From Talaromyces rugulosus (taxonomy: Eukaryota > Ascomycota > Eurotiomycetes > Eurotiales > Trichocomaceae): a stretch of DNA of 64,000 nt. How positions within the stretch are numbered: position 1 is the stretch's first letter; each line of letters opens with the position of its first letter. The notes under the pieces are model-generated. The model did not search any database. It was not told the origin of the DNA and saw only the letters and a program-made list of their open reading frames with translations. Position numbers and translations under genes: made by a program. The stretch is taken from contig NC_049566.1 in the NCBI RefSeq assembly GCF_013368755.1, positions 62,001 to 126,000 of the forward strand, given 5' to 3'. This document shows positions 1-64,000 of the stretch, piece after piece.

Positions 1-2
1 AT

Positions 3-2741
3 ATTCCCCAGTCCCTCCTTCCTCAGCCAAGATCCAGGAAGAAGAAAATTGACGCTCTGGGGCTTTTAAATGCATACTCGTTTACCAACGGCCAAGACAT
101 GGATATAGATATGCACAGACTTGTGCATATTGCGACCCGAAACTGGCTTAGGAAGAATGCATTATTTAGCCAGTGGATCCACAAGGTAGCTAATCAAATG
201 CAGAACGTGTTTCCAGACAATCATTACACCAACCGCGAACTTTGGCAGAAATATCTTCCTCATGCATTAGTGCTTGTGCGTGAAATTGAATTTAATGTAC
301 AAGAGAACAGTTACCCTGATCTAGCTCAAAAAATTGCAGATTGTCTTGCTAGTGATGGAAGATACCAAGAAGCAGAAGAACTTTACGACAAGCTGATGAG
401 GATCAATCTAGAAAAAGCTGGCTCAGAGCATCCCTCCACTCTGAGCAGCATGGCGAACCTGGCATCAACCTACCGGAATCAAGGTCGATGGAATGAAGCC
501 GAGAAGCTGGGGGTGCAAGTCATGGAGACATCCAAGACAGTGCTGGGAGATGAGCATCCCTCCACTCTGACCAGCATGGCGAACCTATCGTCAACCTACC
601 GGAATCAGGGTCGATGGAATGAAGCAGAGAAGCTGGATGTGCAAGTCATGGAGACAAGGAAGACAGTGCTAGGAGATGAGCATCCTGACACTCTGACCAG
701 CATGGCGAACCTGGCATCAACCTTTTGGTATCAAGGTCGATGGAATGAAGCCGAGAAGCTGGGGGTGCAAGTTATGGAGACATCCAAGACAGTGCTGGGA
801 GATGAGCATCCTGACACTCTGACCAGCATGGCGAACCTAGCGTCAACCTACCGGAATCAGGGTCAATGGAATGAAGCCGAGAAGCTGAACGTGCAAGTCA
901 TAGAGACATCCAAGACAGTGCTGGGAGATGAGCATCCTGACACTCTGACCAGCATGGCGAACCTAGCGTCAACCTACCGGAATCAGGGTCGATGGAATGA
1001 AGCTGAGAAGCTGGGGGTGCAAGTTATGGAGACATCCAAGACAGTGCTGGGAGATGAGCATCCTGACACTCTGATCAGCATGGCGAACCTAGCGTCAACC
1101 TACCGGAATCAGGGTCGATGGAATGAAGCCGAGAATCTGAACGTGCAAGTCATAGAGACATCCAAGACAGTGCTGGGAGATGAGCATCCCTCCACTCTGA
1201 CCAGCATGGCGAACCTAGCGTCAACCTACCGGAATCAGGGTCGATGGAATGAAGCCGAGAAGCTGGACGTGCAAGTCATGGAGACATTCAAGACAGTGCT
1301 GGGAGATGAGCATCCTGACACTCTGACCAGCATGGCGAACCTAGCGTCAACCTACCGGAATCAGGGTCGATGGAATGAAGCCGAGAAGCTGGACGTGCAA
1401 GTCATGGAGACATTCAAGACAGTGCTGGGAGATGAGCATCCTGACACTCTGACCAGCATGGCGAACCTAGCGTCAACCTACCGGAATCAGGGTCGATGGA
1501 ATGAAGCCGAGAAGCTGGGGGTGCAAGTTATGGAGACATCCAAGACAGTGCTGGGAGATGAGCATCCCTCCACTCTGACCAGCATGGCGAACCTAGCGTC
1601 AACCTACCGGAATCAGGGTCGATGGAATGAAGCCGAGAAGCTGAACGTGCAAGTCATAGAGACATCCAAGACAGTGCTGGGAGATGAGCATCCCTCCACT
1701 CTGACCAGCATGGCGAACCTGGCATCAACCTTTTTTAATCAGGGTCGATGGAATGAAGCAGAAAACCTGAACGTGCAAGTCATGGAGACATCCAAGACAG
1801 TGCTGGGAGATGAGCATCCCTCCACTCTGACCAGCATGGCGAACCTGGCATCAACCTTTTTTAATCAGGGTCGATGGAATGAAGCAGAGAAGCTGAACGT
1901 GCAAGTCATGGAGACAAGGAAGACAGTGCTGGGAGATGAGCATCCCTCCACTCTGACCAGCATGGCGAACCTAGCGTCAATCTACCGGAATCAGGGTCGA
2001 TGGAATGAAGCCGAGAAGCTGGACGTGCAAGTCATGGAGACACTCAAGACAGTGCTGGGAGATGAGCATCCTGACACTCTGACCAGCATGGGAAACCTGG
2101 CAGAAACCTTTTGGTATCAAGGTCGATGGAATGAAGCCGAGAAGCTGGACGTGCAAGTCATGGAGACATCCAAGACAGTGCTGGGAGATGAGCATCCTGA
2201 CACTCTGACCAGCATGGCGAACCTGGCATCAACCTGCCGGAATCAGGGTCGATGGAATGAAGCCGAGAAGCTGGACGTGCAAGTCATGGAGACACTCAAG
2301 ACAGTGCTGGGAGATGAGCATCCTGACACTCTGACCAGCATGAATAACCTTGCCTATACGTGGCAATTTCAGGGAAAACTACATGATGCCGTCTCTCTAA
2401 TGAAAGAATGCTCTGACCTGCGCAACAAAGTATTAGGTCCTAATCACCCGCAGTCCATGTTGTCCTCTCGTGCTCTTAATGATTGGATGGATGAGGATAA
2501 TGCATTAACAGATCAAACACCGCTCACTGGGGATAAAACTCCGCAGCCTCGGCGGGATGTTTCAGCAGGATCTTCAGCAGCTGTGGTAACTACCTCGTCT
2601 GCCTATGAAGGGCACATCAATCTATCTTATCCTCAAAGACGACCAGCTGCTACATTATTACTTAAAAATCATCCTCTCATCATTGCTGCCAGAACACCCT
2701 CACCCGCGCCAGAAGGCCAAAACTTACAAGACGTGGATTGA
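3..2741 (+). CDS. NLR-type protein, C-terminal part with about 15 near-identical TPRs (5' end outside window)
   Basis: The reading frame is open to the first base, so the start and the expected nucleotide-binding domain lie outside the window. Around codon 30 comes a DMHRLVHIATRNWLR segment, which in fungal NB-ARC/TPR proteins follows the NB-ARC domain. Next is a degenerate TPR (about bases 300-460), then about 15 tandem 42-aa (126-bp) repeats of the kinesin-light-chain type, consensus KTVLGDEHPxTLTSMANLAS plus NQGRWNEAEKLxVQV, to about 2,350. One divergent repeat and a roughly 100-aa low-complexity tail end at a TGA. Repeats differ almost only at a few fixed positions (S/D after HP, G/D/N after KL, S/R/F/L before KTV, YR/FW/FF after ST). 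Such proteins are thought to act in non-self recognition and heterokaryon incompatibility. The family call is firm; the upstream effector domain is unknown. Confidence 0.85.
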   Translation: MPQSLLPQPRSRKKKIDALGLLNAYSFTNGQDMDIDMHRLVHIATRNWLRKNALFSQWIHKVANQMQNVFPDNHYTNRELWQKYLPHALVLVREIEFNVQENSYPDLAQKIADCLASDGRYQEAEELYDKLMRINLEKAGSEHPSTLSSMANLASTYRNQGRWNEAEKLGVQVMETSKTVLGDEHPSTLTSMANLSSTYRNQGRWNEAEKLDVQVMETRKTVLGDEHPDTLTSMANLASTFWYQGRWNEAEKLGVQVMETSKTVLGDEHPDTLTSMANLASTYRNQGQWNEAEKLNVQVIETSKTVLGDEHPDTLTSMANLASTYRNQGRWNEAEKLGVQVMETSKTVLGDEHPDTLISMANLASTYRNQGRWNEAENLNVQVIETSKTVLGDEHPSTLTSMANLASTYRNQGRWNEAEKLDVQVMETFKTVLGDEHPDTLTSMANLASTYRNQGRWNEAEKLDVQVMETFKTVLGDEHPDTLTSMANLASTYRNQGRWNEAEKLGVQVMETSKTVLGDEHPSTLTSMANLASTYRNQGRWNEAEKLNVQVIETSKTVLGDEHPSTLTSMANLASTFFNQGRWNEAENLNVQVMETSKTVLGDEHPSTLTSMANLASTFFNQGRWNEAEKLNVQVMETRKTVLGDEHPSTLTSMANLASIYRNQGRWNEAEKLDVQVMETLKTVLGDEHPDTLTSMGNLAETFWYQGRWNEAEKLDVQVMETSKTVLGDEHPDTLTSMANLASTCRNQGRWNEAEKLDVQVMETLKTVLGDEHPDTLTSMNNLAYTWQFQGKLHDAVSLMKECSDLRNKVLGPNHPQSMLSSRALNDWMDEDNALTDQTPLTGDKTPQPRRDVSAGSSAAVVTTSSAYEGHINLSYPQRRPAATLLLKNHPLIIAARTPSPAPEGQNLQDVD
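478..2350 (+). repeat. 126-bp tandem repeat array coding for TPRs
   Basis: About 15 consecutive 126-bp units, each coding for one 42-aa TPR, nearly identical at DNA level including silent sites. This points to recent duplication or gene conversion. Unit number probably varies between strains (inference). Confidence 0.9.
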
Positions 2742-4333
2742 TTTCGTACCGCCTTAACCTTGCACCATTCGGCTATAGAAAAGGTGAATTAAGTTGCAAG
2801 AGTAGTTTAGTCTCAAAAATTTCAACACTTATCTAGTATGTGCGTGTTATACATATTCGAGTATAGAGGGGAATTTAACATAGTATAATTGTTTAAGCGC
2901 AAGAATGAAATACGAAATAGTAATATTCCAGTCTACACCACTTAAATAACTTCGTCAATGTCAAATGAAATAAGGTTCGTTCAGGTACTATAGCATGACG
3001 AAGCAACAGCTTCTTATACATAGGATGTGACAACTAAATTTCTGTATGAATAAAACCATGCCTAGCTTACCAAAATGGTGGTACTCGTACGTCCCATACG
3101 CATCGTAAGTTACTCCAATACCAATCTAAATCATGTATAGATTAGGCTGCGGGAGTGGCGCTGGGAAAGAGTCGGAGAGTTGCGAACCACGTAAAGCCGC
3201 ACTTGCAAGGCGCTGTAGAGCCGTCTAATAGTTTGGCTCTTTACAACACCATAGAAACCTCAGCAATCTGTCCTCCCGTTGAATATCTAATAACTATAAA
3301 CACCTTGACAATATGCCCAACGTAGAAATCATGATAAAATCAAAAAAAAAAAATACATTCGGTGTGGCGAGTGAATATGGGAAATAAGGCAGGCGACTGC
3401 CGGCCACAAGAGGGCGAGCGACGGGTTTTCAAAGGCGGGCCATATTCAGCACCTCAGGAAAGTGATGGTCTCGAAAGAGGGTGAGCAGAAAGGCGCAACT
3501 GGGAGGAAGGGCGAACCCGTTGCCGACGATAGTGGGTCGGCGTGATAGAAGTCGAGGTAGTTCGTTTGGTGAGTGACTCAAAATGGTCGTTGTGCCCGAG
3601 AAAAACCGAATTCCTGTTCGTGTATTCAGTCCTTCCAGTTGACGGTACCAAAGAAGGCAGTCCGGCTGCGGGGCGCAGGGTCTAGACGATCAAATCGAAG
3701 CGAATAGAATCGGAAGGAAACCGGTCCACAGAATCTCTAACCCCAAATTGCGGGAAACGACGATTTGAAGGCTCGACTTGCGATTTGTAAAATCCGGATA
3801 ACGTGTGGAAGAAAACCATGCGTCTTATAATTGTTTCCCCAAATGAGGGGTAATTTCCGGTCCACGCATGATCCTCCTTATATTGCTAGGAACGGTATGC
3901 GACGGAGATCCGGATCGACATGAAATCGGGGACGTGGCTTGACGTTTTGGCTCAGCCTTTGAGCGCAAGTCCAGGTAACAACCTAGGTGAAACACAGTAG
4001 CGGAAGCCATTGACGTCATCCATTTTTTCCAGGGACGCCTCATCCATGCACAACGGAGTAAACATAAAACATCAGAGTAAATATGTATGATCTATTTTTA
4101 GGCAGTATGCCAAGGTAAGATCGTCGCCCGGGGCGCCTGCGTATTCTTGGTTGGACATCCGTAAACGCCCCACATGGTCGCCAGGCTCGGCGCCAGCGGA
4201 ATCGATTTCGTCGATCTACCACCAAAGAACCAACTCCTTACCACACCGATGAAACAATGTCCTACGATTATCCGTGTCTTCTACCTTCTGCGAGCGCCAG
4301 ATTTGCGCTTCTCTGAACGGGAATAAGTTCACT
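2742..4333. other. intergenic, no recognised gene
   Basis: About 1.6 kb. The first part is AT-rich and contains a poly-A run near 3,340. The second (about 3,360-4,230) is more GC-rich with short open frames on both strands, none of which shows a recognisable motif or a convincing start. Confidence 0.5.
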
Positions 4334-5937
4334 ATGAAACGTGCGCAATCTCCCTGTTTACATGACAACGGCCATGACGAGCGACCGGCCAAAGTGCGAC
4401 GGCAGGAGAGTTTGAGCACCCCCTCAGGATCACTGAAGAGAGAGCAAGAAGAGCAGATCAAAGTACAACATCCGCCTTCACCCTTCTCTCCCAATCCTGA
4501 CGGTGAGGTTGGTTACGATTCCCTCTCGCAGTGTTGAAGTAATTGACTGAGTCTTAGAATCCGGTCAATCTGGAACGTGAAGCAACGACTAGGCCTTCCC
4601 TCACGAATACGGCGACAGAACATACTAATGAAATCTTTGACTGGATACCCGCACCATCGGAGATCGGTGAGTTGGATGATATGAGCCAACCGGCATCGAA
4701 AAGATCGCGATCGCGGTCGATCTCCACTGATCGTGGGCGGGCGCGATCCCTCTCGTCGGACAGTGACAGGAGCTCGGCTCGAGATGCCAAGTCATCCGCG
4801 TATAAGGCTGTCAACTACGTTACAATTCTCGAGACTAAAGGTTGCTTTATGCGACAGTCATCCTCTAGTCCTCACCCCGACGACATTGCGCTCTGCGAGC
4901 GACTCCTCCATCAACCGATCGAACCCCCCCAAGGCACATTGTTCGATGATGAGTACATTACGGACTTTCACAATGCATTGCAGAACCGGTCGGAAGCGCG
5001 TCTTTTTGTGGACCTACACCCTCTTCTCATGCCATCCGCTGAGAATCAATTTATCCAGGGAAAAACAAGACTGAAGGATGTCATTGATGGATATAATGAT
5101 CTGTGGGTCAAGACGGAGCCAATCTATGGCCCGAAGCCACAGCCAGATCACGCGCGAGGCTTGAAATGGTCGACGTTTTCAGAGAGTCAACGGCGAAGAC
5201 TGGGAATCAAACCAGATGAGAAATCACCATATACCGCTCGAGAAGACATGTACTTCCCTTATGTGACTGCGGAAATCAAATGCGGGAATCAGGCCTTGGA
5301 GCTCGCGGACCGGCAGAACATGCACAGCATGTGTATCGCCCTGCGAGCTGTGGTTTCTCTGTCTCGGGCCGCGGGTTGTCCTGAAAAGGTACACCGGAGG
5401 ATTCTCGGCTTTTCCTTGTCTCATGAACTTGAAGGGCTTCGGATATATGGCTACTATCCTGAGATTGATGGCGGGAATACATCATATTTCCGCTGGCCAG
5501 TTGCGCAACTCAACATCTGGACGAAGGAGGATAAATGGGCATGCTATCGGTTTATGGAGAACGTTGACCGTGAATTTCTACCGATTCACACCGACCGGTT
5601 GATACGATTACTGGAAGATGTTCCAGACCTAGAAGAATACTCATTGAGTGACGATGTTGAGATCGAGTCTCAGGTGTCACGCATCGGGTCTCAGGATCGT
5701 TCCGGGTTACGCCGAACAACATCCTCACTGGGTCGAGGCTTACAACCAGAGCTACGCATGATGGTTCAGACATTGCAGCAACAATTAGCAGAGCAGAAGG
5801 AACGAGAAGACAAGCTGCTTACGCAATTGGAGCGGCAGAGGGAGCGAGAAGAGAAGCGAGAAGTAGAACAAAAGGCACGAGAAGACAGACTTCTAGCTCA
5901 GTTGGAACATCTTACTCAGAAACTGACTGATAAGTAA
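4334..5937 (+). CDS. PD-(D/E)xK-like hypothetical protein (DUF7924-type) with C-terminal coiled coil
   Basis: Predicted model: exon 1 4,334-4,507 and exon 2 4,558-5,937 (517 aa). The donor is uncertain: GTTGGT at 4,508 keeps frame, while the stronger-looking GTGAGG at 4,503 does not. Exon 2 is open from just after the TTAG acceptor at 4,557, so translation does not begin at the internal ATG at 4,681. The first 140 residues are polar and Arg/Ser-rich. A central domain (about residues 240-450) carries TEPIYGPKPQPDHARGLKW, then YFPYVTAEIKCG, whose E-I-K fits the ExK of a PD-(D/E)xK fold, then a conserved aromatic stretch ending FRWPVAQLNIW. The last about 65 residues are a charged coiled coil rich in QLE/REDKLL. 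This is a lineage-expanded fungal family of unknown function; nuclease activity is not shown. Confidence 0.7.
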
Positions 5938-7078
5938 TCACTTCGAGTCAGCATGTAATTAGTTGATGTTTTGTTGGTACCTCGCAAACTAAGACATCAC
6001 GTCTGCAGGCCAAGTCTAGAAAGGTCTCTCGGCAAATTAGGCCTCACGTGGAGCGAGAATAGCCTATTATTTTCTCCAGCAACGGAAGAGGTGGTTGGCT
6101 ACAAGGATTGTTGCCTGTTATGCCGAACGCTGACCGGGTTTCAGGCGTATTGGGTCTAGTCATCTTGTTTGAGGTCATATACCTATAAAAACCTGAGGAC
6201 ACCATTGACTATATATATCCGGGATCTCCCCCAGGATTATCATTCCAATCCAACCTTCTTCCAAACTCAAGTCTACCTCCTACCTTGTGCTAACTTGTTC
6301 TTTTATTGACTATATTCTTCGTATCACAATTTTCGGCTCAGTTTGTAGTCACCTTGTTTTATAATGGATTAGCTAACTAACTTTTATAAGTGTCCTTACA
6401 ATTTCCAAATCAATATTGTTCCGAAGTTCTCCGGACAGTAAGATGTATCCTCGGACATAAATCCGGAGACAATGCAATTCAAGTTTTCCCGTAGCCATTC
6501 TACTATTATCCAGATGATACTGCAGTCTCTACGTAAGGCTGTATCTTGATCACTCTCTCTATAAGTTTATTCTCCTTTATTTCTGAATCCTGATGATAGA
6601 ACTACGTAGTTTTTCTCACACGGCATTTTGACAAATTTTTCATCTTGGCTGACAAAGTTGAGTGATCACTGTCGTGTTGGGCATCTAGGTTTCAACAAGT
6701 GACCAACACAGGTTCACTGTGGTGCTATTGTCCAGCCACAATATGCTAAGCCCTAGGCTCTCCAAGGTCATACTACACTAATAATGAGGGGGGTCGGAAT
6801 CATTAATTGGAATAACTGTTGAGTTGTTCAGTTCCTTCGACCTTCTCCATGAATTTCTGGCTAAATTTAACTGCTTTCTCAGTATGACCGTGCCCCAACT
6901 GTTCTTCTTCACCGTCGCCAAGGCGTGACCAGCAGAAATGATACTATTGATCTAAGACATTGGATCAGTAAATACAAGTAATCCCTATCGACAAGTTTGA
7001 ACGGCATTGATCCGGGTCAAGTGAAATGAATCACTTCCGCATTTGTTGTACCGGACAGGAAGAGGCAGTGGGTCCACT
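5938..7078. other. intergenic, no recognised gene
   Basis: A TATAAAA-like site near 6,182 and a pyrimidine-rich stretch (6,235-6,350) look promoter-like, but no open frame follows. The rest is AT-rich with nothing recognisable. Confidence 0.4.
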
Positions 7079-8355
7079 TTATGGCTGTGCATGCGCACGC
7101 TGGTAAAAGTCCACGGATGGCCCTGTGGGAAGCAGCGCTTGAGATGCACCGTAAGTGGGGTACTGAGAACCATAAAATGGTGTGAATGCATGGTAGCTGG
7201 TTGGCTGGGGCACAATATCTTGGGAACACGATAGCGATTGCACTGAATGGTGGAGAGGAGCTTGTTCGTTGAGATTCACAAGTCTGGAAGATGCATTGTT
7301 CCCGTATTCAAAGGCTCCTTGGGGAAAGGCAACTGTTTCTCCGGGTGTGCTGGTTATCGAATCGGCATGATCCAATTGGCTTGTTTGCCACCGTCGCCTC
7401 TTATAGTTCGTGTCCTCGGATGTATAAGAACTTGGCTGCAGTGCGGGATCCTCTGAGTATTCTCTCTTTAGATGTTTCGGCTTTGCTTCACTTCCATCGA
7501 AGACAGTCGGATCTAAGTTGGATTAACGCCAATAATCTTGAGTATTTAGGGCTGATCCGTACCATTCTGACACATCATCAACTCTTCTGCCTTTTTTCGA
7601 ACGCGAAACACTTGGTCGAGTAATTTTGATTTCTCCGGGGGTTGAATTACAGCCCGTTTGGCAGCTTCGTGGAGTATTTCTGCATTGATGTTGGGGAGAT
7701 GAAGATCCTGCATGATGTGAAGAAGCAATTTCATTCGATCTAGATCTGTAAGTGAATAGGCTTTCAAATGGGGGCTGAACCTACGTTCTTTGCGAAGGTG
7801 AGCTGGTTCTTTATGTGGAACATCAGCAGGCCACCAGCCAGGCTTTGTTTCCTCGCCTGATCTGTAAGGGTGCATGGCCTGTTTCCGCGGTTCAACGGCT
7901 TTGATTAACTCCACGGCGATCCCACGGCAATTTGACTGCTGTAAGCGATCGAAAGCATCAAAGTAAAACGTGTTCACCTCATCCTTGTTGCCAATATTCA
8001 ATGGGACTGGCTGCATGGATTCATTCTGATGGACCAGAGCGAAATCAAGGAAACGTGTCTGAACTTGGAGATCGAAAAACTCGGCCCCAGTGTTGGATGC
8101 TTGTCGCACCTGCCCATGCTCGTCTGAGTACATGGCAACCCACACTTGGGGAGTTCCCTGCAAGCAGTTAGTCAATCGCTTTTGTCCGCCGATCTTCGCG
8201 CTCCTTTTGGTCCTTGGTGTCAAAGACTCAAGCCATTCGAGCCGTTGAGAAATTTTCAGGGGGGCACAGCTACCTGGATAGGGAGAAACGAACATGTCTC
8301 GTTTCCCTGCGACCTTGTGACCATTTTCAAAGCTTATGAGAGTGGAAGAAGACAC
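7079..8355 (-). CDS. YDR124W-like helical-bundle protein (hrmA-associated-cluster type)
   Basis: Minus strand. Main exon from at least 8,355 (frame open to about 8,430) down to 7,563; GTACGG donor, 50-bp intron 7,513-7,562, CTTAG acceptor, then exon 7,512-7,079 in frame. The first exon or start is not resolved: the codon at 8,355 is GTG and there is no ATG at a sensible place in the open frame. Recognisable segments are FYFDAFDRLQQSNCRGIA, LIKAVEPRKQAMHPY, KPGWWPADVPHKEPAHL and LKAYSLTDLDRMKLLLHI. These match the conserved core of the family that includes yeast YDR124W and the A. fumigatus AFUB_079030 protein of the subtelomeric hrmA-associated cluster. The C-terminal 140 residues are polar and low-complexity. 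Role unknown, possibly nuclear. hrmA itself was not recognised nearby. Confidence 0.65.
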
Positions 8356-9051
8356 GACCGTATTGACAAGTTGACAAAATACTTGAATAGCATGGTGAAA
8401 GACAACGGAACGCGACGGGAACTTCGCTCCCTCTTATGTCAAGAGAGATCGCCTTCGCGTACCTCCCACCCCGCAGATACCGCACACAAGAAATTAGCGT
8501 GTCATGTCGAGGTACACAGAGAGCGGCCGATCAGGAGAACTATGACAGGCACTCTGAATCGATGTTTGGGGCCGACGCGAGCTCCGCTGTGGCTTGATAC
8601 TCACCAGGGTAAGTTGACTTTTCTAGGATGCAGCCACATGCATGATGGCTGCAGCTAGACAGTGCTGCAGTAGATGTAATCCCAAATTGTACTGTGTACA
8701 AAGAAGACCATTGATTGGATACCACGATGGGTGGCTGCTGGTTTACTCTTACGTCTCGATGAAATTGGACGCGGCTAGCGCAAGACTTTACAAGTGGTCA
8801 ATAATGGCTATTCTCATATTATACGTATGCAGCTGATTACAAGGCAATACTTTCATAATCACAAGACATGTTTACTGAAGAACAACCAAAAAATAACAAC
8901 CGAAAAATATAGCCTAGGTACCCTCGTTTGGAGCTCCTCGACCTCGGCCTGCTCTGCGGTGCTTCCACCCAGAAATTAGGCCTATCGGATCCTGCTAAAA
9001 TAAAGTCAGTTGTATGTATGATCCTAATCTGTGACGGAACATCCTACTAAC
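8356..9051. other. intergenic; may hold the unresolved first exon of the YDR124W-like gene
   Basis: Only short frames are seen. The 5' exon and promoter of the minus-strand neighbour probably lie in the first 300 bp. Nothing else is recognised. Confidence 0.4.
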
Positions 9052-9417
9052 CTAGCGAGTCCGCCTCTTGTCCATAACTACCTCACTCTCGGATGCATCT
9101 CCAATCGTAAACGGAGCCGAAAGCTGACTAGCGCGCATGTTTCTCAATTGAAATAGTGGAAGTGATTTCATTTCTCGCTTCCATCCGGACGTTCCTTTTA
9201 ATCTGCTAACAACGATATCCCGGAATCGCAGCTCCAGAGAGGCAAGTTCGAAATCCAATTCCACGACTGACGCTTCATCAAGGTTTTTGACTGCGGAGAT
9301 TGGACCTTGTGGGTCTTCATTCTCTTCAGCAATCCACTTCTTCAAGGTATTTACTTCCTGACGGCGGCTATGTATAGGGTGAAATTGGGCCCTATTCACC
9401 TGGTTAGTAAGACTCAT
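9052..9417 (-). CDS. hypothetical small protein, 121 aa
   Basis: A single open frame with an ATG at 9,417 and TAG stop. The protein is polar and predicted mostly helical (for example AVKNLDEASVVELDFELAS), with a basic C-terminus and no signal peptide or membrane segment. Codon use and composition look coding, but I recognise no family and cannot exclude an extra 5' exon. It lies upstream of, and in the same orientation as, the YDR124W-like gene. Confidence 0.45.
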   Translation of the reverse strand: MSLTNQVNRAQFHPIHSRRQEVNTLKKWIAEENEDPQGPISAVKNLDEASVVELDFELASLELRFRDIVVSRLKGTSGWKREMKSLPLFQLRNMRASQLSAPFTIGDASESEVVMDKRRTR

Positions 9418-9639
9418 TGCACTCAGGATGACAAGCTCACATTTTTTCGTTGAAAATGTTGTCTTTGCTTTCTGTCCGCAGGTTTTTGTCCACAGCGAGA
9501 CAGAAGGGTATTGGGGTTTTTATATCCGTTGGGTCCAACTGTCGAGAAACTCTTTTTCTCTGCGTTCTTGTCTAGCTTTCGGGGTCTCCGACCAAGCTAG
9601 CTGAACCGGTGAGAATGAGCATATGTGTCAACTATTCAA

Positions 9640-9890
9640 AGACTTAGATCCCTGCTGCAGCATGCAGATATAGTCATTTGTGCCGATCGCTTGGATTCAG
9701 CCGTGGCAACAGGGGGGCATCTGCACTCGCTGCCTTGCTGCAACATGCAGATGCCACTCAATGTTTGCGTCAATCCTTGGCTCAGACAGGAAATGCTGAC
9801 GTGCCTGGAAACCTTCCAAAGCCGCCTCGTACAGAGTCTAAGTAGACCAAGGTGGACTCCACGACAACCAGCTTCTATGTGTATTCGTTG
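9640..9890. repeat. dispersed repeat, two adjacent copies
   Basis: Near 9,650 and again near 9,733 stands a motif like CTTGCTGCAACATGCAGATG. The second copy is followed by CAATCCTTGGCTCAGACAGG and about 100 further related bases. A third copy with the same order lies at 10,855-11,010. It looks like a decayed short transposable element. Confidence 0.5.
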
Positions 9891-10291
9891 CCGCTAGCAC
9901 TCAGCCACCTGCATATCAGCTGCAGCTGGTAAATACCGTGTCCGACGAGCACTACCCCGGGTTTATTCTGTTGCCGTTGGTACATATGTAATTAATGACT
10001 GAACCATTACAGGGAAGCTACTGAGAGAAATTATTTTGGCATTCATTATTCAAACGATTGCATTATCAAACAGAGACGGTTCCGTACCCGCATTAGGCAC
10101 CCTCAATACTCCTGATCCTCATCTTGCTGATCTAATTAGTGTTTGGTGTAAAACAGTTGATTTCGTTAACTTACACTGTAACACTTGGGTCACCAAGCCT
10201 TTCATCGGACGAAACCACCTTGGAGTCTTCAAGAGTATCCCAAAAGATTTTTGGCATGTAACTGATGTGAATCAGAAATAGTGTTTACTGC

Positions 10292-10592
10292 TTAATAGAG
10301 AGGAACAAACCCATCCATTAACCAGATACCTAACTCTCCCTCTTCCAGCTGGACTAAAAAATCGGTCATACTCGGGTCATCGATCCCAAGGCGAATACGC
10401 TTGTAATCGACCGAATGAACGCTAAAAACGAGTCACTTCAAGTTCAAGTTAAGAATTCTTAACTGACCTCTTCACAGGACGTTGTTCTTCGTTATTTCTA
10501 TACCAACATGCCCATATAACCACTGTATCGCCTTGTTTTGGTCGTCTCCCATTCCCACTAGACGGGCCCGATGGTAATCTTGTTATTCCCAT
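10292..10592 (-). CDS. small two-exon gene, 84 aa, N-terminus weakly FKBP-like
   Basis: Predicted exons 10,592-10,468 and 10,421-10,292 with a 46-bp intron (GTCAGT...TTTTTAG) that keeps frame. The N-terminus MGITRL...GNGRRPKQGDTVVI resembles the start of FKBP-type peptidyl-prolyl isomerases (MGVT..GNG..PKKGDTV), but the remainder lacks a convincing FKBP core and the protein is shorter than the usual about 108 aa. It may be a degenerate FKBP relic or an unrelated orphan. No signal peptide. Confidence 0.35.
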
Positions 10593-10854
10593 TCTGCTGG
10601 ACTGATATATTGAATAGGCAAACAGACACACAAAATAATGCACAGAAAAAACTTGTCTGTAGGCTGATTCCTATTATATAACTAATCTCTTTAACTTTGT
10701 CTCTGTTTTGGCCTTCTTGACTGATCTCACTTAGTGTGCTGACAAGAATCCTTGCTCCCGTACAGGATACAATACGCTATCATCCTGGCCAGCTCATCAC
10801 CGCCTGGTGATTAACACTAGCGACGAAAGCTGAAAAGTCAAAGGAGATGGGTAG

Positions 10855-11010
10855 AATCCTTGCTACAGCATGCAGATACAACTAAGTGGTTATGCCAATC
10901 CTTGACTCAGATAGGAGTTTCCAACTTCCCAAAAAAGCTTCCAAGCCACCATCGATAGCGGGATTAGTTTAAAGAGCTTGAATAAATGCAGGCCGAGACT
11001 CAATGTAAGG
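10855..11010. repeat. third copy of the dispersed repeat seen at 9.65-9.89 kb
   Basis: Begins AATCCTTGCTACAGCATGCA, continues with CAATCCTTGACTCAGATAGG and a CTTCCAAGCC block in the same order as the copy at about 9,733. Divergent but collinear. Confidence 0.5.
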
Positions 11011-11215
11011 TCAGCGCCACTAACAGACTAAAGCCTGTAAGTGGACCGAACATGCAGGCGCAAAAGCTCGTGCAATATTTAGTGCTTCCAGGCTGTATAC
11101 AACGAGGATTAGCGATGTCTATGCTTGTTACTGAAAATTTTATTCTAGGGCTTTTAGAGTTTATTGATTGTATGCTAGGCTATGATAATAATATTAATCA
11201 TCCCATTCGAGCTCG

Positions 11216-11699
11216 CTAATCAGGACACTGCACAGTTAATCTGCTGTCCTCTGCATGTCTGCGCTCTGACCGCTTCTGTTGCGCAGCAGCACAGAGCTTT
11301 TCCACGGTACCATTTTTGTATCTTCCTTCGTACACCGCATTTGAGGCGATCTGCAGCTGCTCGTAGCTATATCCAGCCTCTGTAACGGCATCAACAGCAT
11401 CGGGAAATTTTGTAAACTTGCGCCAAGGATGACATTTGATGGCCCACTGCGTCCGATCAAAAATCGTAACTACTAAGTCCGTGTGGGCAAATATGACTTC
11501 AATAAAGGTAGTTCCCTAATGAAGCATCAATTGTAAGTGATAGTATGGACGCGGTGAGGATAGCGCTTACCTCGTATTTGGAAGAGCCAGATGTTCCTAG
11601 CTCTTTGTCTTTTTGATCATCGTCATCGCCTTGCGATTGAGAGCTATTACTGGACTGGTACCAGCCTAAACACGCAAAAATCTCTGACAAGGAAGCCAT
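11216..11699 (-). CDS. hypothetical protein, 142 aa, two exons
   Basis: Exon 1 11,699-11,571 starts with a real ATG (MASLSEIFACLGWYQSS). GTAAGC donor, 55-bp intron 11,516-11,570, CATTAG acceptor, exon 2 11,515-11,216 in phase 0. The N-terminal third is Ser/Asp/Lys-rich and disordered. The C-terminal domain (VIFAHTDLVVTIFDRTQWAI ... AVTEAGYSYEQLQIASNAVY) looks folded, but I do not recognise it. No signal peptide. The clean splice sites and coding-like exon 2 support a real gene. Confidence 0.6.
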
Positions 11700-12109
11700 A
11701 GCACTTGAGAAGCGGTTGGCTCGGGCTTCTGGTAGGAAGTGGAGCCCTATAATTGATGGAATGAAATAAGGATTCGAAAACAGCGTTCGATGTACAGCCT
11801 AAGCAGTCCGGATTGAAATAATGCAAGGCTGAAAGGCTTTGATGTTCTTGTCTAACGACGGCGAGGAGGAGGAGGAGGACCGCCGGGCTTCTTTACACCA
11901 GTAGTATCGTATGCTCCCCTGTCTCCGCACATTGTCCAGCGGAAATAACGAAGTTGAGCCGATTGATGGCCCGAAACCGGTGAGCTGTGGTGGTCTGTGT
12001 TTGAATTACGGTGAATCTAGGACAAGGCTGACAGCTTTATAGACATTATCATGCTCCTGATACGATAATAGTTGAACATATAGCATTACTCATATTACAA
12101 GTCTACCTA
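11700..12109. other. intergenic upstream region
   Basis: Upstream of the 142-aa gene. It holds a GAGGAGGAGGAGGA run near 11,865. No gene seen. Confidence 0.4.
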
Positions 12110-12392
12110 GTAATGATGGTAGTAGTGATGGAAGTGGTGATGGTAGTGGCGATGGTAGTGGTGATGGTAGTGGTGATGGTAGTTGTGATGGTAGTGGCGA
12201 TGGTAGTAGTGTTGGTAGTAGTGTTAGTAGCAGTGTTGGTAGTAGTGATGGTAGTGGCGATGGTAGTGGCGATGGTAGTAGTGTTGGTAGTGGTGATGGT
12301 AATGGTGATGGTAGTGGTGATGATGGTAGTGGTGATGATGGTAGTGGTGATGGTAGTGGTGATGGTAGTGGTGATGGTATTGGTGATGGGAA
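12110..12392 (+). repeat. minisatellite of GATGGTAGT/GGTAGTGGT units
   Basis: About 280 bp of imperfect 9- and 12-bp units built on GATGGTAGTGGT. All six frames stay open through such a repeat, giving artificial Val/Met, Ile/Thr and Ser/Pro/Leu frames. The same motif recurs at 16,468-16,572. Confidence 0.95.
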
Positions 12393-12902
12393 ACTGACAC
12401 AATTTTTCAAAAAATCTGACTGGTATTCGAAATAAAGTTTCCCTACCAAGGCATACTAAACAATTACGGCGCCTGCCCCACAACTATTGTGACCGATTGG
12501 TCTCAATTACACATTTGGTGGCCTGTGCTCTGATGGGCTTACATGCAAGCTTTTATTGGCGAAAACAAATGGGGCCATTGGTTCAACTTCATCGTTGACA
12601 AGATAAGATTCACTGAAAGATCACTTCATGAAAGACAAGGCTGGATATTGTATGCAGGGATGTTATATTATCAAAAATGGCGCATTGCTCGCAACCTTGA
12701 CTGATTCAATATGGTTGCCTGATTTATACCCAGCTATAAAAAAAGTATTTACCCCCAAATGCTCTGGCTCAATTACCAACACCATCTCCAGAGCATTATC
12801 TTTCAATAAGTTGAACTGGCTGCTATAACTGCTGTTGGGACATTATTATTCCTTCTTAGTACACATCAACCAACGTTTGAGTCACCACATTAGAGAGCAA
12901 AA
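12393..12902. other. intergenic, no recognised gene
   Basis: Mixed composition with one short open frame at 12,628-12,828 that has no recognisable motif. Confidence 0.4.
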
Positions 12903-13091
12903 ATGTGCACGGCTTGGCATACTCCTGTCAAATACAAGTGCGGACATATTCTTCCCGAAGTCAGTGTCGAACCTTGCTCAGACGATGACTGTGGCATCGT
13001 TAAAAAGAATGAGTGGCTCGGACAAAAGACAAACAGAAGATCAAATTGCAAAAATTGTGTAGGTGGTCACAGTTCCTTCTTGATGGGTTGA
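12903..13091 (+). CDS. small Cys-rich hypothetical protein, 62 aa
   Basis: ATG at 12,903. The sequence has MCTAWHTPVKYKCGHILPE, then C-x5-C and a C-terminal CKNC. The MC...KYxCGH...C pattern resembles short fungal proteins with a possible Cys/His metal site, often annotated only as hypothetical. No signal peptide. It could be exon 1 of a longer gene. Confidence 0.4.
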   Translation: MCTAWHTPVKYKCGHILPEVSVEPCSDDDCGIVKKNEWLGQKTNRRSNCKNCVGGHSSFLMG

Positions 13092-13573
13092 GGCTAAGAA
13101 TAACTATGTACACAGTAATAGCTCTATAAAACGAGGTTATTAGCTATCTACGAATGCTCGTGGTTGAACCCAAGCTTTTAAGTAAGCATTGGGGGTTATT
13201 GACGCTGTCCGACTATACTTGTTTCTCCACAGGAATGTTGTTTTGCCTATCATGCTATTGAAATATTTCGATTTATTTAGTTCGACTGAATTACCAGAGA
13301 TTTTTCTATACAAATTGATCGATTAATGTAGAGTAAAATCCTTTCTTTCTTCAGGTCCCGAATAACGGTTGTTACAGCACCAAATATCAGTAATCATTGC
13401 CAAGACTGACAGGAATGACGCATTGTATGAGAGACAGTGGCTTCGCAGTCTAGTGCGTTTTAAGCAAGGGGCGTAGTCATGTGACGTTGAATACATAACC
13501 AGCAAGTTTCCGACTCACACCTGCTACGCCTACTACTTGCTCGCGACTAAGACGTCGACTTCGCAAGAATACT
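13092..13573. other. intergenic region upstream of kinase-like gene
   Basis: AT-rich, no gene seen. The last about 70 bp are more balanced and presumably hold the kinase leader. Confidence 0.4.
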
Positions 13574-14542
13574 ATGAGCGTTTATCCTGTGATGCTGCGA
13601 CCTGAGGGTGGCTCTTCTATAGTTGCATTCGGCACCACAGGAATCGTCTGCAGGAATTCTCGTCGCCCAGAGCAAGTTTTGAAAGCTCCACTCCTACACA
13701 AGGTTGAAGGTTGCAGTGCAGATATTATTGAAACAACAAAGCATCGAGATGAATTTGCCAGATCGTGTTTTGAGCGTGAAAAGATTATCTACGGAATACT
13801 CCCGAAGCACCCGAACATCCTCGATTGCATTGAAATTACGGACCACTGCATCAGCTTTCCTTTTATGCGACTCGGCAATCTGCGCGAATATCTTCAAAGC
13901 CACAATCAAAAAATTTCAAGTCAAACTCGGGGACAGTGGGTTGAGATGGCCGTTACCGCGATCTCGCTGGTCCATAGCTTTGGTGTTGTCCACGCCGATA
14001 TCAGCGCCCGAAACTTCCTGGTTGCTGATGACTTATCGCTCAAACTTTGCGATTTTTCTGGCTCGGCTATCGGTGAAAATGGATCTCTAGTGGAGGAAGA
14101 AGACCGATATCGAATCACGCCTGATTGTCCCCGATCCAAAACAACAGATATTTTCGCCTTAGGTTGTTTGATATACGAGATTTCGAACGGTTTGCGCCCC
14201 TACGATGACATTGATGATGACGATTGCGAAGAGATTGAAAATCGCTATTCTATTGGACAATTTCCATGTCTTGATGGACTTCCTCACCGAGAAATAATAC
14301 ACAAGTGCTGGACTTGTGTATACGCCAACGTAGACGAGCTAAATGATGAGGTACAAAACAAGATGAGAGTTGGCCGATCACTCTTGCCAGCCTTGTTTTC
14401 AAGGTCTGTATCTACAATATCAACGCGCCAGTTGTCGTTTGTTACAACAACAATATTTGTCATCGCGATAAGCAGTATGCTTTTCTTGTATCCAAGGCGC
14501 GGATACTGGAGGGCGCAATGGCTTGGCTGGATATTGCGTTGA
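13574..14542 (+). CDS. membrane-anchored protein-kinase-like protein, 322 aa
   Basis: A single exon from ATG 13,574. Kinase landmarks: a glycine-loop-like FGTTGIVCR (19-27), VLKAP with a putative Lys37, HADISARNFL (140-149) in place of HRD...N with the catalytic Asp142 and Asn147 kept, DFS (160-162) in place of DFG with the metal Asp160 kept, and TDIFALGCLIYEI (191-203) for subdomain IX. The C-terminal lobe is short. A hydrophobic segment at about 288-306 (SFVTTTIFVIAISSMLFLY) followed by basic residues suggests C-terminal membrane anchoring. Family: fungal kinase-like proteins, many of them orphan and subtelomeric. Active kinase or pseudokinase cannot be decided from sequence. Confidence 0.75.
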   Translation: MSVYPVMLRPEGGSSIVAFGTTGIVCRNSRRPEQVLKAPLLHKVEGCSADIIETTKHRDEFARSCFEREKIIYGILPKHPNILDCIEITDHCISFPFMRLGNLREYLQSHNQKISSQTRGQWVEMAVTAISLVHSFGVVHADISARNFLVADDLSLKLCDFSGSAIGENGSLVEEEDRYRITPDCPRSKTTDIFALGCLIYEISNGLRPYDDIDDDDCEEIENRYSIGQFPCLDGLPHREIIHKCWTCVYANVDELNDEVQNKMRVGRSLLPALFSRSVSTISTRQLSFVTTTIFVIAISSMLFLYPRRGYWRAQWLGWILR

Positions 14543-15280
14543 TTCTAATAGGAGTAATAGTTTGGTCTGATGGGATGTATGTATCGATAAGTATTTATTA
14601 ATTTTCGGATACCTGAACAATATAATCGGTCAAAGTAGTGGGGGCGTCCAGTGAAGAAGTTTCGGAGGTGTTATGGAATCTGCTCTCTGTGGCTGCCTGG
14701 CACGGCAAGTACACTGGGTCGTGAAGATTTGGGGACTGCGTGCGTAATCCTGGCTATTGGGCACTGTTCATCATGACTTCCTCGTATAAAATCGTCGTAG
14801 GCAGAAGCCAGGCTGACTGGTCAGTGCAGATCATAGTGTGTACATCGTTCCGTTTTGGAGAAATTCTGGAAATTTACTTAGAACAGATGATTGATTTTTG
14901 AGTCCCGTGACTCAGATAGGTTCGGGACTAAATTATTCCGGACGAATATTTGCCCCGCCACATCCTGCACGCGTCGGGCACTGCTGCAGATAATTCCGAT
15001 GCACGCCGTTGCCGACATATATTTTATTTCTTTTCTTTTTCTTTTCATAAAGAGGACAGTACGATAGGGTTGCAAAATCAGTTACACGACGTCAAATCAG
15101 TTATACATATCCCAAAACATCCATATCTTCTCCTGTCTCCTTTTAGACGGTTTGCGTTGAAAACTTCCGTCGCTGGCTACAACGATTGTGCTTTCGGTCC
15201 AACACTCATTTATGTTCGTGAAATGGTTACATATCTATACTTTGGTGTCTAGACATGCTCATATTGATTACATTAGCGCC
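14543..15280. other. intergenic, no recognised gene
   Basis: Short frames only, none convincing. A TTTCTTTTCTTTTTC pyrimidine tract lies at about 15,025-15,050. Confidence 0.4.
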
Positions 15281-15535
15281 ATGCCGGAATCTAGCCAGGC
15301 ATCTGTCGGCGAACAAGCTCTACAAGGAATAGAAGAGTACATACGCGGTCATATATTCAAGGCTGAGGATGAGGAAAGGTGGATCGAGGGCAGGGGAACG
15401 TTGATAATGATCATTCATCCGTCGGAACCAGCACAAACTAAACATTACGACAATATCGAGAACGATACGCGGATCCCTGTTCCATCTGGATACAAAGTTA
15501 AGGTTATAGATGCCCTTGTGAAGATGACCAGGTAG
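15281..15535 (+). CDS. hypothetical protein, 84 aa or first exon
   Basis: ATG at 15,281 gives MPESSQASVGEQALQGIEEY and a soluble, acidic 84-residue product ending at TAG. The sequence ACCAG/GTAGGC at the end could be a splice donor, so a longer gene is possible. Family not recognised. Confidence 0.35.
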   Translation: MPESSQASVGEQALQGIEEYIRGHIFKAEDEERWIEGRGTLIMIIHPSEPAQTKHYDNIENDTRIPVPSGYKVKVIDALVKMTR

Positions 15536-15977
15536 GCTGTAGCCTCAGAATTTCCAACAACTCCATTCCTGCTGTCTGTCCAACCCATATAGTGATTGAA
15601 ATATCCGCATTCTCATCTCGAGGTATCATCGCCGTCAAGCATTCAGTTGTGGGTTCCTCTGCTTCTCTTTCTGCTCTCCAGTGGTGACTGGATTGCATGG
15701 CGTTGTCAACATAATTTCTCAACTGCGACATGTGATTGACGGGACCGTTCGAGAACAGGAAATCAATTTCTATAGCGTTTTAGTTATAGCGCTTATGTCC
15801 TTAATTCAAACGACTTACGTCTCGAATTTTGCATTGTTTGAATTTGCTCCGTTGACGGCTGTTGGAACTCCAATGGCGGTATGCTACTCATGACGCGACC
15901 TATACTTCATAAGAAAAGAATATAAAATTGTCGAGTCCTCGCCGATTCCATACCTTGAGTTGCATAGCTTTCATTCC
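15536..15977. other. intergenic, possible 3' exons of the preceding frame
   Basis: Open frames on both strands are short and without motifs. No clear continuation could be built. Confidence 0.3.
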
Positions 15978-16445
15978 TCATCTGGTCTCGATTTTGCTGC
16001 TGAGTTTCACTATCAACTTGAACTTTGGCTCCAAGTCAGCTAACGTAACATAAGCTGTATAGCACACCATACCTGCAGAACAAAGTATTCCATTATCTGA
16101 AGCTAACGCACGCAAACTAGGATCATCAAACTCTTTTTGGCGAATCTTGATCTCGTATAGAAGCTGCTTGCGATTAGCTTTATTCATTGACGCAATTCTC
16201 CCTTGCCCCAGAGCTATAGCACATGCTGGAACTAGGTGTGGCCCGATATCATGAAGTTCATGCAAAAACAATTTATATTTAATTTGCTTCTCAGATCGTT
16301 GGACAGCCGTCAGAATAGACGCGGCTTCTTTCACACGTTTTTTTTCTGTTTTATTAAGGATCCCTGCTATCTTGAGCTTGCTGTTGCAAAGCTCAAAGCG
16401 TTGCAAAGCTTCGCTGGTGTTGATAGACTTTTGAGAACGTGCCAT
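15978..16445 (-). CDS. hypothetical protein, 155 aa
   Basis: Single frame with ATG at 16,445, starting MARSQKSINTSEALQRFELC. Lys/Glu-rich and mostly helical, with no signal peptide or membrane segment. The start codon lies about 25 bp from the second GATGGTAGT minisatellite, so the repeat occupies its promoter or 5' leader. Not recognised. Confidence 0.45.
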   Translation of the reverse strand: MARSQKSINTSEALQRFELCNSKLKIAGILNKTEKKRVKEAASILTAVQRSEKQIKYKLFLHELHDIGPHLVPACAIALGQGRIASMNKANRKQLLYEIKIRQKEFDDPSLRALASDNGILCSAGMVCYTAYVTLADLEPKFKLIVKLSSKIETR

Positions 16446-16467
16446 GTCACTATGTGGTGGTGTTAGG

Positions 16468-16572
16468 TGGTAATAGTGGTGATGGTAGTGGTGATGGTAG
16501 TAGTGATGGTAGTAGTGATGGTAGTAGTGATGGTAGTAGTGATGGTAGTAGTGATGGTAGTAGTGATGGTAA
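16468..16572 (+). repeat. second GATGGTAGT minisatellite
   Basis: About 105 bp of regular GATGGTAGTAGT (12-bp) units, more homogeneous than the array at 12.1-12.4 kb but with the same core motif. Confidence 0.95.
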
Positions 16573-17464
16573 AAAGGGGATGGTCAGCGGCTTTAATACT
16601 AAGTAAGTGGGGTACATAAGTTAGCTGGGTTTCTAACTTGCTAACGTAATCTACCACGGGTTGGACCCATTTTTCCCGAGCACTATATTGAATCACCAGC
16701 AGGAGAAATACACAGAACTATTGTTTGAAAAATATATAATAGTGGCAGAATTTTGCGCTTTTGCGCTTTTGCGCTCCACATTTAAGCAGCAGCAAATTAG
16801 TTGCAGGCCGACTGGTCAGTGAGTCTTCTTACGGCGCTTAATAAATAGTATATGTAATAGTCTGTGTCGGCTTCATAACTTTTCCAAAGCAACGAGCCAG
16901 TGATATCGTCCAGCCGTTGCAGCAAAATCTTGCAAGGCTGTATCATGATTGTTGACTACACATCTCTTTCTGTTCACTATCACTGCTGTTCACGTCATAC
17001 AACTTTAAAATCTTCACACTTAAAACAAGGGACAGTTACAAGCGATCTAGATAATAGCCTTCGTGAATGATCACACCTAGTGTCTGTCCTTCAATTTAGT
17101 ACTCCAATACACTTCAATAGCTCTTATACTTCTCCCCGGAAACTCCTCCGCCAAGCGCTTTCCCATAGCAGACCAGGGTAACTGCTCTACTTTCCTCCAA
17201 TGTACCAGAAGATCAATCTCTCCTAGTTTCCGTGTTTGTTTTCTCTAGGTTTAGATGGAAACCAGCCACCTTTGCGATTCCTCTCAGCCACGCTTGTTGA
17301 TGATGGTGATAGCGCAAGACCAGCATCAGACATGCCTTGTGAGAATGTCCCATCAAACAGCCAAGAAATTAACTCTAATCGACTTTCGAGTGGTGTTATC
17401 AAGTACAATCGAGGTTCTCCATTCAAATACAGAACAAATCCGGACTGGGAAATACAGGACGTTT
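16573..17464. other. intergenic
   Basis: Contains a short tandem TTTTGCGC repeat near 16,755-16,775. Open frames at 17,223-17,686 lie opposite or beside the 3' end of the chromodomain-like gene and show no motif. Confidence 0.4.
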
Positions 17465-18703
17465 TCATACAGGACAACTGCGTTTTCTTGCTCCGTATTT
17501 CAGGCATGTTCCTTCCGAGTCGCGCTTCGCTCGCCGTTCCCGTGCGTACCGCCGCAACGCCATCTTCAACCCATCCAGCTCATCCTCTGGTTCCCAGGTA
17601 TCCTTCCACTCAACCCTTGCCATCCTGCGACCCGAAGAATCGATCCGACGCGCCTTAATACGTCGGTACTCCCATCGGTCTCCTGAACCTAGAGCATTGT
17701 CATCTGTATCAGAGACAGACTCGAAATCCTCAATATCCAGTCTGAGCTGCTCCGATCCAGACGCTATAGGCGGAGACTTAGCATGCGTGTGGCTATTTCG
17801 TCCCAGGTCATACCTATCCGATCTAGCCTGTAGATTCTCTCGCGACTGGCCTACCGCTTCTCCACTGAAAAGAAGGGGTAGGTCTCTAATAGCAGGATCC
17901 GTCATACTATCAGGCGAAGGCTCCACACTGATGATGCTGCCGGGTTGGCCGGAGTCTGGCGGAGTCAAGTCCGTCTGAGTATATGACCTCCGCAACGACG
18001 CTGAGCAAGACGGAGCGGAACTCGCGGCCGGCGGAGTCACCAGCGGATGCTCTCGATTAACAGTAGATAGTCTCTGCACAGAGAGCTCCATTTCCGAGTC
18101 GGCTGAACCAAGATTAGGGTCAGCATGCACTGCACGCGGCGAGGGCATGCCGACTTCCGGCGTTGGATCAAGCTGATCTCGTGGCTGCGATTGTTCTCGA
18201 GTGGATGACGGCGTGGGATCCGCAGATGCCGCTATTGGCGTCGTCCGCCATAGGCTGTGTTGATCAGGCAAGGGTACATGAGAGTCGGTTCGACCGGTGT
18301 TTTCTGTTTCATGTAAGCTGAGAACGAATGATAAACATGGACACCGGGGAGGTGAACCTTTGGCGGGTACACAAATCGAGGAGACTCCATCCCTGTCCTT
18401 TGCCCCTCCGGTCACAGAAACGAGACCGTCAAATGCTCGGTCAAAATCATTTGCGTACGAGGAATGGCTATTGATCCTGTTCGTTGTGCTGGAGGGAATA
18501 ACGGCGGGTGGACGGGGCGGAAGGGAGTGATATATTACTGGCTGGGAGAAAGAGGAGGGGGGCAAGTTTGAGTGAAGGGAAGAAACTGAATCAGGTCTTT
18601 TGGAGTGATCATTAGGGGTGGTATTCTTTCTTGGGATTGCAGGGAGTGCAGGGAGTGTAGGTGTAGGGGAATAGCATGGGATCTTTGTTAGGGTAACAGC
18701 CAT
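17465..18703 (-). CDS. chromodomain-like protein, 412 aa
   Basis: Single exon from ATG 18,703. Residues 1-330 are Pro/Ser/Thr-rich and probably disordered. Near the C-terminus RWEYRRIKARRI, then RRMARVEWKDTWEPEDEL (about 340-378), matches the chromodomain pattern of a beta-strand, a V/L-x-W-K segment and TWEP followed by acidic residues, though the loop is shorter than usual (WKDTWEP rather than WKGY...TWEP). A basic tail follows. Chromodomains bind methylated histone tails or nucleic acid; here binding is only inferred. It lies about 1.5 kb from the AT-rich, presumably heterochromatic island. Confidence 0.6.
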   Translation of the reverse strand: MAVTLTKIPCYSPTPTLPALPAIPRKNTTPNDHSKRPDSVSSLHSNLPPSSFSQPVIYHSLPPRPPAVIPSSTTNRINSHSSYANDFDRAFDGLVSVTGGAKDRDGVSSICVPAKGSPPRCPCLSFVLSLHETENTGRTDSHVPLPDQHSLWRTTPIAASADPTPSSTREQSQPRDQLDPTPEVGMPSPRAVHADPNLGSADSEMELSVQRLSTVNREHPLVTPPAASSAPSCSASLRRSYTQTDLTPPDSGQPGSIISVEPSPDSMTDPAIRDLPLLFSGEAVGQSRENLQARSDRYDLGRNSHTHAKSPPIASGSEQLRLDIEDFESVSDTDDNALGSGDRWEYRRIKARRIDSSGRRMARVEWKDTWEPEDELDGLKMALRRYARERRAKRDSEGTCLKYGARKRSCPV

Positions 18704-20167
18704 AATTGCGGAGGTGGAAACTGAGGATTGCGGAAAGTTGAACCAAGGTCCTGATCAATACATTCCTCTTCCTCTGCTGCGACTTGGAAGAGGGTTTATA
18801 TATCCTTTTTGACACCTTTACAGCGACTGTGAGCGACACTCGCTTTTCCCCCTCGAATGCTGCTCCCGCCACGGGCCCTCATTCCTCTCGCGCCTTCAAT
18901 AGAAATCAGCCCGCGCCATCGCCGATGTAGCGTCGTCGTCGTCATAGTCGTCGTCCAGGAGCTAGACGATCTCCAATCGAAAGACACCAATTCCACCCTG
19001 AAAATAAGGCATGGCCCGATGGCACGTCTGGTGCTGTTCATCCTCGCTCTCAACTTCCCTGTTGGTCCATCATTGGGGCAGTGCGGGCCAAATCTGTGGT
19101 TTCACTGTCGTTTGCTCCAATATTCAGCTGCATGAAGTAGGCCGTCCCAGTGGCGCCGACAGCAGATCAAAACCCTCGTATTTCCTCAAGTAAGGCGGAG
19201 TCAGCAGCCATCACTGCCATCACACGCTCCACTCGGATAATGCGGTATTTTTGCCATTGGTCTCTTCCACGTTGGAATGCGTCAGTCAAAGCAGTGGACT
19301 CTACGCTATTCGATACGACAGGGTCGTCGCTGGACACCGAGGCTGGAAGCTGAGAGCGATAGCGCTGCATCACGAAGTAGAACCGGTGCGCCCACTCCCG
19401 ATGACCGTAAGAAGAGAAAGATGGCGGTCACTAGTTGCAATACAAGTCACCGATCGTCCATGAGGGATTTATGCTATTGGCGATGTTTCACCCTGAAGCC
19501 ATTTCGTCGTCATCAGCTGGACATTTTGCCCGTGGACACGGCATACGAGATCGGCACGACTGGCATGGGGCGTAACGGAGATGGGTCCACTAGCATCAGC
19601 CTGTGATGCCTGCTGCGGGCTGAGAGAAGGAGCCGTGGGTCTCTCAGGACATGGAAATCGAAGGGATGGATCACTCGAAAGAGCGGCTAGAAGCCGCGAG
19701 ATCAAGCATCAAAGGTGAGCATTCGGGACCGCAGAGCAGAAATGAACCTTGGACTGAAAGGACAATTCACTGTGAGATGGAGAGATAGTACAGAGAGAGG
19801 ATCTGCTGCACTCGCTACCACGCTCGCTCATGCAGACGGGATCGAGTAAACACTAGACAGTAAGTGGTGCGAAGACCGCGCGAGAGCATGGGCGCAATTT
19901 CCGAGCGTGGCGCCAACGCGGTGGAGATCGGCCGCTGGCAGGAGGGCAGCAGGACCAACCGACGGGAGAGGGACGAGCGACTCGGGGGAAAATGCAGACG
20001 TGGACAGCGGCGAGGTTAAAACGGCGAGGGACAGGCTCTTTATAGTCGGACGGCGGACGGGGGCCGCGGTGACGATACGGCGTACGGGCGGACCAGGCCC
20101 GGCTCGGCAAAGATCGGCCGGGCTAGACGGGATGCGGGAATTCACAGGTCCCGCGTTTACTAGCTAA
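18704..20167. other. GC-richer intergenic block next to the AT-rich island
   Basis: Several short open frames on both strands without recognisable motifs. The block ends in very GC-rich sequence (about 19,860-20,150) immediately before the AT-rich boundary. Confidence 0.4.
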
Positions 20168-22322
20168 AGATTTTTTTAAATATTGAATTTTTCTAGTAAA
20201 GCTATTGCTAAAGATCTATTTAGATATTATAAAAATAGATATACTCTTAGTAAAGCTTCTAGATTTAATTACTACTATTTAATAATTATATTAAATCAAG
20301 AAGCAAAAGCAGAGATTAAAAAAGAAAACTGAAAATAAAAATAATAATTATTCTGGAGGCTAAGGTCTGATTTGGAACTAAAAAGGTTCTGATTTGAAGC
20401 TAATTTAAAAATAAAAATATAAATTAGATTATAATAACTAAAAGAAATCTTAGAAGAAGTAGAAATTTTTTTTAAAAAATAAAAATAAGTTAATAATGAT
20501 TTATTATTATTGTAATTATACTGGCTATTATATTATTAAGTATAAAGCTATTAAAATTGCTAAAGGAAATCTAATTTTATTTTTGAAACTAAATGCTACC
20601 TATATAAAAAAAGAAAAAGAGACTGAGAAATAGTCTAATAAAAAGTAAATCTAATAAGGACTGTCTATGGTTACTAGTTTAAAGAAGAAGGAAGATTTAA
20701 AGAACTTTGCTATATTAATTTATATAAGATTGAATCTTTCTAAAGTAAGATCTAAGGTGATTATTATACTTAATATTAGAGTAGATAAGAATTTTATATT
20801 ATATAGGTTCCTATTTGAAGCTAGTTAAAAGCTGATTTAGAACCTAGAATAATTTATTAAATTTGTTGATAAATAGATTACTATTTACTTTACTATTTTT
20901 AATCTTGATACTATGGTTATTGATATAAAAAAGAAAGAAAAAAACTATTCTCTATAGTTCTATATAATTAATATAACTGGATTTAAAGCTATCCTAGAAA
21001 GGATCTGGCTTTGGGATGAAGATTCTATAATCTTTATCTAGCGTGGGTAAAGGTGGCAATTTTGAAAAAGTAAAGAATTATTTATTAAGATTAAAATTAA
21101 GATGTCTTGATGCTTTAGACTATTAATAAGAATAATGATTATATTTCTTCTATCTATAGAAGTAGTTGAACTAGAAGAAGAAAAACTTTTAGATATTTAT
21201 AATAAATACACTGATGTATTCTTAGAAAAGAAGGTAGCAACCCTGTCTTTTGAAAATATTAATTATAAGATTATTTTATAATTAGATATAAAGGGCCTTC
21301 TTTATAGATTTCTTTATCTATACTTAATAAAAGAATTGGAACATCTATATATATATCTAAAAAAGATATAATAGAAGGATTAGATCTAAGAATTAATAAG
21401 CTTAGCTAATATATCTATTTTATTTATAAAAAAAGTAGATAGTTTTTTATATATCTATATAGATTACTATAGTTTTAATAAGATTATAGTTAAAAACTAT
21501 TATCCTTTATTAAAAATAGATAAGATATTAGATTAATTAATAAGATCTAAATACTTTATTAAAATTGACCTTTAGGATGTATATTACTAGATAAGAATTA
21601 AGTATGAAAATAAGTAGAAAATAGCTTTTTAAACTTAGTATAGGTACTATAAATATTTAGTTATATTATTTAGATTGACTAATATCTTTGTAATCTTTTA
21701 ATCTTATATTTATAATACTTTAAAAGGCTTTATTAATGATTTTATAATTATTTATCTTGATAATATTCTGATTTATTTATAATTAAAAGAAGAATATATA
21801 AAGTATATTAAATAGATTCTATAGAAGCTTAGAGATTATTAGTTATATATAAAAGCTTTAAAGTATAGTTTTTATTAGTAAAAGATAAAATTTCTAAGCT
21901 ATGTTATTAATAAGTAAGGAATCTTAATAGACACTAAATAAACTAAAGTTATTTAGAATTAGCCTAAATTAAAGTCTGTAAAAAAGATCTAAGTTTTTCT
22001 AGACTTTACTAAGTTTTTTAGAAAATTTATAAAAAGTTTTTTAATTATAATAGTATTATTATTTAAAATATTTAAAAGAGATCTTAAAATAAAGATTTAT
22101 AGATTTAAATTAATTTTAAAAGTAAAAAAAGTTTTTAAAAAGTTTTATAATACTTTTAAAAGTTTTCTAGTAATAAGATATTTTGATTTAAAGAAGAGAA
22201 TTAAGATTATTATAGATATTTTAAAGATTGGAAAAGAAGCTATACTTCTATAATTAAGCTCTGATTTGGATTTTATTAAGATCTGGGTCAGCTCTAACCA
22301 AAATACCTGAGTGTAGTGAACT
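20168..22322 (+). mobile_element. decayed Ty3/gypsy retrotransposon relic (protease to RNase H region)
   Basis: Very AT-rich. Read on the plus strand with stops ignored, it shows the pol order of a Ty3/gypsy element: a pre-RT block (about 21,190-21,400), RT motifs at about 21,530-21,780 corresponding to FTKIDL, KTAF, the LTN of a VMPFGLTN-type motif and YLDNILIY, then an RNase H-like block to about 22,260. Many stops are TAG/TAA where Gln codons are expected, the C-to-T pattern of RIP. The 5' part is absent or unrecognisable. This is a dead fragment. Confidence 0.75.
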
Positions 22323-22616
22323 TGTCATAAGAATCGATAACGCTCAGCCAATAGATGTGACAGCGGACGCTAGTTACATAAGCAAAGGTTATTAGATATT
22401 CTTGTGGGATAGAATCTCTGATTGTACCTAAGAAGGAAGAAACGCCTACACTTATACTCTTGTATGGAATGACTTATCAAACGGAAGCCTGTGTTGTATA
22501 GAAATGGTTTCTATATAAAAACAGACTCTATATGAAAAGAGATCCTATATGGAAAGGATCTCCATGTAAAAAGAGTCTTTATACAAAAAGACCTACCTTA
22601 CAGACTTAGGCATGTG
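22323..22616 (+). repeat. LTR-like terminus (TGTCATAAGAAT family)
   Basis: Starts TGTCATAAGAATCGATAACG directly after the gypsy RNase H remnant, as a 3' LTR would. Related sequence occurs on the minus strand beginning at 29,036 and 30,450. It is interrupted at 22,617 by the hAT element; the LTR end was not determined. Confidence 0.55.
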
Positions 22617-25600
22617 TAGACTTCCGCATAACCCATTTTGGGTCGAAGGTCACGACCCAAAACCCAACCCGGTCTGGGTCTGGGTCGAAGCTTCATAACC
22701 CAGGCCCAACCCAGGCCCAGTCACTGGGGCCCCAGAAAACCCAGAAATAACCCATTTCGACCCAGTTCCGGCATAAATTATGGTATAATTATTTAAATTA
22801 CACGCCGTCATTTTTCCCGTTTTGATGTTTACACTGAAATAGAACACTTTCTACCAGGAAATCAATGAAATCTTTAAGGAATTTCTTAAATATGAAAAGG
22901 GCATATCGAATTCACTGTTGCTTATCTTTTACAATGCCTCGTTCTACATGGAAAGGCCGTATCTACGGTGTGGTGGGAAAATGCACATCTATCGTCGTAC
23001 CGATGTAGTTATATATGTTAAACATATATTCACACATTATACATTTCTACATGAATCAAATAAATATTTCGGGGAATATTAGAATGTATTGAACTGTTTA
23101 AATGTTCTACTGTTGTCAGAATATCAAACCGTTCTATTGATAATTCCGACGCTTGTCAGAATACCTAGATATCTACATTTAAGTCGAAGGCTTCAACTTT
23201 GAAAGTAGGACGGGATGAATTTTTTTGGCTAGGCTTGGGGAAACTGGGGTGGGAATTGGGGTTTGACTGGGGTTTGACTGGGCCTTGACTGGGTTCTCTG
23301 GGTTGTCTCTGGGCTATTACTGGGTTATTACAGGGATAATGCATTAGGTCCACATAATATCAGTATACCAAACCAATGAATGAGAGGACAAGGATTCATT
23401 CCATCTGACATATCAATTAACTTGACTTTCTCATTTTTCTCATTTTTCTAATTGTAGTGCTTTTCCATCTCAGTATGTTATTCATATTTTCCCTTTACCT
23501 CTCCCCTTCGTGATGCTTACATATCTTTTGTCATGTCTCAAAGCCAGCTTTCCGACTTCACATCGTCACTTTATAGTGGAGATATTGATGATCTTCCATC
23601 TCTCTCAACGCAACAAATCACTCCATCCGCAAGTCATCATACAATTGATTCTGGCTTCCACCGGCCAGATGACCTCCTCGTTCCTCCTTCTTTGATACGT
23701 GTTGGACCTGATCGCCGGAATAGGTTTGTTCTCTACGACAAGATGTCACACAACGAGTTTATCGACTGGTGGTTACAGACGGACTATGGGCGGAAAAGAA
23801 AGATCAACTGGGATTCACATCGCCACACGGTGATCTGGAATAGCTACAACCAGGTTGCTGAGGGTGTAGATGGCACACCAAAGGTCATGTGCAAACGCTG
23901 TGGAAAGATTCTTGAGCATCCTTATTCCCTGAGTCTGAACAGTTCCGGCAAAGCGCAGTATCACGGCACATCAACAATCCAGAAACATCTGAAGACAGCT
24001 GGGTGCCTACGGTCGGAGAAGGGAAAGAAGGCAGAGATTACAAAGTTTCTCCAAAAAGAGGTATGTTTTAGACTGTGAAACGATACTTAGATACTAATCT
24101 ATGGTATGTCTTCCTAGGGCGAAATCTCAGCAGATATACCCTTTTTACAAGAGGACTGGGAAGACGATATCTTGCAATTCCTGACTCTCAATCGGCTACC
24201 ATTCCACCTCATCGAGCATCCATCATTTAAGCGGATTATCTACAAAGCGCGTTCTGCTCTTGTCGCTCCAGTGATCCCGTCTGCCGATACAATCCGTCGC
24301 CGATTAGGGAGCTTGGTCAAAGACCGGCAGCAGCGGGTTCTTCGTACGCTACCTGCTGGTTCAAAGATATCTATTGCGCTTGACTGTTGGACATCTCCAT
24401 TCTCGCAGGCATTTATGGCGATCACTGGTTATTTTATCGACAGTGATTGGGTTTATCGTGAGGTGCTTCTTGGTTTTAAGCCACTTCACGGTACACATAC
24501 GGGGTCTTACTTAAGTGGTGTTCTGATGGAAACCCTGGTAGAGAACAACATTGAAGATAGAGTGTTTGGGCTGACCACAGATAATGCATCAAACAATAAG
24601 GCATTAGCTGCGTCTCTCCAACAAGCTTTATCAGATGGTGTCATTATTACACGAATACCATGCCTTGCCCATGTTATCCAGCTCAGTCTTAATCAGCTTC
24701 TTGTTCGGATTAAGGCAGTTCCATCCAATGAATCCGCGGAGACAAAGTGGACAGAGAGTCAGTCCAGGCTGGTTCAAGAGAATGCGAAGCAATGTCAGAT
24801 CTCTTCTACATTGAACAAAGTACGTTATCTTGCAATTTATATAAATGCAAGCCCCCAGCGCCGAGAGACATTCTACAATCTTCAGACAACAAACGTCAAG
24901 ATTGTTCCCATCCAAGATGTGAAAACACGATGGAATTCTACATTTCTTATGCTTCGCCGGGCCAAACGGCTACGTGCTATCTTCTCTTTATTTTGTGCAG
25001 AGTATGACTGTGAGGAGATGCTACTTAGCGAGCACGAGTGGCGCCAAATTGACTATCTTCTCTGTATCACTGAGCCGTTCTTCGATTATACAACCCAGTT
25101 ATCAAAGACTCGAGACGTCACTGCCCACTATGTGTTCAAGATTTACAACCGACTTTTTGATCATCTTGAGCGATCACAGACACAGCTACAACGGAAGCGT
25201 GTCCCATGGAAGAAACAAATGCTGGACGCACTGGACGCTGGACGGACCAAGCTTGATGAGTACTACGCTCAAACCGATACTATTCGAGGGCATATCTATG
25301 CCGTCAGTACGATGCTTGCACCAGTGAATAAATTTAGATTCTTTCTCTCTAGCGATTGGGATCAGAAGTGGCGAGATATCTATCGCAACGCCTTTCAGCA
25401 AGCCCTCATCCCATACCAAGCGCAAGTAAAAAGTCAAAGCCAGGATGCATACAGCTCTCACACTGCAGCTCAACCAAGCTCAAGGCTGGAGGAGATGCTT
25501 GATGGAAAGGATATACAGCCACGAGCGATGACTGATGAAATTAGTCAATATCTTGATAGTGGTCAGTGATTATCCACTACCTATGTATTGCTAGTTCACT

Positions 25601-26430
25601 AATCTTAAACTAGATACTGTTTCTGTTGGGCCACTTATCTTTTGGAAAGAGCATCAATATCGCTTTCCAGCTATTGCCGCCCTTGCGCGAGATGCGCTCT
25701 CCTTCCCAGCCACTGGTGCAGGAGTGGAACGCCTCTTTAATACTGCTCGAGATGTTTGTCACTATCGTCGTGGGAGAATGAAGACCGAGACGATTGAGGA
25801 GTTGATGATGTTTCTTTGTACATCCAAATTCGATATAGAGGCACAGGAAGCAAAGCTTCTTGAAAAATTCTTCTCACAGGATGAGCTTGAGGCGGCGAAA
25901 GAAGAAAGGGAAGAGAAGCTTAACAAGGATGAGATCAATCCAATTAGTGATACAGAGGAGCAAGAGGATGAGCTAGAAAATGGACCAGAGAATGAAATGG
26001 AGGATATAGGACTAGATACGACTTTCTTATCTGCTGCTGAACCAGATAGTCCAGGCTCACCGTCATTACCACCAACCTGTACACAGACACGGGTATCAGG
26101 GCGGAAACGTAAGAGCCGGGAAGATGATATATTTGAATATCATTAGTTAAATATGTAAATTCTAAATAAAGGCTTTTCTTTTACCTTTTTTCCTAATAAA
26201 TCTGTAAAGTAAATACTCAAAAATACAACTACAAAATGCATAAGTTATGCAATTAGAATTCTTGGTATATTTGTTATGTTTGTAACCCAATTTGGGGCCC
26301 CAGGCCCAGTACTGGGTTACCCAGTCCAACCCAGACCCATTACTGGGTCGACATGTTTGACCCAAAACCCAACCCAGTCTGGGTTGGGTCTGGGTTGGGT
26401 CTGGGTTTTACTGGGTCGTGCGGAAGACTA
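22617..26430 (+). mobile_element. hAT transposon, copy 1 (3,814 bp)
   Basis: Terminal inverted repeats TAGACTTCCGCATAACCC (left) and, reversed, TAGTCTTCCGCACGACCC (right). Sub-terminal regions are rich in GGGT/CCCA motifs. The element carries one three-exon transposase gene and is the same length as copy 2; every reading frame compared between the two is identical. No 8-bp target duplication is visible: the flanks are GGCATGTG on the left and GTTTACAC on the right. Confidence 0.9.
23533..26146 (+). CDS. hAT family transposase, copy 1 (834 aa)
   Basis: Exons 23,533-24,060, 24,118-25,561 and 25,614-26,146; introns of 57 and 52 bp with GTATGT...CCTAG and GTCAGT...ACTAG. All phases agree and no stop interrupts the frame. 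Domains: BED-type zinc finger with C120, C123, H152 and C158; a central RNase H-like DDE region holding SIALDCWTSPF and FGLTTDNASNN; and a C-terminal hAT dimerisation motif, SFPATGAGVERLFNTARD (about 683-700). The tail is acidic and ends with a basic GRKRKSRED nuclear signal. It would bind the element ends and cut-and-paste the transposon in the nucleus. The gene appears intact. Confidence 0.9.
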
Positions 26431-28736
26431 GTTTACACCCCTTCGCGTTAATATTAATTAGTTTAATTTAATAGTTGATATTTAGATATAATAATGATAG
26501 CTTATTAGCTTCTTTTAAGTTAAATAATTCTAGAAACTTGTGGTAATACTTAAATAGCTTATTTTCTAGGTCTATCTATAGTTTTAGGGCTAGAGCTTTC
26601 TTAATATCCCACATAGAGACTATAAATATATTAATCTTCTTTTTCCTACTTTATATCTTTTTCAAAACATTCACTGTAGTTATATTAATCTATTAGGAGA
26701 CATACTCAGATCATAACAGGTTCTTTTTATTGACAGATATTCTGTTCCTAAATTCTAGTTAGCCTCTAGTGGCGTCAATTCTTACATATTGGTGTTCTAT
26801 CCATAGGAGACCCAATATTATATCATATTCACACTTTGGAACCATATAGAAGTAGGCTTTCTCCTGTATATTTCCCCTAATATCTAATGTCACGCATGCA
26901 ATTTCTTTGATGTATTGAGGTGCTGAACCATTATATCCCTTAATAGGTCTAGGTTTAATAGTGCTATAATTCAGTTTTTTTTTTTAAGTGAAGGTCTCTT
27001 TGATAATCCTATAGATAAGGCATTCACTATTAATTAAAGCATTGGCATTGGTTTTATAGTCTAACTATATGTTTATATTGAATAAGGATCCGTTAAATCT
27101 TCTAACTATCTTCTTAAAATTCTTAAAGTTATGAGCTGTTTTATATTTTGGTTTCTGTGGGTAACTTTATGTAGAAGCTATTTTTTTAACTTTGATATAT
27201 TATCTAAGTCTATATCAAATTTAGTTTTATTTTTCTTTACTCTGGTATTAGATATTTTTATAAATATATTGTGTTTTTTTTTACTATAGTTCCTTAGAGA
27301 TAATATTTAATAGAGTGGCGTAGGTTCAGGGCAGTATTAGATAATATAATCTAGTTTTCTGTATTAAAAACAGTTATCTATTCTAATAGTATTAATTAAC
27401 AGGTCTATAGGTGTCCAGTCTATGATTTAAGACTATTCTCTGTTGGGGAAGGTTCTTTTTATAAGTAGACAGGAAGTATTCTACTTATATTAAAACTAGA
27501 TATTATTAATTCTTTTTAGCTTTTTAAGGTTGTTCACTACTTAGTGTAAATATTTATAGAAAGCTTTATATTACTTTAGTATATCGCTTCTAATAGTTAT
27601 ATACTTTATTTCTTGGTTAATCATGGTTTTTAGTTATAAGATTTTTATATTATTAGTCTATGATTGACCTTCTATAAGAAATAATATCTATTTAAATTTG
27701 CTGATAAAGTCTTAGAAAAAGATACATCCTTATTATATATGGTTAAGTTCAAGATTTGTTTTTTCCATAAGTTGATAATCTTTGAACAGTATATTAAGGT
27801 GTATAAAGAAAGCTTTTAGTATAGTAGGGATAACTATATTTATATTTCTATAAAGCTGTATCCAGGGGTAGATCTTTATCTAGACCTTTCCTATTAACCA
27901 TCTATAGATGTACTATAGTTACTTATATAGTCCTTTGATCGCTAGTGTATCGACCGTTAATTTTGTATATAAGATTGCTATAAACTATATATATTATAAA
28001 CAATCAGAGTTGTCATATTTATTGGAATAGTTAAAGAAGTAGTATGGTTTATTCACACTGTACATAGAGATTACCAATGATATAGTATCAGTAGGGACCT
28101 TAGATATAGATAGTTTGGTTATATTATTAACTTGTCTTTTGATATATAATAGGCAAGTGGATATATTTATTAGAAAGAGTTTCATTTATTGTATTTATTC
28201 TAATAATAACTGGTTTAGTTCTAAAGGTATGTTTCTTTAGTCTGGGCTGTTCTTTAGTAGGCTATTTATCATAATAGAGAAATTTTTTAATACTTAATTT
28301 AGTTATTAAAAAGCGGTGATATAATAATTCAATTCTTTGAATAAGAAGAGTTAGTATAGTTTTTAAGGGCTTAACTTGAACAAATAAGAAGTAATCATAT
28401 AGCTTAACCCTTTAAGTGAAAAGAGTGGCGTATTCTTGACCCTTTAAATAGGGGAGGGGGGTTAGACGTTTGAATCTAATGTTATAGGCTAGGTCCTATC
28501 TTACTGGCCTTATATAGGTCTAGGAATTAAGTAGATTTAAATATAAGAAAAAGAAGGAAAAAGTTTATAGAGATTCATATTGTCGAATATTGATATAGGT
28601 AAATATAGGTCTTAAAGGCGCTCTAGCGAATCTGGTATAGTGTTAGAGGGTTCTTCTATAGCGAACTAGGTGCGGGCCAGATGCGGTTATTCTACGAGAG
28701 CGAAGCCTGAGTATCCCAGGGGCTAAGACCCTAACA
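26431..28736 (-). mobile_element. decayed Ty3/gypsy relic, gag and protease part, minus strand
   Basis: AT-rich. On the minus strand, an LTR-like terminus TGTTAGGGTCTTAGCCCCTG starts at 28,736. Gag-like coding (residues such as MINQEIKYITIR) occupies about 28,200-27,500. A retropepsin-type segment (YFYMVPKCEYDIILGLLW) lies at about 26,990-26,740 and is cut off at the hAT boundary at 26,430. Frames are broken by many TAG/TAA stops. Confidence 0.65.
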
Positions 28737-28969
28737 TATATACGCACTTACTAAAGTGTATCTATACTAAGTATACTTACATAGAGTAGATAATTCTACA
28801 CTAAATATATTTATACTAAAATAATATAGCTACACTATTTAGGTATATATTTACTCAGTATATCTTCTCTAAATCAGTGTATCTGCACTATCCAGATCAC
28901 GTGAGTTCCTATGTAGTCACTTCTGTCTTTATTTCTATAATTAGCAAGTCTACTCTATAGGAGTTTTAG

Positions 28970-29036
28970 GCAGCTTGCTTATGTAAGTAGCATCCGCTAC
29001 TTATCGATTGGCTGAGCGTTCACAATTCTTATGACA
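28970..29036 (-). repeat. LTR-like terminus, TGTCATAAGAAT family
   Basis: Reverse complement reads TGTCATAAGAATTGTGAACG, then CTCAGCCAATCGATAAGTAG, matching 22,323 and 30,450. Confidence 0.6.
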
Positions 29037-30407
29037 AGCTCCACCACACTGCTTCAACTAAGTCCCTTACTAGTCAACTAGAGAAGGAATATTCTGAGCT
29101 TTAGATCAATAGAAATTTGGAATAGGAAGTTAACAGGATCCTGGATTTTTAAATACACTAGAAGAAGCTATACTATTGAGTAAACTAGCTAGGCAGAGAC
29201 CTAGATCCAGTATAGTATCTAGCAGAGTACTTTTTAAATGTTTTACTAATACTGAAATCATTTTATAATACTAATCCCAAGAAGCTAGGTCTGTTATACC
29301 AGTTAAATACATAGATAAAAGTCATAGAGAAGGATCGATTTGTTAAAAAATATATAGATAATAATAGATTAACAACCAACGCTTGAGGGTAAGTGTTTCT
29401 AAAGGGGGGGGATAATATGACAGCTAAGCCTAAAGCTATCCCTAAGGGCAGGAGCAGTCTTATAGCTAGATAGAAGGCCTTAGATAGGAAGGGCATCAAC
29501 CCTAACCTGTGGTGCCAAATCTAGGGATAGTCTTACCCTAAGGCCATAAGAGGTCAAGCTGGTTACCTAAGCACACAAGATAAAACCTTCTCACAGGTCC
29601 TGGTAGTTAGATTCCTTTCCCATGCTTGTTGTTTTAGAGAATCGTACCCCTAGATAGGAATCGAATATCTTTGGAAAAGGCACGTCACACAGAGTACTAT
29701 ATATAGACATATACAGGATCAGGTATTATACTATATAAAGCAACCATTAATTAAGATAAAATATAAACAATATAAATACTATCTCATAAATGCAAAGATA
29801 TATTGAGAGAGATACACCTTCCTGGCAAAAAATATATATAGAAATATGTTTATTAGTCATATTTATAGTGTTGTGAAAAGAAAAAAGAGCAAGGTGTAAG
29901 TTATTATTTTAAATTTAGATGTGACTTAATATTTATATGACTATATACTCTGTACCTCTGCTTTCTATACAATAAAAATAATGCTATAACAATAATAACC
30001 ACAATAAAAGATAATCTATCTAAACATATTCTTCAATATGTCAAAGTCAAGGTACAAATAACTTGATACCATACTCTACCTAGAACATATGAGGACTCAG
30101 GATCAAGCCCTCTGAAGAGAGAAAATGACTGTAATACCCTAATATAGAAGATATAAAGTTAATATTAAATAAATATATAATCTAGTAAAACCTATATTAT
30201 GTAATCTACAATTTATCTTATCTATGTTATGTGGAGTGGGTCATAGTTATATAACCTAGAAGACCTAATATATAATCCACAAATCATTCCCTATAAGTTG
30301 AATAGGAGCGAGTAGAAAACTTTAACAAATAGCTACCTTATAAATTGTACCCTACAAATCATCTCAAACCAATATAATCACGCTCTTCAAACCTTACTCT
30401 CACACGT
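29037..30407. other. AT-rich repeat relics, no gene
   Basis: Moderately to very AT-rich with short frames only. A GGGGGGG run lies near 29,405. Presumably decayed transposon sequence, family not recognised. Confidence 0.4.
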
Positions 30408-30450
30408 CTACTACTTATCGATTGGCTGAGCGTTCACGATTCTTATGACA
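30408..30450 (-). repeat. LTR-like terminus, TGTCATAAGAAT family
   Basis: Reverse complement begins TGTCATAAGAATCGTGAACG at 30,450; third copy in the island. Confidence 0.55.
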
Positions 30451-30451
30451 C

Positions 30452-30690
30452 CTAGCTAGAATAACTTGACTATAAATTTCTAGATTCTATAAACTTAGTA
30501 TTTATTCTAGCTAAGATAACTTAATTATAAGTCTCTAGATTTTATAGACTTAGTATTTATCTTAGCTAGGATATTTATTATAAGTCTTTAAATTCTATAT
30601 ACTTAGTATTTATCTTAGCTAGAATAACTTTATATAGATGACTAGATTTTATAAGTATAGTGTTTTTCTTAGCTAGAATAACTAGAAGAA
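30452..30690. repeat. about 55-bp tandem repeat, four to five units
   Basis: Units of the form TTAGCTAGAATAACT...TAGATTTTATA...ACTTAGTATTTAT begin near 30,452, 30,507, 30,562, 30,614 and 30,668. The units are imperfect. Confidence 0.7.
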
Positions 30691-30829
30691 TAGATCTAGC
30701 AAGTATAGATGATAAAGATAGATAGATGAGAAGATAGAAGCGAGAGCCTAAGGAAAATATCACTCTCCTGCCGAAAAACCCTCTCCCTACCCCGAACCCC
30801 GACCCCCCGCGCCCCTCTAATATTCTAGG

Positions 30830-31885
30830 TACTCTGCATCTTTCCAAAATACACCGAGACTTCTACTTTCCACTGGTGCCATAACCATAGAAGTTGCTGC
30901 TTTGATTGCAATTATTCTCTTGTCCTGTGAGGAGATTAGTATACGTTCCTGTTTAAACAATTCTTTCGCAGAAGAGATTAGAAAAAATGGCTTAAGAGTA
31001 TTATGTCTTTGGACAGCTAATACATCAGAGCTAAGGAGGTAAACGTAAACTGTTCTAAAGACATATCTTAAGGGTTTGGTTTCCTGAAATATACAATGCA
31101 TTGGCACAAGAGAAGATATATGATAGATGTACTATATTGTGCAGTGATGGTAGTGCTGTCAATCTAATCCTATCCACCGGTGTAAGAATCATAGACATTG
31201 GTGATTGCAACCTGGGCATCAATCATATCTTGAGCGAAGCAAAGTTGATTGCTTCTAGTAAGATTGCAAAAGTAGGTAACTGTGCAGCCTGAGACTGAGT
31301 AGAAATTACGTCCACTGCTGACGTTGGCGCTATCCCTGTATTGAGCCTCGAGAGCTGAGTTTGTACTGTAATTTGTTAGTAAAAGTTTTTGACAGAGGTC
31401 TGAGGAGCTGAGCTGTAAAATAAAGATATGTTTTAGGAGCTGAAGAGCAGTCTTAAAGACAAGTATGGGGAATCTCGGCTTTCTGATGGATGAGAATGTT
31501 GAGGTAGGATGAAAGACTGACTTATTTGTATTGGTAGGATTGAGAGTATAGTATCTGTATCCAATCTGGTTGATTACGTTGGGGACTTGATGTTTGGTGG
31601 AAAGAGCGTCTATGCTGAATTTATTAGGAACTTTGTGATGTTCTATGGGGTCTGTGAGATTGTGAAGGAAGGTATGCGTTTTTGTACTGTTTGGTGCGCT
31701 GTAAGAGATTAATACTTCTGAAGTCATGTCTTAGGGCGCTCGTCTTTTCGATGGATAAGAAAGTTAGGATGGAATAAAATGTACATGTAGATCTTGTAGA
31801 CTCTGTTAGGAGTTTTATTTGGGACAGTGAAGGCAAAGGCGCTAACCGCAAGGAGGAGGAGAGGAGTGAAATGTATAGTTCTGGC
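30830..31885 (-). pseudogene. probable decayed gene for a small secreted protein
   Basis: More balanced composition than its surroundings. On the minus strand near 31,875 an ATA codon stands where a start would be, followed by HFTPLLLLAVSAFAFT, a typical signal peptide. Downstream fragments in different frames include CFAQDMIDAQVAITNVYDSY (about 31,170) and LKPFFLISSAKELF (about 30,960). The pattern faintly recalls hydrophobic-surface-binding (HsbA-like) cell-wall proteins. The start is lost by what looks like G-to-A change and frames are broken. Family call is tentative. Confidence 0.3.
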
Positions 31886-33635
31886 GCGAGGGAGTTTAAG
31901 TTTGAGTGAAGATAAAAGTAGTGATTAGTTGGACTTGTAAAGAATGAAGTAGAATGCTGGGCTTGCTGATGTTGAGAAAATGAGAGGAAGATGGTTTTAC
32001 TTTATATACCCAGTGATTAAGACTCTATAGTGATATTCGGTGATATTGGTCTTTAAACTTTATGTGATCTTTGTAAGCAACAGGACCTGTAATCTTATGG
32101 ACTCTTGGCTTAGCTAGGCCTGTGTGATCATATGGACTTTGGATTACAGTTGCTGCTTGCAACAGCGAGATTGATATAGGAAATAGACTGTGTGTTATCC
32201 TAGAATTTTAGTGATCGCTTACTGTAGTTTTCTGATGAGTAAGACTCGCATCACCTTTGGCTGAAAAGGGTAATTGATATTTGGTGGTGTGAGTCTTATG
32301 TAATACAGGGTGTGTGAGTGTATCATGAGCCATGTTACACTTAACGTATTTGGTAAGCGAGCTGGCTACTCTATCCAAACTACTAATTTCAAATGCATAT
32401 TGCTCAATTAAAACGCCATTAAATTAAATACAGTAAAATCATCTATCTAGCTAGGCATCTATTAATCTTATGTCCCATTTCTCCATAACCACTACACTTT
32501 GGTAGGGCCTGTGTACATGGTTGTAAAGCCGGTAAAGGGCTTCTTTGTGGAGGGGAGGGAGGTGCTTTATCTACTTCCACCGGCTCAGTAATTAATGTCA
32601 GCAATGTCAGCTGTACTCTAGGAAAGTCCAGCATGGGAATCTGTGCTGAGGAGATAGCTGATTTGGCACTTGGATGTCACATTGCAATACCTAAGCCCTT
32701 CTAAAGGTCCGATTCAGGTCGTATAATATAACACCCTAAGTTAAATGCTGAGCCCGTTGGGTAGCATAATAAGGATATCTGCCTGTGTGCTAGTGTGGTG
32801 ATGGGCGCCTAATATATCTTGGCTTCTTTGGGCTGATGCCTGGAGAGAACGAGCAAATGGCTACCTGAGTGTCGTGCATATCTCAGTCCGGCCTAATCAA
32901 TATGAAGATCGCAAAATCTGATATCGTAGGGCTGAAGGGCTAAAGGGCTGAAATTTATGGTAATTTTACTAAGGTGTTGTGGAGGGAGGGCCAGCTTGCC
33001 AGGTGTTTTTCTTTTTTATATTATGTCTATCAGTGGCTCCGGGCATGATGAGAATATCTACTTTGCTTTTAGTATATAGTGTGGTTTCTGGTGGATATAG
33101 GGAAACAATATAGTGTCTCTTTTTTGTGGTGATTTTTACTGAATTTGGCGAGCAAGCCTGTCTGTGACTACTTGGGTGTTGATGCTTAGCTTTATGATGA
33201 GTAGCAATGACTATCCATGTTTTGGGTTCGCTGTATTGTCAGTGTTTGCTAAGGATATGGCGGATGTCTTTGATAGGCTTGTTATAGATTTAACCTAGAT
33301 AATATCTTAGGTGGCATAGAATGCTTTAGCAGTCTGCCTCTCTTTACCTGAGTACTGATATGTCTAAGTTCATAACTATTATATAGTGGAACTGGTCGAG
33401 TATTTTTATGTTGCTGTTATTTCTCCACTGTCTTCTCTGCCTCCAATGATTAATATAAATATTGTCACTGTCGCTTCCCTATTGTCAATCTTAGCTAAGC
33501 CTATCTTAAGTATAAATCTCGTCTTTATTTATAAGAATGAAGGCAAGATTTGTATATTATATATTTAATAGTTTTAGCTTAAAGAACTATTTAGCATCTT
33601 TAATAAGTTGTGTATTACTGCTTAAGGGGTGTAAT
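31886..33635. other. decayed repeat sequence, including a zinc-knuckle remnant
   Basis: Minus-strand frame 32,634-32,443 ends KCSGYGEMGHKINRC, a CCHC knuckle with the second Cys changed to Tyr (TGT to TAT), as in the tails of gag or pogo-type transposases. The rest has no recognisable coding. The last 8 bp (33,628-33,635, GGTGTAAT) are the left target duplication of hAT copy 2. Confidence 0.45.
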
Positions 33636-36600
33636 TAGTCTTCCGCACGACCCAGTAAAACCCAGACCCAACCCAGACCCAACCCAGACTGGGTTGGGTT
33701 TTGGGTCAAACATGTCGACCCAGTAATGGGTCTGGGTTGGACTGGGTAACCCAGTACTGGGCCTGGGGCCCCAAATTGGGTTACAAACATAACAAATATA
33801 CCAAGAATTCTAATTGCATAACTTATGCATTTTGTAGTTGTATTTTTGAGTATTTACTTTACAGATTTATTAGGAAAAAAGGTAAAAGAAAAGCCTTTAT
33901 TTAGAATTTACATATTTAACTAATGATATTCAAATATATCATCTTCCCGGCTCTTACGTTTCCGCCCTGATACCCGTGTCTGTGTACAGGTTGGTGGTAA
34001 TGACGGTGAGCCTGGACTATCTGGTTCAGCAGCAGATAAGAAAGTCGTATCTAGTCCTATATCCTCCATTTCATTCTCTGGTCCATTTTCTAGCTCATCC
34101 TCTTGCTCCTCTGTATCACTAATTGGATTGATCTCATCCTTGTTAAGCTTCTCTTCCCTTTCTTCTTTCGCCGCCTCAAGCTCATCCTGTGAGAAGAATT
34201 TTTCAAGAAGCTTTGCTTCCTGTGCCTCTATATCGAATTTGGATGTACAAAGAAACATCATCAACTCCTCAATCGTCTCGGTCTTCATTCTCCCACGACG
34301 ATAGTGACAAACATCTCGAGCAGTATTAAAGAGGCGTTCCACTCCTGCACCAGTGGCTGGGAAGGAGAGCGCATCTCGCGCAAGGGCGGCAATAGCTGGA
34401 AAGCGATATTGATGCTCTTTCCAAAAGATAAGTGGCCCAACAGAAACAGTATCTAGTTTAAGATTAGTGAACTAGCAATACATAGGTAGTGGATAATCAC
34501 TGACCACTATCAAGATATTGACTAATTTCATCAGTCATCGCTCGTGGCTGTATATCCTTTCCATCAAGCATCTCCTCCAGCCTTGAGCTTGGTTGAGCTG
34601 CAGTGTGAGAGCTGTATGCATCCTGGCTTTGACTTTTTACTTGCGCTTGGTATGGGATGAGGGCTTGCTGAAAGGCGTTGCGATAGATATCTCGCCACTT
34701 CTGATCCCAATCGCTAGAGAGAAAGAATCTAAATTTATTCACTGGTGCAAGCATCGTACTGACGGCATAGATATGCCCTCGAATAGTATCGGTTTGAGCG
34801 TAGTACTCATCAAGCTTGGTCCGTCCAGCGTCCAGTGCGTCCAGCATTTGTTTCTTCCATGGGACACGCTTCCGTTGTAGCTGTGTCTGTGATCGCTCAA
34901 GATGATCAAAAAGTCGGTTGTAAATCTTGAACACATAGTGGGCAGTGACGTCTCGAGTCTTTGATAACTGGGTTGTATAATCGAAGAACGGCTCAGTGAT
35001 ACAGAGAAGATAGTCAATTTGGCGCCACTCGTGCTCGCTAAGTAGCATCTCCTCACAGTCATACTCTGCACAAAATAAAGAGAAGATAGCACGTAGCCGT
35101 TTGGCCCGGCGAAGCATAAGAAATGTAGAATTCCATCGTGTTTTCACATCTTGGATGGGAACAATCTTGACGTTTGTTGTCTGAAGATTGTAGAATGTCT
35201 CTCGGCGCTGGGGGCTTGCATTTATATAAATTGCAAGATAACGTACTTTGTTCAATGTAGAAGAGATCTGACATTGCTTCGCATTCTCTTGAACCAGCCT
35301 GGACTGACTCTCTGTCCACTTTGTCTCCGCGGATTCATTGGATGGAACTGCCTTAATCCGAACAAGAAGCTGATTAAGACTGAGCTGGATAACATGGGCA
35401 AGGCATGGTATTCGTGTAATAATGACACCATCTGATAAAGCTTGTTGGAGAGACGCAGCTAATGCCTTATTGTTTGATGCATTATCTGTGGTCAGCCCAA
35501 ACACTCTATCTTCAATGTTGTTCTCTACCAGGGTTTCCATCAGAACACCACTTAAGTAAGACCCCGTATGTGTACCGTGAAGTGGCTTAAAACCAAGAAG
35601 CACCTCACGATAAACCCAATCACTGTCGATAAAATAACCAGTGATCGCCATAAATGCCTGCGAGAATGGAGATGTCCAACAGTCAAGCGCAATAGATATC
35701 TTTGAACCAGCAGGTAGCGTACGAAGAACCCGCTGCTGCCGGTCTTTGACCAAGCTCCCTAATCGGCGACGGATTGTATCGGCAGACGGGATCACTGGAG
35801 CGACAAGAGCAGAACGCGCTTTGTAGATAATCCGCTTAAATGATGGATGCTCGATGAGGTGGAATGGTAGCCGATTGAGAGTCAGGAATTGCAAGATATC
35901 GTCTTCCCAGTCCTCTTGTAAAAAGGGTATATCTGCTGAGATTTCGCCCTAGGAAGACATACCATAGATTAGTATCTAAGTATCGTTTCACAGTCTAAAA
36001 CATACCTCTTTTTGGAGAAACTTTGTAATCTCTGCCTTCTTTCCCTTCTCCGACCGTAGGCACCCAGCTGTCTTCAGATGTTTCTGGATTGTTGATGTGC
36101 CGTGATACTGCGCTTTGCCGGAACTGTTCAGACTCAGGGAATAAGGATGCTCAAGAATCTTTCCACAGCGTTTGCACATGACCTTTGGTGTGCCATCTAC
36201 ACCCTCAGCAACCTGGTTGTAGCTATTCCAGATCACCGTGTGGCGATGTGAATCCCAGTTGATCTTTCTTTTCCGCCCATAGTCCGTCTGTAACCACCAG
36301 TCGATAAACTCGTTGTGTGACATCTTGTCGTAGAGAACAAACCTATTCCGGCGATCAGGTCCAACACGTATCAAAGAAGGAGGAACGAGGAGGTCATCTG
36401 GCCGGTGGAAGCCAGAATCAATTGTATGATGACTTGCGGATGGAGTGATTTGTTGCGTTGAGAGAGATGGAAGATCATCAATATCTCCACTATAAAGTGA
36501 CGATGTGAAGTCGGAAAGCTGGCTTTGAGACATGACAAAAGATATGTAAGCATCACGAAGGGGAGAGGTAAAGGGAAAATATGAATAACATACTGAGATG

Positions 36601-37449
36601 GAAAAGCACTACAATTAGAAAAATGAGAAAAATGAGAAAGTCAAGTTAATTGATATGTCAGATGGAATGAATCCTTGTCCTCTCATTCATTGGTTTGGTA
36701 TACTGATATTATGTGGACCTAATGCATTATCCCTGTAATAACCCAGTAATAGCCCAGAGACAACCCAGAGAACCCAGTCAAGGCCCAGTCAAACCCCAGT
36801 CAAACCCCAATTCCCACCCCAGTTTCCCCAAGCCTAGCCAAAAAAATTCATCCCGTCCTACTTTCAAAGTTGAAGCCTTCGACTTAAATGTAGATATCTA
36901 GGTATTCTGACAAGCGTCGGAATTATCAATAGAACGGTTTGATATTCTGACAACAGTAGAACATTTAAACAGTTCAATACATTCTAATATTCCCCGAAAT
37001 ATTTATTTGATTCATGTAGAAATGTATAATGTGTGAATATATGTTTAACATATATAACTACATCGGTACGACGATAGATGTGCATTTTCCCACCACACCG
37101 TAGATACGGCCTTTCCATGTAGAACGAGGCATTGTAAAAGATAAGCAACAGTGAATTCGATATGCCCTTTTCATATTTAAGAAATTCCTTAAAGATTTCA
37201 TTGATTTCCTGGTAGAAAGTGTTCTATTTCAGTGTAAACATCAAAACGGGAAAAATGACGGCGTGTAATTTAAATAATTATACCATAATTTATGCCGGAA
37301 CTGGGTCGAAATGGGTTATTTCTGGGTTTTCTGGGGCCCCAGTGACTGGGCCTGGGTTGGGCCTGGGTTATGAAGCTTCGACCCAGACCCAGACCGGGTT
37401 GGGTTTTGGGTCGTGACCTTCGACCCAAAATGGGTTATGCGGAAGTCTA
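33636..37449 (-). mobile_element. hAT transposon, copy 2 (3,814 bp, inverted)
   Basis: Reverse-complement twin of copy 1, same length. It is flanked by a perfect 8-bp target duplication GGTGTAAT at 33,628-33,635 and 37,450-37,457, which fixes the element ends as TAGTCTTCCGCA...TGCGGAAGTCTA. Confidence 0.95.
33920..36533 (-). CDS. hAT family transposase, copy 2 (834 aa)
   Basis: Exons 36,533-36,006, 35,948-34,505 and 34,452-33,920, the mirror of copy 1 (position = 60,066 minus copy-1 position). The frame translations are identical to copy 1, with BED finger, DDE region and C-terminal dimerisation motif all intact. Both copies lack the C-to-T stops that fill the surrounding repeats, so insertion is recent relative to the decay of its neighbours, or RIP no longer works in this lineage. 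Confidence 0.9.
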
Positions 37450-37457
37450 GGTGTAAT

Positions 37458-38247
37458 ATAAAGACTGTTTTGTCTTTATTACTTTTTGTACTCTATATAT
37501 CTCTATTATTATGTCTTCTATAATTTTTTATGATTTATCTCTTGTGTTGGGCAATATTGTGAGTGATAAGGTCCTTGTGCTAGTGATATAGATCTTGGCA
37601 CTACAAGCGCTAGTTGATGTATTCTAGGAGGACCTTGACTTGTTACTGGTATCTTGGTGTAGCCTTGATATGATTAGGACAGAGCTTATGAATCTTGGTA
37701 TTAATATGAGTAAGGTAACTAAGTTGATCGACAAGTTGAATGAGAGGATCGATGAGGTGGTGGCTAACTATGTTGATGCCAAGATTGTTGTTGAGGAGAG
37801 TATCCAGCTGCTCCGTGTCTAGATCCAGAGCGTTCATGTTAATATGGAGAGCTCTGTTGACTATGTTAATATGCAGATCAAATTGTTGCCGCTCGCCGCT
37901 GACTTTATTAACATGGATGTGCAGTACTTCTCCTATGATGAGAATGCACAGGATGCTAGTGCCTATCATAATGTAAAATCAATAGACAGTCTATTGATTT
38001 AATTTTACTAACAAATGTTAGCACTATACTAGATAAAGTATAATTAATTAATTTATTTATTTAATTAATTCTCTACATCTTTATTTTTATAAAGATAGCA
38101 GTTCAAATTTTAATTAGTTATAATTAATAATTCTATATATTATTTATATAAATTTTATTATATTTAAATAATTAGTTTCATTATTATAAGTTATTAAAAA
38201 TTATTAAGATTATTTTTTAATATGGTTAGGATTTAGGTATATTATAT
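37458..38247. other. AT-rich region with a decayed coiled-coil frame
   Basis: Plus-strand frame 37,640-37,822, and its continuation past a TAG to about 37,975, reads as helical sequence (ELMNLGINMSKVTKLIDKLN). It looks like a broken coding segment, perhaps of a transposon. The family is not recognised. Confidence 0.35.
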
Positions 38248-39884
38248 TGTGAGGCCGTGAGACCTTCGGGACGTACCAGATGCCGCACCTCGCTACACTA
38301 GCCTTATAGAAAGTTGCTAAACCACCAATAAAATAGTATATATATTCTGATCTTTGTATAGAGGTTATTAAAGATTAGTAATTAGTTTAACTATCTAGTA
38401 AACTATAGTTTTACTATTAAATCTAACTTTTATATATTCTTTATATAATATTTTTATATTTTAATTATTTTTTATCTTCAGGAAGAAAGCTAGTAAGTGT
38501 TAGAATTATAGTTATTACTAGAAGTATCTCTATTTCTATTAATATTATTAAATATTCTATATTGGTAATAGAAATTCAACCTAGTATATTAGAAATACTA
38601 GATAAATATAGTAATAGAAAAAAACCAATAATAGAACTAGAAAAGAATCATTTTATTAGTAAAGACCTAAATTTAAAGATAGTATAGCTATTTTTAGAAT
38701 AAAAACTAAAAGATATATTAATAAAAGAACTTAAAACTATAAAAATCTAATTAGACTAAGAGTTTTATATTATAAAGCTAAAATAGTAGATCCTATAAAT
38801 CTAAATATAGCTATATAATATATTAATATATAAAAATTAAGATATTAGAACTTCCAACAGCAGTATTTATAAAAAAAAAGATCTTAAATTAATATAATTC
38901 CTATAGAAAAACACTTTTTAAGATTTAAAATAAAAGATTTTTATAATAGAAAATCTTTAATTAAATTTAAAACATTTATAGAATATATAAAATTATAATT
39001 TAGTAGATATTTAAAATAATATAGTTAATATCTATATTATAAAGTTAGTAAAGCTTTAAATAATCTAAGTTTTAAGTAATTTCTTAACTTTAATATATAT
39101 TACAAAAAGAAGGAATTTGTTAGGGTCCTAGCCCCTGGGATACTCAGACTTCGCTCTCATAGAATAACCGCACCTGGTCCGCATCTGATCTGCTATATGT
39201 CAGAAGATTCGATTAACTATAGCCAATCGATAGGCCTACGGACGCTACTTACCTAAGCAAGGCTATTGTGGGTACTTATACGGGTAGTTATGGAAAGATT
39301 GATGCAATGGAGTCATGTGATTATATAGATAACATAGCTAATAGAGCTGTTGTTAGACTAAGGATATATTGGATATGTTTCAATAAATATAGCCAACAGA
39401 GCAACTACTATAGAGATGGATATGTTCGCTATGTTTAGGATTTACTATATAAAGACACTCATTTACCAATATATATTTAGTTTAATCGTGTTTTATTCTT
39501 ATACCAAATTGGATCTATACTTTATCCAGCTTATCAACAAGTTACTCTTAAATATCCTCTTATTTACAAGAGATATTCCCCTTCCGACCCTAGTTATCTA
39601 CGTCTCTATCTCATTCGGCAGAATACTACCAACGAACACCCATTCTGGTAAAGAACGGTTGATACGTTTTGACAATAAAAATATTATATAAAAAATAGAT
39701 AAGAGTTAAATTTAATAGTAAAGCTATAATTCACTAGATAATTAAATTAATTATTAATCTTCAACAATCTCTATACAAAGGTTAGAATATATATACCATT
39801 TTATTAGTGGCTTAGCAATCCTCTATAAAGCTAGTATAGCAAGGTACGGCATCTGGTGCGTCCCAAAGGTCTCACGGCCTCACA
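38248..39884. mobile_element. element relic bounded by about 210-bp inverted repeats
   Basis: TGTGAGGCCGTGAGACCTTC begins at 38,248 (plus) and a matching TGTGAGGCCGTGAGACCTTT begins at 39,884 (minus). The similarity extends about 210 bp inward on both sides. The interior is very AT-rich with broken frames and contains at 39,118 another terminus, TGTTAGGGTCCTAGCCCCTG, matching the minus-strand one at 28,736. These may be two solo LTRs in opposite orientation or a foldback element. Confidence 0.6.
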
Positions 39885-39886
39885 CA

Positions 39887-40229
39887 AACCATTACTAAAA
39901 GCAAAAGTATACCACTTAAAGATAACCCTTTAATAAAACTGGGATTTTGATAGTTTTAGAAGGTTGTGAGATTACTATAGCAGTGTTAATAGCTTAGAAA
40001 GCTTTACAATTGTCTAATCTAGAAGTAGCTTTGAAGACATGTAGGCGCGTGCTGCGGACCTATTCCAATTGTAACTGATTAGTTATATTTGCACGTACTG
40101 TCTGAACAATTTAGTATAGAAATTATATAGTAAATATGATAAACAGTGGCGTTTTGGTCAATGTAAGTCGATTTTACCGGTAGGGTGGCCCGGCAGGCTT
40201 ATGTGGCCCGGGAGGGTTATAAGATACGT
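39887..40229 (+). mobile_element. 3' relic of a pogo-like transposon
   Basis: Collinear with the last about 340 bp of the pogo-like element at 51,476-53,350: the GAAGCAAAA block, the zinc-knuckle block (CCTATTCCAATTGTAACTG), the post-stop block ATAGAAATTATATAGTAA, and an end resembling its terminal repeat (GGTTATAAGATACGT followed by TA). Many C-to-T/G-to-A differences. It marks the border between the AT-rich island and the RiPP locus. Confidence 0.75.
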
Positions 40230-40470
40230 TATCGTACAACGACAATCAATACCCAATGTAGTTAGTTGTGTCTCTTGGAAGAATTAAGCAAGGGCCTTCA
40301 CTCGTGTGATCAATTACATGTACAATATCCATGTGGTTCAAAAAGAAGAAGCGACACGAGAGACTTTACTGAAACAAATGTCAAGCAACTAACTACGCAA
40401 TAATACATGTAATGAGAACACCAAAGTCTTGGGGTCAGGAGAACCCCATACCAAACATTGAAATTTCAAG

Positions 40471-41228
40471 TTAATCAGCTCTATATAGATCAGGCATTTC
40501 ATGATACCCTGTACCAGGAAACAGACCACTCGCCCTGACACTGTGTCCTATGATTGCCTGATCATACGGACGGGCGTTTCCCTCTTCCACCACACGCCAT
40601 AATGAAGCAGGATCGCGGCATTGATGTACAATATGCCCAACCCCATCTATGATTTTAATATTCTGTCCCTGCTCGTTCACAGCGGTCTTTGGTGGTTCAA
40701 GAGTATCATCCGCAGCACAGAGGATTGCCTTGATTCTCAGATTTAGTAAAGTCCGATTGAGCTCTGTCTGCAAAGCTTGGCCGGGCATACCTGAGCGAGA
40801 TAATCGAAGCAATGTGCCCATTGCACACGAGCCATGCTGGAATTATGTTCTGTGTGGACAGGAGAGCCGCCAGGGAAAATAATTTCGCGTAAGACCACCA
40901 AGCAATGAAGCTGGTGAAACATTGAAACGCCATAGTCGCCTACTTTCTCTGTGTCGTCGGACATCCTGACCCTCAGCAACCCACCATTCTGTGGGAGCAG
41001 CGATGATCTGAAGGTGTTGGTTGTTTTGGTTCCTTCTTCATCTACCTTTTCAAGCAACTTGATGGGTCGAAACGTTCGTTGTGTTTGCTGTGTCTCGCAC
41101 GACGACACCTTTGAGCATATCTGGCGTTGGATGTGGCTGAAACTTCCATCCCACGAGTAAAGCACAACAGCTACGGTAAATAACAAGGCTAAACTCACAA
41201 TAGGTAATAAGTAAGGCCGGGGGAGCAT
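40471..41228 (-). CDS. UstYa/DUF3328 family protein 1, 231 aa (RiPP oxidative cyclase type)
   Basis: Exon 1 41,228-40,791, 62-bp intron 40,729-40,790 (GTATGC...TCAAG), exon 2 40,728-40,471, phase 0. The chosen start MLPRPYLLPIVSLALLF places a transmembrane anchor at residues 7-25. Family signatures: YGVSMFHQLHCLVVLRE (first HxxHC), QWAHCFDYL plus AILCAADDTLEP (second motif and Cys-Ala-Asp-Thr block), and VHQCRDPASLW near the C-terminus. UstYa proteins of ustiloxin, asperipin and phomopsin pathways install ether or C-C cross-links in ribosomal peptides at the secretory membrane. In the second motif the first His is replaced by Gln (QWAHC), which may affect metal binding. It is transcribed away from the precursor gene. 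Confidence 0.85.
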
Positions 41229-41710
41229 TTTGATATGTACAAGAGCTGGTATTCGTTCTGGTGGGAAAAAGGTTAGCCCAGGGGATTTCAGAATGTGATA
41301 TGGGAAAGTTATACAACCAAACAATTCTACCTCCAGAGCCAGTACAGATCTATCTAGCATGCTGGCTCGGATTTCGCGGCAAATCTAAATTCATCCCATT
41401 TGCTCATAATTTCACTAGTTCCCGTGATAGAAACGTTATATTTATTTGAATGCATAAAGTAGGTAACTGCATATATACATATGCATGTTGGTGAGAGAAA
41501 AAATATACGAGCGAGTCAACTACAAAGCATAATCAACCATGTAAATAACCGTAATCTTCGTTTAAATTGGACAATTCTTGAGCTCCAATTACATGTTCAA
41601 AAACACTTTCCCCTCAATTAATTTCTCTCCTTCTAAAAAGGGCACACGATCCCCGCACCAGGCTGCAAGCCTCATGCGGGAAAGTATTGACGTAGTGTCT
41701 GCGCCGCATT
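41229..41710. other. intergenic between the two UstYa genes
   Basis: Holds the 5' leader and promoter of UstYa protein 1 and the 3' end of UstYa gene 2. No other gene seen. Confidence 0.5.
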
Positions 41711-42701
41711 TTAACCAATCTCTCCACTGTCGGAGCCGTTGTCCGGGTGTGAATCGAACCAACCAAAGAGTTCTTTGAAACGGTGCGACATGATCTTCGC
41801 CTCGTACTGTGGTGGCTTGCGGATTGCGGCGAATAGATCCACGTCGACGGAGTTGTCCTCCTGCCACTTCAGTATAGCGTCGAAATCGCGACATTTGTGG
41901 TTGACACTAAAGTCCGGAAAGGCATTGAGCTGCGCGTCAGCCCAGTAGTGCGTATAGATGTCAACATTCGCATTGCACATCAGATTCTGGAGAAGCAGAT
42001 AGATGCAGTGGGACACATGAGTTCGATGCATATCGGAGGGGGGGGTGCCGGGGGGCCACTTTTTCCCATAATAATGATCAAAGTTGGCTTCTCGTCGCAG
42101 CCAGTCTAGACAGTGAATCTGGTGGAACATGTCAATACGGCCAATATACGCATCAGAGCCGAATCCAAAGCTCTCTGGCCACTTGGCTGCTACCGATGGG
42201 TCGCGGCCAAGCTGGATCACGTCCGAGCGGCTGATTACAATCGGTTTGATATTGGCTAGGCGGTTCCAGGCTTCGTCAACTTCCGGGCTGGGAGGTCGAC
42301 GATAGATTGGCGATGGATCTGGCTCGAGTAGTGTTGCATTCATTTTCTTTGTTACCAACGGAATGTCAATCCGATCGAATATTGGAGCTATTATGGTTAG
42401 GGAAGCTTTCATCGAGGGGGGACCGAACGGCTCACATACAGTACTCAGAGGTCATCCTTAACAAGTCATTGAGGTCATCATTATTGCGTCGTGTCAGAAT
42501 CACGGTGACGAAAAGCAAATATAGTGAAATACAAAAGATGAGTCCATTGAGCCATAGCAACAGTTTCTCGCGTTTCATAGGAAGTCCCTTGTTCCCCGGT
42601 GATTCCTCAATTTCATAATTCAGGTTAGAAGAGTCTGTGGCATCATGTTCAGATACCTCCGCATCGCTCGAATCAACGGCCTCATACTTGATGGGATACA
42701 T
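41711..42701 (-). CDS. UstYa/DUF3328 family protein 2, 312 aa
   Basis: Exon 1 42,701-42,440 with a true ATG, 52-bp intron 42,388-42,439 (GTATGT...AATAG), exon 2 42,387-41,711; the split codon keeps frame. An N-terminal cytosolic tail starting MYPIKYEAVDSSD is followed by a transmembrane segment (about residues 47-70, LLLWLNGLIFCISLYLLF). Lumenal signatures: PPSPEVDEAWNRL, RIDMFHQIHCLDWLRRE (HxxHC), THVSHCIYLLLQNLMC (second HxxHC, complete) and FSVNHKCRDFDAILKW. All metal-binding motifs are intact, so this is the stronger candidate for the macrocyclising enzyme. It is divergent to the precursor gene, sharing a 582-bp intergenic region. Confidence 0.9.
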
Positions 42702-43283
42702 CGTATTGAAAATCCGTCACAAGCCTGAAAAATGATTGACCACAGTGTGACTGAGTAAAGAACGGGGCAAGATATCATCCCTTTTTCTACCTTTTCAGCA
42801 CGGAGCGTTGTTGCTAGTGGCATATGACTTCTTAATTGTGAATCTTCTGATAAGGAGATGGTCCTACAGCCGAAATATGATGCTATTGCATCATGCATGC
42901 ATACATCCTATTGTGGTTTCATGCTCGATGCGGCGCAGCCACTTGCTACGTGTCCAGCTGAACCGCACTTAAAGATAGAACTACAGCTCACTTGTGCATA
43001 ATCTCCTTGTTTCTAGACAAGGGTGGTGAGGGGTAGACAGTAGTGGGAAGCAGATGGTGAAATGCGACGCGAGGAAAAACAAATGGGAAAGCATCCAATC
43101 GGAAAAAGAAGAAAAGAAGAGATATCGATGTTGATATTGATATGGGTTTTCTCAACCGTATTAGTAAAAATTATTTAAGCCTGAAAATTTCTCCCCTTTT
43201 CACTTCAATTTACCAAATTTAAGTTCTTTGAAACCCACAATCTTCCTCAATAAACTTTCGAGACTTACATCACTGCCTCAAAC
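42702..43283. promoter_or_regulatory. divergent promoter region between UstYa gene 2 and the precursor gene
   Basis: 582 bp with no gene. A TATA-like AAAAATTATTTAAG lies at about 43,166-43,179, roughly 105 bp before the precursor ATG, followed by a pyrimidine-rich leader. A shared promoter would co-express the precursor and its modifying enzyme (inference). Confidence 0.45.
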
Positions 43284-43612
43284 ATGAAGCTGTCACTTTC
43301 CCTGCACGTGGCATATGCTCTCATCATGAGTGAGATTGTAGTTACTGCACCTCTTCCCGACGGTACGTAATAGAAAAGTTTCATTCGGAAATTGTGTCTT
43401 TTCTTTTTTGTCCAATACTAATCCCTCTGTGAGATATAGCGACGTCTCTTAGCAAAAGTGACCCAGCTTCTGGCGAGGGAGACGCAACAGCTCTCTACGC
43501 CTACATTGCTGAAGATTCCGAACTCGATGGTAAGAAAGCAAAAAGAGACGGAGACGCAACGGCTCTCTATGCGTATATTGTCGAGGATAGTGATGTAGAG
43601 GATCAGAAATAA
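43284..43612 (+). CDS. RiPP precursor peptide (ustiloxin/dikaritin type), 83 aa
   Basis: Exon 1 43,284-43,362, 77-bp intron 43,363-43,439 with GTACGT donor, TACTAAT branch site and ATATAG acceptor, exon 2 43,440-43,612. Too short and split for simple frame calling. Residues 1-22 (MKLSLSLHVAYALIM...) form a weak signal peptide. After a short spacer come two near-identical units, each GDATALYAYI followed by an acidic EDS segment. They are separated by GKKAKR, a Kex2-type dibasic site; the second unit ends the protein. This architecture (secretory leader, repeated cores, Kex2 sites, UstYa genes alongside) is that of UstA, AprA and PhomA precursors. The likely core is the Tyr-Ala-Tyr-Ile stretch, compare Tyr-Ala-Ile-Gly of ustiloxin B. 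The core boundaries and product are inferred. Confidence 0.85.
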
Positions 43613-43929
43613 TCTTCGAGAAATCCTTCAGCTTAGGGTCAACGGCCCTTAAGATCGTGTCAATTTACATTTATTACCAGGCTATAGCCTGGTTCGAATT
43701 GGGACGTATTTTGTACTGTTACGGATGGTTACCCCTATGAAACGAATGTCACTCATTTATCTTTGTCCTATTCAATAATAGGACTATCATGATTGTGAAT
43801 AATGAACCATTATAAAGCAGCTGGAAACCTGGTGTACCAAGTAAACAATGACAATTTCGCTACAATTTCGTACACTGTTTGGCTCAGAAATTGTTTCGTT
43901 GGAAAAAATGTGTGAGTTTTACCCTGTTC

Positions 43930-44682
43930 ATGGATAACTCAAAGCTCACAAACAGCTTCAAAGCGCCATACCATGATTCTGGCCCCTCTTCACCCTCAGT
44001 ATCGTCATCTAGATCGGACTATAGCTAGGTACCGCTAGTTGAGGAAAGCAATTTGTTGAATGAAAAAGGAGACAACGATTTAGATCTCCTATAACATTTT
44101 CAGCTAAGTACTGTGAGAGATATCTGGTCATGGTTTGTGGAAACACCTAAGGCGCTCATGGTTGCTACATGTTTCGCGACTTCCATTCTTCTTCTTATCA
44201 CTATCACCAGTTTCACCGGTCACAAACCGGGGTCCTATGTTCGCCTGTACACGGTATCCCAGCAGAATGCTTTCCAGCCGGAACACCTTGACTCATTCGG
44301 TGGCCCTATGGAGCTTGGGGGTACTTACCGCTGCGGCAGCTATCCCAGCGAAGCGAAATCTTTGGGATGCGTATTCGACCTAATGAATTTTGGTTGGACG
44401 GCGCCCGAGTGCTATTACGAGGGAGTATCTGTCCCGGGGATAGCTGAAGGCCCTTACAAATTTTACTTGGATAAAAATCTCACTGTGGAAATTCCACAAG
44501 ACGTCGCCCTTTCAGGCCGTGTGGTTGATGTGTACACGACGCGCCACTACCATGGAGAGCATTGCAAATGGTCGCAGGCCGTGGTGGCGCTGGCGAAGGA
44601 AGATGGCAATATTTTGATTCCACAAGTGATTGCCCAGCAGAACCATACGATACACTGTCAGCATTACATCGAGGAATCCTAA
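43930..44682 (+). pseudogene. RiPP-locus membrane protein paralogue 1 (HxxHC family); broken, or with an extra intron
   Basis: From ATG 43,930 one frame runs to 44,682 but meets TAG at 44,026 and TAA at 44,092. Residues on both sides read as coding, and both stops could be Gln codons changed by C-to-T. Alternatively a 105-bp phase-0 intron (GTATCG at 43,999 to TTTTCAG at 44,103) removes both stops, so the gene may be functional. The product has a polar N-terminus, a transmembrane segment (ALMVATCFATSILLLITI), then CGSYPSEAKSLGCVFDLMNF, GWTAPECYYE and HTIHCQHY. This family of small type II membrane proteins is uncharacterised. It shares the HxxHC element with UstYa proteins but lacks the rest of DUF3328. 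The end at TAA 44,680 may also be premature. Confidence 0.55.
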
Positions 44683-44883
44683 GGGAAGCCTATGGAGACG
44701 GTCGACACTTGGACGCGTGTTGTCTATAATTCTTGTATCAAATTATCCGAAGCTGATCTCCTAATTGTTGTTTAAAGAGGCAAATTTTTTGATTTTAAAC
44801 TAGGAAAAATAAGAAGTAACTGAAGTGATAGATATTTCAATTTAATAAGTCATCTATGATTAAAGTGGGAAAAACGAAATCGT

Positions 44884-45659
44884 TCAAAGGGAAGGCTCGC
44901 GGATGAGGAAATAATGAACCATAGGCTCAGTTCCACCGTACTGGGAATAGTCGGTAGACACGGTTTCTACCAGCTTGAACCCTAGGTTAAGATAGAGCTT
45001 CAAGGCAGCCGGCTCCGACATGACATAGGTCTTGATTGCGTGCTGATCTGCGACCTTAAGCCCGCTCTGCACGAGCATACTACCAATGCCCCGCCGCCAG
45101 AATACCGGGTTTGTGGTCAAGTAATCCAGGCCTAGTCAAGTATATGTTATCAGTTACAAAATATAACCAGCCATTCACATTCATGGGTCGAGTTTAGCAT
45201 ACTCAGAAACGGACCATCTCGCCTGATTCGCGCATCGACCGCTTCCAGCGGTGCGCTGCGATAACTCATCATTGATCCACTCTTCATGCCAGTCGGACGA
45301 CCATTTTTAGTGCACGCTTGGTATTGCTTCTCGTATGCTGCGCGTTCCGCTGCAGTCACCTCAGCTACCTGGGCTTCCAGCCAGACATCGTTGTTTTTTG
45401 CCAGAATGGGAGGTAGAATCCATCGCGCGTACCCAACGACTTGACCGGTTTCGCGATTGATGACTTTCTGGTGCCGTTTGATATCTCGCCCAGTTACCAA
45501 GTTCCAGGGAACCCGGTCAGTAGCTTTAGCTGTGATATTTTCTGAGGACGGGTCCTCCCACAGATGAGCCCAGTGGGGATCCGTGAGACGGGCGCCCATC
45601 ATGGTCGCAGCAAGGCCCCGAGCGTCAGCTGGGAAACAAGGCTGAACTACAAATGACAT
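44884..45659 (-). CDS. GNAT-family N-acetyltransferase, 234 aa
   Basis: Exon 1 45,659-45,203 (true ATG), 71-bp intron 45,132-45,202 (GTATGC...GACTAG), exon 2 45,131-44,884, frame kept. Exon 1 encodes the N-terminal beta-alpha part (GYARWILPPIL). Exon 2 carries the acetyl-CoA motif A (FWRRGIGSMLV, with RRGIG) and the LYLNLGFKLVE motif near the C-terminus, usual for single-domain fungal GNATs. No signal peptide, so cytosolic. It lies inside the RiPP locus and might N-acetylate a peptide or detoxify it, but such GNATs are common in fungi and the link is positional only. Confidence 0.8.
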
Positions 45660-46086
45660 TATGGAGAGTGACTGAAGGAGGATGGAGTTTCGCGCTGAGA
45701 GTGGCGTCGGTCTCTCGACTAGAGGAGAGGGGGATTGGCTGGTGAAAGAGAGAGCACCTGGTGTCCGATAGGTTTCGGGGCTAGGGTGCAGCGGTCAGAT
45801 TCGGCGACCACGGCGGAGGGGCATGCTTCGGCGAATCTCGACTACTAGTCTTATAGATTAAAAAGATCATTTTCATGATACATTCCGCCTCTCTGTTTGA
45901 TAGAATTGACGACTGTAAACATGGCTGCCGAAATACGACCATATACCAAGAGGCTGTATAGTTGTACTGGCTACCTGCCCCTTACTGCGGATTCCGAACA
46001 AAAACTGATCAAACAACAACTGTAGGGTTTTCCCGGCGCAGCTTATCTCGACTGGAGGAGGGCACAGATGAGGCTGAAAGCCATTC
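45660..46086. other. intergenic
   Basis: Upstream region of the GNAT gene and of paralogue 2. A short plus-strand frame from ATG 45,921 has no recognised motif and may or may not be a first exon of paralogue 2. Confidence 0.35.
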
Positions 46087-46640
46087 GTGAGCAAGCGATC
46101 TAGCATCGACGATTCGAGCGACGAGGAACATCTCAGCCTGCCAGTCACTCGCAAACGCTCATATTGTCGCTCCGGAGCTTCAGTCGTGGGTATTGTAAGT
46201 GTTGTGTTACTGGAAATGGTTGCTTTTGCCGTCTTAGTGACCGACAGCCGTAGTGGCAAAGTGCCTGATTCCCGTCCACCCCAGGCGCAAGGCGGATCCG
46301 TCGTCACAGCACACTGCGGTACCACGCCGGAAGGAGCCAAAGCTCGTGGCTGCTTCTGGGATATCATGAGCTTTGGTTGGATGCACCCTTCATGTTTTGA
46401 TCGTGAGGAGTCCGCTCGTTGGGAGGCTGAATATGGGCCCTGGGAATGGTACTCAGAGCGGCCGGGCAACGAGACGGATTTGGTGCCGCTCACGGCTGAA
46501 GAGTTGCCATATTCACCTGTTGTGTGGAAAACACAGGGATACCATGTTCAGCATTGTCTCTTAAGATGATCCACATGGCTGCTATGATAGAGGCCCCGAT
46601 GTCTAATAAGGGGATTGAACTTGGCCATACAGACCATTAC
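46087..46640 (+). pseudogene. RiPP-locus membrane protein paralogue 2 (HxxHC family), frameshifted
   Basis: The open frame 46,087-46,569 begins at a GTG (no in-frame ATG; stops lie just upstream), so the start codon may be lost or in an unresolved exon. A transmembrane segment (ASVVGIVSVVLLEMVAFAVL) precedes HCGTTPEGAKARGCFWDIMS, GWMHPSCFDREES and YHVQHC. Directly after HxxHC the frame stops at 46,567. The expected C-terminal part continues in another frame (MIHMAAMIEAP ... GHTDHY, where this family usually has HTxHC). A single-base deletion near 46,560 would explain this. Probably non-functional. Confidence 0.6.
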
Positions 46641-47229
46641 ACAAAACTTTATCAGCAATCCAGAGCTAATAGATTACACGGAAGCCAATACACATATTCA
46701 TCTGCTCTTTGTTAAATATATATCAATTGATCTTTGATATAAATCTATAAAAAATATATAACACATGTGTCCTCCTCTAACGCGGTATCTGGACCCCATT
46801 TATAGCAGATAGATGAAAATACAATATTAACACTTCACCATATTTTATTCCAATTCTGCAATTGCGCAACAAAATACAATTATAGAACTCAACTATTCTC
46901 TCCCCCAAGTGAAACAAACGGTCATCAGATATTGATTCTATGGCCAGGATTCCAGTTTCGGACTTTCCCAGATTCGGACCCGAAAGCCATCGGACTTTTA
47001 GCTGCCCCCGTATTTTCTTACAAAAGGGACTGAATGAGAAAATAAGGGAAATTATTCCTCACCAAAACTGCTGTATGATATTGTTCGACTACAGCGATTG
47101 ACACCACAGGTGAACACAACATTCCCTAGAAGTCACTTTTGTGTCGCCCAAGGCGTTCTCCACAGCCCCATACATCCATCTATTTTTTTATACTCCAAAA
47201 ACTATTCCATTTTAAACGACATTCCTGCC
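46641..47229. other. intergenic
   Basis: AT-rich spacer between paralogues 2 and 3. No gene seen. Confidence 0.45.
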
Positions 47230-47650
47230 ATGGCCTATCTAGGGAAATCAAAATACTCTCTTCTCAACTCCTCTAACACCAACCTGGAGTCAGCACCAAT
47301 ACCAGCTCACAAATCATCTCTCTCACTCGTTTCATTGGTCCTACAAACAACAACATTCATAATCTCACTCACTCTCTTAGTCCTATTTCTTATTGTCCCA
47401 AGAACTTCATCCTCTGCCATATCTTCTTCAAACCCTTTGCTGCCCGTGGGCATAAGCTAGGTAAATCCTAGTATAGCACATTAGCTTCAACCCTATGGAA
47501 ACGATGCAGTGACAGCGCGTGCCAATGGCTGTATCTTTGCCCTTCTAACGCTGGCTTGGTTGGCATCTGAAAGAACCCGATGGGAACGATCAATCCACCA
47601 GAAACCACCATCATTTAAATACTCTGTGTTTGTGTATAATCTGTGGAGTT
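47230..47650 (+). pseudogene. RiPP-locus membrane protein paralogue 3, decayed
   Basis: ATG 47,230 starts MAYLGKSKYSLLNSS, followed by a transmembrane segment (SLVLQTTTFIISLTLLVLFL). In the same frame come TAG at 47,458 and TAG at 47,482, then YGNDAVTARANGCIFALLTL and AW. This is the family's CGxxxxEAxxxGCxFDxxxxxW motif with the first Cys changed to Tyr. Both stops are of the kind produced by C-to-T change of CAG. The downstream half, including HxxHC, is not recognisable. Confidence 0.55.
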
Positions 47651-47702
47651 GGATTCATATTTCACCCAACCTACATTTAAGGATATTATATCAACTCCCA
47701 AA

Positions 47703-49079
47703 ATGCTGCTTCTCATGATCACTGTGTTGCTTTCGGTCGCGTGTAGCAACGCTGTTGTGATCGTTAGTGACCCAAGCGACTATGTCGATCTATCGTTGGA
47801 TACTATCGATAATTCACTTCTCACGGACTGGAACATAACAGCCACTTTGTACCAGATCATCGCTGTCAACGGACCATACTATTTCAGCGAAGCGAATCGA
47901 AAGATCGAGCACCGGACCTTTGCTGCGACAGATAATGATACCAGTGTTGTCGTTGTAACTGACAATTCAATTATGAATATATCCCACTCGCTTATTTTGA
48001 AACATGGATATGCGTCTAATATATATCAATCGAGCTTTTACGGTGTGAATGCAGCTGTCAATGTTGCTAATGGGTCCTTCGCGACTTTCAACAATATCAA
48101 TATTACCACCCATAATGGTTCTGCAAATTTATATGCATACGGCAGTGGAACATACGCTATTGTTGAAGACTCTGATTTGTATAGCTCCGGTCCTATTTCT
48201 CATGGCCTTTATGCGGGTGGTAACGGAACCGTGACTGGCCGCAACATCCGACATTATTCAGGGGGCTACCGTTCCTCTGCATTTTCTGGAGACACCCCAG
48301 CTGGGTATGTCTATATATACAGCTCGGTAGCCCATACTGCAGGTATTGGCAGTGCAATATTTTATGCACTTGGCGAAATTCATGCTGAGAACGTTGTCGG
48401 TCATGCTGAACAAGCACCGGCCCTTTTTATGGACGGTGTACAAACTGCTGAATTGCAGAAGGTTGACTTGACCGCCGGTTTACTTGCTGGTCTACTACTC
48501 TTCTCGTCCAGCGAGCGTGAGGCTGGTGCATATATCAACTTGACAGGCTCGAAGCTTACGGTATTGCCGGAAACTGCGCCAGGATTGTGGTTTGGAAATA
48601 TCATTGCAACAGCGGAACTAGCCAACGTGGAAATTGAAACCGCATCAGGAATTCTGGTCGTTGCAAACTACTCTCAAATAACCCAAGACTTCAATTATTA
48701 TGCTGGATATCCTGATAACAACGATCTATTGCCCGCTGAAGTAGATATATACGTCTCTGAATCTTATCTAGATGGAGATCTGGTTGCATACAACGGAAGC
48801 AGCATTTCCTGGACTCTATCTCAATATTCTTCCTGGACTGGCAGTGTGAAATTCGGATACGGTGATGCGAGCTTCGGAGTATATCTCGATAAAACGAGCA
48901 AGTGGATATTGACCCATGACGCCTTTCTCACGAATTTTACGAACGATGACACGGGATTATCAAATATCATAAGCAATGGGCATAGCATCTACTATGACAC
49001 CACCTCGACAACAAACACATGGTTAAAAAACCAGACAATCCAGCTTAACGGTGGTGGAAAGGTGACCCCTTCAACGTGA
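47703..49079 (+). CDS. secreted right-handed beta-helix-like protein, 458 aa
   Basis: The frame is open from 47,643, but the ATG at 47,703 is preferred because it starts a signal peptide (MLLLMITVLLSVACSNA). The mature protein has no Cys after the leader. It consists of short repeating beta-strand units rich in Asn, Ser, Gly and Val, with many N-glycosylation sites (NIT, NGS, NFT), the pattern of a pectate-lyase-like parallel beta-helix. No catalytic signature of a known polysaccharide lyase or hydrolase was recognised. It lies directly downstream of paralogue 3 in the same orientation. A role in cell-wall surface or in the RiPP locus is open. Confidence 0.7.
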   Translation: MLLLMITVLLSVACSNAVVIVSDPSDYVDLSLDTIDNSLLTDWNITATLYQIIAVNGPYYFSEANRKIEHRTFAATDNDTSVVVVTDNSIMNISHSLILKHGYASNIYQSSFYGVNAAVNVANGSFATFNNINITTHNGSANLYAYGSGTYAIVEDSDLYSSGPISHGLYAGGNGTVTGRNIRHYSGGYRSSAFSGDTPAGYVYIYSSVAHTAGIGSAIFYALGEIHAENVVGHAEQAPALFMDGVQTAELQKVDLTAGLLAGLLLFSSSEREAGAYINLTGSKLTVLPETAPGLWFGNIIATAELANVEIETASGILVVANYSQITQDFNYYAGYPDNNDLLPAEVDIYVSESYLDGDLVAYNGSSISWTLSQYSSWTGSVKFGYGDASFGVYLDKTSKWILTHDAFLTNFTNDDTGLSNIISNGHSIYYDTTSTTNTWLKNQTIQLNGGGKVTPST

Positions 49080-50368
49080 ATGATCCATGCTTACAGACTT
49101 CGAGGGAATTCTAGGCCGATAGTAGTTGGGAAGGCAGAAAAAGGACGGTAGCAATTATGGCCACAATGTTCAATTAGCGCATTTTGGGGCCGCATATAAT
49201 CTGTACTACTACCATGGCTGTGTCGTTGGAAGTTTCAAGGTGATTGAAGAGTATTTTTACTTTTCGGCCACAAGTATTTTTGAGCGATGGGAATTTCACT
49301 GGATCTTTGGAGAACGTTGCGTACTTTGCATGGAACATTTCTCTTTGGTAGCTTTACCAATCGTATTTTTATGTTTTAGTCGGGTATCATTTAGCAAATG
49401 TGGAGCTCTCAAATCAAGAAAAAACCAAGATGTCAACACCGAAAGTTGTAAAAACGTGGGGATCTTCGTTGTCTCGTCCCTTTTTCGAACGCAGCTATTT
49501 ATGGGGGTCATGTCGATCAGCGTCGATCTGAGACTCCAATCACCGTCAGCATCAGAGGATGAAATCATCGATGCCCCACGGCCTAACAGTGTCATGTGTT
49601 GCGCACCCTGGGAACCGAGTATGTACGGAGCATAGTTTGATACGAGGTATATAAGTATCTATCTCTACTTCGTACTCGTGCACGGAGGATGTCCGATGGA
49701 GGGCTATTCGGGCCAATTTGGGCCGAATGATATCATTAATGCCTCAAGCTTGGAAAATTAAAAATTTTCCACGTGGATGGCAGGCCCTGTGGATAACACG
49801 GTGGCTACAGCGTACTACTTGAACAGACATCAGTACTCGCACATGCAACATGCAATTTTGCATACAGCACTCTTCTGAAGCCTGCCATACGTAGTTTGCA
49901 AGTTCTAATTTTGTAGTATAACCCCGTAAGGGGTTCAAACACCCCTTGGCCCGCAGTTGCCCCCTGCTCTCTTCCTTGGGGCGGTTTTGTGGAGATCAGG
50001 GCGCCAACTCCATCGGATTACTCCCTAGCCGTGAGTCTATCAACTTCATCGTCATTTATCGTCCTTTAGAAGCAGAAGCCGAATGTCAATCATCCTACGT
50101 GGGGCGAGATACGTCCAACCTTCCAAGGAGTAATGATATCATTACCCATTAATAATTTGCGTTCAAAGACTTGCCCCAATTTCATCTGTACAAACTTTGC
50201 GATCTTTGAAACAAGATGCTTAATAAGTATCAAGAAGTTATGCCCCACGCTTGATTATTTATACCGTGCCTTCATCCCTCTCTCGGTTTTTCCTGCATCA
50301 TTAAAATCCATTTAGGCAAGCATACTCTTTGTCGCAACTTAAGCCCACTTCTGCCCTCGCTATCAAAT
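49080..50368. other. intergenic
   Basis: The plus-strand frame 49,126-49,635 has no recognised motif. A TTATTTATACC sequence at about 50,254-50,264 is a plausible TATA site for the following gene. Confidence 0.4.
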
Positions 50369-50737
50369 ATGAAGACCGCTCTTCTTGTTCTCCTGGCTGC
50401 GGCCTTTACCAACGCCCAGTTCTCTGGACTCATGTTTTTCAGAGATTCAGGCGACTGTCCCCAACAAACGGCATCCGAGTCCCAAACTTCTTGGACATAC
50501 GATGCTAGTGAAGGAAATCTATGTTTCTCGAACCCATATGAAAGCGACGATCTAGATGTTGCCTTCAGTGGGGAATTGATCGGCACAAACGCAGTAGCAC
50601 CTAAAAAGCTCGGTGGGTGCCCGACCAGCAGTTGCGACAAAGACTGCACAACAGTGGATGTCGAAGCATCGGGTAATGGTGCTTTAGTGGAGTGCGCGCA
50701 ATTCAGTGGTGCTAGCTACCTTTACCTTGGACAGTAG
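50369..50737 (+). CDS. small secreted cysteine protein, 122 aa (effector-like)
   Basis: Single exon from ATG 50,369. Signal peptide MKTALLVLLAAAFTNA (1-16), then a 106-residue mature protein with six Cys (CPQQ, LCFS, GGC, SSC, KDC, VEC) that could form three disulphides, acidic overall. No family recognised. Size, leader and even Cys number are typical of fungal extracellular effectors or antimicrobial proteins; this is a class description, not a function. Confidence 0.7.
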   Translation: MKTALLVLLAAAFTNAQFSGLMFFRDSGDCPQQTASESQTSWTYDASEGNLCFSNPYESDDLDVAFSGELIGTNAVAPKKLGGCPTSSCDKDCTTVDVEASGNGALVECAQFSGASYLYLGQ

Positions 50738-51030
50738 ACACTCTAATTGGGTGAGTGTCTGCACCAAGAATATCGAAATTCGCGAATGGTCATTAACACT
50801 TAGCATTGTTATCAGTTGACAAGATTTGAATGTTATTTTCTTTGAAGTTGCACGACTGGTAGTTTATTGATTTAGTCTCGCGTTGAGATGCATCAATTTT
50901 GGTCCTCCCACTGTAGTGGAACAAACCGTTGACGAGTTTACCTATATATCATTCAATGTTGATATATGTATGTGTGTGTGACATCAGTGTATATATATAT
51001 ATAGCAATGGATCAATTGATATCTAACATA

Positions 51031-51461
51031 TTCCACTACCCCCGCGGGCCACCCAAGCCAGCCGGGCCACCTGTAATCTCATATAAAAGGACCATTTTTT
51101 AGGATTTAGAATCTCAACAATTTATTAAGCAACCCTATATATTTATTAAATATTATATAAAATATATTATAAATAAACAATTTTTAAAAATTTAAAATTC
51201 TATGAAGCTATATTGAGAAAAATTACACCTGTATTAATAAAATACAAAAAATACACTATGTACAGCTGTAATTTTCCCAAAAATAATAATTGCTTAATAA
51301 AAATTAGTAATCTTATATAGTTTTATATACAGAATAACATATTTAATTTTTAAATGTATTATTTTAATAAAATGGTTATTTTTTCGACCACAAAAAATGG
51401 CCCTTTTATATGAGATTACAGGTGGCCCGGCTGGCTTGGGTGGCCCGCGGGGGTAGTGGAA
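51031..51461. mobile_element. MITE, 431 bp, TA target site, about 65-bp inverted repeats
   Basis: Left end TTCCACTACCCCCGCGGGCC and right end its reverse complement. The inverted repeats continue through CACCCAAGCCAGCCGGGCCA and AATCTCATATAAAAGG. TA flanks both ends (51,029-51,030 and 51,462-51,463). The interior is AT-rich and non-coding. A Tc1/mariner/pogo superfamily relationship is inferred from the TA duplication. Confidence 0.85.
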
Positions 51462-51475
51462 TACGTTAAATACTA

Positions 51476-53350
51476 ACGTATTTTATAAGCACCCCGGGAC
51501 ACATAAGCGTCCCGGGACACCCTCTCAATTTCCTCCCACTTTCAACCAACCATACATTTGAAAATCGCATAACCACACCAATATGCCTCAGAACGCTGCA
51601 AAAACCCCTTCAAACAATGAAGGAAGACTTCTGCTTGCTATAAACGCGTTAAAAAAAGGTCAAATAACCAGTGTGCGCGAAGCAGCACGTGTTTACTGTG
51701 TACCAAAGTCGATGCTTCACGCGCGAATGCAGGATCGCGCGCACCACTCATATAAGCGCCCCAAAAACACCAAATTGTCAGAAACTGAGGAAATTACACT
51801 GCGCGATTGGATTCTCTCAATGGATAAGCGTGGCTGCCCTGTCAGGCCCTCAATGGTAGAGCAAATGGCCAATTGCTTGCTTGCAAAACGCGATTCCATT
51901 ACCTCACCACCAACCATTGGTAAGTGCTGGGTAAGCAATTATTTGAAGCGCCAGCAAAACCTACAGACCCGTTACATTTGCAAATATAATTATAAGCGCG
52001 CTTTATATGAAGATCCAACAATTATTAGCGGCTTTTTTGATAATCTTAAGCGCGTTTTTACCGAGTACGGGATCGCTGAGGAAGATATTTGGAATTTTAA
52101 CGAGACTGGGTTCACTATAGACATCATTTCTACTGTAAAAGTTGTATGCAGCTCTGATCGCAAAGGGAAACCTCATCTACTACAGCCTAGAAATCGAGAA
52201 TGGGTCACAGCTATGGAATATATAAGTACAAGAGGGATTGCTGTGCCTTCACTTATTATATTGAAATCAGTCAATAAACTTCTTAATTGATATAATCTAC
52301 CTGGTTTACCACCTAATTAGGCAATTACTAAATCACCAAATAGTTGGACATCTGACAAATTGAGCCTTAAATAGCTTCAAAAAATTTTTAACCCTTAGAC
52401 AAAACCTTATACAGTTGGCCGGTACCGTCTTCTGATTCTTAATAGACATAGTAGTCATCTTACACCTTTATTCGATCAGCACTGTGCTACAAATAACATT
52501 ATTACCATATATATGCCGCCACATTCGTCACACCTACTTCAACCGCTTGATGTGGGTGTTTTTGCGGTTCTAAAGCGCTTATATAGGCACGCGGTTAAAA
52601 ACCGGATGCGCTGCGGTGTCAACCATATTGATAAAGACGATTTTCTCACAATGTATGCGGACATTCGGGATAAAGCCTATACCATACAAAATATTAAGAG
52701 CGGCTTTTTATCGACCAGTATCTCGCCATTTGACCGAGAACGTGTGCTATCTAAGCTTGACATTCAATTGCGGACACCTACCCCCCCAAGTACGAGTCAT
52801 TCTTCTGCAAATTAGTCCCCAAAAACACCAAATAATATAAAAAACCTGATTCGTCAAACAAACACCATAAATCGGCTTATAAATCAACATCTTACCCATC
52901 CAAGTTCGCCTACTAAACGCGCGTTAGACCAGTTAATAAAAGGTTGCTCGTTAGCCATAAATTCCACCACTATATTAGCGCAGGAAAATCAGGAATTAAG
53001 AGCAGCGAACCATCACCAGAAGCAAAAAAAGACAACCCATAGTAGGCCTATTGACCGTCAAGGAATTTTGACAGTTTCTGAAGGTCGCGAGATAGCTACA
53101 GCAGCGTTGACAGCCCAGGAAGCTTTACAATTGCCTAATCCGGAAGTGGCTTCGGGGGCACGCAGGCACGCGCCACGGACCTGTTCTAATTGTAAACAAA
53201 TCGGGCATATTCGCACATACTGCCCGAACAATTCTATATAGAAATTATATAGTAATTCGGTTTATTCGTTACGTTATGGTCATTTTCTATGATTTCTTAG
53301 CGCGGGTGTCCCGGGACGCTTATGTGTCCCGGGGTGCTTATAAAATACGT
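51476..53350 (+). mobile_element. pogo/Fot-like DNA transposon, 1,875 bp
   Basis: Perfect 47-bp terminal inverted repeats (ACGTATTTTATAAGCACCCC...), TA target duplication on both sides (51,474-51,475 and 53,351-53,352). Carries one transposase gene in the plus orientation. A relic of the same family lies at 39,887-40,229. Confidence 0.95.
51583..53239 (+). pseudogene. pogo-like transposase, inactivated
   Basis: ATG 51,583 opens 235 aa with an N-terminal helix-turn-helix (LKKGQITSVREAARVYCVP), a CENP-B-type second DNA-binding domain and the start of the DDE catalytic domain. The first catalytic Asp, expected in a NFDETGF motif, is Asn here (IWNFNETGF), and the second catalytic motif reads LNRHSSH where family members have LDGHSSH. 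Stops occur at 52,288 and several later sites. The rest of the catalytic domain continues (YMPPHSSHLLQPLDVGVF, 52,513 on), and the gene ends with a zinc knuckle TCSNCKQIGHIRTYC at about 53,188. Changes are mostly G-to-A/C-to-T. Not active itself, but its ends are intact. Confidence 0.85.
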
Positions 53351-53352
53351 TA

Positions 53353-54178
53353 GGCACTATTATTATAAAGATTAGTATATATAGTATGTAGATCTATTTA
53401 TATATTATTGATATATTATTTATAGATTAGACTATTCTTTATTTCTTCTTTCTTATTACTAAACAGTCTATCATGGTGCTGCTAACTCTGCTCTCTTGTT
53501 TATTTATGTTATCTGAACATAAATATTATATTCTCTACTGGTTGTTTTAAGTTTATCGTGATATATATTTGAACGTTTGCTCGGTTCGTTATTTGCTGAT
53601 GGTTTGCAGAATGACATAGTTGTAGGGTAATTTTCTTGCCTTGTGATACTGTTGTGCTGCAACAGTATTGCCCTGTAAGTTCCCCATATTGTAACTTCCT
53701 TGCCCTGCAACTATCTTGCCTTGTAACTGTTATGCTCTGTAATTCTGTCAAACTGAAATTACTACCACTTACACGAATCCCCAAAAGGGTTCCCTTTTGG
53801 GGTAATGGTAAAAAGTCTGACAAATTCGCCTGGTCATGTGTAGGTACCCGTGTAGTCGTTTCTTGTTCAGTGGTGCAATTGGGTAATCTACCTGTGGTCA
53901 GATGTAATACTAGTGAAATACGCATTTTGTTCTTAATGTATCTATAGGCAGTCGTATTTGCGGTTGTAGCGGGGAAGTGGAAGCCGAACTCTCATTCCTC
54001 CGATTTTAGCTCCGAATCTGCACCTTAGTAGGAAAAATGAAAACTTGGGCAGGACACTGGAAAGTGAAGGAGAATTTTTCACGATTGAGCCAAAAATAAC
54101 ACCCCTCCTACAGTGAGAGGTAATTTTCACGTATACTCACATCTCTGATTTCGCCTTCGATTCGCCGAAGTCGTAATT
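53353..54178. other. intergenic
   Basis: AT-rich then mixed. A short palindrome AAAAGGGTTCCCTTTTGGGG lies at about 53,782-53,801. No gene recognised. Confidence 0.4.
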
Positions 54179-56010
54179 ATGAACCATCTCTACGAGTCAG
54201 TCACAAGCTCAGAACCGCAGAATGACAAGGTTTTGGGGGAAGAGATCAAAAGACCGTTGAGAAAGGGAGAATTATTCTGTCTGGCGATCAGCATGGGAAG
54301 GTTCGATTCTGTTCCTCGTCTGGTCCGACTGTTGCTAACTAAGCTCCAGTCTACAAGTGACCTGGGTGACTATTATGGCGGAAGGCTCAGTAAGTGGGCT
54401 GCGTGATGGGTGATTAGATATGGGCCTCTTTAATCCTCTGTAGCCGTTTCTTCTCTCCCTCGGACTTGTACCGTCCCTTGTCTCCCTGGTCTGGCTTGCC
54501 GGCCCAGTATGCGGCACCCTCCTCCAACCATTCATCGGATACAAGAGTGATACGTGTACTCACCGATGGGGCCGTCGAAAGCCATATATAATATACGGAA
54601 CGCTGGTTGCAGTATTTTCTATCAATATGCTGGCGTGGACTAGCGAGACAATGCGACTGACTTGCTGCCTGCTGGGTGTCAATCCGTATAACCTAGTTTG
54701 ATAACCAAATCGCTAGCAATTTTCTGGGTCTGGGCATGAATATCTCGCTTCAGCCAGTTCAAGCAGGCCTCAGAGAACTCACTGTAGATCACTATCCAGA
54801 TAGGCAACAGGCTGAAGCTGGCACATTTACCAGCTGCATCATTCTCATTGGCAGTTTGATCGGTTACGGCGCTGGGTTCCCGAAAATTCCCATTCCAAGT
54901 GTGCACGGGTTGATCGAGAATATACAGTTCAAAGGCCTTTGTCTGATTGCCTTTCTAAGTCTGGGAAGTACTGTAGCAATTACTTGCTACTTTACGAGAG
55001 AGAGAAGCCTAGCAACAAGCCACTAACTCCAAAAGATGATTCACGCTTAGCAAGTGTTCCGGGAAGTTTACAAAACAGCAGCAGATCTTCCTCCAACAGT
55101 GAAGATGGTTTGTCTTGTCCAGTTCTTCTCTTGGCTAGCTTGGTTTCCTTTTTTGTTTTACGGCGCGACGTATGTTCTCTGTCTCAGTCGGGAGAATCCC
55201 GTAACTAATCTTCAAAACCACAGATACCTGAGCAAACTTTGTCGGTTGAGCTCATTCCTGATGTTGCGTTTTCTATTAACCATAAATCCACCATAGACAA
55301 GTCCAACATTCTCCTTATCAAAAATGGGGCCTCCTTCCAACCAGTTCTACAACGCACTGCATGAATAGTCCTTACGACATGGCACATTAGCATTGGTGCT
55401 ATTCTCATGCGTCGCATTGCTAGCCAACCTTGCTCTTCCGTACCTAACTCATGACCGCCGTGCCGGTAGAATGCGGGACGTGACTCGTATGGAGATTGCA
55501 GGGAGTCTTATCAAGAGGCACATGACCCTCCCTCGTGTGTAGATGGTTTCTCACATTCTGACTTCAGTATGTCTCTTTAGATTGACTGTGAGAGAGTCCT
55601 TCATATCATCTATGGTATTTGTCGCTATTCTCGGGATTTCTTGGGGTCTCACGCAATTGGTACCTTTCGCAATCATCGGAGCGGGGATTTCTGAAGAGTC
55701 TATCCCGAGCCGCTTGTATCTTGATCAATCCACGACTGTACCGAAACCTATCTCTTCTTCTGACTCGCTTCCCACGAGCGATGAACTTGACATGGAGAAG
55801 CAACAGTTCTCATCGGAGCATTCCCTCAGTCCAGCACGGTCAATGGCTGCCACCGCAATGGGGGTCCATAACATTGCAATCTCCTTACCGCAGATATGCT
55901 CCTCCATTATGAGCAGTCTTATATTTACCATTTCCAGCTGACTTAATCTCGGACCAACAGCGACGCTGGCATGGGTATTGCGATGGGGGGTTGTGGGAGC
56001 TGCTTATCTA
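54179..56010 (+). pseudogene. sucrose-type (SUT/GPH-like) MFS transporter, broken
   Basis: ATG 54,179 begins MNHLYESVTSSEPQNDK. With two short introns (about 54,299-54,349 and 54,390-54,443) the first part reads clean: [63 protein letters not shown], typical of fungal sucrose/alpha-glucoside carriers of the SUT class. Later blocks, NISLQPVQAGLRELTVD, VKMVCLVQFFSWLAWFPF, and the last helices with LTQLVPFAIIGAGISEE (about 55,650), lie in different frames. At least two shifts (near 54,733 and between 54,990 and 55,055) and stops around 55,295 are not explained by introns. Most likely a pseudogene; it could be rechecked with RNA data. Confidence 0.7.
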
Positions 56011-56189
56011 GGTCGGGGTATCTAGTTGAGTGGAAGTTGAAACCGTGTCTAGAACTAGCTTCAAGGCTTCAACTTTCTACTTGATAAAAATAAATCGGCA
56101 TAGTTTGACTTGTAATCTCTTGCATATTATACGAGCCAACAGCCTCACCAGAAAAGCACTGCTGTTTTGGCTAGTCAGCTTAACGTATA

Positions 56190-56450
56190 TGATGATAGCT
56201 GCTCAAGCCGCTTTCCACCACCCCACCCCTTTCCAAGGCCCGGTGCATCAATCGCAACCCATACAAACAATGATAGATGTGATACTTGCGCGTTGTGCAA
56301 CTAAATTCGCCCAGAGGCCGTTCTGACAACACTTCGTAGCTTTTAATTGGGAGCTGTGCATCCTCATCGTAGTAAAATGTCTCCAAGGCGTCCTCAAAGA
56401 ATTCCGCGCTCAGGTCTGCATTATAGCATTATCTTCCGTGGTCGTGGTCT
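56190..56450 (-). pseudogene. fragment of the RiPP-locus HxxHC membrane-protein family
   Basis: The minus strand encodes CYNADLSAEFFEDALETFYY, then RKYHIYHCLYGLRLMHRALE and SGLSSYHH. This is the C-terminal half of the family represented at 43.9-47.6 kb (C-x-D-x-E after the Trp motif, then HxxHC with R-x-x-HRA). The 5' half with the transmembrane segment and CGxxxxEA motif is missing, and a stop lies just upstream. A fourth, isolated copy. Confidence 0.6.
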
Positions 56451-58028
56451 CTGCAATACCTTCAATACGGGTGGTCCCGACTCGTATCTCCGAAGACGAA
56501 CTACATAATTAAGACAAAGAGCAAAAATGCGAAAAAAAAAAAGGCACCAATCGTATCCAACAGACAAGGTATAGGATTGATGATTACGTGTGCGAAAACC
56601 GGCTCCACCTATGACTTGCGCTCTCCAACCTTTTACTTACACTCCACTTTCCATGAAAGTCATCAAAGTTTAATGGTTATGGTTTAACACTAATTTATCA
56701 AAAAGATTCATCAGGCAAGACCTGGCTATCGGGTACATTTTGATGGACGTCAACCAAAAACACCACATCCCGAGGTCTCCTCGATCACTGCGAACATTAT
56801 ATCCATAAATGTTCAAAATAAAAAGCGAATCTTTAGAGATATTAGATGAGTCGCGAATAGCGAGATATAAGCTTTAGTGTCGTGCTGCGCGTCTTCGTGG
56901 TGACATCTGGAGTGTTACTAATCCAGACTGTTTAATGCGACTCTCTGTTGCTTTCGCTGTTACATACGTTTGACGGTGAGAATGGGATTCTTCTTATAAA
57001 GGACATGTATACAAACTCTGACTTTCTTATATATATATATTTTTTAAAAGTAATGGATATATATTAATAACACTGTACCGGATTTAGACGATATATTTTT
57101 TTTTCATAATAAATCTTCGGACGATTGCAGTGGGCAATAGGTTTTGGTGGCCAACTAGTCTATGCTATCACGACGAGTGATGATGTATGGGGGTGTATAA
57201 CACAGTATGATCGAGACTTACATATTAACGCTAACAAATAATATTGAGGATAGTTTTTGAAGAATTTCTGGGATGTCTACTTTAAATTGATATATACTTA
57301 TAGGACGAAATCATTCGTATACGAGGCGGGTGAGAACCCCGGCTAGCCTGTTACCCCTTTTCAATGTTAAGTCTGAGTTCTGCCTTATGTATTTATAAAG
57401 CATTGGACAAAAGGTTTCTGATTTAGAAACTAAGGATAACTGGGGGACTAGTCTAAGCTTATTCTTAGCGTAATATAAGACGACAAAAGTAAATTGGTTT
57501 AATGACAGGTTAAATTCGTGGCGATTCTTCGACACTGTAAACTGTGTCTCTAAACGCAGAAAATACGCATCTTTTGGATGGACAAAGCACCGGCTTATCC
57601 AACATTTGAATGTCTTTGTTTTTGTTGTTGAGCGAATGGGATGGCTGATCCACATTCCCGATTCGGAAAATGGTGTTAGTTAATATTACCAATGTTCAGC
57701 CCCAGAGTGAGACCTTGTCAGATCAGTTTTAACCAACCAAAGAAGAGGAACGCAGCAAAATATTACAGAAATGGAAGTTCGAAGGGTTGAAACTCGACGG
57801 AAGTGAACTACTTAGTATTTCCATTTACGTATATGAAGGTGCCACTTTCCAATTAGGATCTAGCTTCTACCTTGCTTCTAAGTTTGGTTTAAATTTATGC
57901 TACAGCATATACAATATAAATATTGGGGGAATACCGCCCTTTTTCTACGAATTAGTGGTTCTCTCCCCCCCTTTTTACATTATATAGACGACCGAATTCA
58001 CCTAGCAAGGCACACTGGTTGATACAAG
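56451..58028. other. intergenic, no recognised gene
   Basis: AT-rich with simple TATATATA and poly-A/T runs (for example 57,031-57,048). Open frames at 57,311-57,692 (minus) and 57,787-57,987 (plus) have no recognised motif. Confidence 0.45.
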
Positions 58029-59302
58029 ATGCGTACTTTAACTGTTCTGTCGTTTGTCGCTGCTGTGACTGGCTATCGCATCAATCCTCACTTGCGGGAA
58101 GAAAACTCATCGACATGCTTCCCTCTGCAGTCGGCTACATTCCACAACTCCACAACCGCCCCGGATATGACGCGATCAGAGTGGTGGTGCTCTGCAGAGC
58201 AAACATATGGCTTTCTGGGGTTTTCCTATCCGATCGAAGATGACTGCGATGGCGAACCTTACTCCCTCATCGAGTCGGATTTCGCGTCAATGAAGAATGA
58301 CTTTGGCGCTTCAATGGCGCGCGCTTATTTGCCCGGCTGCTATACGGACGATATTTGGGAACGAATTATCAAAGCTGGTATTGAATATGACATGGGTGTT
58401 ATTTTTCAAGTTGCTTGGCCTCTGAATGGTGATCCCGTATGTTTTTATGCAATACAGACGATGAGCCGGGACTCCCTGCTCGGAAAAACGCATCGAATAG
58501 GGAATTATTAGTTCACATTCATTGATGTTGCTAACAATTTTTTTTGATAACAAGGATTCGTGGTGGAGCAAAATTCAAGATTCAATTCTCGATACCCTTG
58601 CCAACAGCTCCTACGCCGAGATTGCACCATTCGTCGTTCACAGTATTGAATTCGGAACCGAGCCTATTGGGGATACTGACGGAGGTAGCTACGATAATTT
58701 TGAAGGATATTTGTCTAAATTCAAAGACCTTGTCAAACCGTATGGAATACCTGTTGGTATTTCCGAGGACTGGGATCGTCCAGGGATTATGAGCTCGGAC
58801 AACGGCAACTCCCTGGGTCCAGTCGGGGAAACGATTGCAAACTTGAGTGATTGCGTGCATGCACATGTCATGCCATATTATCATGATGATTTGACAGAGG
58901 CTGATTCGTGGAACTACATCAAAAATCAAGTTCAATGGTTGAAAAGCAACGTGAACTTGCCAATCTTGATATCTGAGGTCAGTTAGCTTGGATTGAGTGT
59001 ATTACGTTGCAGCTGGGGCCACCGACGCGATGTAAAAGTTTCACTAACGTGAAGAATAGACACAATGGGCCTGGGCATATAATGATGGTCACGCAGGTGG
59101 CCATGTTACCGGCCCCGATTCCTGCGACTGCGGCGAAGAACAGTATACCAATTACTGGCAAAACTTTGACGATAATTGTCAATTTTTTAAACAAAACCAA
59201 GTTGGATGGTTTCTCCATTCTTGGCAGCAGGAAGGGACCTTTGACATGAAAAAAGACGATGGATCGTATGCTATTCCGAATTGGGTACCTACAAAATGCT
59301 AA
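58029..59302 (+). CDS. secreted GH17-family glucan endo-1,3-beta-glucosidase-like protein, 357 aa
   Basis: Exons 58,029-58,436, 58,555-58,977 and 59,060-59,302; introns 118 and 82 bp (GTATGT...AACAAG, GTCAGT...GAATAG), all phase 0. Signal peptide MRTLTVLSFVAAVTG (1-15). Family landmarks: FGASMARAYLPGCYT, VIFQVAWPLNGDP, APFVVHSIEFGTEPIGD with probable acid/base Glu172, YGIPVGISEDWDRPGI, HAHVMPYYH, ISETQWAWAYN with probable nucleophile Glu277, QVGWFLHSW, and a C-terminal NWVPTKC. It would cut or remodel beta-1,3-glucan of the cell wall outside the cell. All expected motifs are present, so the gene looks functional. Confidence 0.85.
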
Positions 59303-59738
59303 TAACGCATTCTACACCGGATACTTAGCATCACATTGAACAAGTTAGTTATCAGATGTACTCATTCAATATTCCGGATTGGAATACTTAACTTAGTGCG
59401 CTTTGGTAGAATAGACTATAAAAGTGTAAAGAAAAACTCCCCGATTTCACTCACCAGCATCTCGACCACAAGTTATTAGCCCTTCGTTCCCTCGCATGAG
59501 GAATTTCAACTTCTATGATTCCGACTATATTTGAAGCGGTATACTTTTACTAAATTTGGACGACAACAAACGTATTACAAGAAAACCTAACGGAGAGAAG
59601 AGTAGATAGGGTAGCCTATCAACGTGCTATATTGATAACCATGGACAAAATTTCTCGAGAGCTGTATGCTCAGGTCCTAATCCATACCGCAGAAAAATAC
59701 AATAATGATGTGCAGGAGAAGGTCACGAGGACAGCATC
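59303..59738. other. intergenic
   Basis: 3' flank of the glucanase gene. A short plus-strand frame at 59,641 (MDKISRELYAQ) is opposite the downstream flank of the AKR relic and unsupported. Confidence 0.4.
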
Positions 59739-60050
59739 CTAAAGGTGGTAAACAGGTTCGGAATCTTCAACCGTGACACAAACGACGTTGATGGCATCAG
59801 CTAGGTCTGTCGGAAGTGGCCTAGCCACAATTGCATCGAGAGTGTTGTATAGCTGCTCCCTTTGGGAGACAGCAAAGATAATCGCATCTCGATCGATATT
59901 TTCCATTTAATATACTATAGAAAGTTGCCCATCACAGCGCAGCTGCATGTCCGCTAAGTTATGCTTCTCAGCGGCATCTCGAACGGCGGATACTGAGGCC
60001 TGGGCGGCAGGCTGGCCGTAAATGCTACTATACAGTTTTACAACGGGGTT
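59739..60050 (-). pseudogene. aldo-keto reductase (AKR7-like) C-terminal relic
   Basis: After an ATATTAG acceptor-like site at 60,051 the minus strand reads SSIYGQPAAQASVSAVRDAA, EKHNLADMQLRC, an in-frame TAA at 59,909-59,907 (a Gln codon changed by C-to-T would fit), then DAIIFAVSQREQLYNTLDAI and PLPTDLADAINVV. This matches the end of AKR7-type reductases (R-W-x-x-H-H-S, DGVIIG-S-x-x-QL-x-x-NL, GPLP). The Trp-His region is degraded and no N-terminal barrel is visible. Confidence 0.55.
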
Positions 60051-61222
60051 CTAATATTACATCAAAAAGGGAAAGAAAGAAAGTTATTGCCCCTGGTTCA
60101 ACCTGCCTGATTACTCCACCGTGAGCCAGTTCTAGTGTTATGTGAAAAAAGGCCACCTGCTGCAGGGCTTATATAAAGGGTCAATATTAGAAGAATGTGT
60201 AGTTTAGGTACATGGCGTAGCTACAGGCCAAAAAAGTGATATTATGTTCACACAAGAGTGCAAATGGTTCCTTTTCAATAGCTCTCACGATCGCGTTATA
60301 ATGTCCATCAAGTAGGATGGAAGTAAGTAAGATGTATGGGATTCACATGTTGTATTCATAAATACCTTACTGGACCACTAGCAAACCTCATTGCAATAGC
60401 CTTTCTCTCTTATACTCAATTATCGAATTCACTGACGGAAAATGTACATCTTTTCTTTTCTTCAAAGACACGCTGACACTCACAGCAATGTCTGAAATTG
60501 TGAGGTGTAGGGCTTTGATAAATAAAAGCCTTTCAGTATCTCCATGCGATTTTGTCAATGTAGTCGATCTCATTGCACTGTAGTTAACTAGGGATGTTGA
60601 TTATGCAGTGCCATGAATTGTGGCACTGAAAGGAGTATTTTTTCTAGATGTTGTGCCACATGTTAACCAACCTCTGCCGACGGTCTATACCTAGAACGAT
60701 ATATGTCTCTAAATTGATAATTCAAGTATGGCTGTAATCCAGTAGAATAGTGGGATTTAACAATAATAAGTCACTTTAGGGTCAGTCCTTCAATTTTGTA
60801 CTCAAACGTGTTTAGAATAGCCTGTACGGTTCTTGCTCCCTATGGACCTATCCGTAGAGAATTTTGTCGGATCATATTATAGAACTCGCTTATTCCTTTA
60901 AGTAGACCAGAAGATCTTTTTTTTTTTCAGTTTTCACTATTTTATTTTCCTATATTTGAGCGGGGAAGCCCCCCAACCTTCGACGGCCACCGCCATCACG
61001 GTTGTTGATGTTTTGAATACCTTGAGCAAATTCATTTAATATTGGTTAACTAATGACCCAGTCACAGGACAGTAGTAACCTAGTTTTGTACTGTTAAGCA
61101 GTAGTGTAGTTAAGTACAATCATTGAATACAACATAAACATTGAGAAGGTTCCTTTCTGGACCGTCTTGGAGCATATCTTTCGTGAAAGCGATCCCTTGG
61201 TCATAACAGGATTGGTAAGTAA
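60051..61222. other. intergenic
   Basis: Short frames only. Contains poly-T runs (near 60,918) and no motif. The N-terminal part of the AKR gene was looked for and not found. Confidence 0.4.
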
Positions 61223-62402
61223 TTACTGACAACCTCCAAGTCTAACACTTTCAGCATAAAGTTCGTAGGTGTCCGCATTCATGGCAGCTTGATCTGCGCT
61301 CAGAGCCTCGCAGTCATCGTGCCCATAGGCATAATCCGATGTTCCAAACAGGTGAGCTAAGGGCTAAGATTAGCAAATGGAAGTTTCAATTGATTGTATC
61401 CACGGGAAATGGCCTTACTCATCTCGTGGAGAATTGCCCCAGCCTTATCATAATCACTAGCCTCACAATCGCCTGCGAATTCCCCCAAATCCCAATATCC
61501 CCCATTAGGGCATGGGATAATAACATTATCAGGTGTAATAGTGACAGCTAAGGCACTATCTCCGTTATCTCCACAAGCACCATATGTGTCGGAACATGAT
61601 ATGGTGAAGCCAGTGGATTGAGCATTGATTACTTGGCCGTAGATTGAATCGGTCGTTGATGATTGGCCAGCATCCTTGAACCAATTGATCCAGTAGTCAT
61701 CCTCGTTTGCCTCCGCCTGTTGTGCTGCCGATGCCATGGCTATGGCGTCATTCACGGAGGTCTGCAGATCTGTCTGTTGGTCGGCGGAACAATTTTCAAT
61801 TCCCAAGTCTCGTCTTTGAATGGACGCGGCGGGAGAAGTTTTTGAGAAGTGTTCAGATGCGGCTTTCATCTGGTTAGGAACAATGGCTACCTTCTGGGAT
61901 ACGACACCTGGACAGAAAGACATGTCCTTGAGATTAGATGGTATGGTCTCGCCCATGACATACTTCAAGTGCTGAAGTGCTGTAACCTTGGCGTTGGATA
62001 CGCCGTCGAGTTTGTGAGATACGGCAGCATTGACAATGGTGCTAACTGCCTGGCCGGAGCCGAGACGCTGGAACATGGAGGATGAAGGGTTGCTTTGCTT
62101 ATAGTCGACGTAAGCCCCACTGAAATCCAGTTCTTTATCATCTAATTACGCGTATGCGTCAGTAGATTCAATGTGGTCAATCAAGGCCAAAACCAACCTT
62201 CACCCTGAACCAGCAACTTTCTCACAGGTCGCGTATCTAGAACAGTATTTCCTTTGAAGAACGTGACTGTTTTGTCTGCTTGGTTGGTGATCGTAACATT
62301 GACATTATGGTCATCAACGTTGGATATCTCCACAGACAATGGACAAGTATTGGCTGCGACGAATGCGCCCCACGAAACGAGAAGAATTGACCTCAGTGCC
62401 AT
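61223..62402 (-). CDS. deuterolysin-type zinc metalloprotease (M35), 353 aa
   Basis: Exon 1 62,402-62,198, intron 56 bp, exon 2 62,141-61,419, intron 62 bp (61,357-61,418, GTAAGG...CCTTAG), exon 3 61,356-61,223. Signal peptide MALRSILLVSWGAFVAA. The propeptide ends near SIQRRDLG, a dibasic maturation site. The mature domain starts with ENCSADQQTDLQTSVNDAI and has the conserved Cys pattern. The zinc motif is HEMTH (307-311): HEM and one base come from exon 2, the rest from exon 3. It is followed by GTSDYAYGHDDC, whose Asp317 is the third aspzincin ligand, and NADTYELYAE. Secreted neutral protease with preference for basic nuclear proteins in known members. Length is normal for the family and the gene looks intact. 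Confidence 0.9.
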
Positions 62403-64000
62403 TGTGACCTGATGTTGATAGTAGAAGCTTCCTAATAATACCCTGCGATTTTACTGATACTAGACGGGAATTCTCCAGGGGATTACAAGAGCTATATATG
62501 CTGACATAGAAGCTAGGAAAACCCTGGTTTTCTTGGCTTAAACATGTTCGTTTTGATTAAAGTTGTGTATTAGTATCTCACATCAAACATATAGAGAACC
62601 AATAGCAGGTGTTGGTGCTAGTTCGAACTTCTTGGTAGATTAGACTGCAACCCAGCCCCTGAGATTAGTTCACAATTAGGTATTGATAAACGACCCCATT
62701 ATTATAGCTAATGTGCCTTTGTTACAACGCATTTGGTCGCCTGATCTCAGAACATCGTAAAATGTAACACCAAGATTCGTATAGGTCTTGGCATTCTTTG
62801 CGACTTCGGATTTCATTATATTTTGTGCTAAAAATGAGTGAAAGTGCTATTAGGTACTTATTTTTTTTGATTTTTTGATTCATTGACAAAAATAGGGCCG
62901 GTTTCGTTAAAAGAAGCATGATTAGCCTGCATGGATAAAAAAAAGGAATTGATGCGGAAACCACCCTCTAACCCAAACCATCGTAGACTTAAAATCAGAT
63001 TTCCTAGTAAAATTAGTAGTTTTAATCATCTAATCCTAATTTAGAATTTTCAACTAACCATTATTTATAATAATATATTAAGGCTAAAATTTTGTAAAAA
63101 TATATATATATATAAAATAAAAAATATAGGATTAATTAATTTAATTTAAGCTTACTATTATAGTAAAAGATATAACTACCCTGTGGAATAGGCCAATATA
63201 AGCAGCGATAGAGTGTTTGTCGAACTAGCACTTATTTATAGTAGACAGAGTCAAATATATATAAAACATCAAACAATCGTTGCAATTCCATTCAATTCAC
63301 TACCTCTGTTTTCTGACTTGTTCGCCCATACATACATGAAAAGAATCCTAGAGCCTCTCTAGGAACCATATAGTTTCCAGAGACCAGAGAAACCTGTGAA
63401 GTGCCAGGCCCGGGTATGCCTGATTCGGCTTACAACGGCCTACAGAACCCCCGCAGGGAGTGGCTTGATCTAATACATCACAAAGGATGTAAGTAAAATT
63501 TTTAGACTAAGATAAAGTGATTAAAACAACTAGGAATTTACTAGGAAATTTAATTTCAAGACTACACCAGTTTAGGAAAGGGGGTGGTGTCCGCATCAAT
63601 TCCCTAAAAAAAAATTCACGATTTTCAAGTTTGTGGAGATTGGGGTCCATTATGTCCAATGCAACGCACAATAATAATACGGACCCCGCGGAATATCTCA
63701 GTGGCAAACACTTAAATTCTCACCCCAATAAAACTATCATGATGTAAGCTTACCAGCATGTTCCTGAAAGGATGAGTCTGGAAACCGCGAAGTAAACAAG
63801 ATATAGCGTAGTGACAATCAGTCTCGACCTAATCACATATACATGTAGTTTAACAAGCCTTGTAGTCCACCAACCATGTTATTTAGCGAATGTGCTTATA
63901 AACCTAGCGGAGAAGTGAGTCCCTAGTAGGCGCCCGGAGGGGGCCTCATTGGCGCCTCGCAGGCCTTGGGGGCCGACATGGGAATCTCTCGTTTCGGTCC
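62403..64000. other. no recognised gene to the window end
   Basis: First about 250 bp is the protease promoter. 62,990-63,180 is very AT-rich with a TATATATATATA run. Frames at 62,722-62,964 (minus) and 63,507-63,747 (both strands) have no motif. The last 80 bp are GC-rich. Confidence 0.45.

Follow-up and report, generated by a model that had tools for sequence, protein, structure and literature searches.

The dikaritins were originally defined by a set of five genes that includes a tyrosinase, and in a later revision by the DUF3328/UstYa protein as the class-defining enzyme (PMC12048977). The asperipin-2a cluster is described as a dikaritin cluster of four genes without a tyrosinase (PMC6514808), and the DUF3328 protein CctR as a binuclear copper enzyme whose His-to-Ala and Cys-to-Ala mutants are dead (PMC12435403). 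The window, a stretch of 64,000 nucleotides from Talaromyces rugulosus, contains what is quite probably a minimal dikaritin-type RiPP locus (Table 1), a new member of a known family, with the core ALYAYI and a predicted product and cross-link. Judged from the sequence, its most probable product is a small peptide carrying a cross-link. Since homologues of the precursor and of its UstYa neighbour are kept together on contigs of equal length and the repeat core is conserved, the class assignment made in an earlier note on this DNA from the presence of a precursor and UstYa genes is supported, whereas the presence of only two repeats and a UstYa-B lacking one conserved histidine count against it.

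Table 1. Features of the locus and its surroundings (positions within the window).
Feature	Position	Strand	Details
UstYa-B	40471..41228	-	exons 41228-40791, 40728-40471 (intron model of this analysis); 231 aa; Pfam UstYa 4.8e-20
UstYa-A	41711..42701	-	exons 42701-42440, 42387-41711; 312 aa; Pfam UstYa 1e-64
RiPP precursor gene	43284..43612	+	exons 43284-43362, 43440-43612; GT..AG intron; spliced product 83 aa
Repeat unit 1	43475..43537	+	holds ATALYAYI
KR between the two units	43541..43546	+	presumed Kex2 site, read from sequence
Repeat unit 2	43547..43609	+	holds ATALYAYI
HxxHC-2 copy 1, broken	43930..44775	+	C-terminus cut by in-frame stop
GNAT acetyltransferase	44884..45659	-	exons 45659-45203, 45131-44884; 234 aa; Pfam Acetyltransf_1 4.5e-8
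HxxHC-2 copy 2, broken	46078..46569	+	one HxxHC, stop right after, frame lost
HxxHC-2 copy 3, remnant	47230..47715	+	no HxxHC; weak match, E 0.022
HxxHC-2 fourth fragment	56183..56428	-	one HxxHC; E 1.4e-6
AT-rich block	38001-40000		RIP-like indices
Tc5-like transposase	51562-52812
M35 peptidase match	61360-62145		18 kb from locus

The precursor had been described in the earlier note as a secreted protein with two repeats and a Kex2 site, and the gene model, the repeats, the KR and the homologues all bear this out. A protein database search with the spliced precursor, a check which that note had proposed, found it identical to TRUGW13939_10378, an independently annotated protein of T. rugulosus W13939, and returned homologues in other fungi. 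Its features are those by which a dikaritin precursor is recognised (an ER leader, Kex2 sites and repeated cores), here a hydrophobic N-terminal leader assigned by hydropathy alone rather than by SignalP, one KR, and two direct repeats of 63 nt each, spaced 72 nt apart and 73% identical in DNA. The number of tandem repeats varies, from two in the window precursor to three in homologue P0006 and four in that of Aspergillus sclerotioniger (P0004), and LYAYI is kept in 15 of the 16 repeat units of six proteins, the window precursor among them. Comparison of the two window units finds four synonymous and no amino-acid changes inside DATALYAYI as against two synonymous and seven amino-acid changes outside it (Fisher p 0.02, for a block picked post hoc). 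No match to the core letters in print was found by a literature search whose returns, for the 20 of 35 listed, were off-topic and whose reach ended short of the main primary surveys, nor was the core seen in the main text of PMC7329392.

The repeat precursor is more than a chance occurrence, since Kex2-repeat frames are more numerous in the genome survey than in shuffled controls and homologues of the precursor exist elsewhere among fungi. The survey covered 26 sequences totalling 298,814 bases, most of them from the vicinity of UstYa genes of the T. rugulosus genome, and comprised 25 loci with roughly 1.5 to 7 kb of flanking DNA, reaching only to C5:3953442 in one multi-gene locus and confined to C6:4886421-4889714 in another. 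Nine Kex2-repeat frames were observed, whereas block-shuffled controls (n = 5) averaged 0.2 per survey, and once duplicates that overlapped, mirror frames on the opposite strand and a single serine-rich frame had been removed, five real loci were left, so that the genome has four loci combining a precursor with UstYa in addition to that of the window.

Both UstYa genes are divergent from the precursor, at distances of 0.6 and 2 kb, thus providing the UstYa neighbour expected of a dikaritin, and the earlier reading of this arrangement is now backed by gene models and Pfam matches. UstYa-A carries the two HxxHC motifs characteristic of the class, HQIHC and HVSHC, and aligns over its full length and ungapped with a T. 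atroroseus protein at 78.5% identity. UstYa-B has HQLHC and, as a second copper motif, QWAHC, so that one HxxHC is found in place of two and a glutamine replaces one of the four expected histidines, a substitution that the earlier note had missed. Motifs in other UstYa genes were read frame by frame without introns, and those missing there mean little. A search of solved structures with UstYa returned only two matches, to viral cofactors with E near 0.7, which are taken as chance, and a scan of prokaryote and viral contigs with the UstYa profile found no relatives, in line with a fungal family.

The precursor, UstYa-A and an HxxHC-2 protein (see below) served as queries in the protein database. 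For three of the five non-self precursor homologues a UstYa-A homologue is found on a contig of identical length, namely 1,103,785 bases in A. sclerotioniger, 330,741 in A. carbonarius and 18,672 for one JGI contig, and the pair therefore looks conserved, although in the Aspergillus scaffolds the pairing rests on this equality of length, which says nothing on the distance between genes. One of the remaining two homologues is on a contig of only 1,018 bases, and the other, on a contig of 11,591, has no UstYa-A partner among the best 120 of 193 matches listed. UstYa-A homologues of at least 66% identity over at least 86% of the query occur, among the matches listed, in nine named species besides T. 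rugulosus; in the protein database, where short genes often go unannotated, the precursor was found in two of these and not in the other seven. These seven count against the proposal but, given the gaps in annotation, do not amount to the refutation that the earlier note had tied to related strains keeping the UstYa genes without the precursor.

The gene set around this pair is sparse. The GNAT gene placed next to the precursor by the earlier note was confirmed by a spliced model with an acetyltransferase domain, and possibly belongs to the cluster. None of the 14 tyrosinase matches in the genome falls in the window, so that the original five-gene set is incomplete here, and neither does any of the 106 P450 matches listed, for which 92 of 312 candidates were scored; the earlier expectation of a simpler product is consistent with these counts, that for P450 being read within the matches listed. 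A Pfam scan of 30 window sequences, a subset of the window open reading frames, recognised no transporter, regulator or methyltransferase, and no peptidase nearer than the M35 match. Two secreted-looking proteins without a Pfam hit were set aside, one at 47703-49079, for which a search of the genome found no second copy, and a small one at 50369-50737.

In the proposed pathway, the leader would direct the precursor to the ER, and Kex2 cleavage at KR in the Golgi would release peptides that each contain ALYAYI with acidic flanks on both sides. UstYa-A is predicted to cross the membrane once and to bear both HxxHC motifs in its luminal domain, and by analogy with the copper enzymes CctR and AprY would act as an oxidase, using two coppers to join a tyrosine side chain to a nearby residue. 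Because the two tyrosines stand two positions apart, the predicted bond is a single ether between them (minus 2 H), possibly with Ile engaged in a second one (minus 4 H). UstYa-B more probably serves as a partner that is altered or non-catalytic than as another full oxidase, and the GNAT might acetylate the amino end of the peptide.

A larger functional unit, composed of precursor, UstYa and HxxHC-2, the last serving as a second metal-site oxidase or as a copper- or electron-delivery partner of UstYa, is a possible but doubtful reading. HxxHC-2 is a family of its own, for which Pfam has no model. Three single-protein searches agree on three HxxHC-2 loci in the genome, each beside UstYa genes; at the two C1 loci the two families are divergent neighbours, with the precursor lying between them in the window, and locus L016 also has a repeat precursor. 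Both C1 members and eight of ten near-full-length database relatives (P0128-P0137) keep two HxxHC motifs, which follow a hydrophobic segment, and the authors of the CctR study have postulated that electrons or Cu(I) are supplied by an accessory donor (PMC12435403). Against this stand P0131 and P0136, which have neither motif, and the location of all three loci no more than about 120 kb from a contig end, a region in which the two families might accumulate for no other reason. In addition, the single-protein searches missed the fragment at 56.2 kb, which was found in the window by a profile (with member L015 entered in shortened form) that was run on loci near UstYa, so that distant members may exist elsewhere. 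The relatives listed by a single-sequence search of limited reach are on no contig equal in length to any of the three precursor contigs, nor to those of the 120 UstYa-A homologues listed. The family was also considered as a divergent UstYa and rejected, since none of 11 members matches the Pfam UstYa profile and the hhalign similarity (probability 4.8%, E 0.0084) is unconvincing, extending over 24 columns that all belong to the membrane segment. Solved structures gave no match to HxxHC-2, and viral contigs scanned with its profile no relatives, as expected for a fungal family.

Contrary to the earlier description of three tandem HxxHC membrane proteins, every window copy is broken and the third has no HxxHC, and HxxHC-2 genes were rejected as working members of the locus, which also weighs against the larger unit. 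In the first copy, homology to intact relatives found in other fungi runs on past the premature stop, and two further in-frame stops lie upstream of it unless an intron is assumed. As a possible partner of UstYa, HxxHC-2 is nevertheless the most novel lead, and a tentative and rather unlikely proposal combines its role as an unrecognised partner (perhaps a copper or electron donor, or a second, unrelated metal-site oxidase) with that of the QxxHC-bearing UstYa-B as the non-catalytic half of a UstYa-A/UstYa-B heterodimer.

The broken genes, the Tc5-like transposase and the AT-rich block that surround the locus imply that it could be on its way out. Taken further, this would make it the decayed and silent relic of a formerly larger dikaritin cluster, with precursor and UstYa-A left by chance, and the substituted copper ligand of UstYa-B fits such decay; yet this reading is improbable, as both precursor and UstYa-A are intact, the core changes between repeats are all silent (with the above reservation on choice of block), and HxxHC-2 may be dispensable, judging from the contigs of its listed relatives. 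A Kex2-processed linear signalling peptide of the pheromone or hormone type, with the UstYa genes serving another nearby pathway, is very unlikely, for while some 78% of 7878 Kex2-repeat proteins, mating factors included, lack a DUF3328 neighbour, annotated mating factors and pheromones are without such neighbours bar three exceptions (PMC7329392), in three other sources homologues of the precursor occur on contigs of the same length as those of UstYa-A, and two tyrosines, the residue through which ustiloxin, phomopsin and asperipin are cross-linked (PMC6514808), stand in the conserved block.

As a minimal dikaritin-type locus, it enriches a class of which very few products have been characterised with a core that black Aspergilli and Talaromyces have in common, and does so with a very small gene set and a two-repeat precursor. 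Two tyrosines two residues apart offer a clean test of partner choice by UstYa, UstYa-B a test of whether loss of a ligand leaves such a gene with a role, and the HxxHC-2 lead bears on how UstYa enzymes obtain electrons or copper.

Among known systems, the precursor resembles the KEPs in its leader, KR site, tandem repeats and DUF3328 neighbour, but its two repeats are below the cut-off of three used in 2020, and that survey rule would thus pass it over (PMC7329392). Clan R2 RiPP clusters of lichens likewise have a UstY homologue, there flanked by GNAT acetyltransferases, likened here by family rather than homology, and miss the usual ustiloxin enzymes, but unlike the window they are described without a recognised repeat precursor (PMC12048977). 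Ustiloxin and phomopsin clusters share the precursor, Kex2 sites, UstYa-type proteins and a core with Tyr and Ile; they differ in their tyrosinase and P450, neither seen among window matches (those listed, for P450), and in having 16 or 8 repeats rather than two (PMC6514808). The asperipin-2a cluster of A. flavus has another core, one UstYa gene where the window has two, and no GNAT (PMC6514808), and its transporter and reductase have no counterparts recognised among the window sequences scanned. In the strain from which it was first known, asperipin-2a was produced on solid maize medium alone (PMC10512285). Both loci, however, combine a repeat precursor with a UstYa-type oxidase and no tyrosinase, and the Tyr-containing core of asperipin-2a is joined via Tyr ethers (PMC6514808), the type of bond predicted for the tyrosines of the window core.

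The locus is real and most likely of a minimal dikaritin type. Its spliced 83-aa precursor is identical to TRUGW13939_10378 (Talaromyces rugulosus) in a protein database search, and the two-repeat, Kex2-site precursor proposed in the earlier note stands: a hydrophobic N-terminus (by hydropathy only) is followed by two repeats separated by KR, with 73% DNA identity over 63 nt. Between these repeats the nine codons of DATALYAYI show four silent and no amino-acid changes, against two silent and seven amino-acid changes in the remaining twelve, a contrast whose p of 0.02 is descriptive only because the block was chosen after inspection.

A precursor search (22 candidates) returned six proteins at E <= 10, all six clear at E <= 1e-9, namely the precursor itself, proteins of A. 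sclerotioniger (four repeats) and A. carbonarius (three repeats), and three metagenome proteins. YAYI is present in 15 of the 16 repeat units across all six, the window's own included; the sole deviating unit, HAHI in metagenome protein P0002, carries His for both core Tyr, and PMC7329392 notes paired-His types of Kex2 repeat close to DUF3328 genes. The conserved block exceeds YAYI, comprising ATALYAYI (S for T in one unit) and then DS, so the core may be wider than the YAYI named in the earlier note.

For three of the five non-self homologues, contigs of exactly equal length (1,103,785, 330,741 and 18,672 bases) bear a UstYa-A homologue, the same contig being assumed from equal length and equal species; so read, the precursor/UstYa-A pair is conserved, and together with the YAYI count this supports the dikaritin-type assignment of the earlier note. 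On the 18,672-base contig a shared contig would mean close linkage, while for the two Aspergillus scaffolds we read a shared scaffold with no distance implied. Relatives keeping UstYa without the precursor had been named as evidence against the locus: among nine named species (T. rugulosus excluded) with a listed UstYa-A homologue of at least 66% identity and at least 86% query coverage, two have a precursor and seven have none in the protein database, where unannotated short genes would be the likely explanation.

UstYa-A is full length (78.5% identity, gap-free, to a T. atroroseus protein), with motifs HQIHC and HVSHC. Our UstYa-B gene model requires a 62-nt intron; both exons match without stops, and the second motif reads QWAHC. 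Two paralogues in this genome (frames in L018 and L029, stretches around UstYa matches) keep HxxHC ahead of the same CFDY, and a third (L024) lacks it, possibly at an exon edge. Since in CctR, a studied DUF3328 copper enzyme, the motif builds a two-copper site and changing the conserved His and Cys to alanine abolishes all activity (PMC12435403), a standard oxidase role for UstYa-B is improbable. Our gene model gives an intact GNAT. Its best match in the rest of the genome (C2:1858491-1858967, 28% identity) is separated by 0.3 kb from the UstYa match at C2:1859300 and falls in a region (L026) whose scan gave a serine-rich frame only and no convincing repeat precursor. Because this relative adjoins UstYa, and GNATs adjoin UstY genes in lichen Clan R2 clusters (PMC12048977), cluster membership of the GNAT is at most plausible. 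The absence of tyrosinase and P450 holds, with none of 14 genome tyrosinase matches and none of the 106 P450 matches listed after scoring 92 of 312 candidates inside the window.

The three tandem HxxHC membrane proteins fared less well: copy 1 is cut short, its relatives (those of Penicillium nucicola, 82%, and Xylona heveae among them) being longer and running beyond its stop, while copies 2 and 3 are reduced to fragments, with a further fragment at 56.2 kb. These proteins belong to a family of their own (HxxHC-2), for which Pfam has no model, and a profile comparison with UstYa gave no convincing similarity. Three single-protein queries placed the family at three loci in this genome, the window and two on C1, but missed the 56.2-kb fragment, so that distant members elsewhere may be missed too. 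On C1 the distance to the UstYa matches is 1.7 kb for one member and 0.7 kb for the other, both members being oriented away from them, and a repeat precursor (that of L016, read by eye) is also present at C1:7216 kb. The chance of one such neighbour is ~0.4% by simple arithmetic (25 UstYa loci, each taken as about 5 kb, in a genome of 35.76 Mb), an argument weakened because none of the three loci is more than about 120 kb away from a contig end.

Across the genome (six contigs), 43 UstYa matches were merged by us into 25 loci, five of which carry Kex2-repeat precursors (window, L016, L020, L031 and L037/L003) against a shuffled background of 0.2 per survey, so that this fungus has several loci of this kind, the window's among them. 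The scan covered 26 sequences around UstYa loci, the window and one extra flank among them, then two more that gave no further precursor; from nine output rows, second copies of overlapping loci, opposite-strand mirror frames and one serine-rich frame were removed. The L016 row came from the opposite strand, the true precursor having one KR only. Repeat units of the L031, L037 and L016 precursors are unrelated, and L020, by its gene content, is a fuller ustiloxin-type locus.

The surroundings include a Tc5-like transposase with HTH_Tnp_Tc5, DDE_1 and a zinc knuckle (below cut-off) in separate frames, and inverted duplicate sets of three ORFs (206, 483 and 183 aa) that look like a mobile element; the 483-aa ORF, alone scanned, had no Pfam match. 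The AT-rich block directly left of the UstYa genes has GC of 0.18 and 0.32 and a RIP-like composite index of 0.76 and 0.41. Sugar-symporter-like transporter remnants were judged by eye, two ORFs tested being without Pfam match.

Coordinates of features in the window (C6:62001-126000) and at related loci
Feature	Location	Strand	Remark
Inverted three-ORF sets	23458-26146; 33920-36608
AT-rich block	38001-40000
UstYa-B	40471-41228	-
UstYa-A	41711-42701	-
Precursor	43284-43612	+	two exons
HxxHC-2 copies 1, 2, 3	43930-44775; 46078-46569; 47230-47715
GNAT	44884-45659	-	two exons, 234 aa
Tc5-like transposase	51562-53241
Transporter remnants	54300-56030
HxxHC-2 on C1	C1:118318-118977; C1:7215753-7216448
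L016 precursor	L016:7429-7732	+
L020 precursor	L020 (C1:2032000-2041900):5999-6286	-	seven units; UstYa about 4.1-5.1 kb plus; tyrosinase exons C1:2032027-2032770
L026 GNAT relative and UstYa	L026 (C2:1854600-1864500): about 3.75-4.46 kb; 4.6-5.4 kb	+; -
L031 precursor	L031:6995-7513	+	beside UstYa
L037 precursor	L037:7962-8561	-	beside UstYa; tyrosinase exons near, C5:3945 kb

Topic literature searches (titles only) gave no title on a T. rugulosus RiPP, and the core letters were found neither by literature search nor in the main text of PMC7329392, primary survey papers and supplements lying outside this coverage. The PMC7329392 survey describes DUF3328 neighbours for 1758 of 7878 repeat proteins by a method demanding three repeats, so the window's two-repeat precursor would be missed. 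Dikaritins are described as RiPPs from Kex2-processed repeat proteins cyclised by UstYa homologues, five having been reported by 2022 (PMC10512285). The window locus is most likely a new member of this known class.
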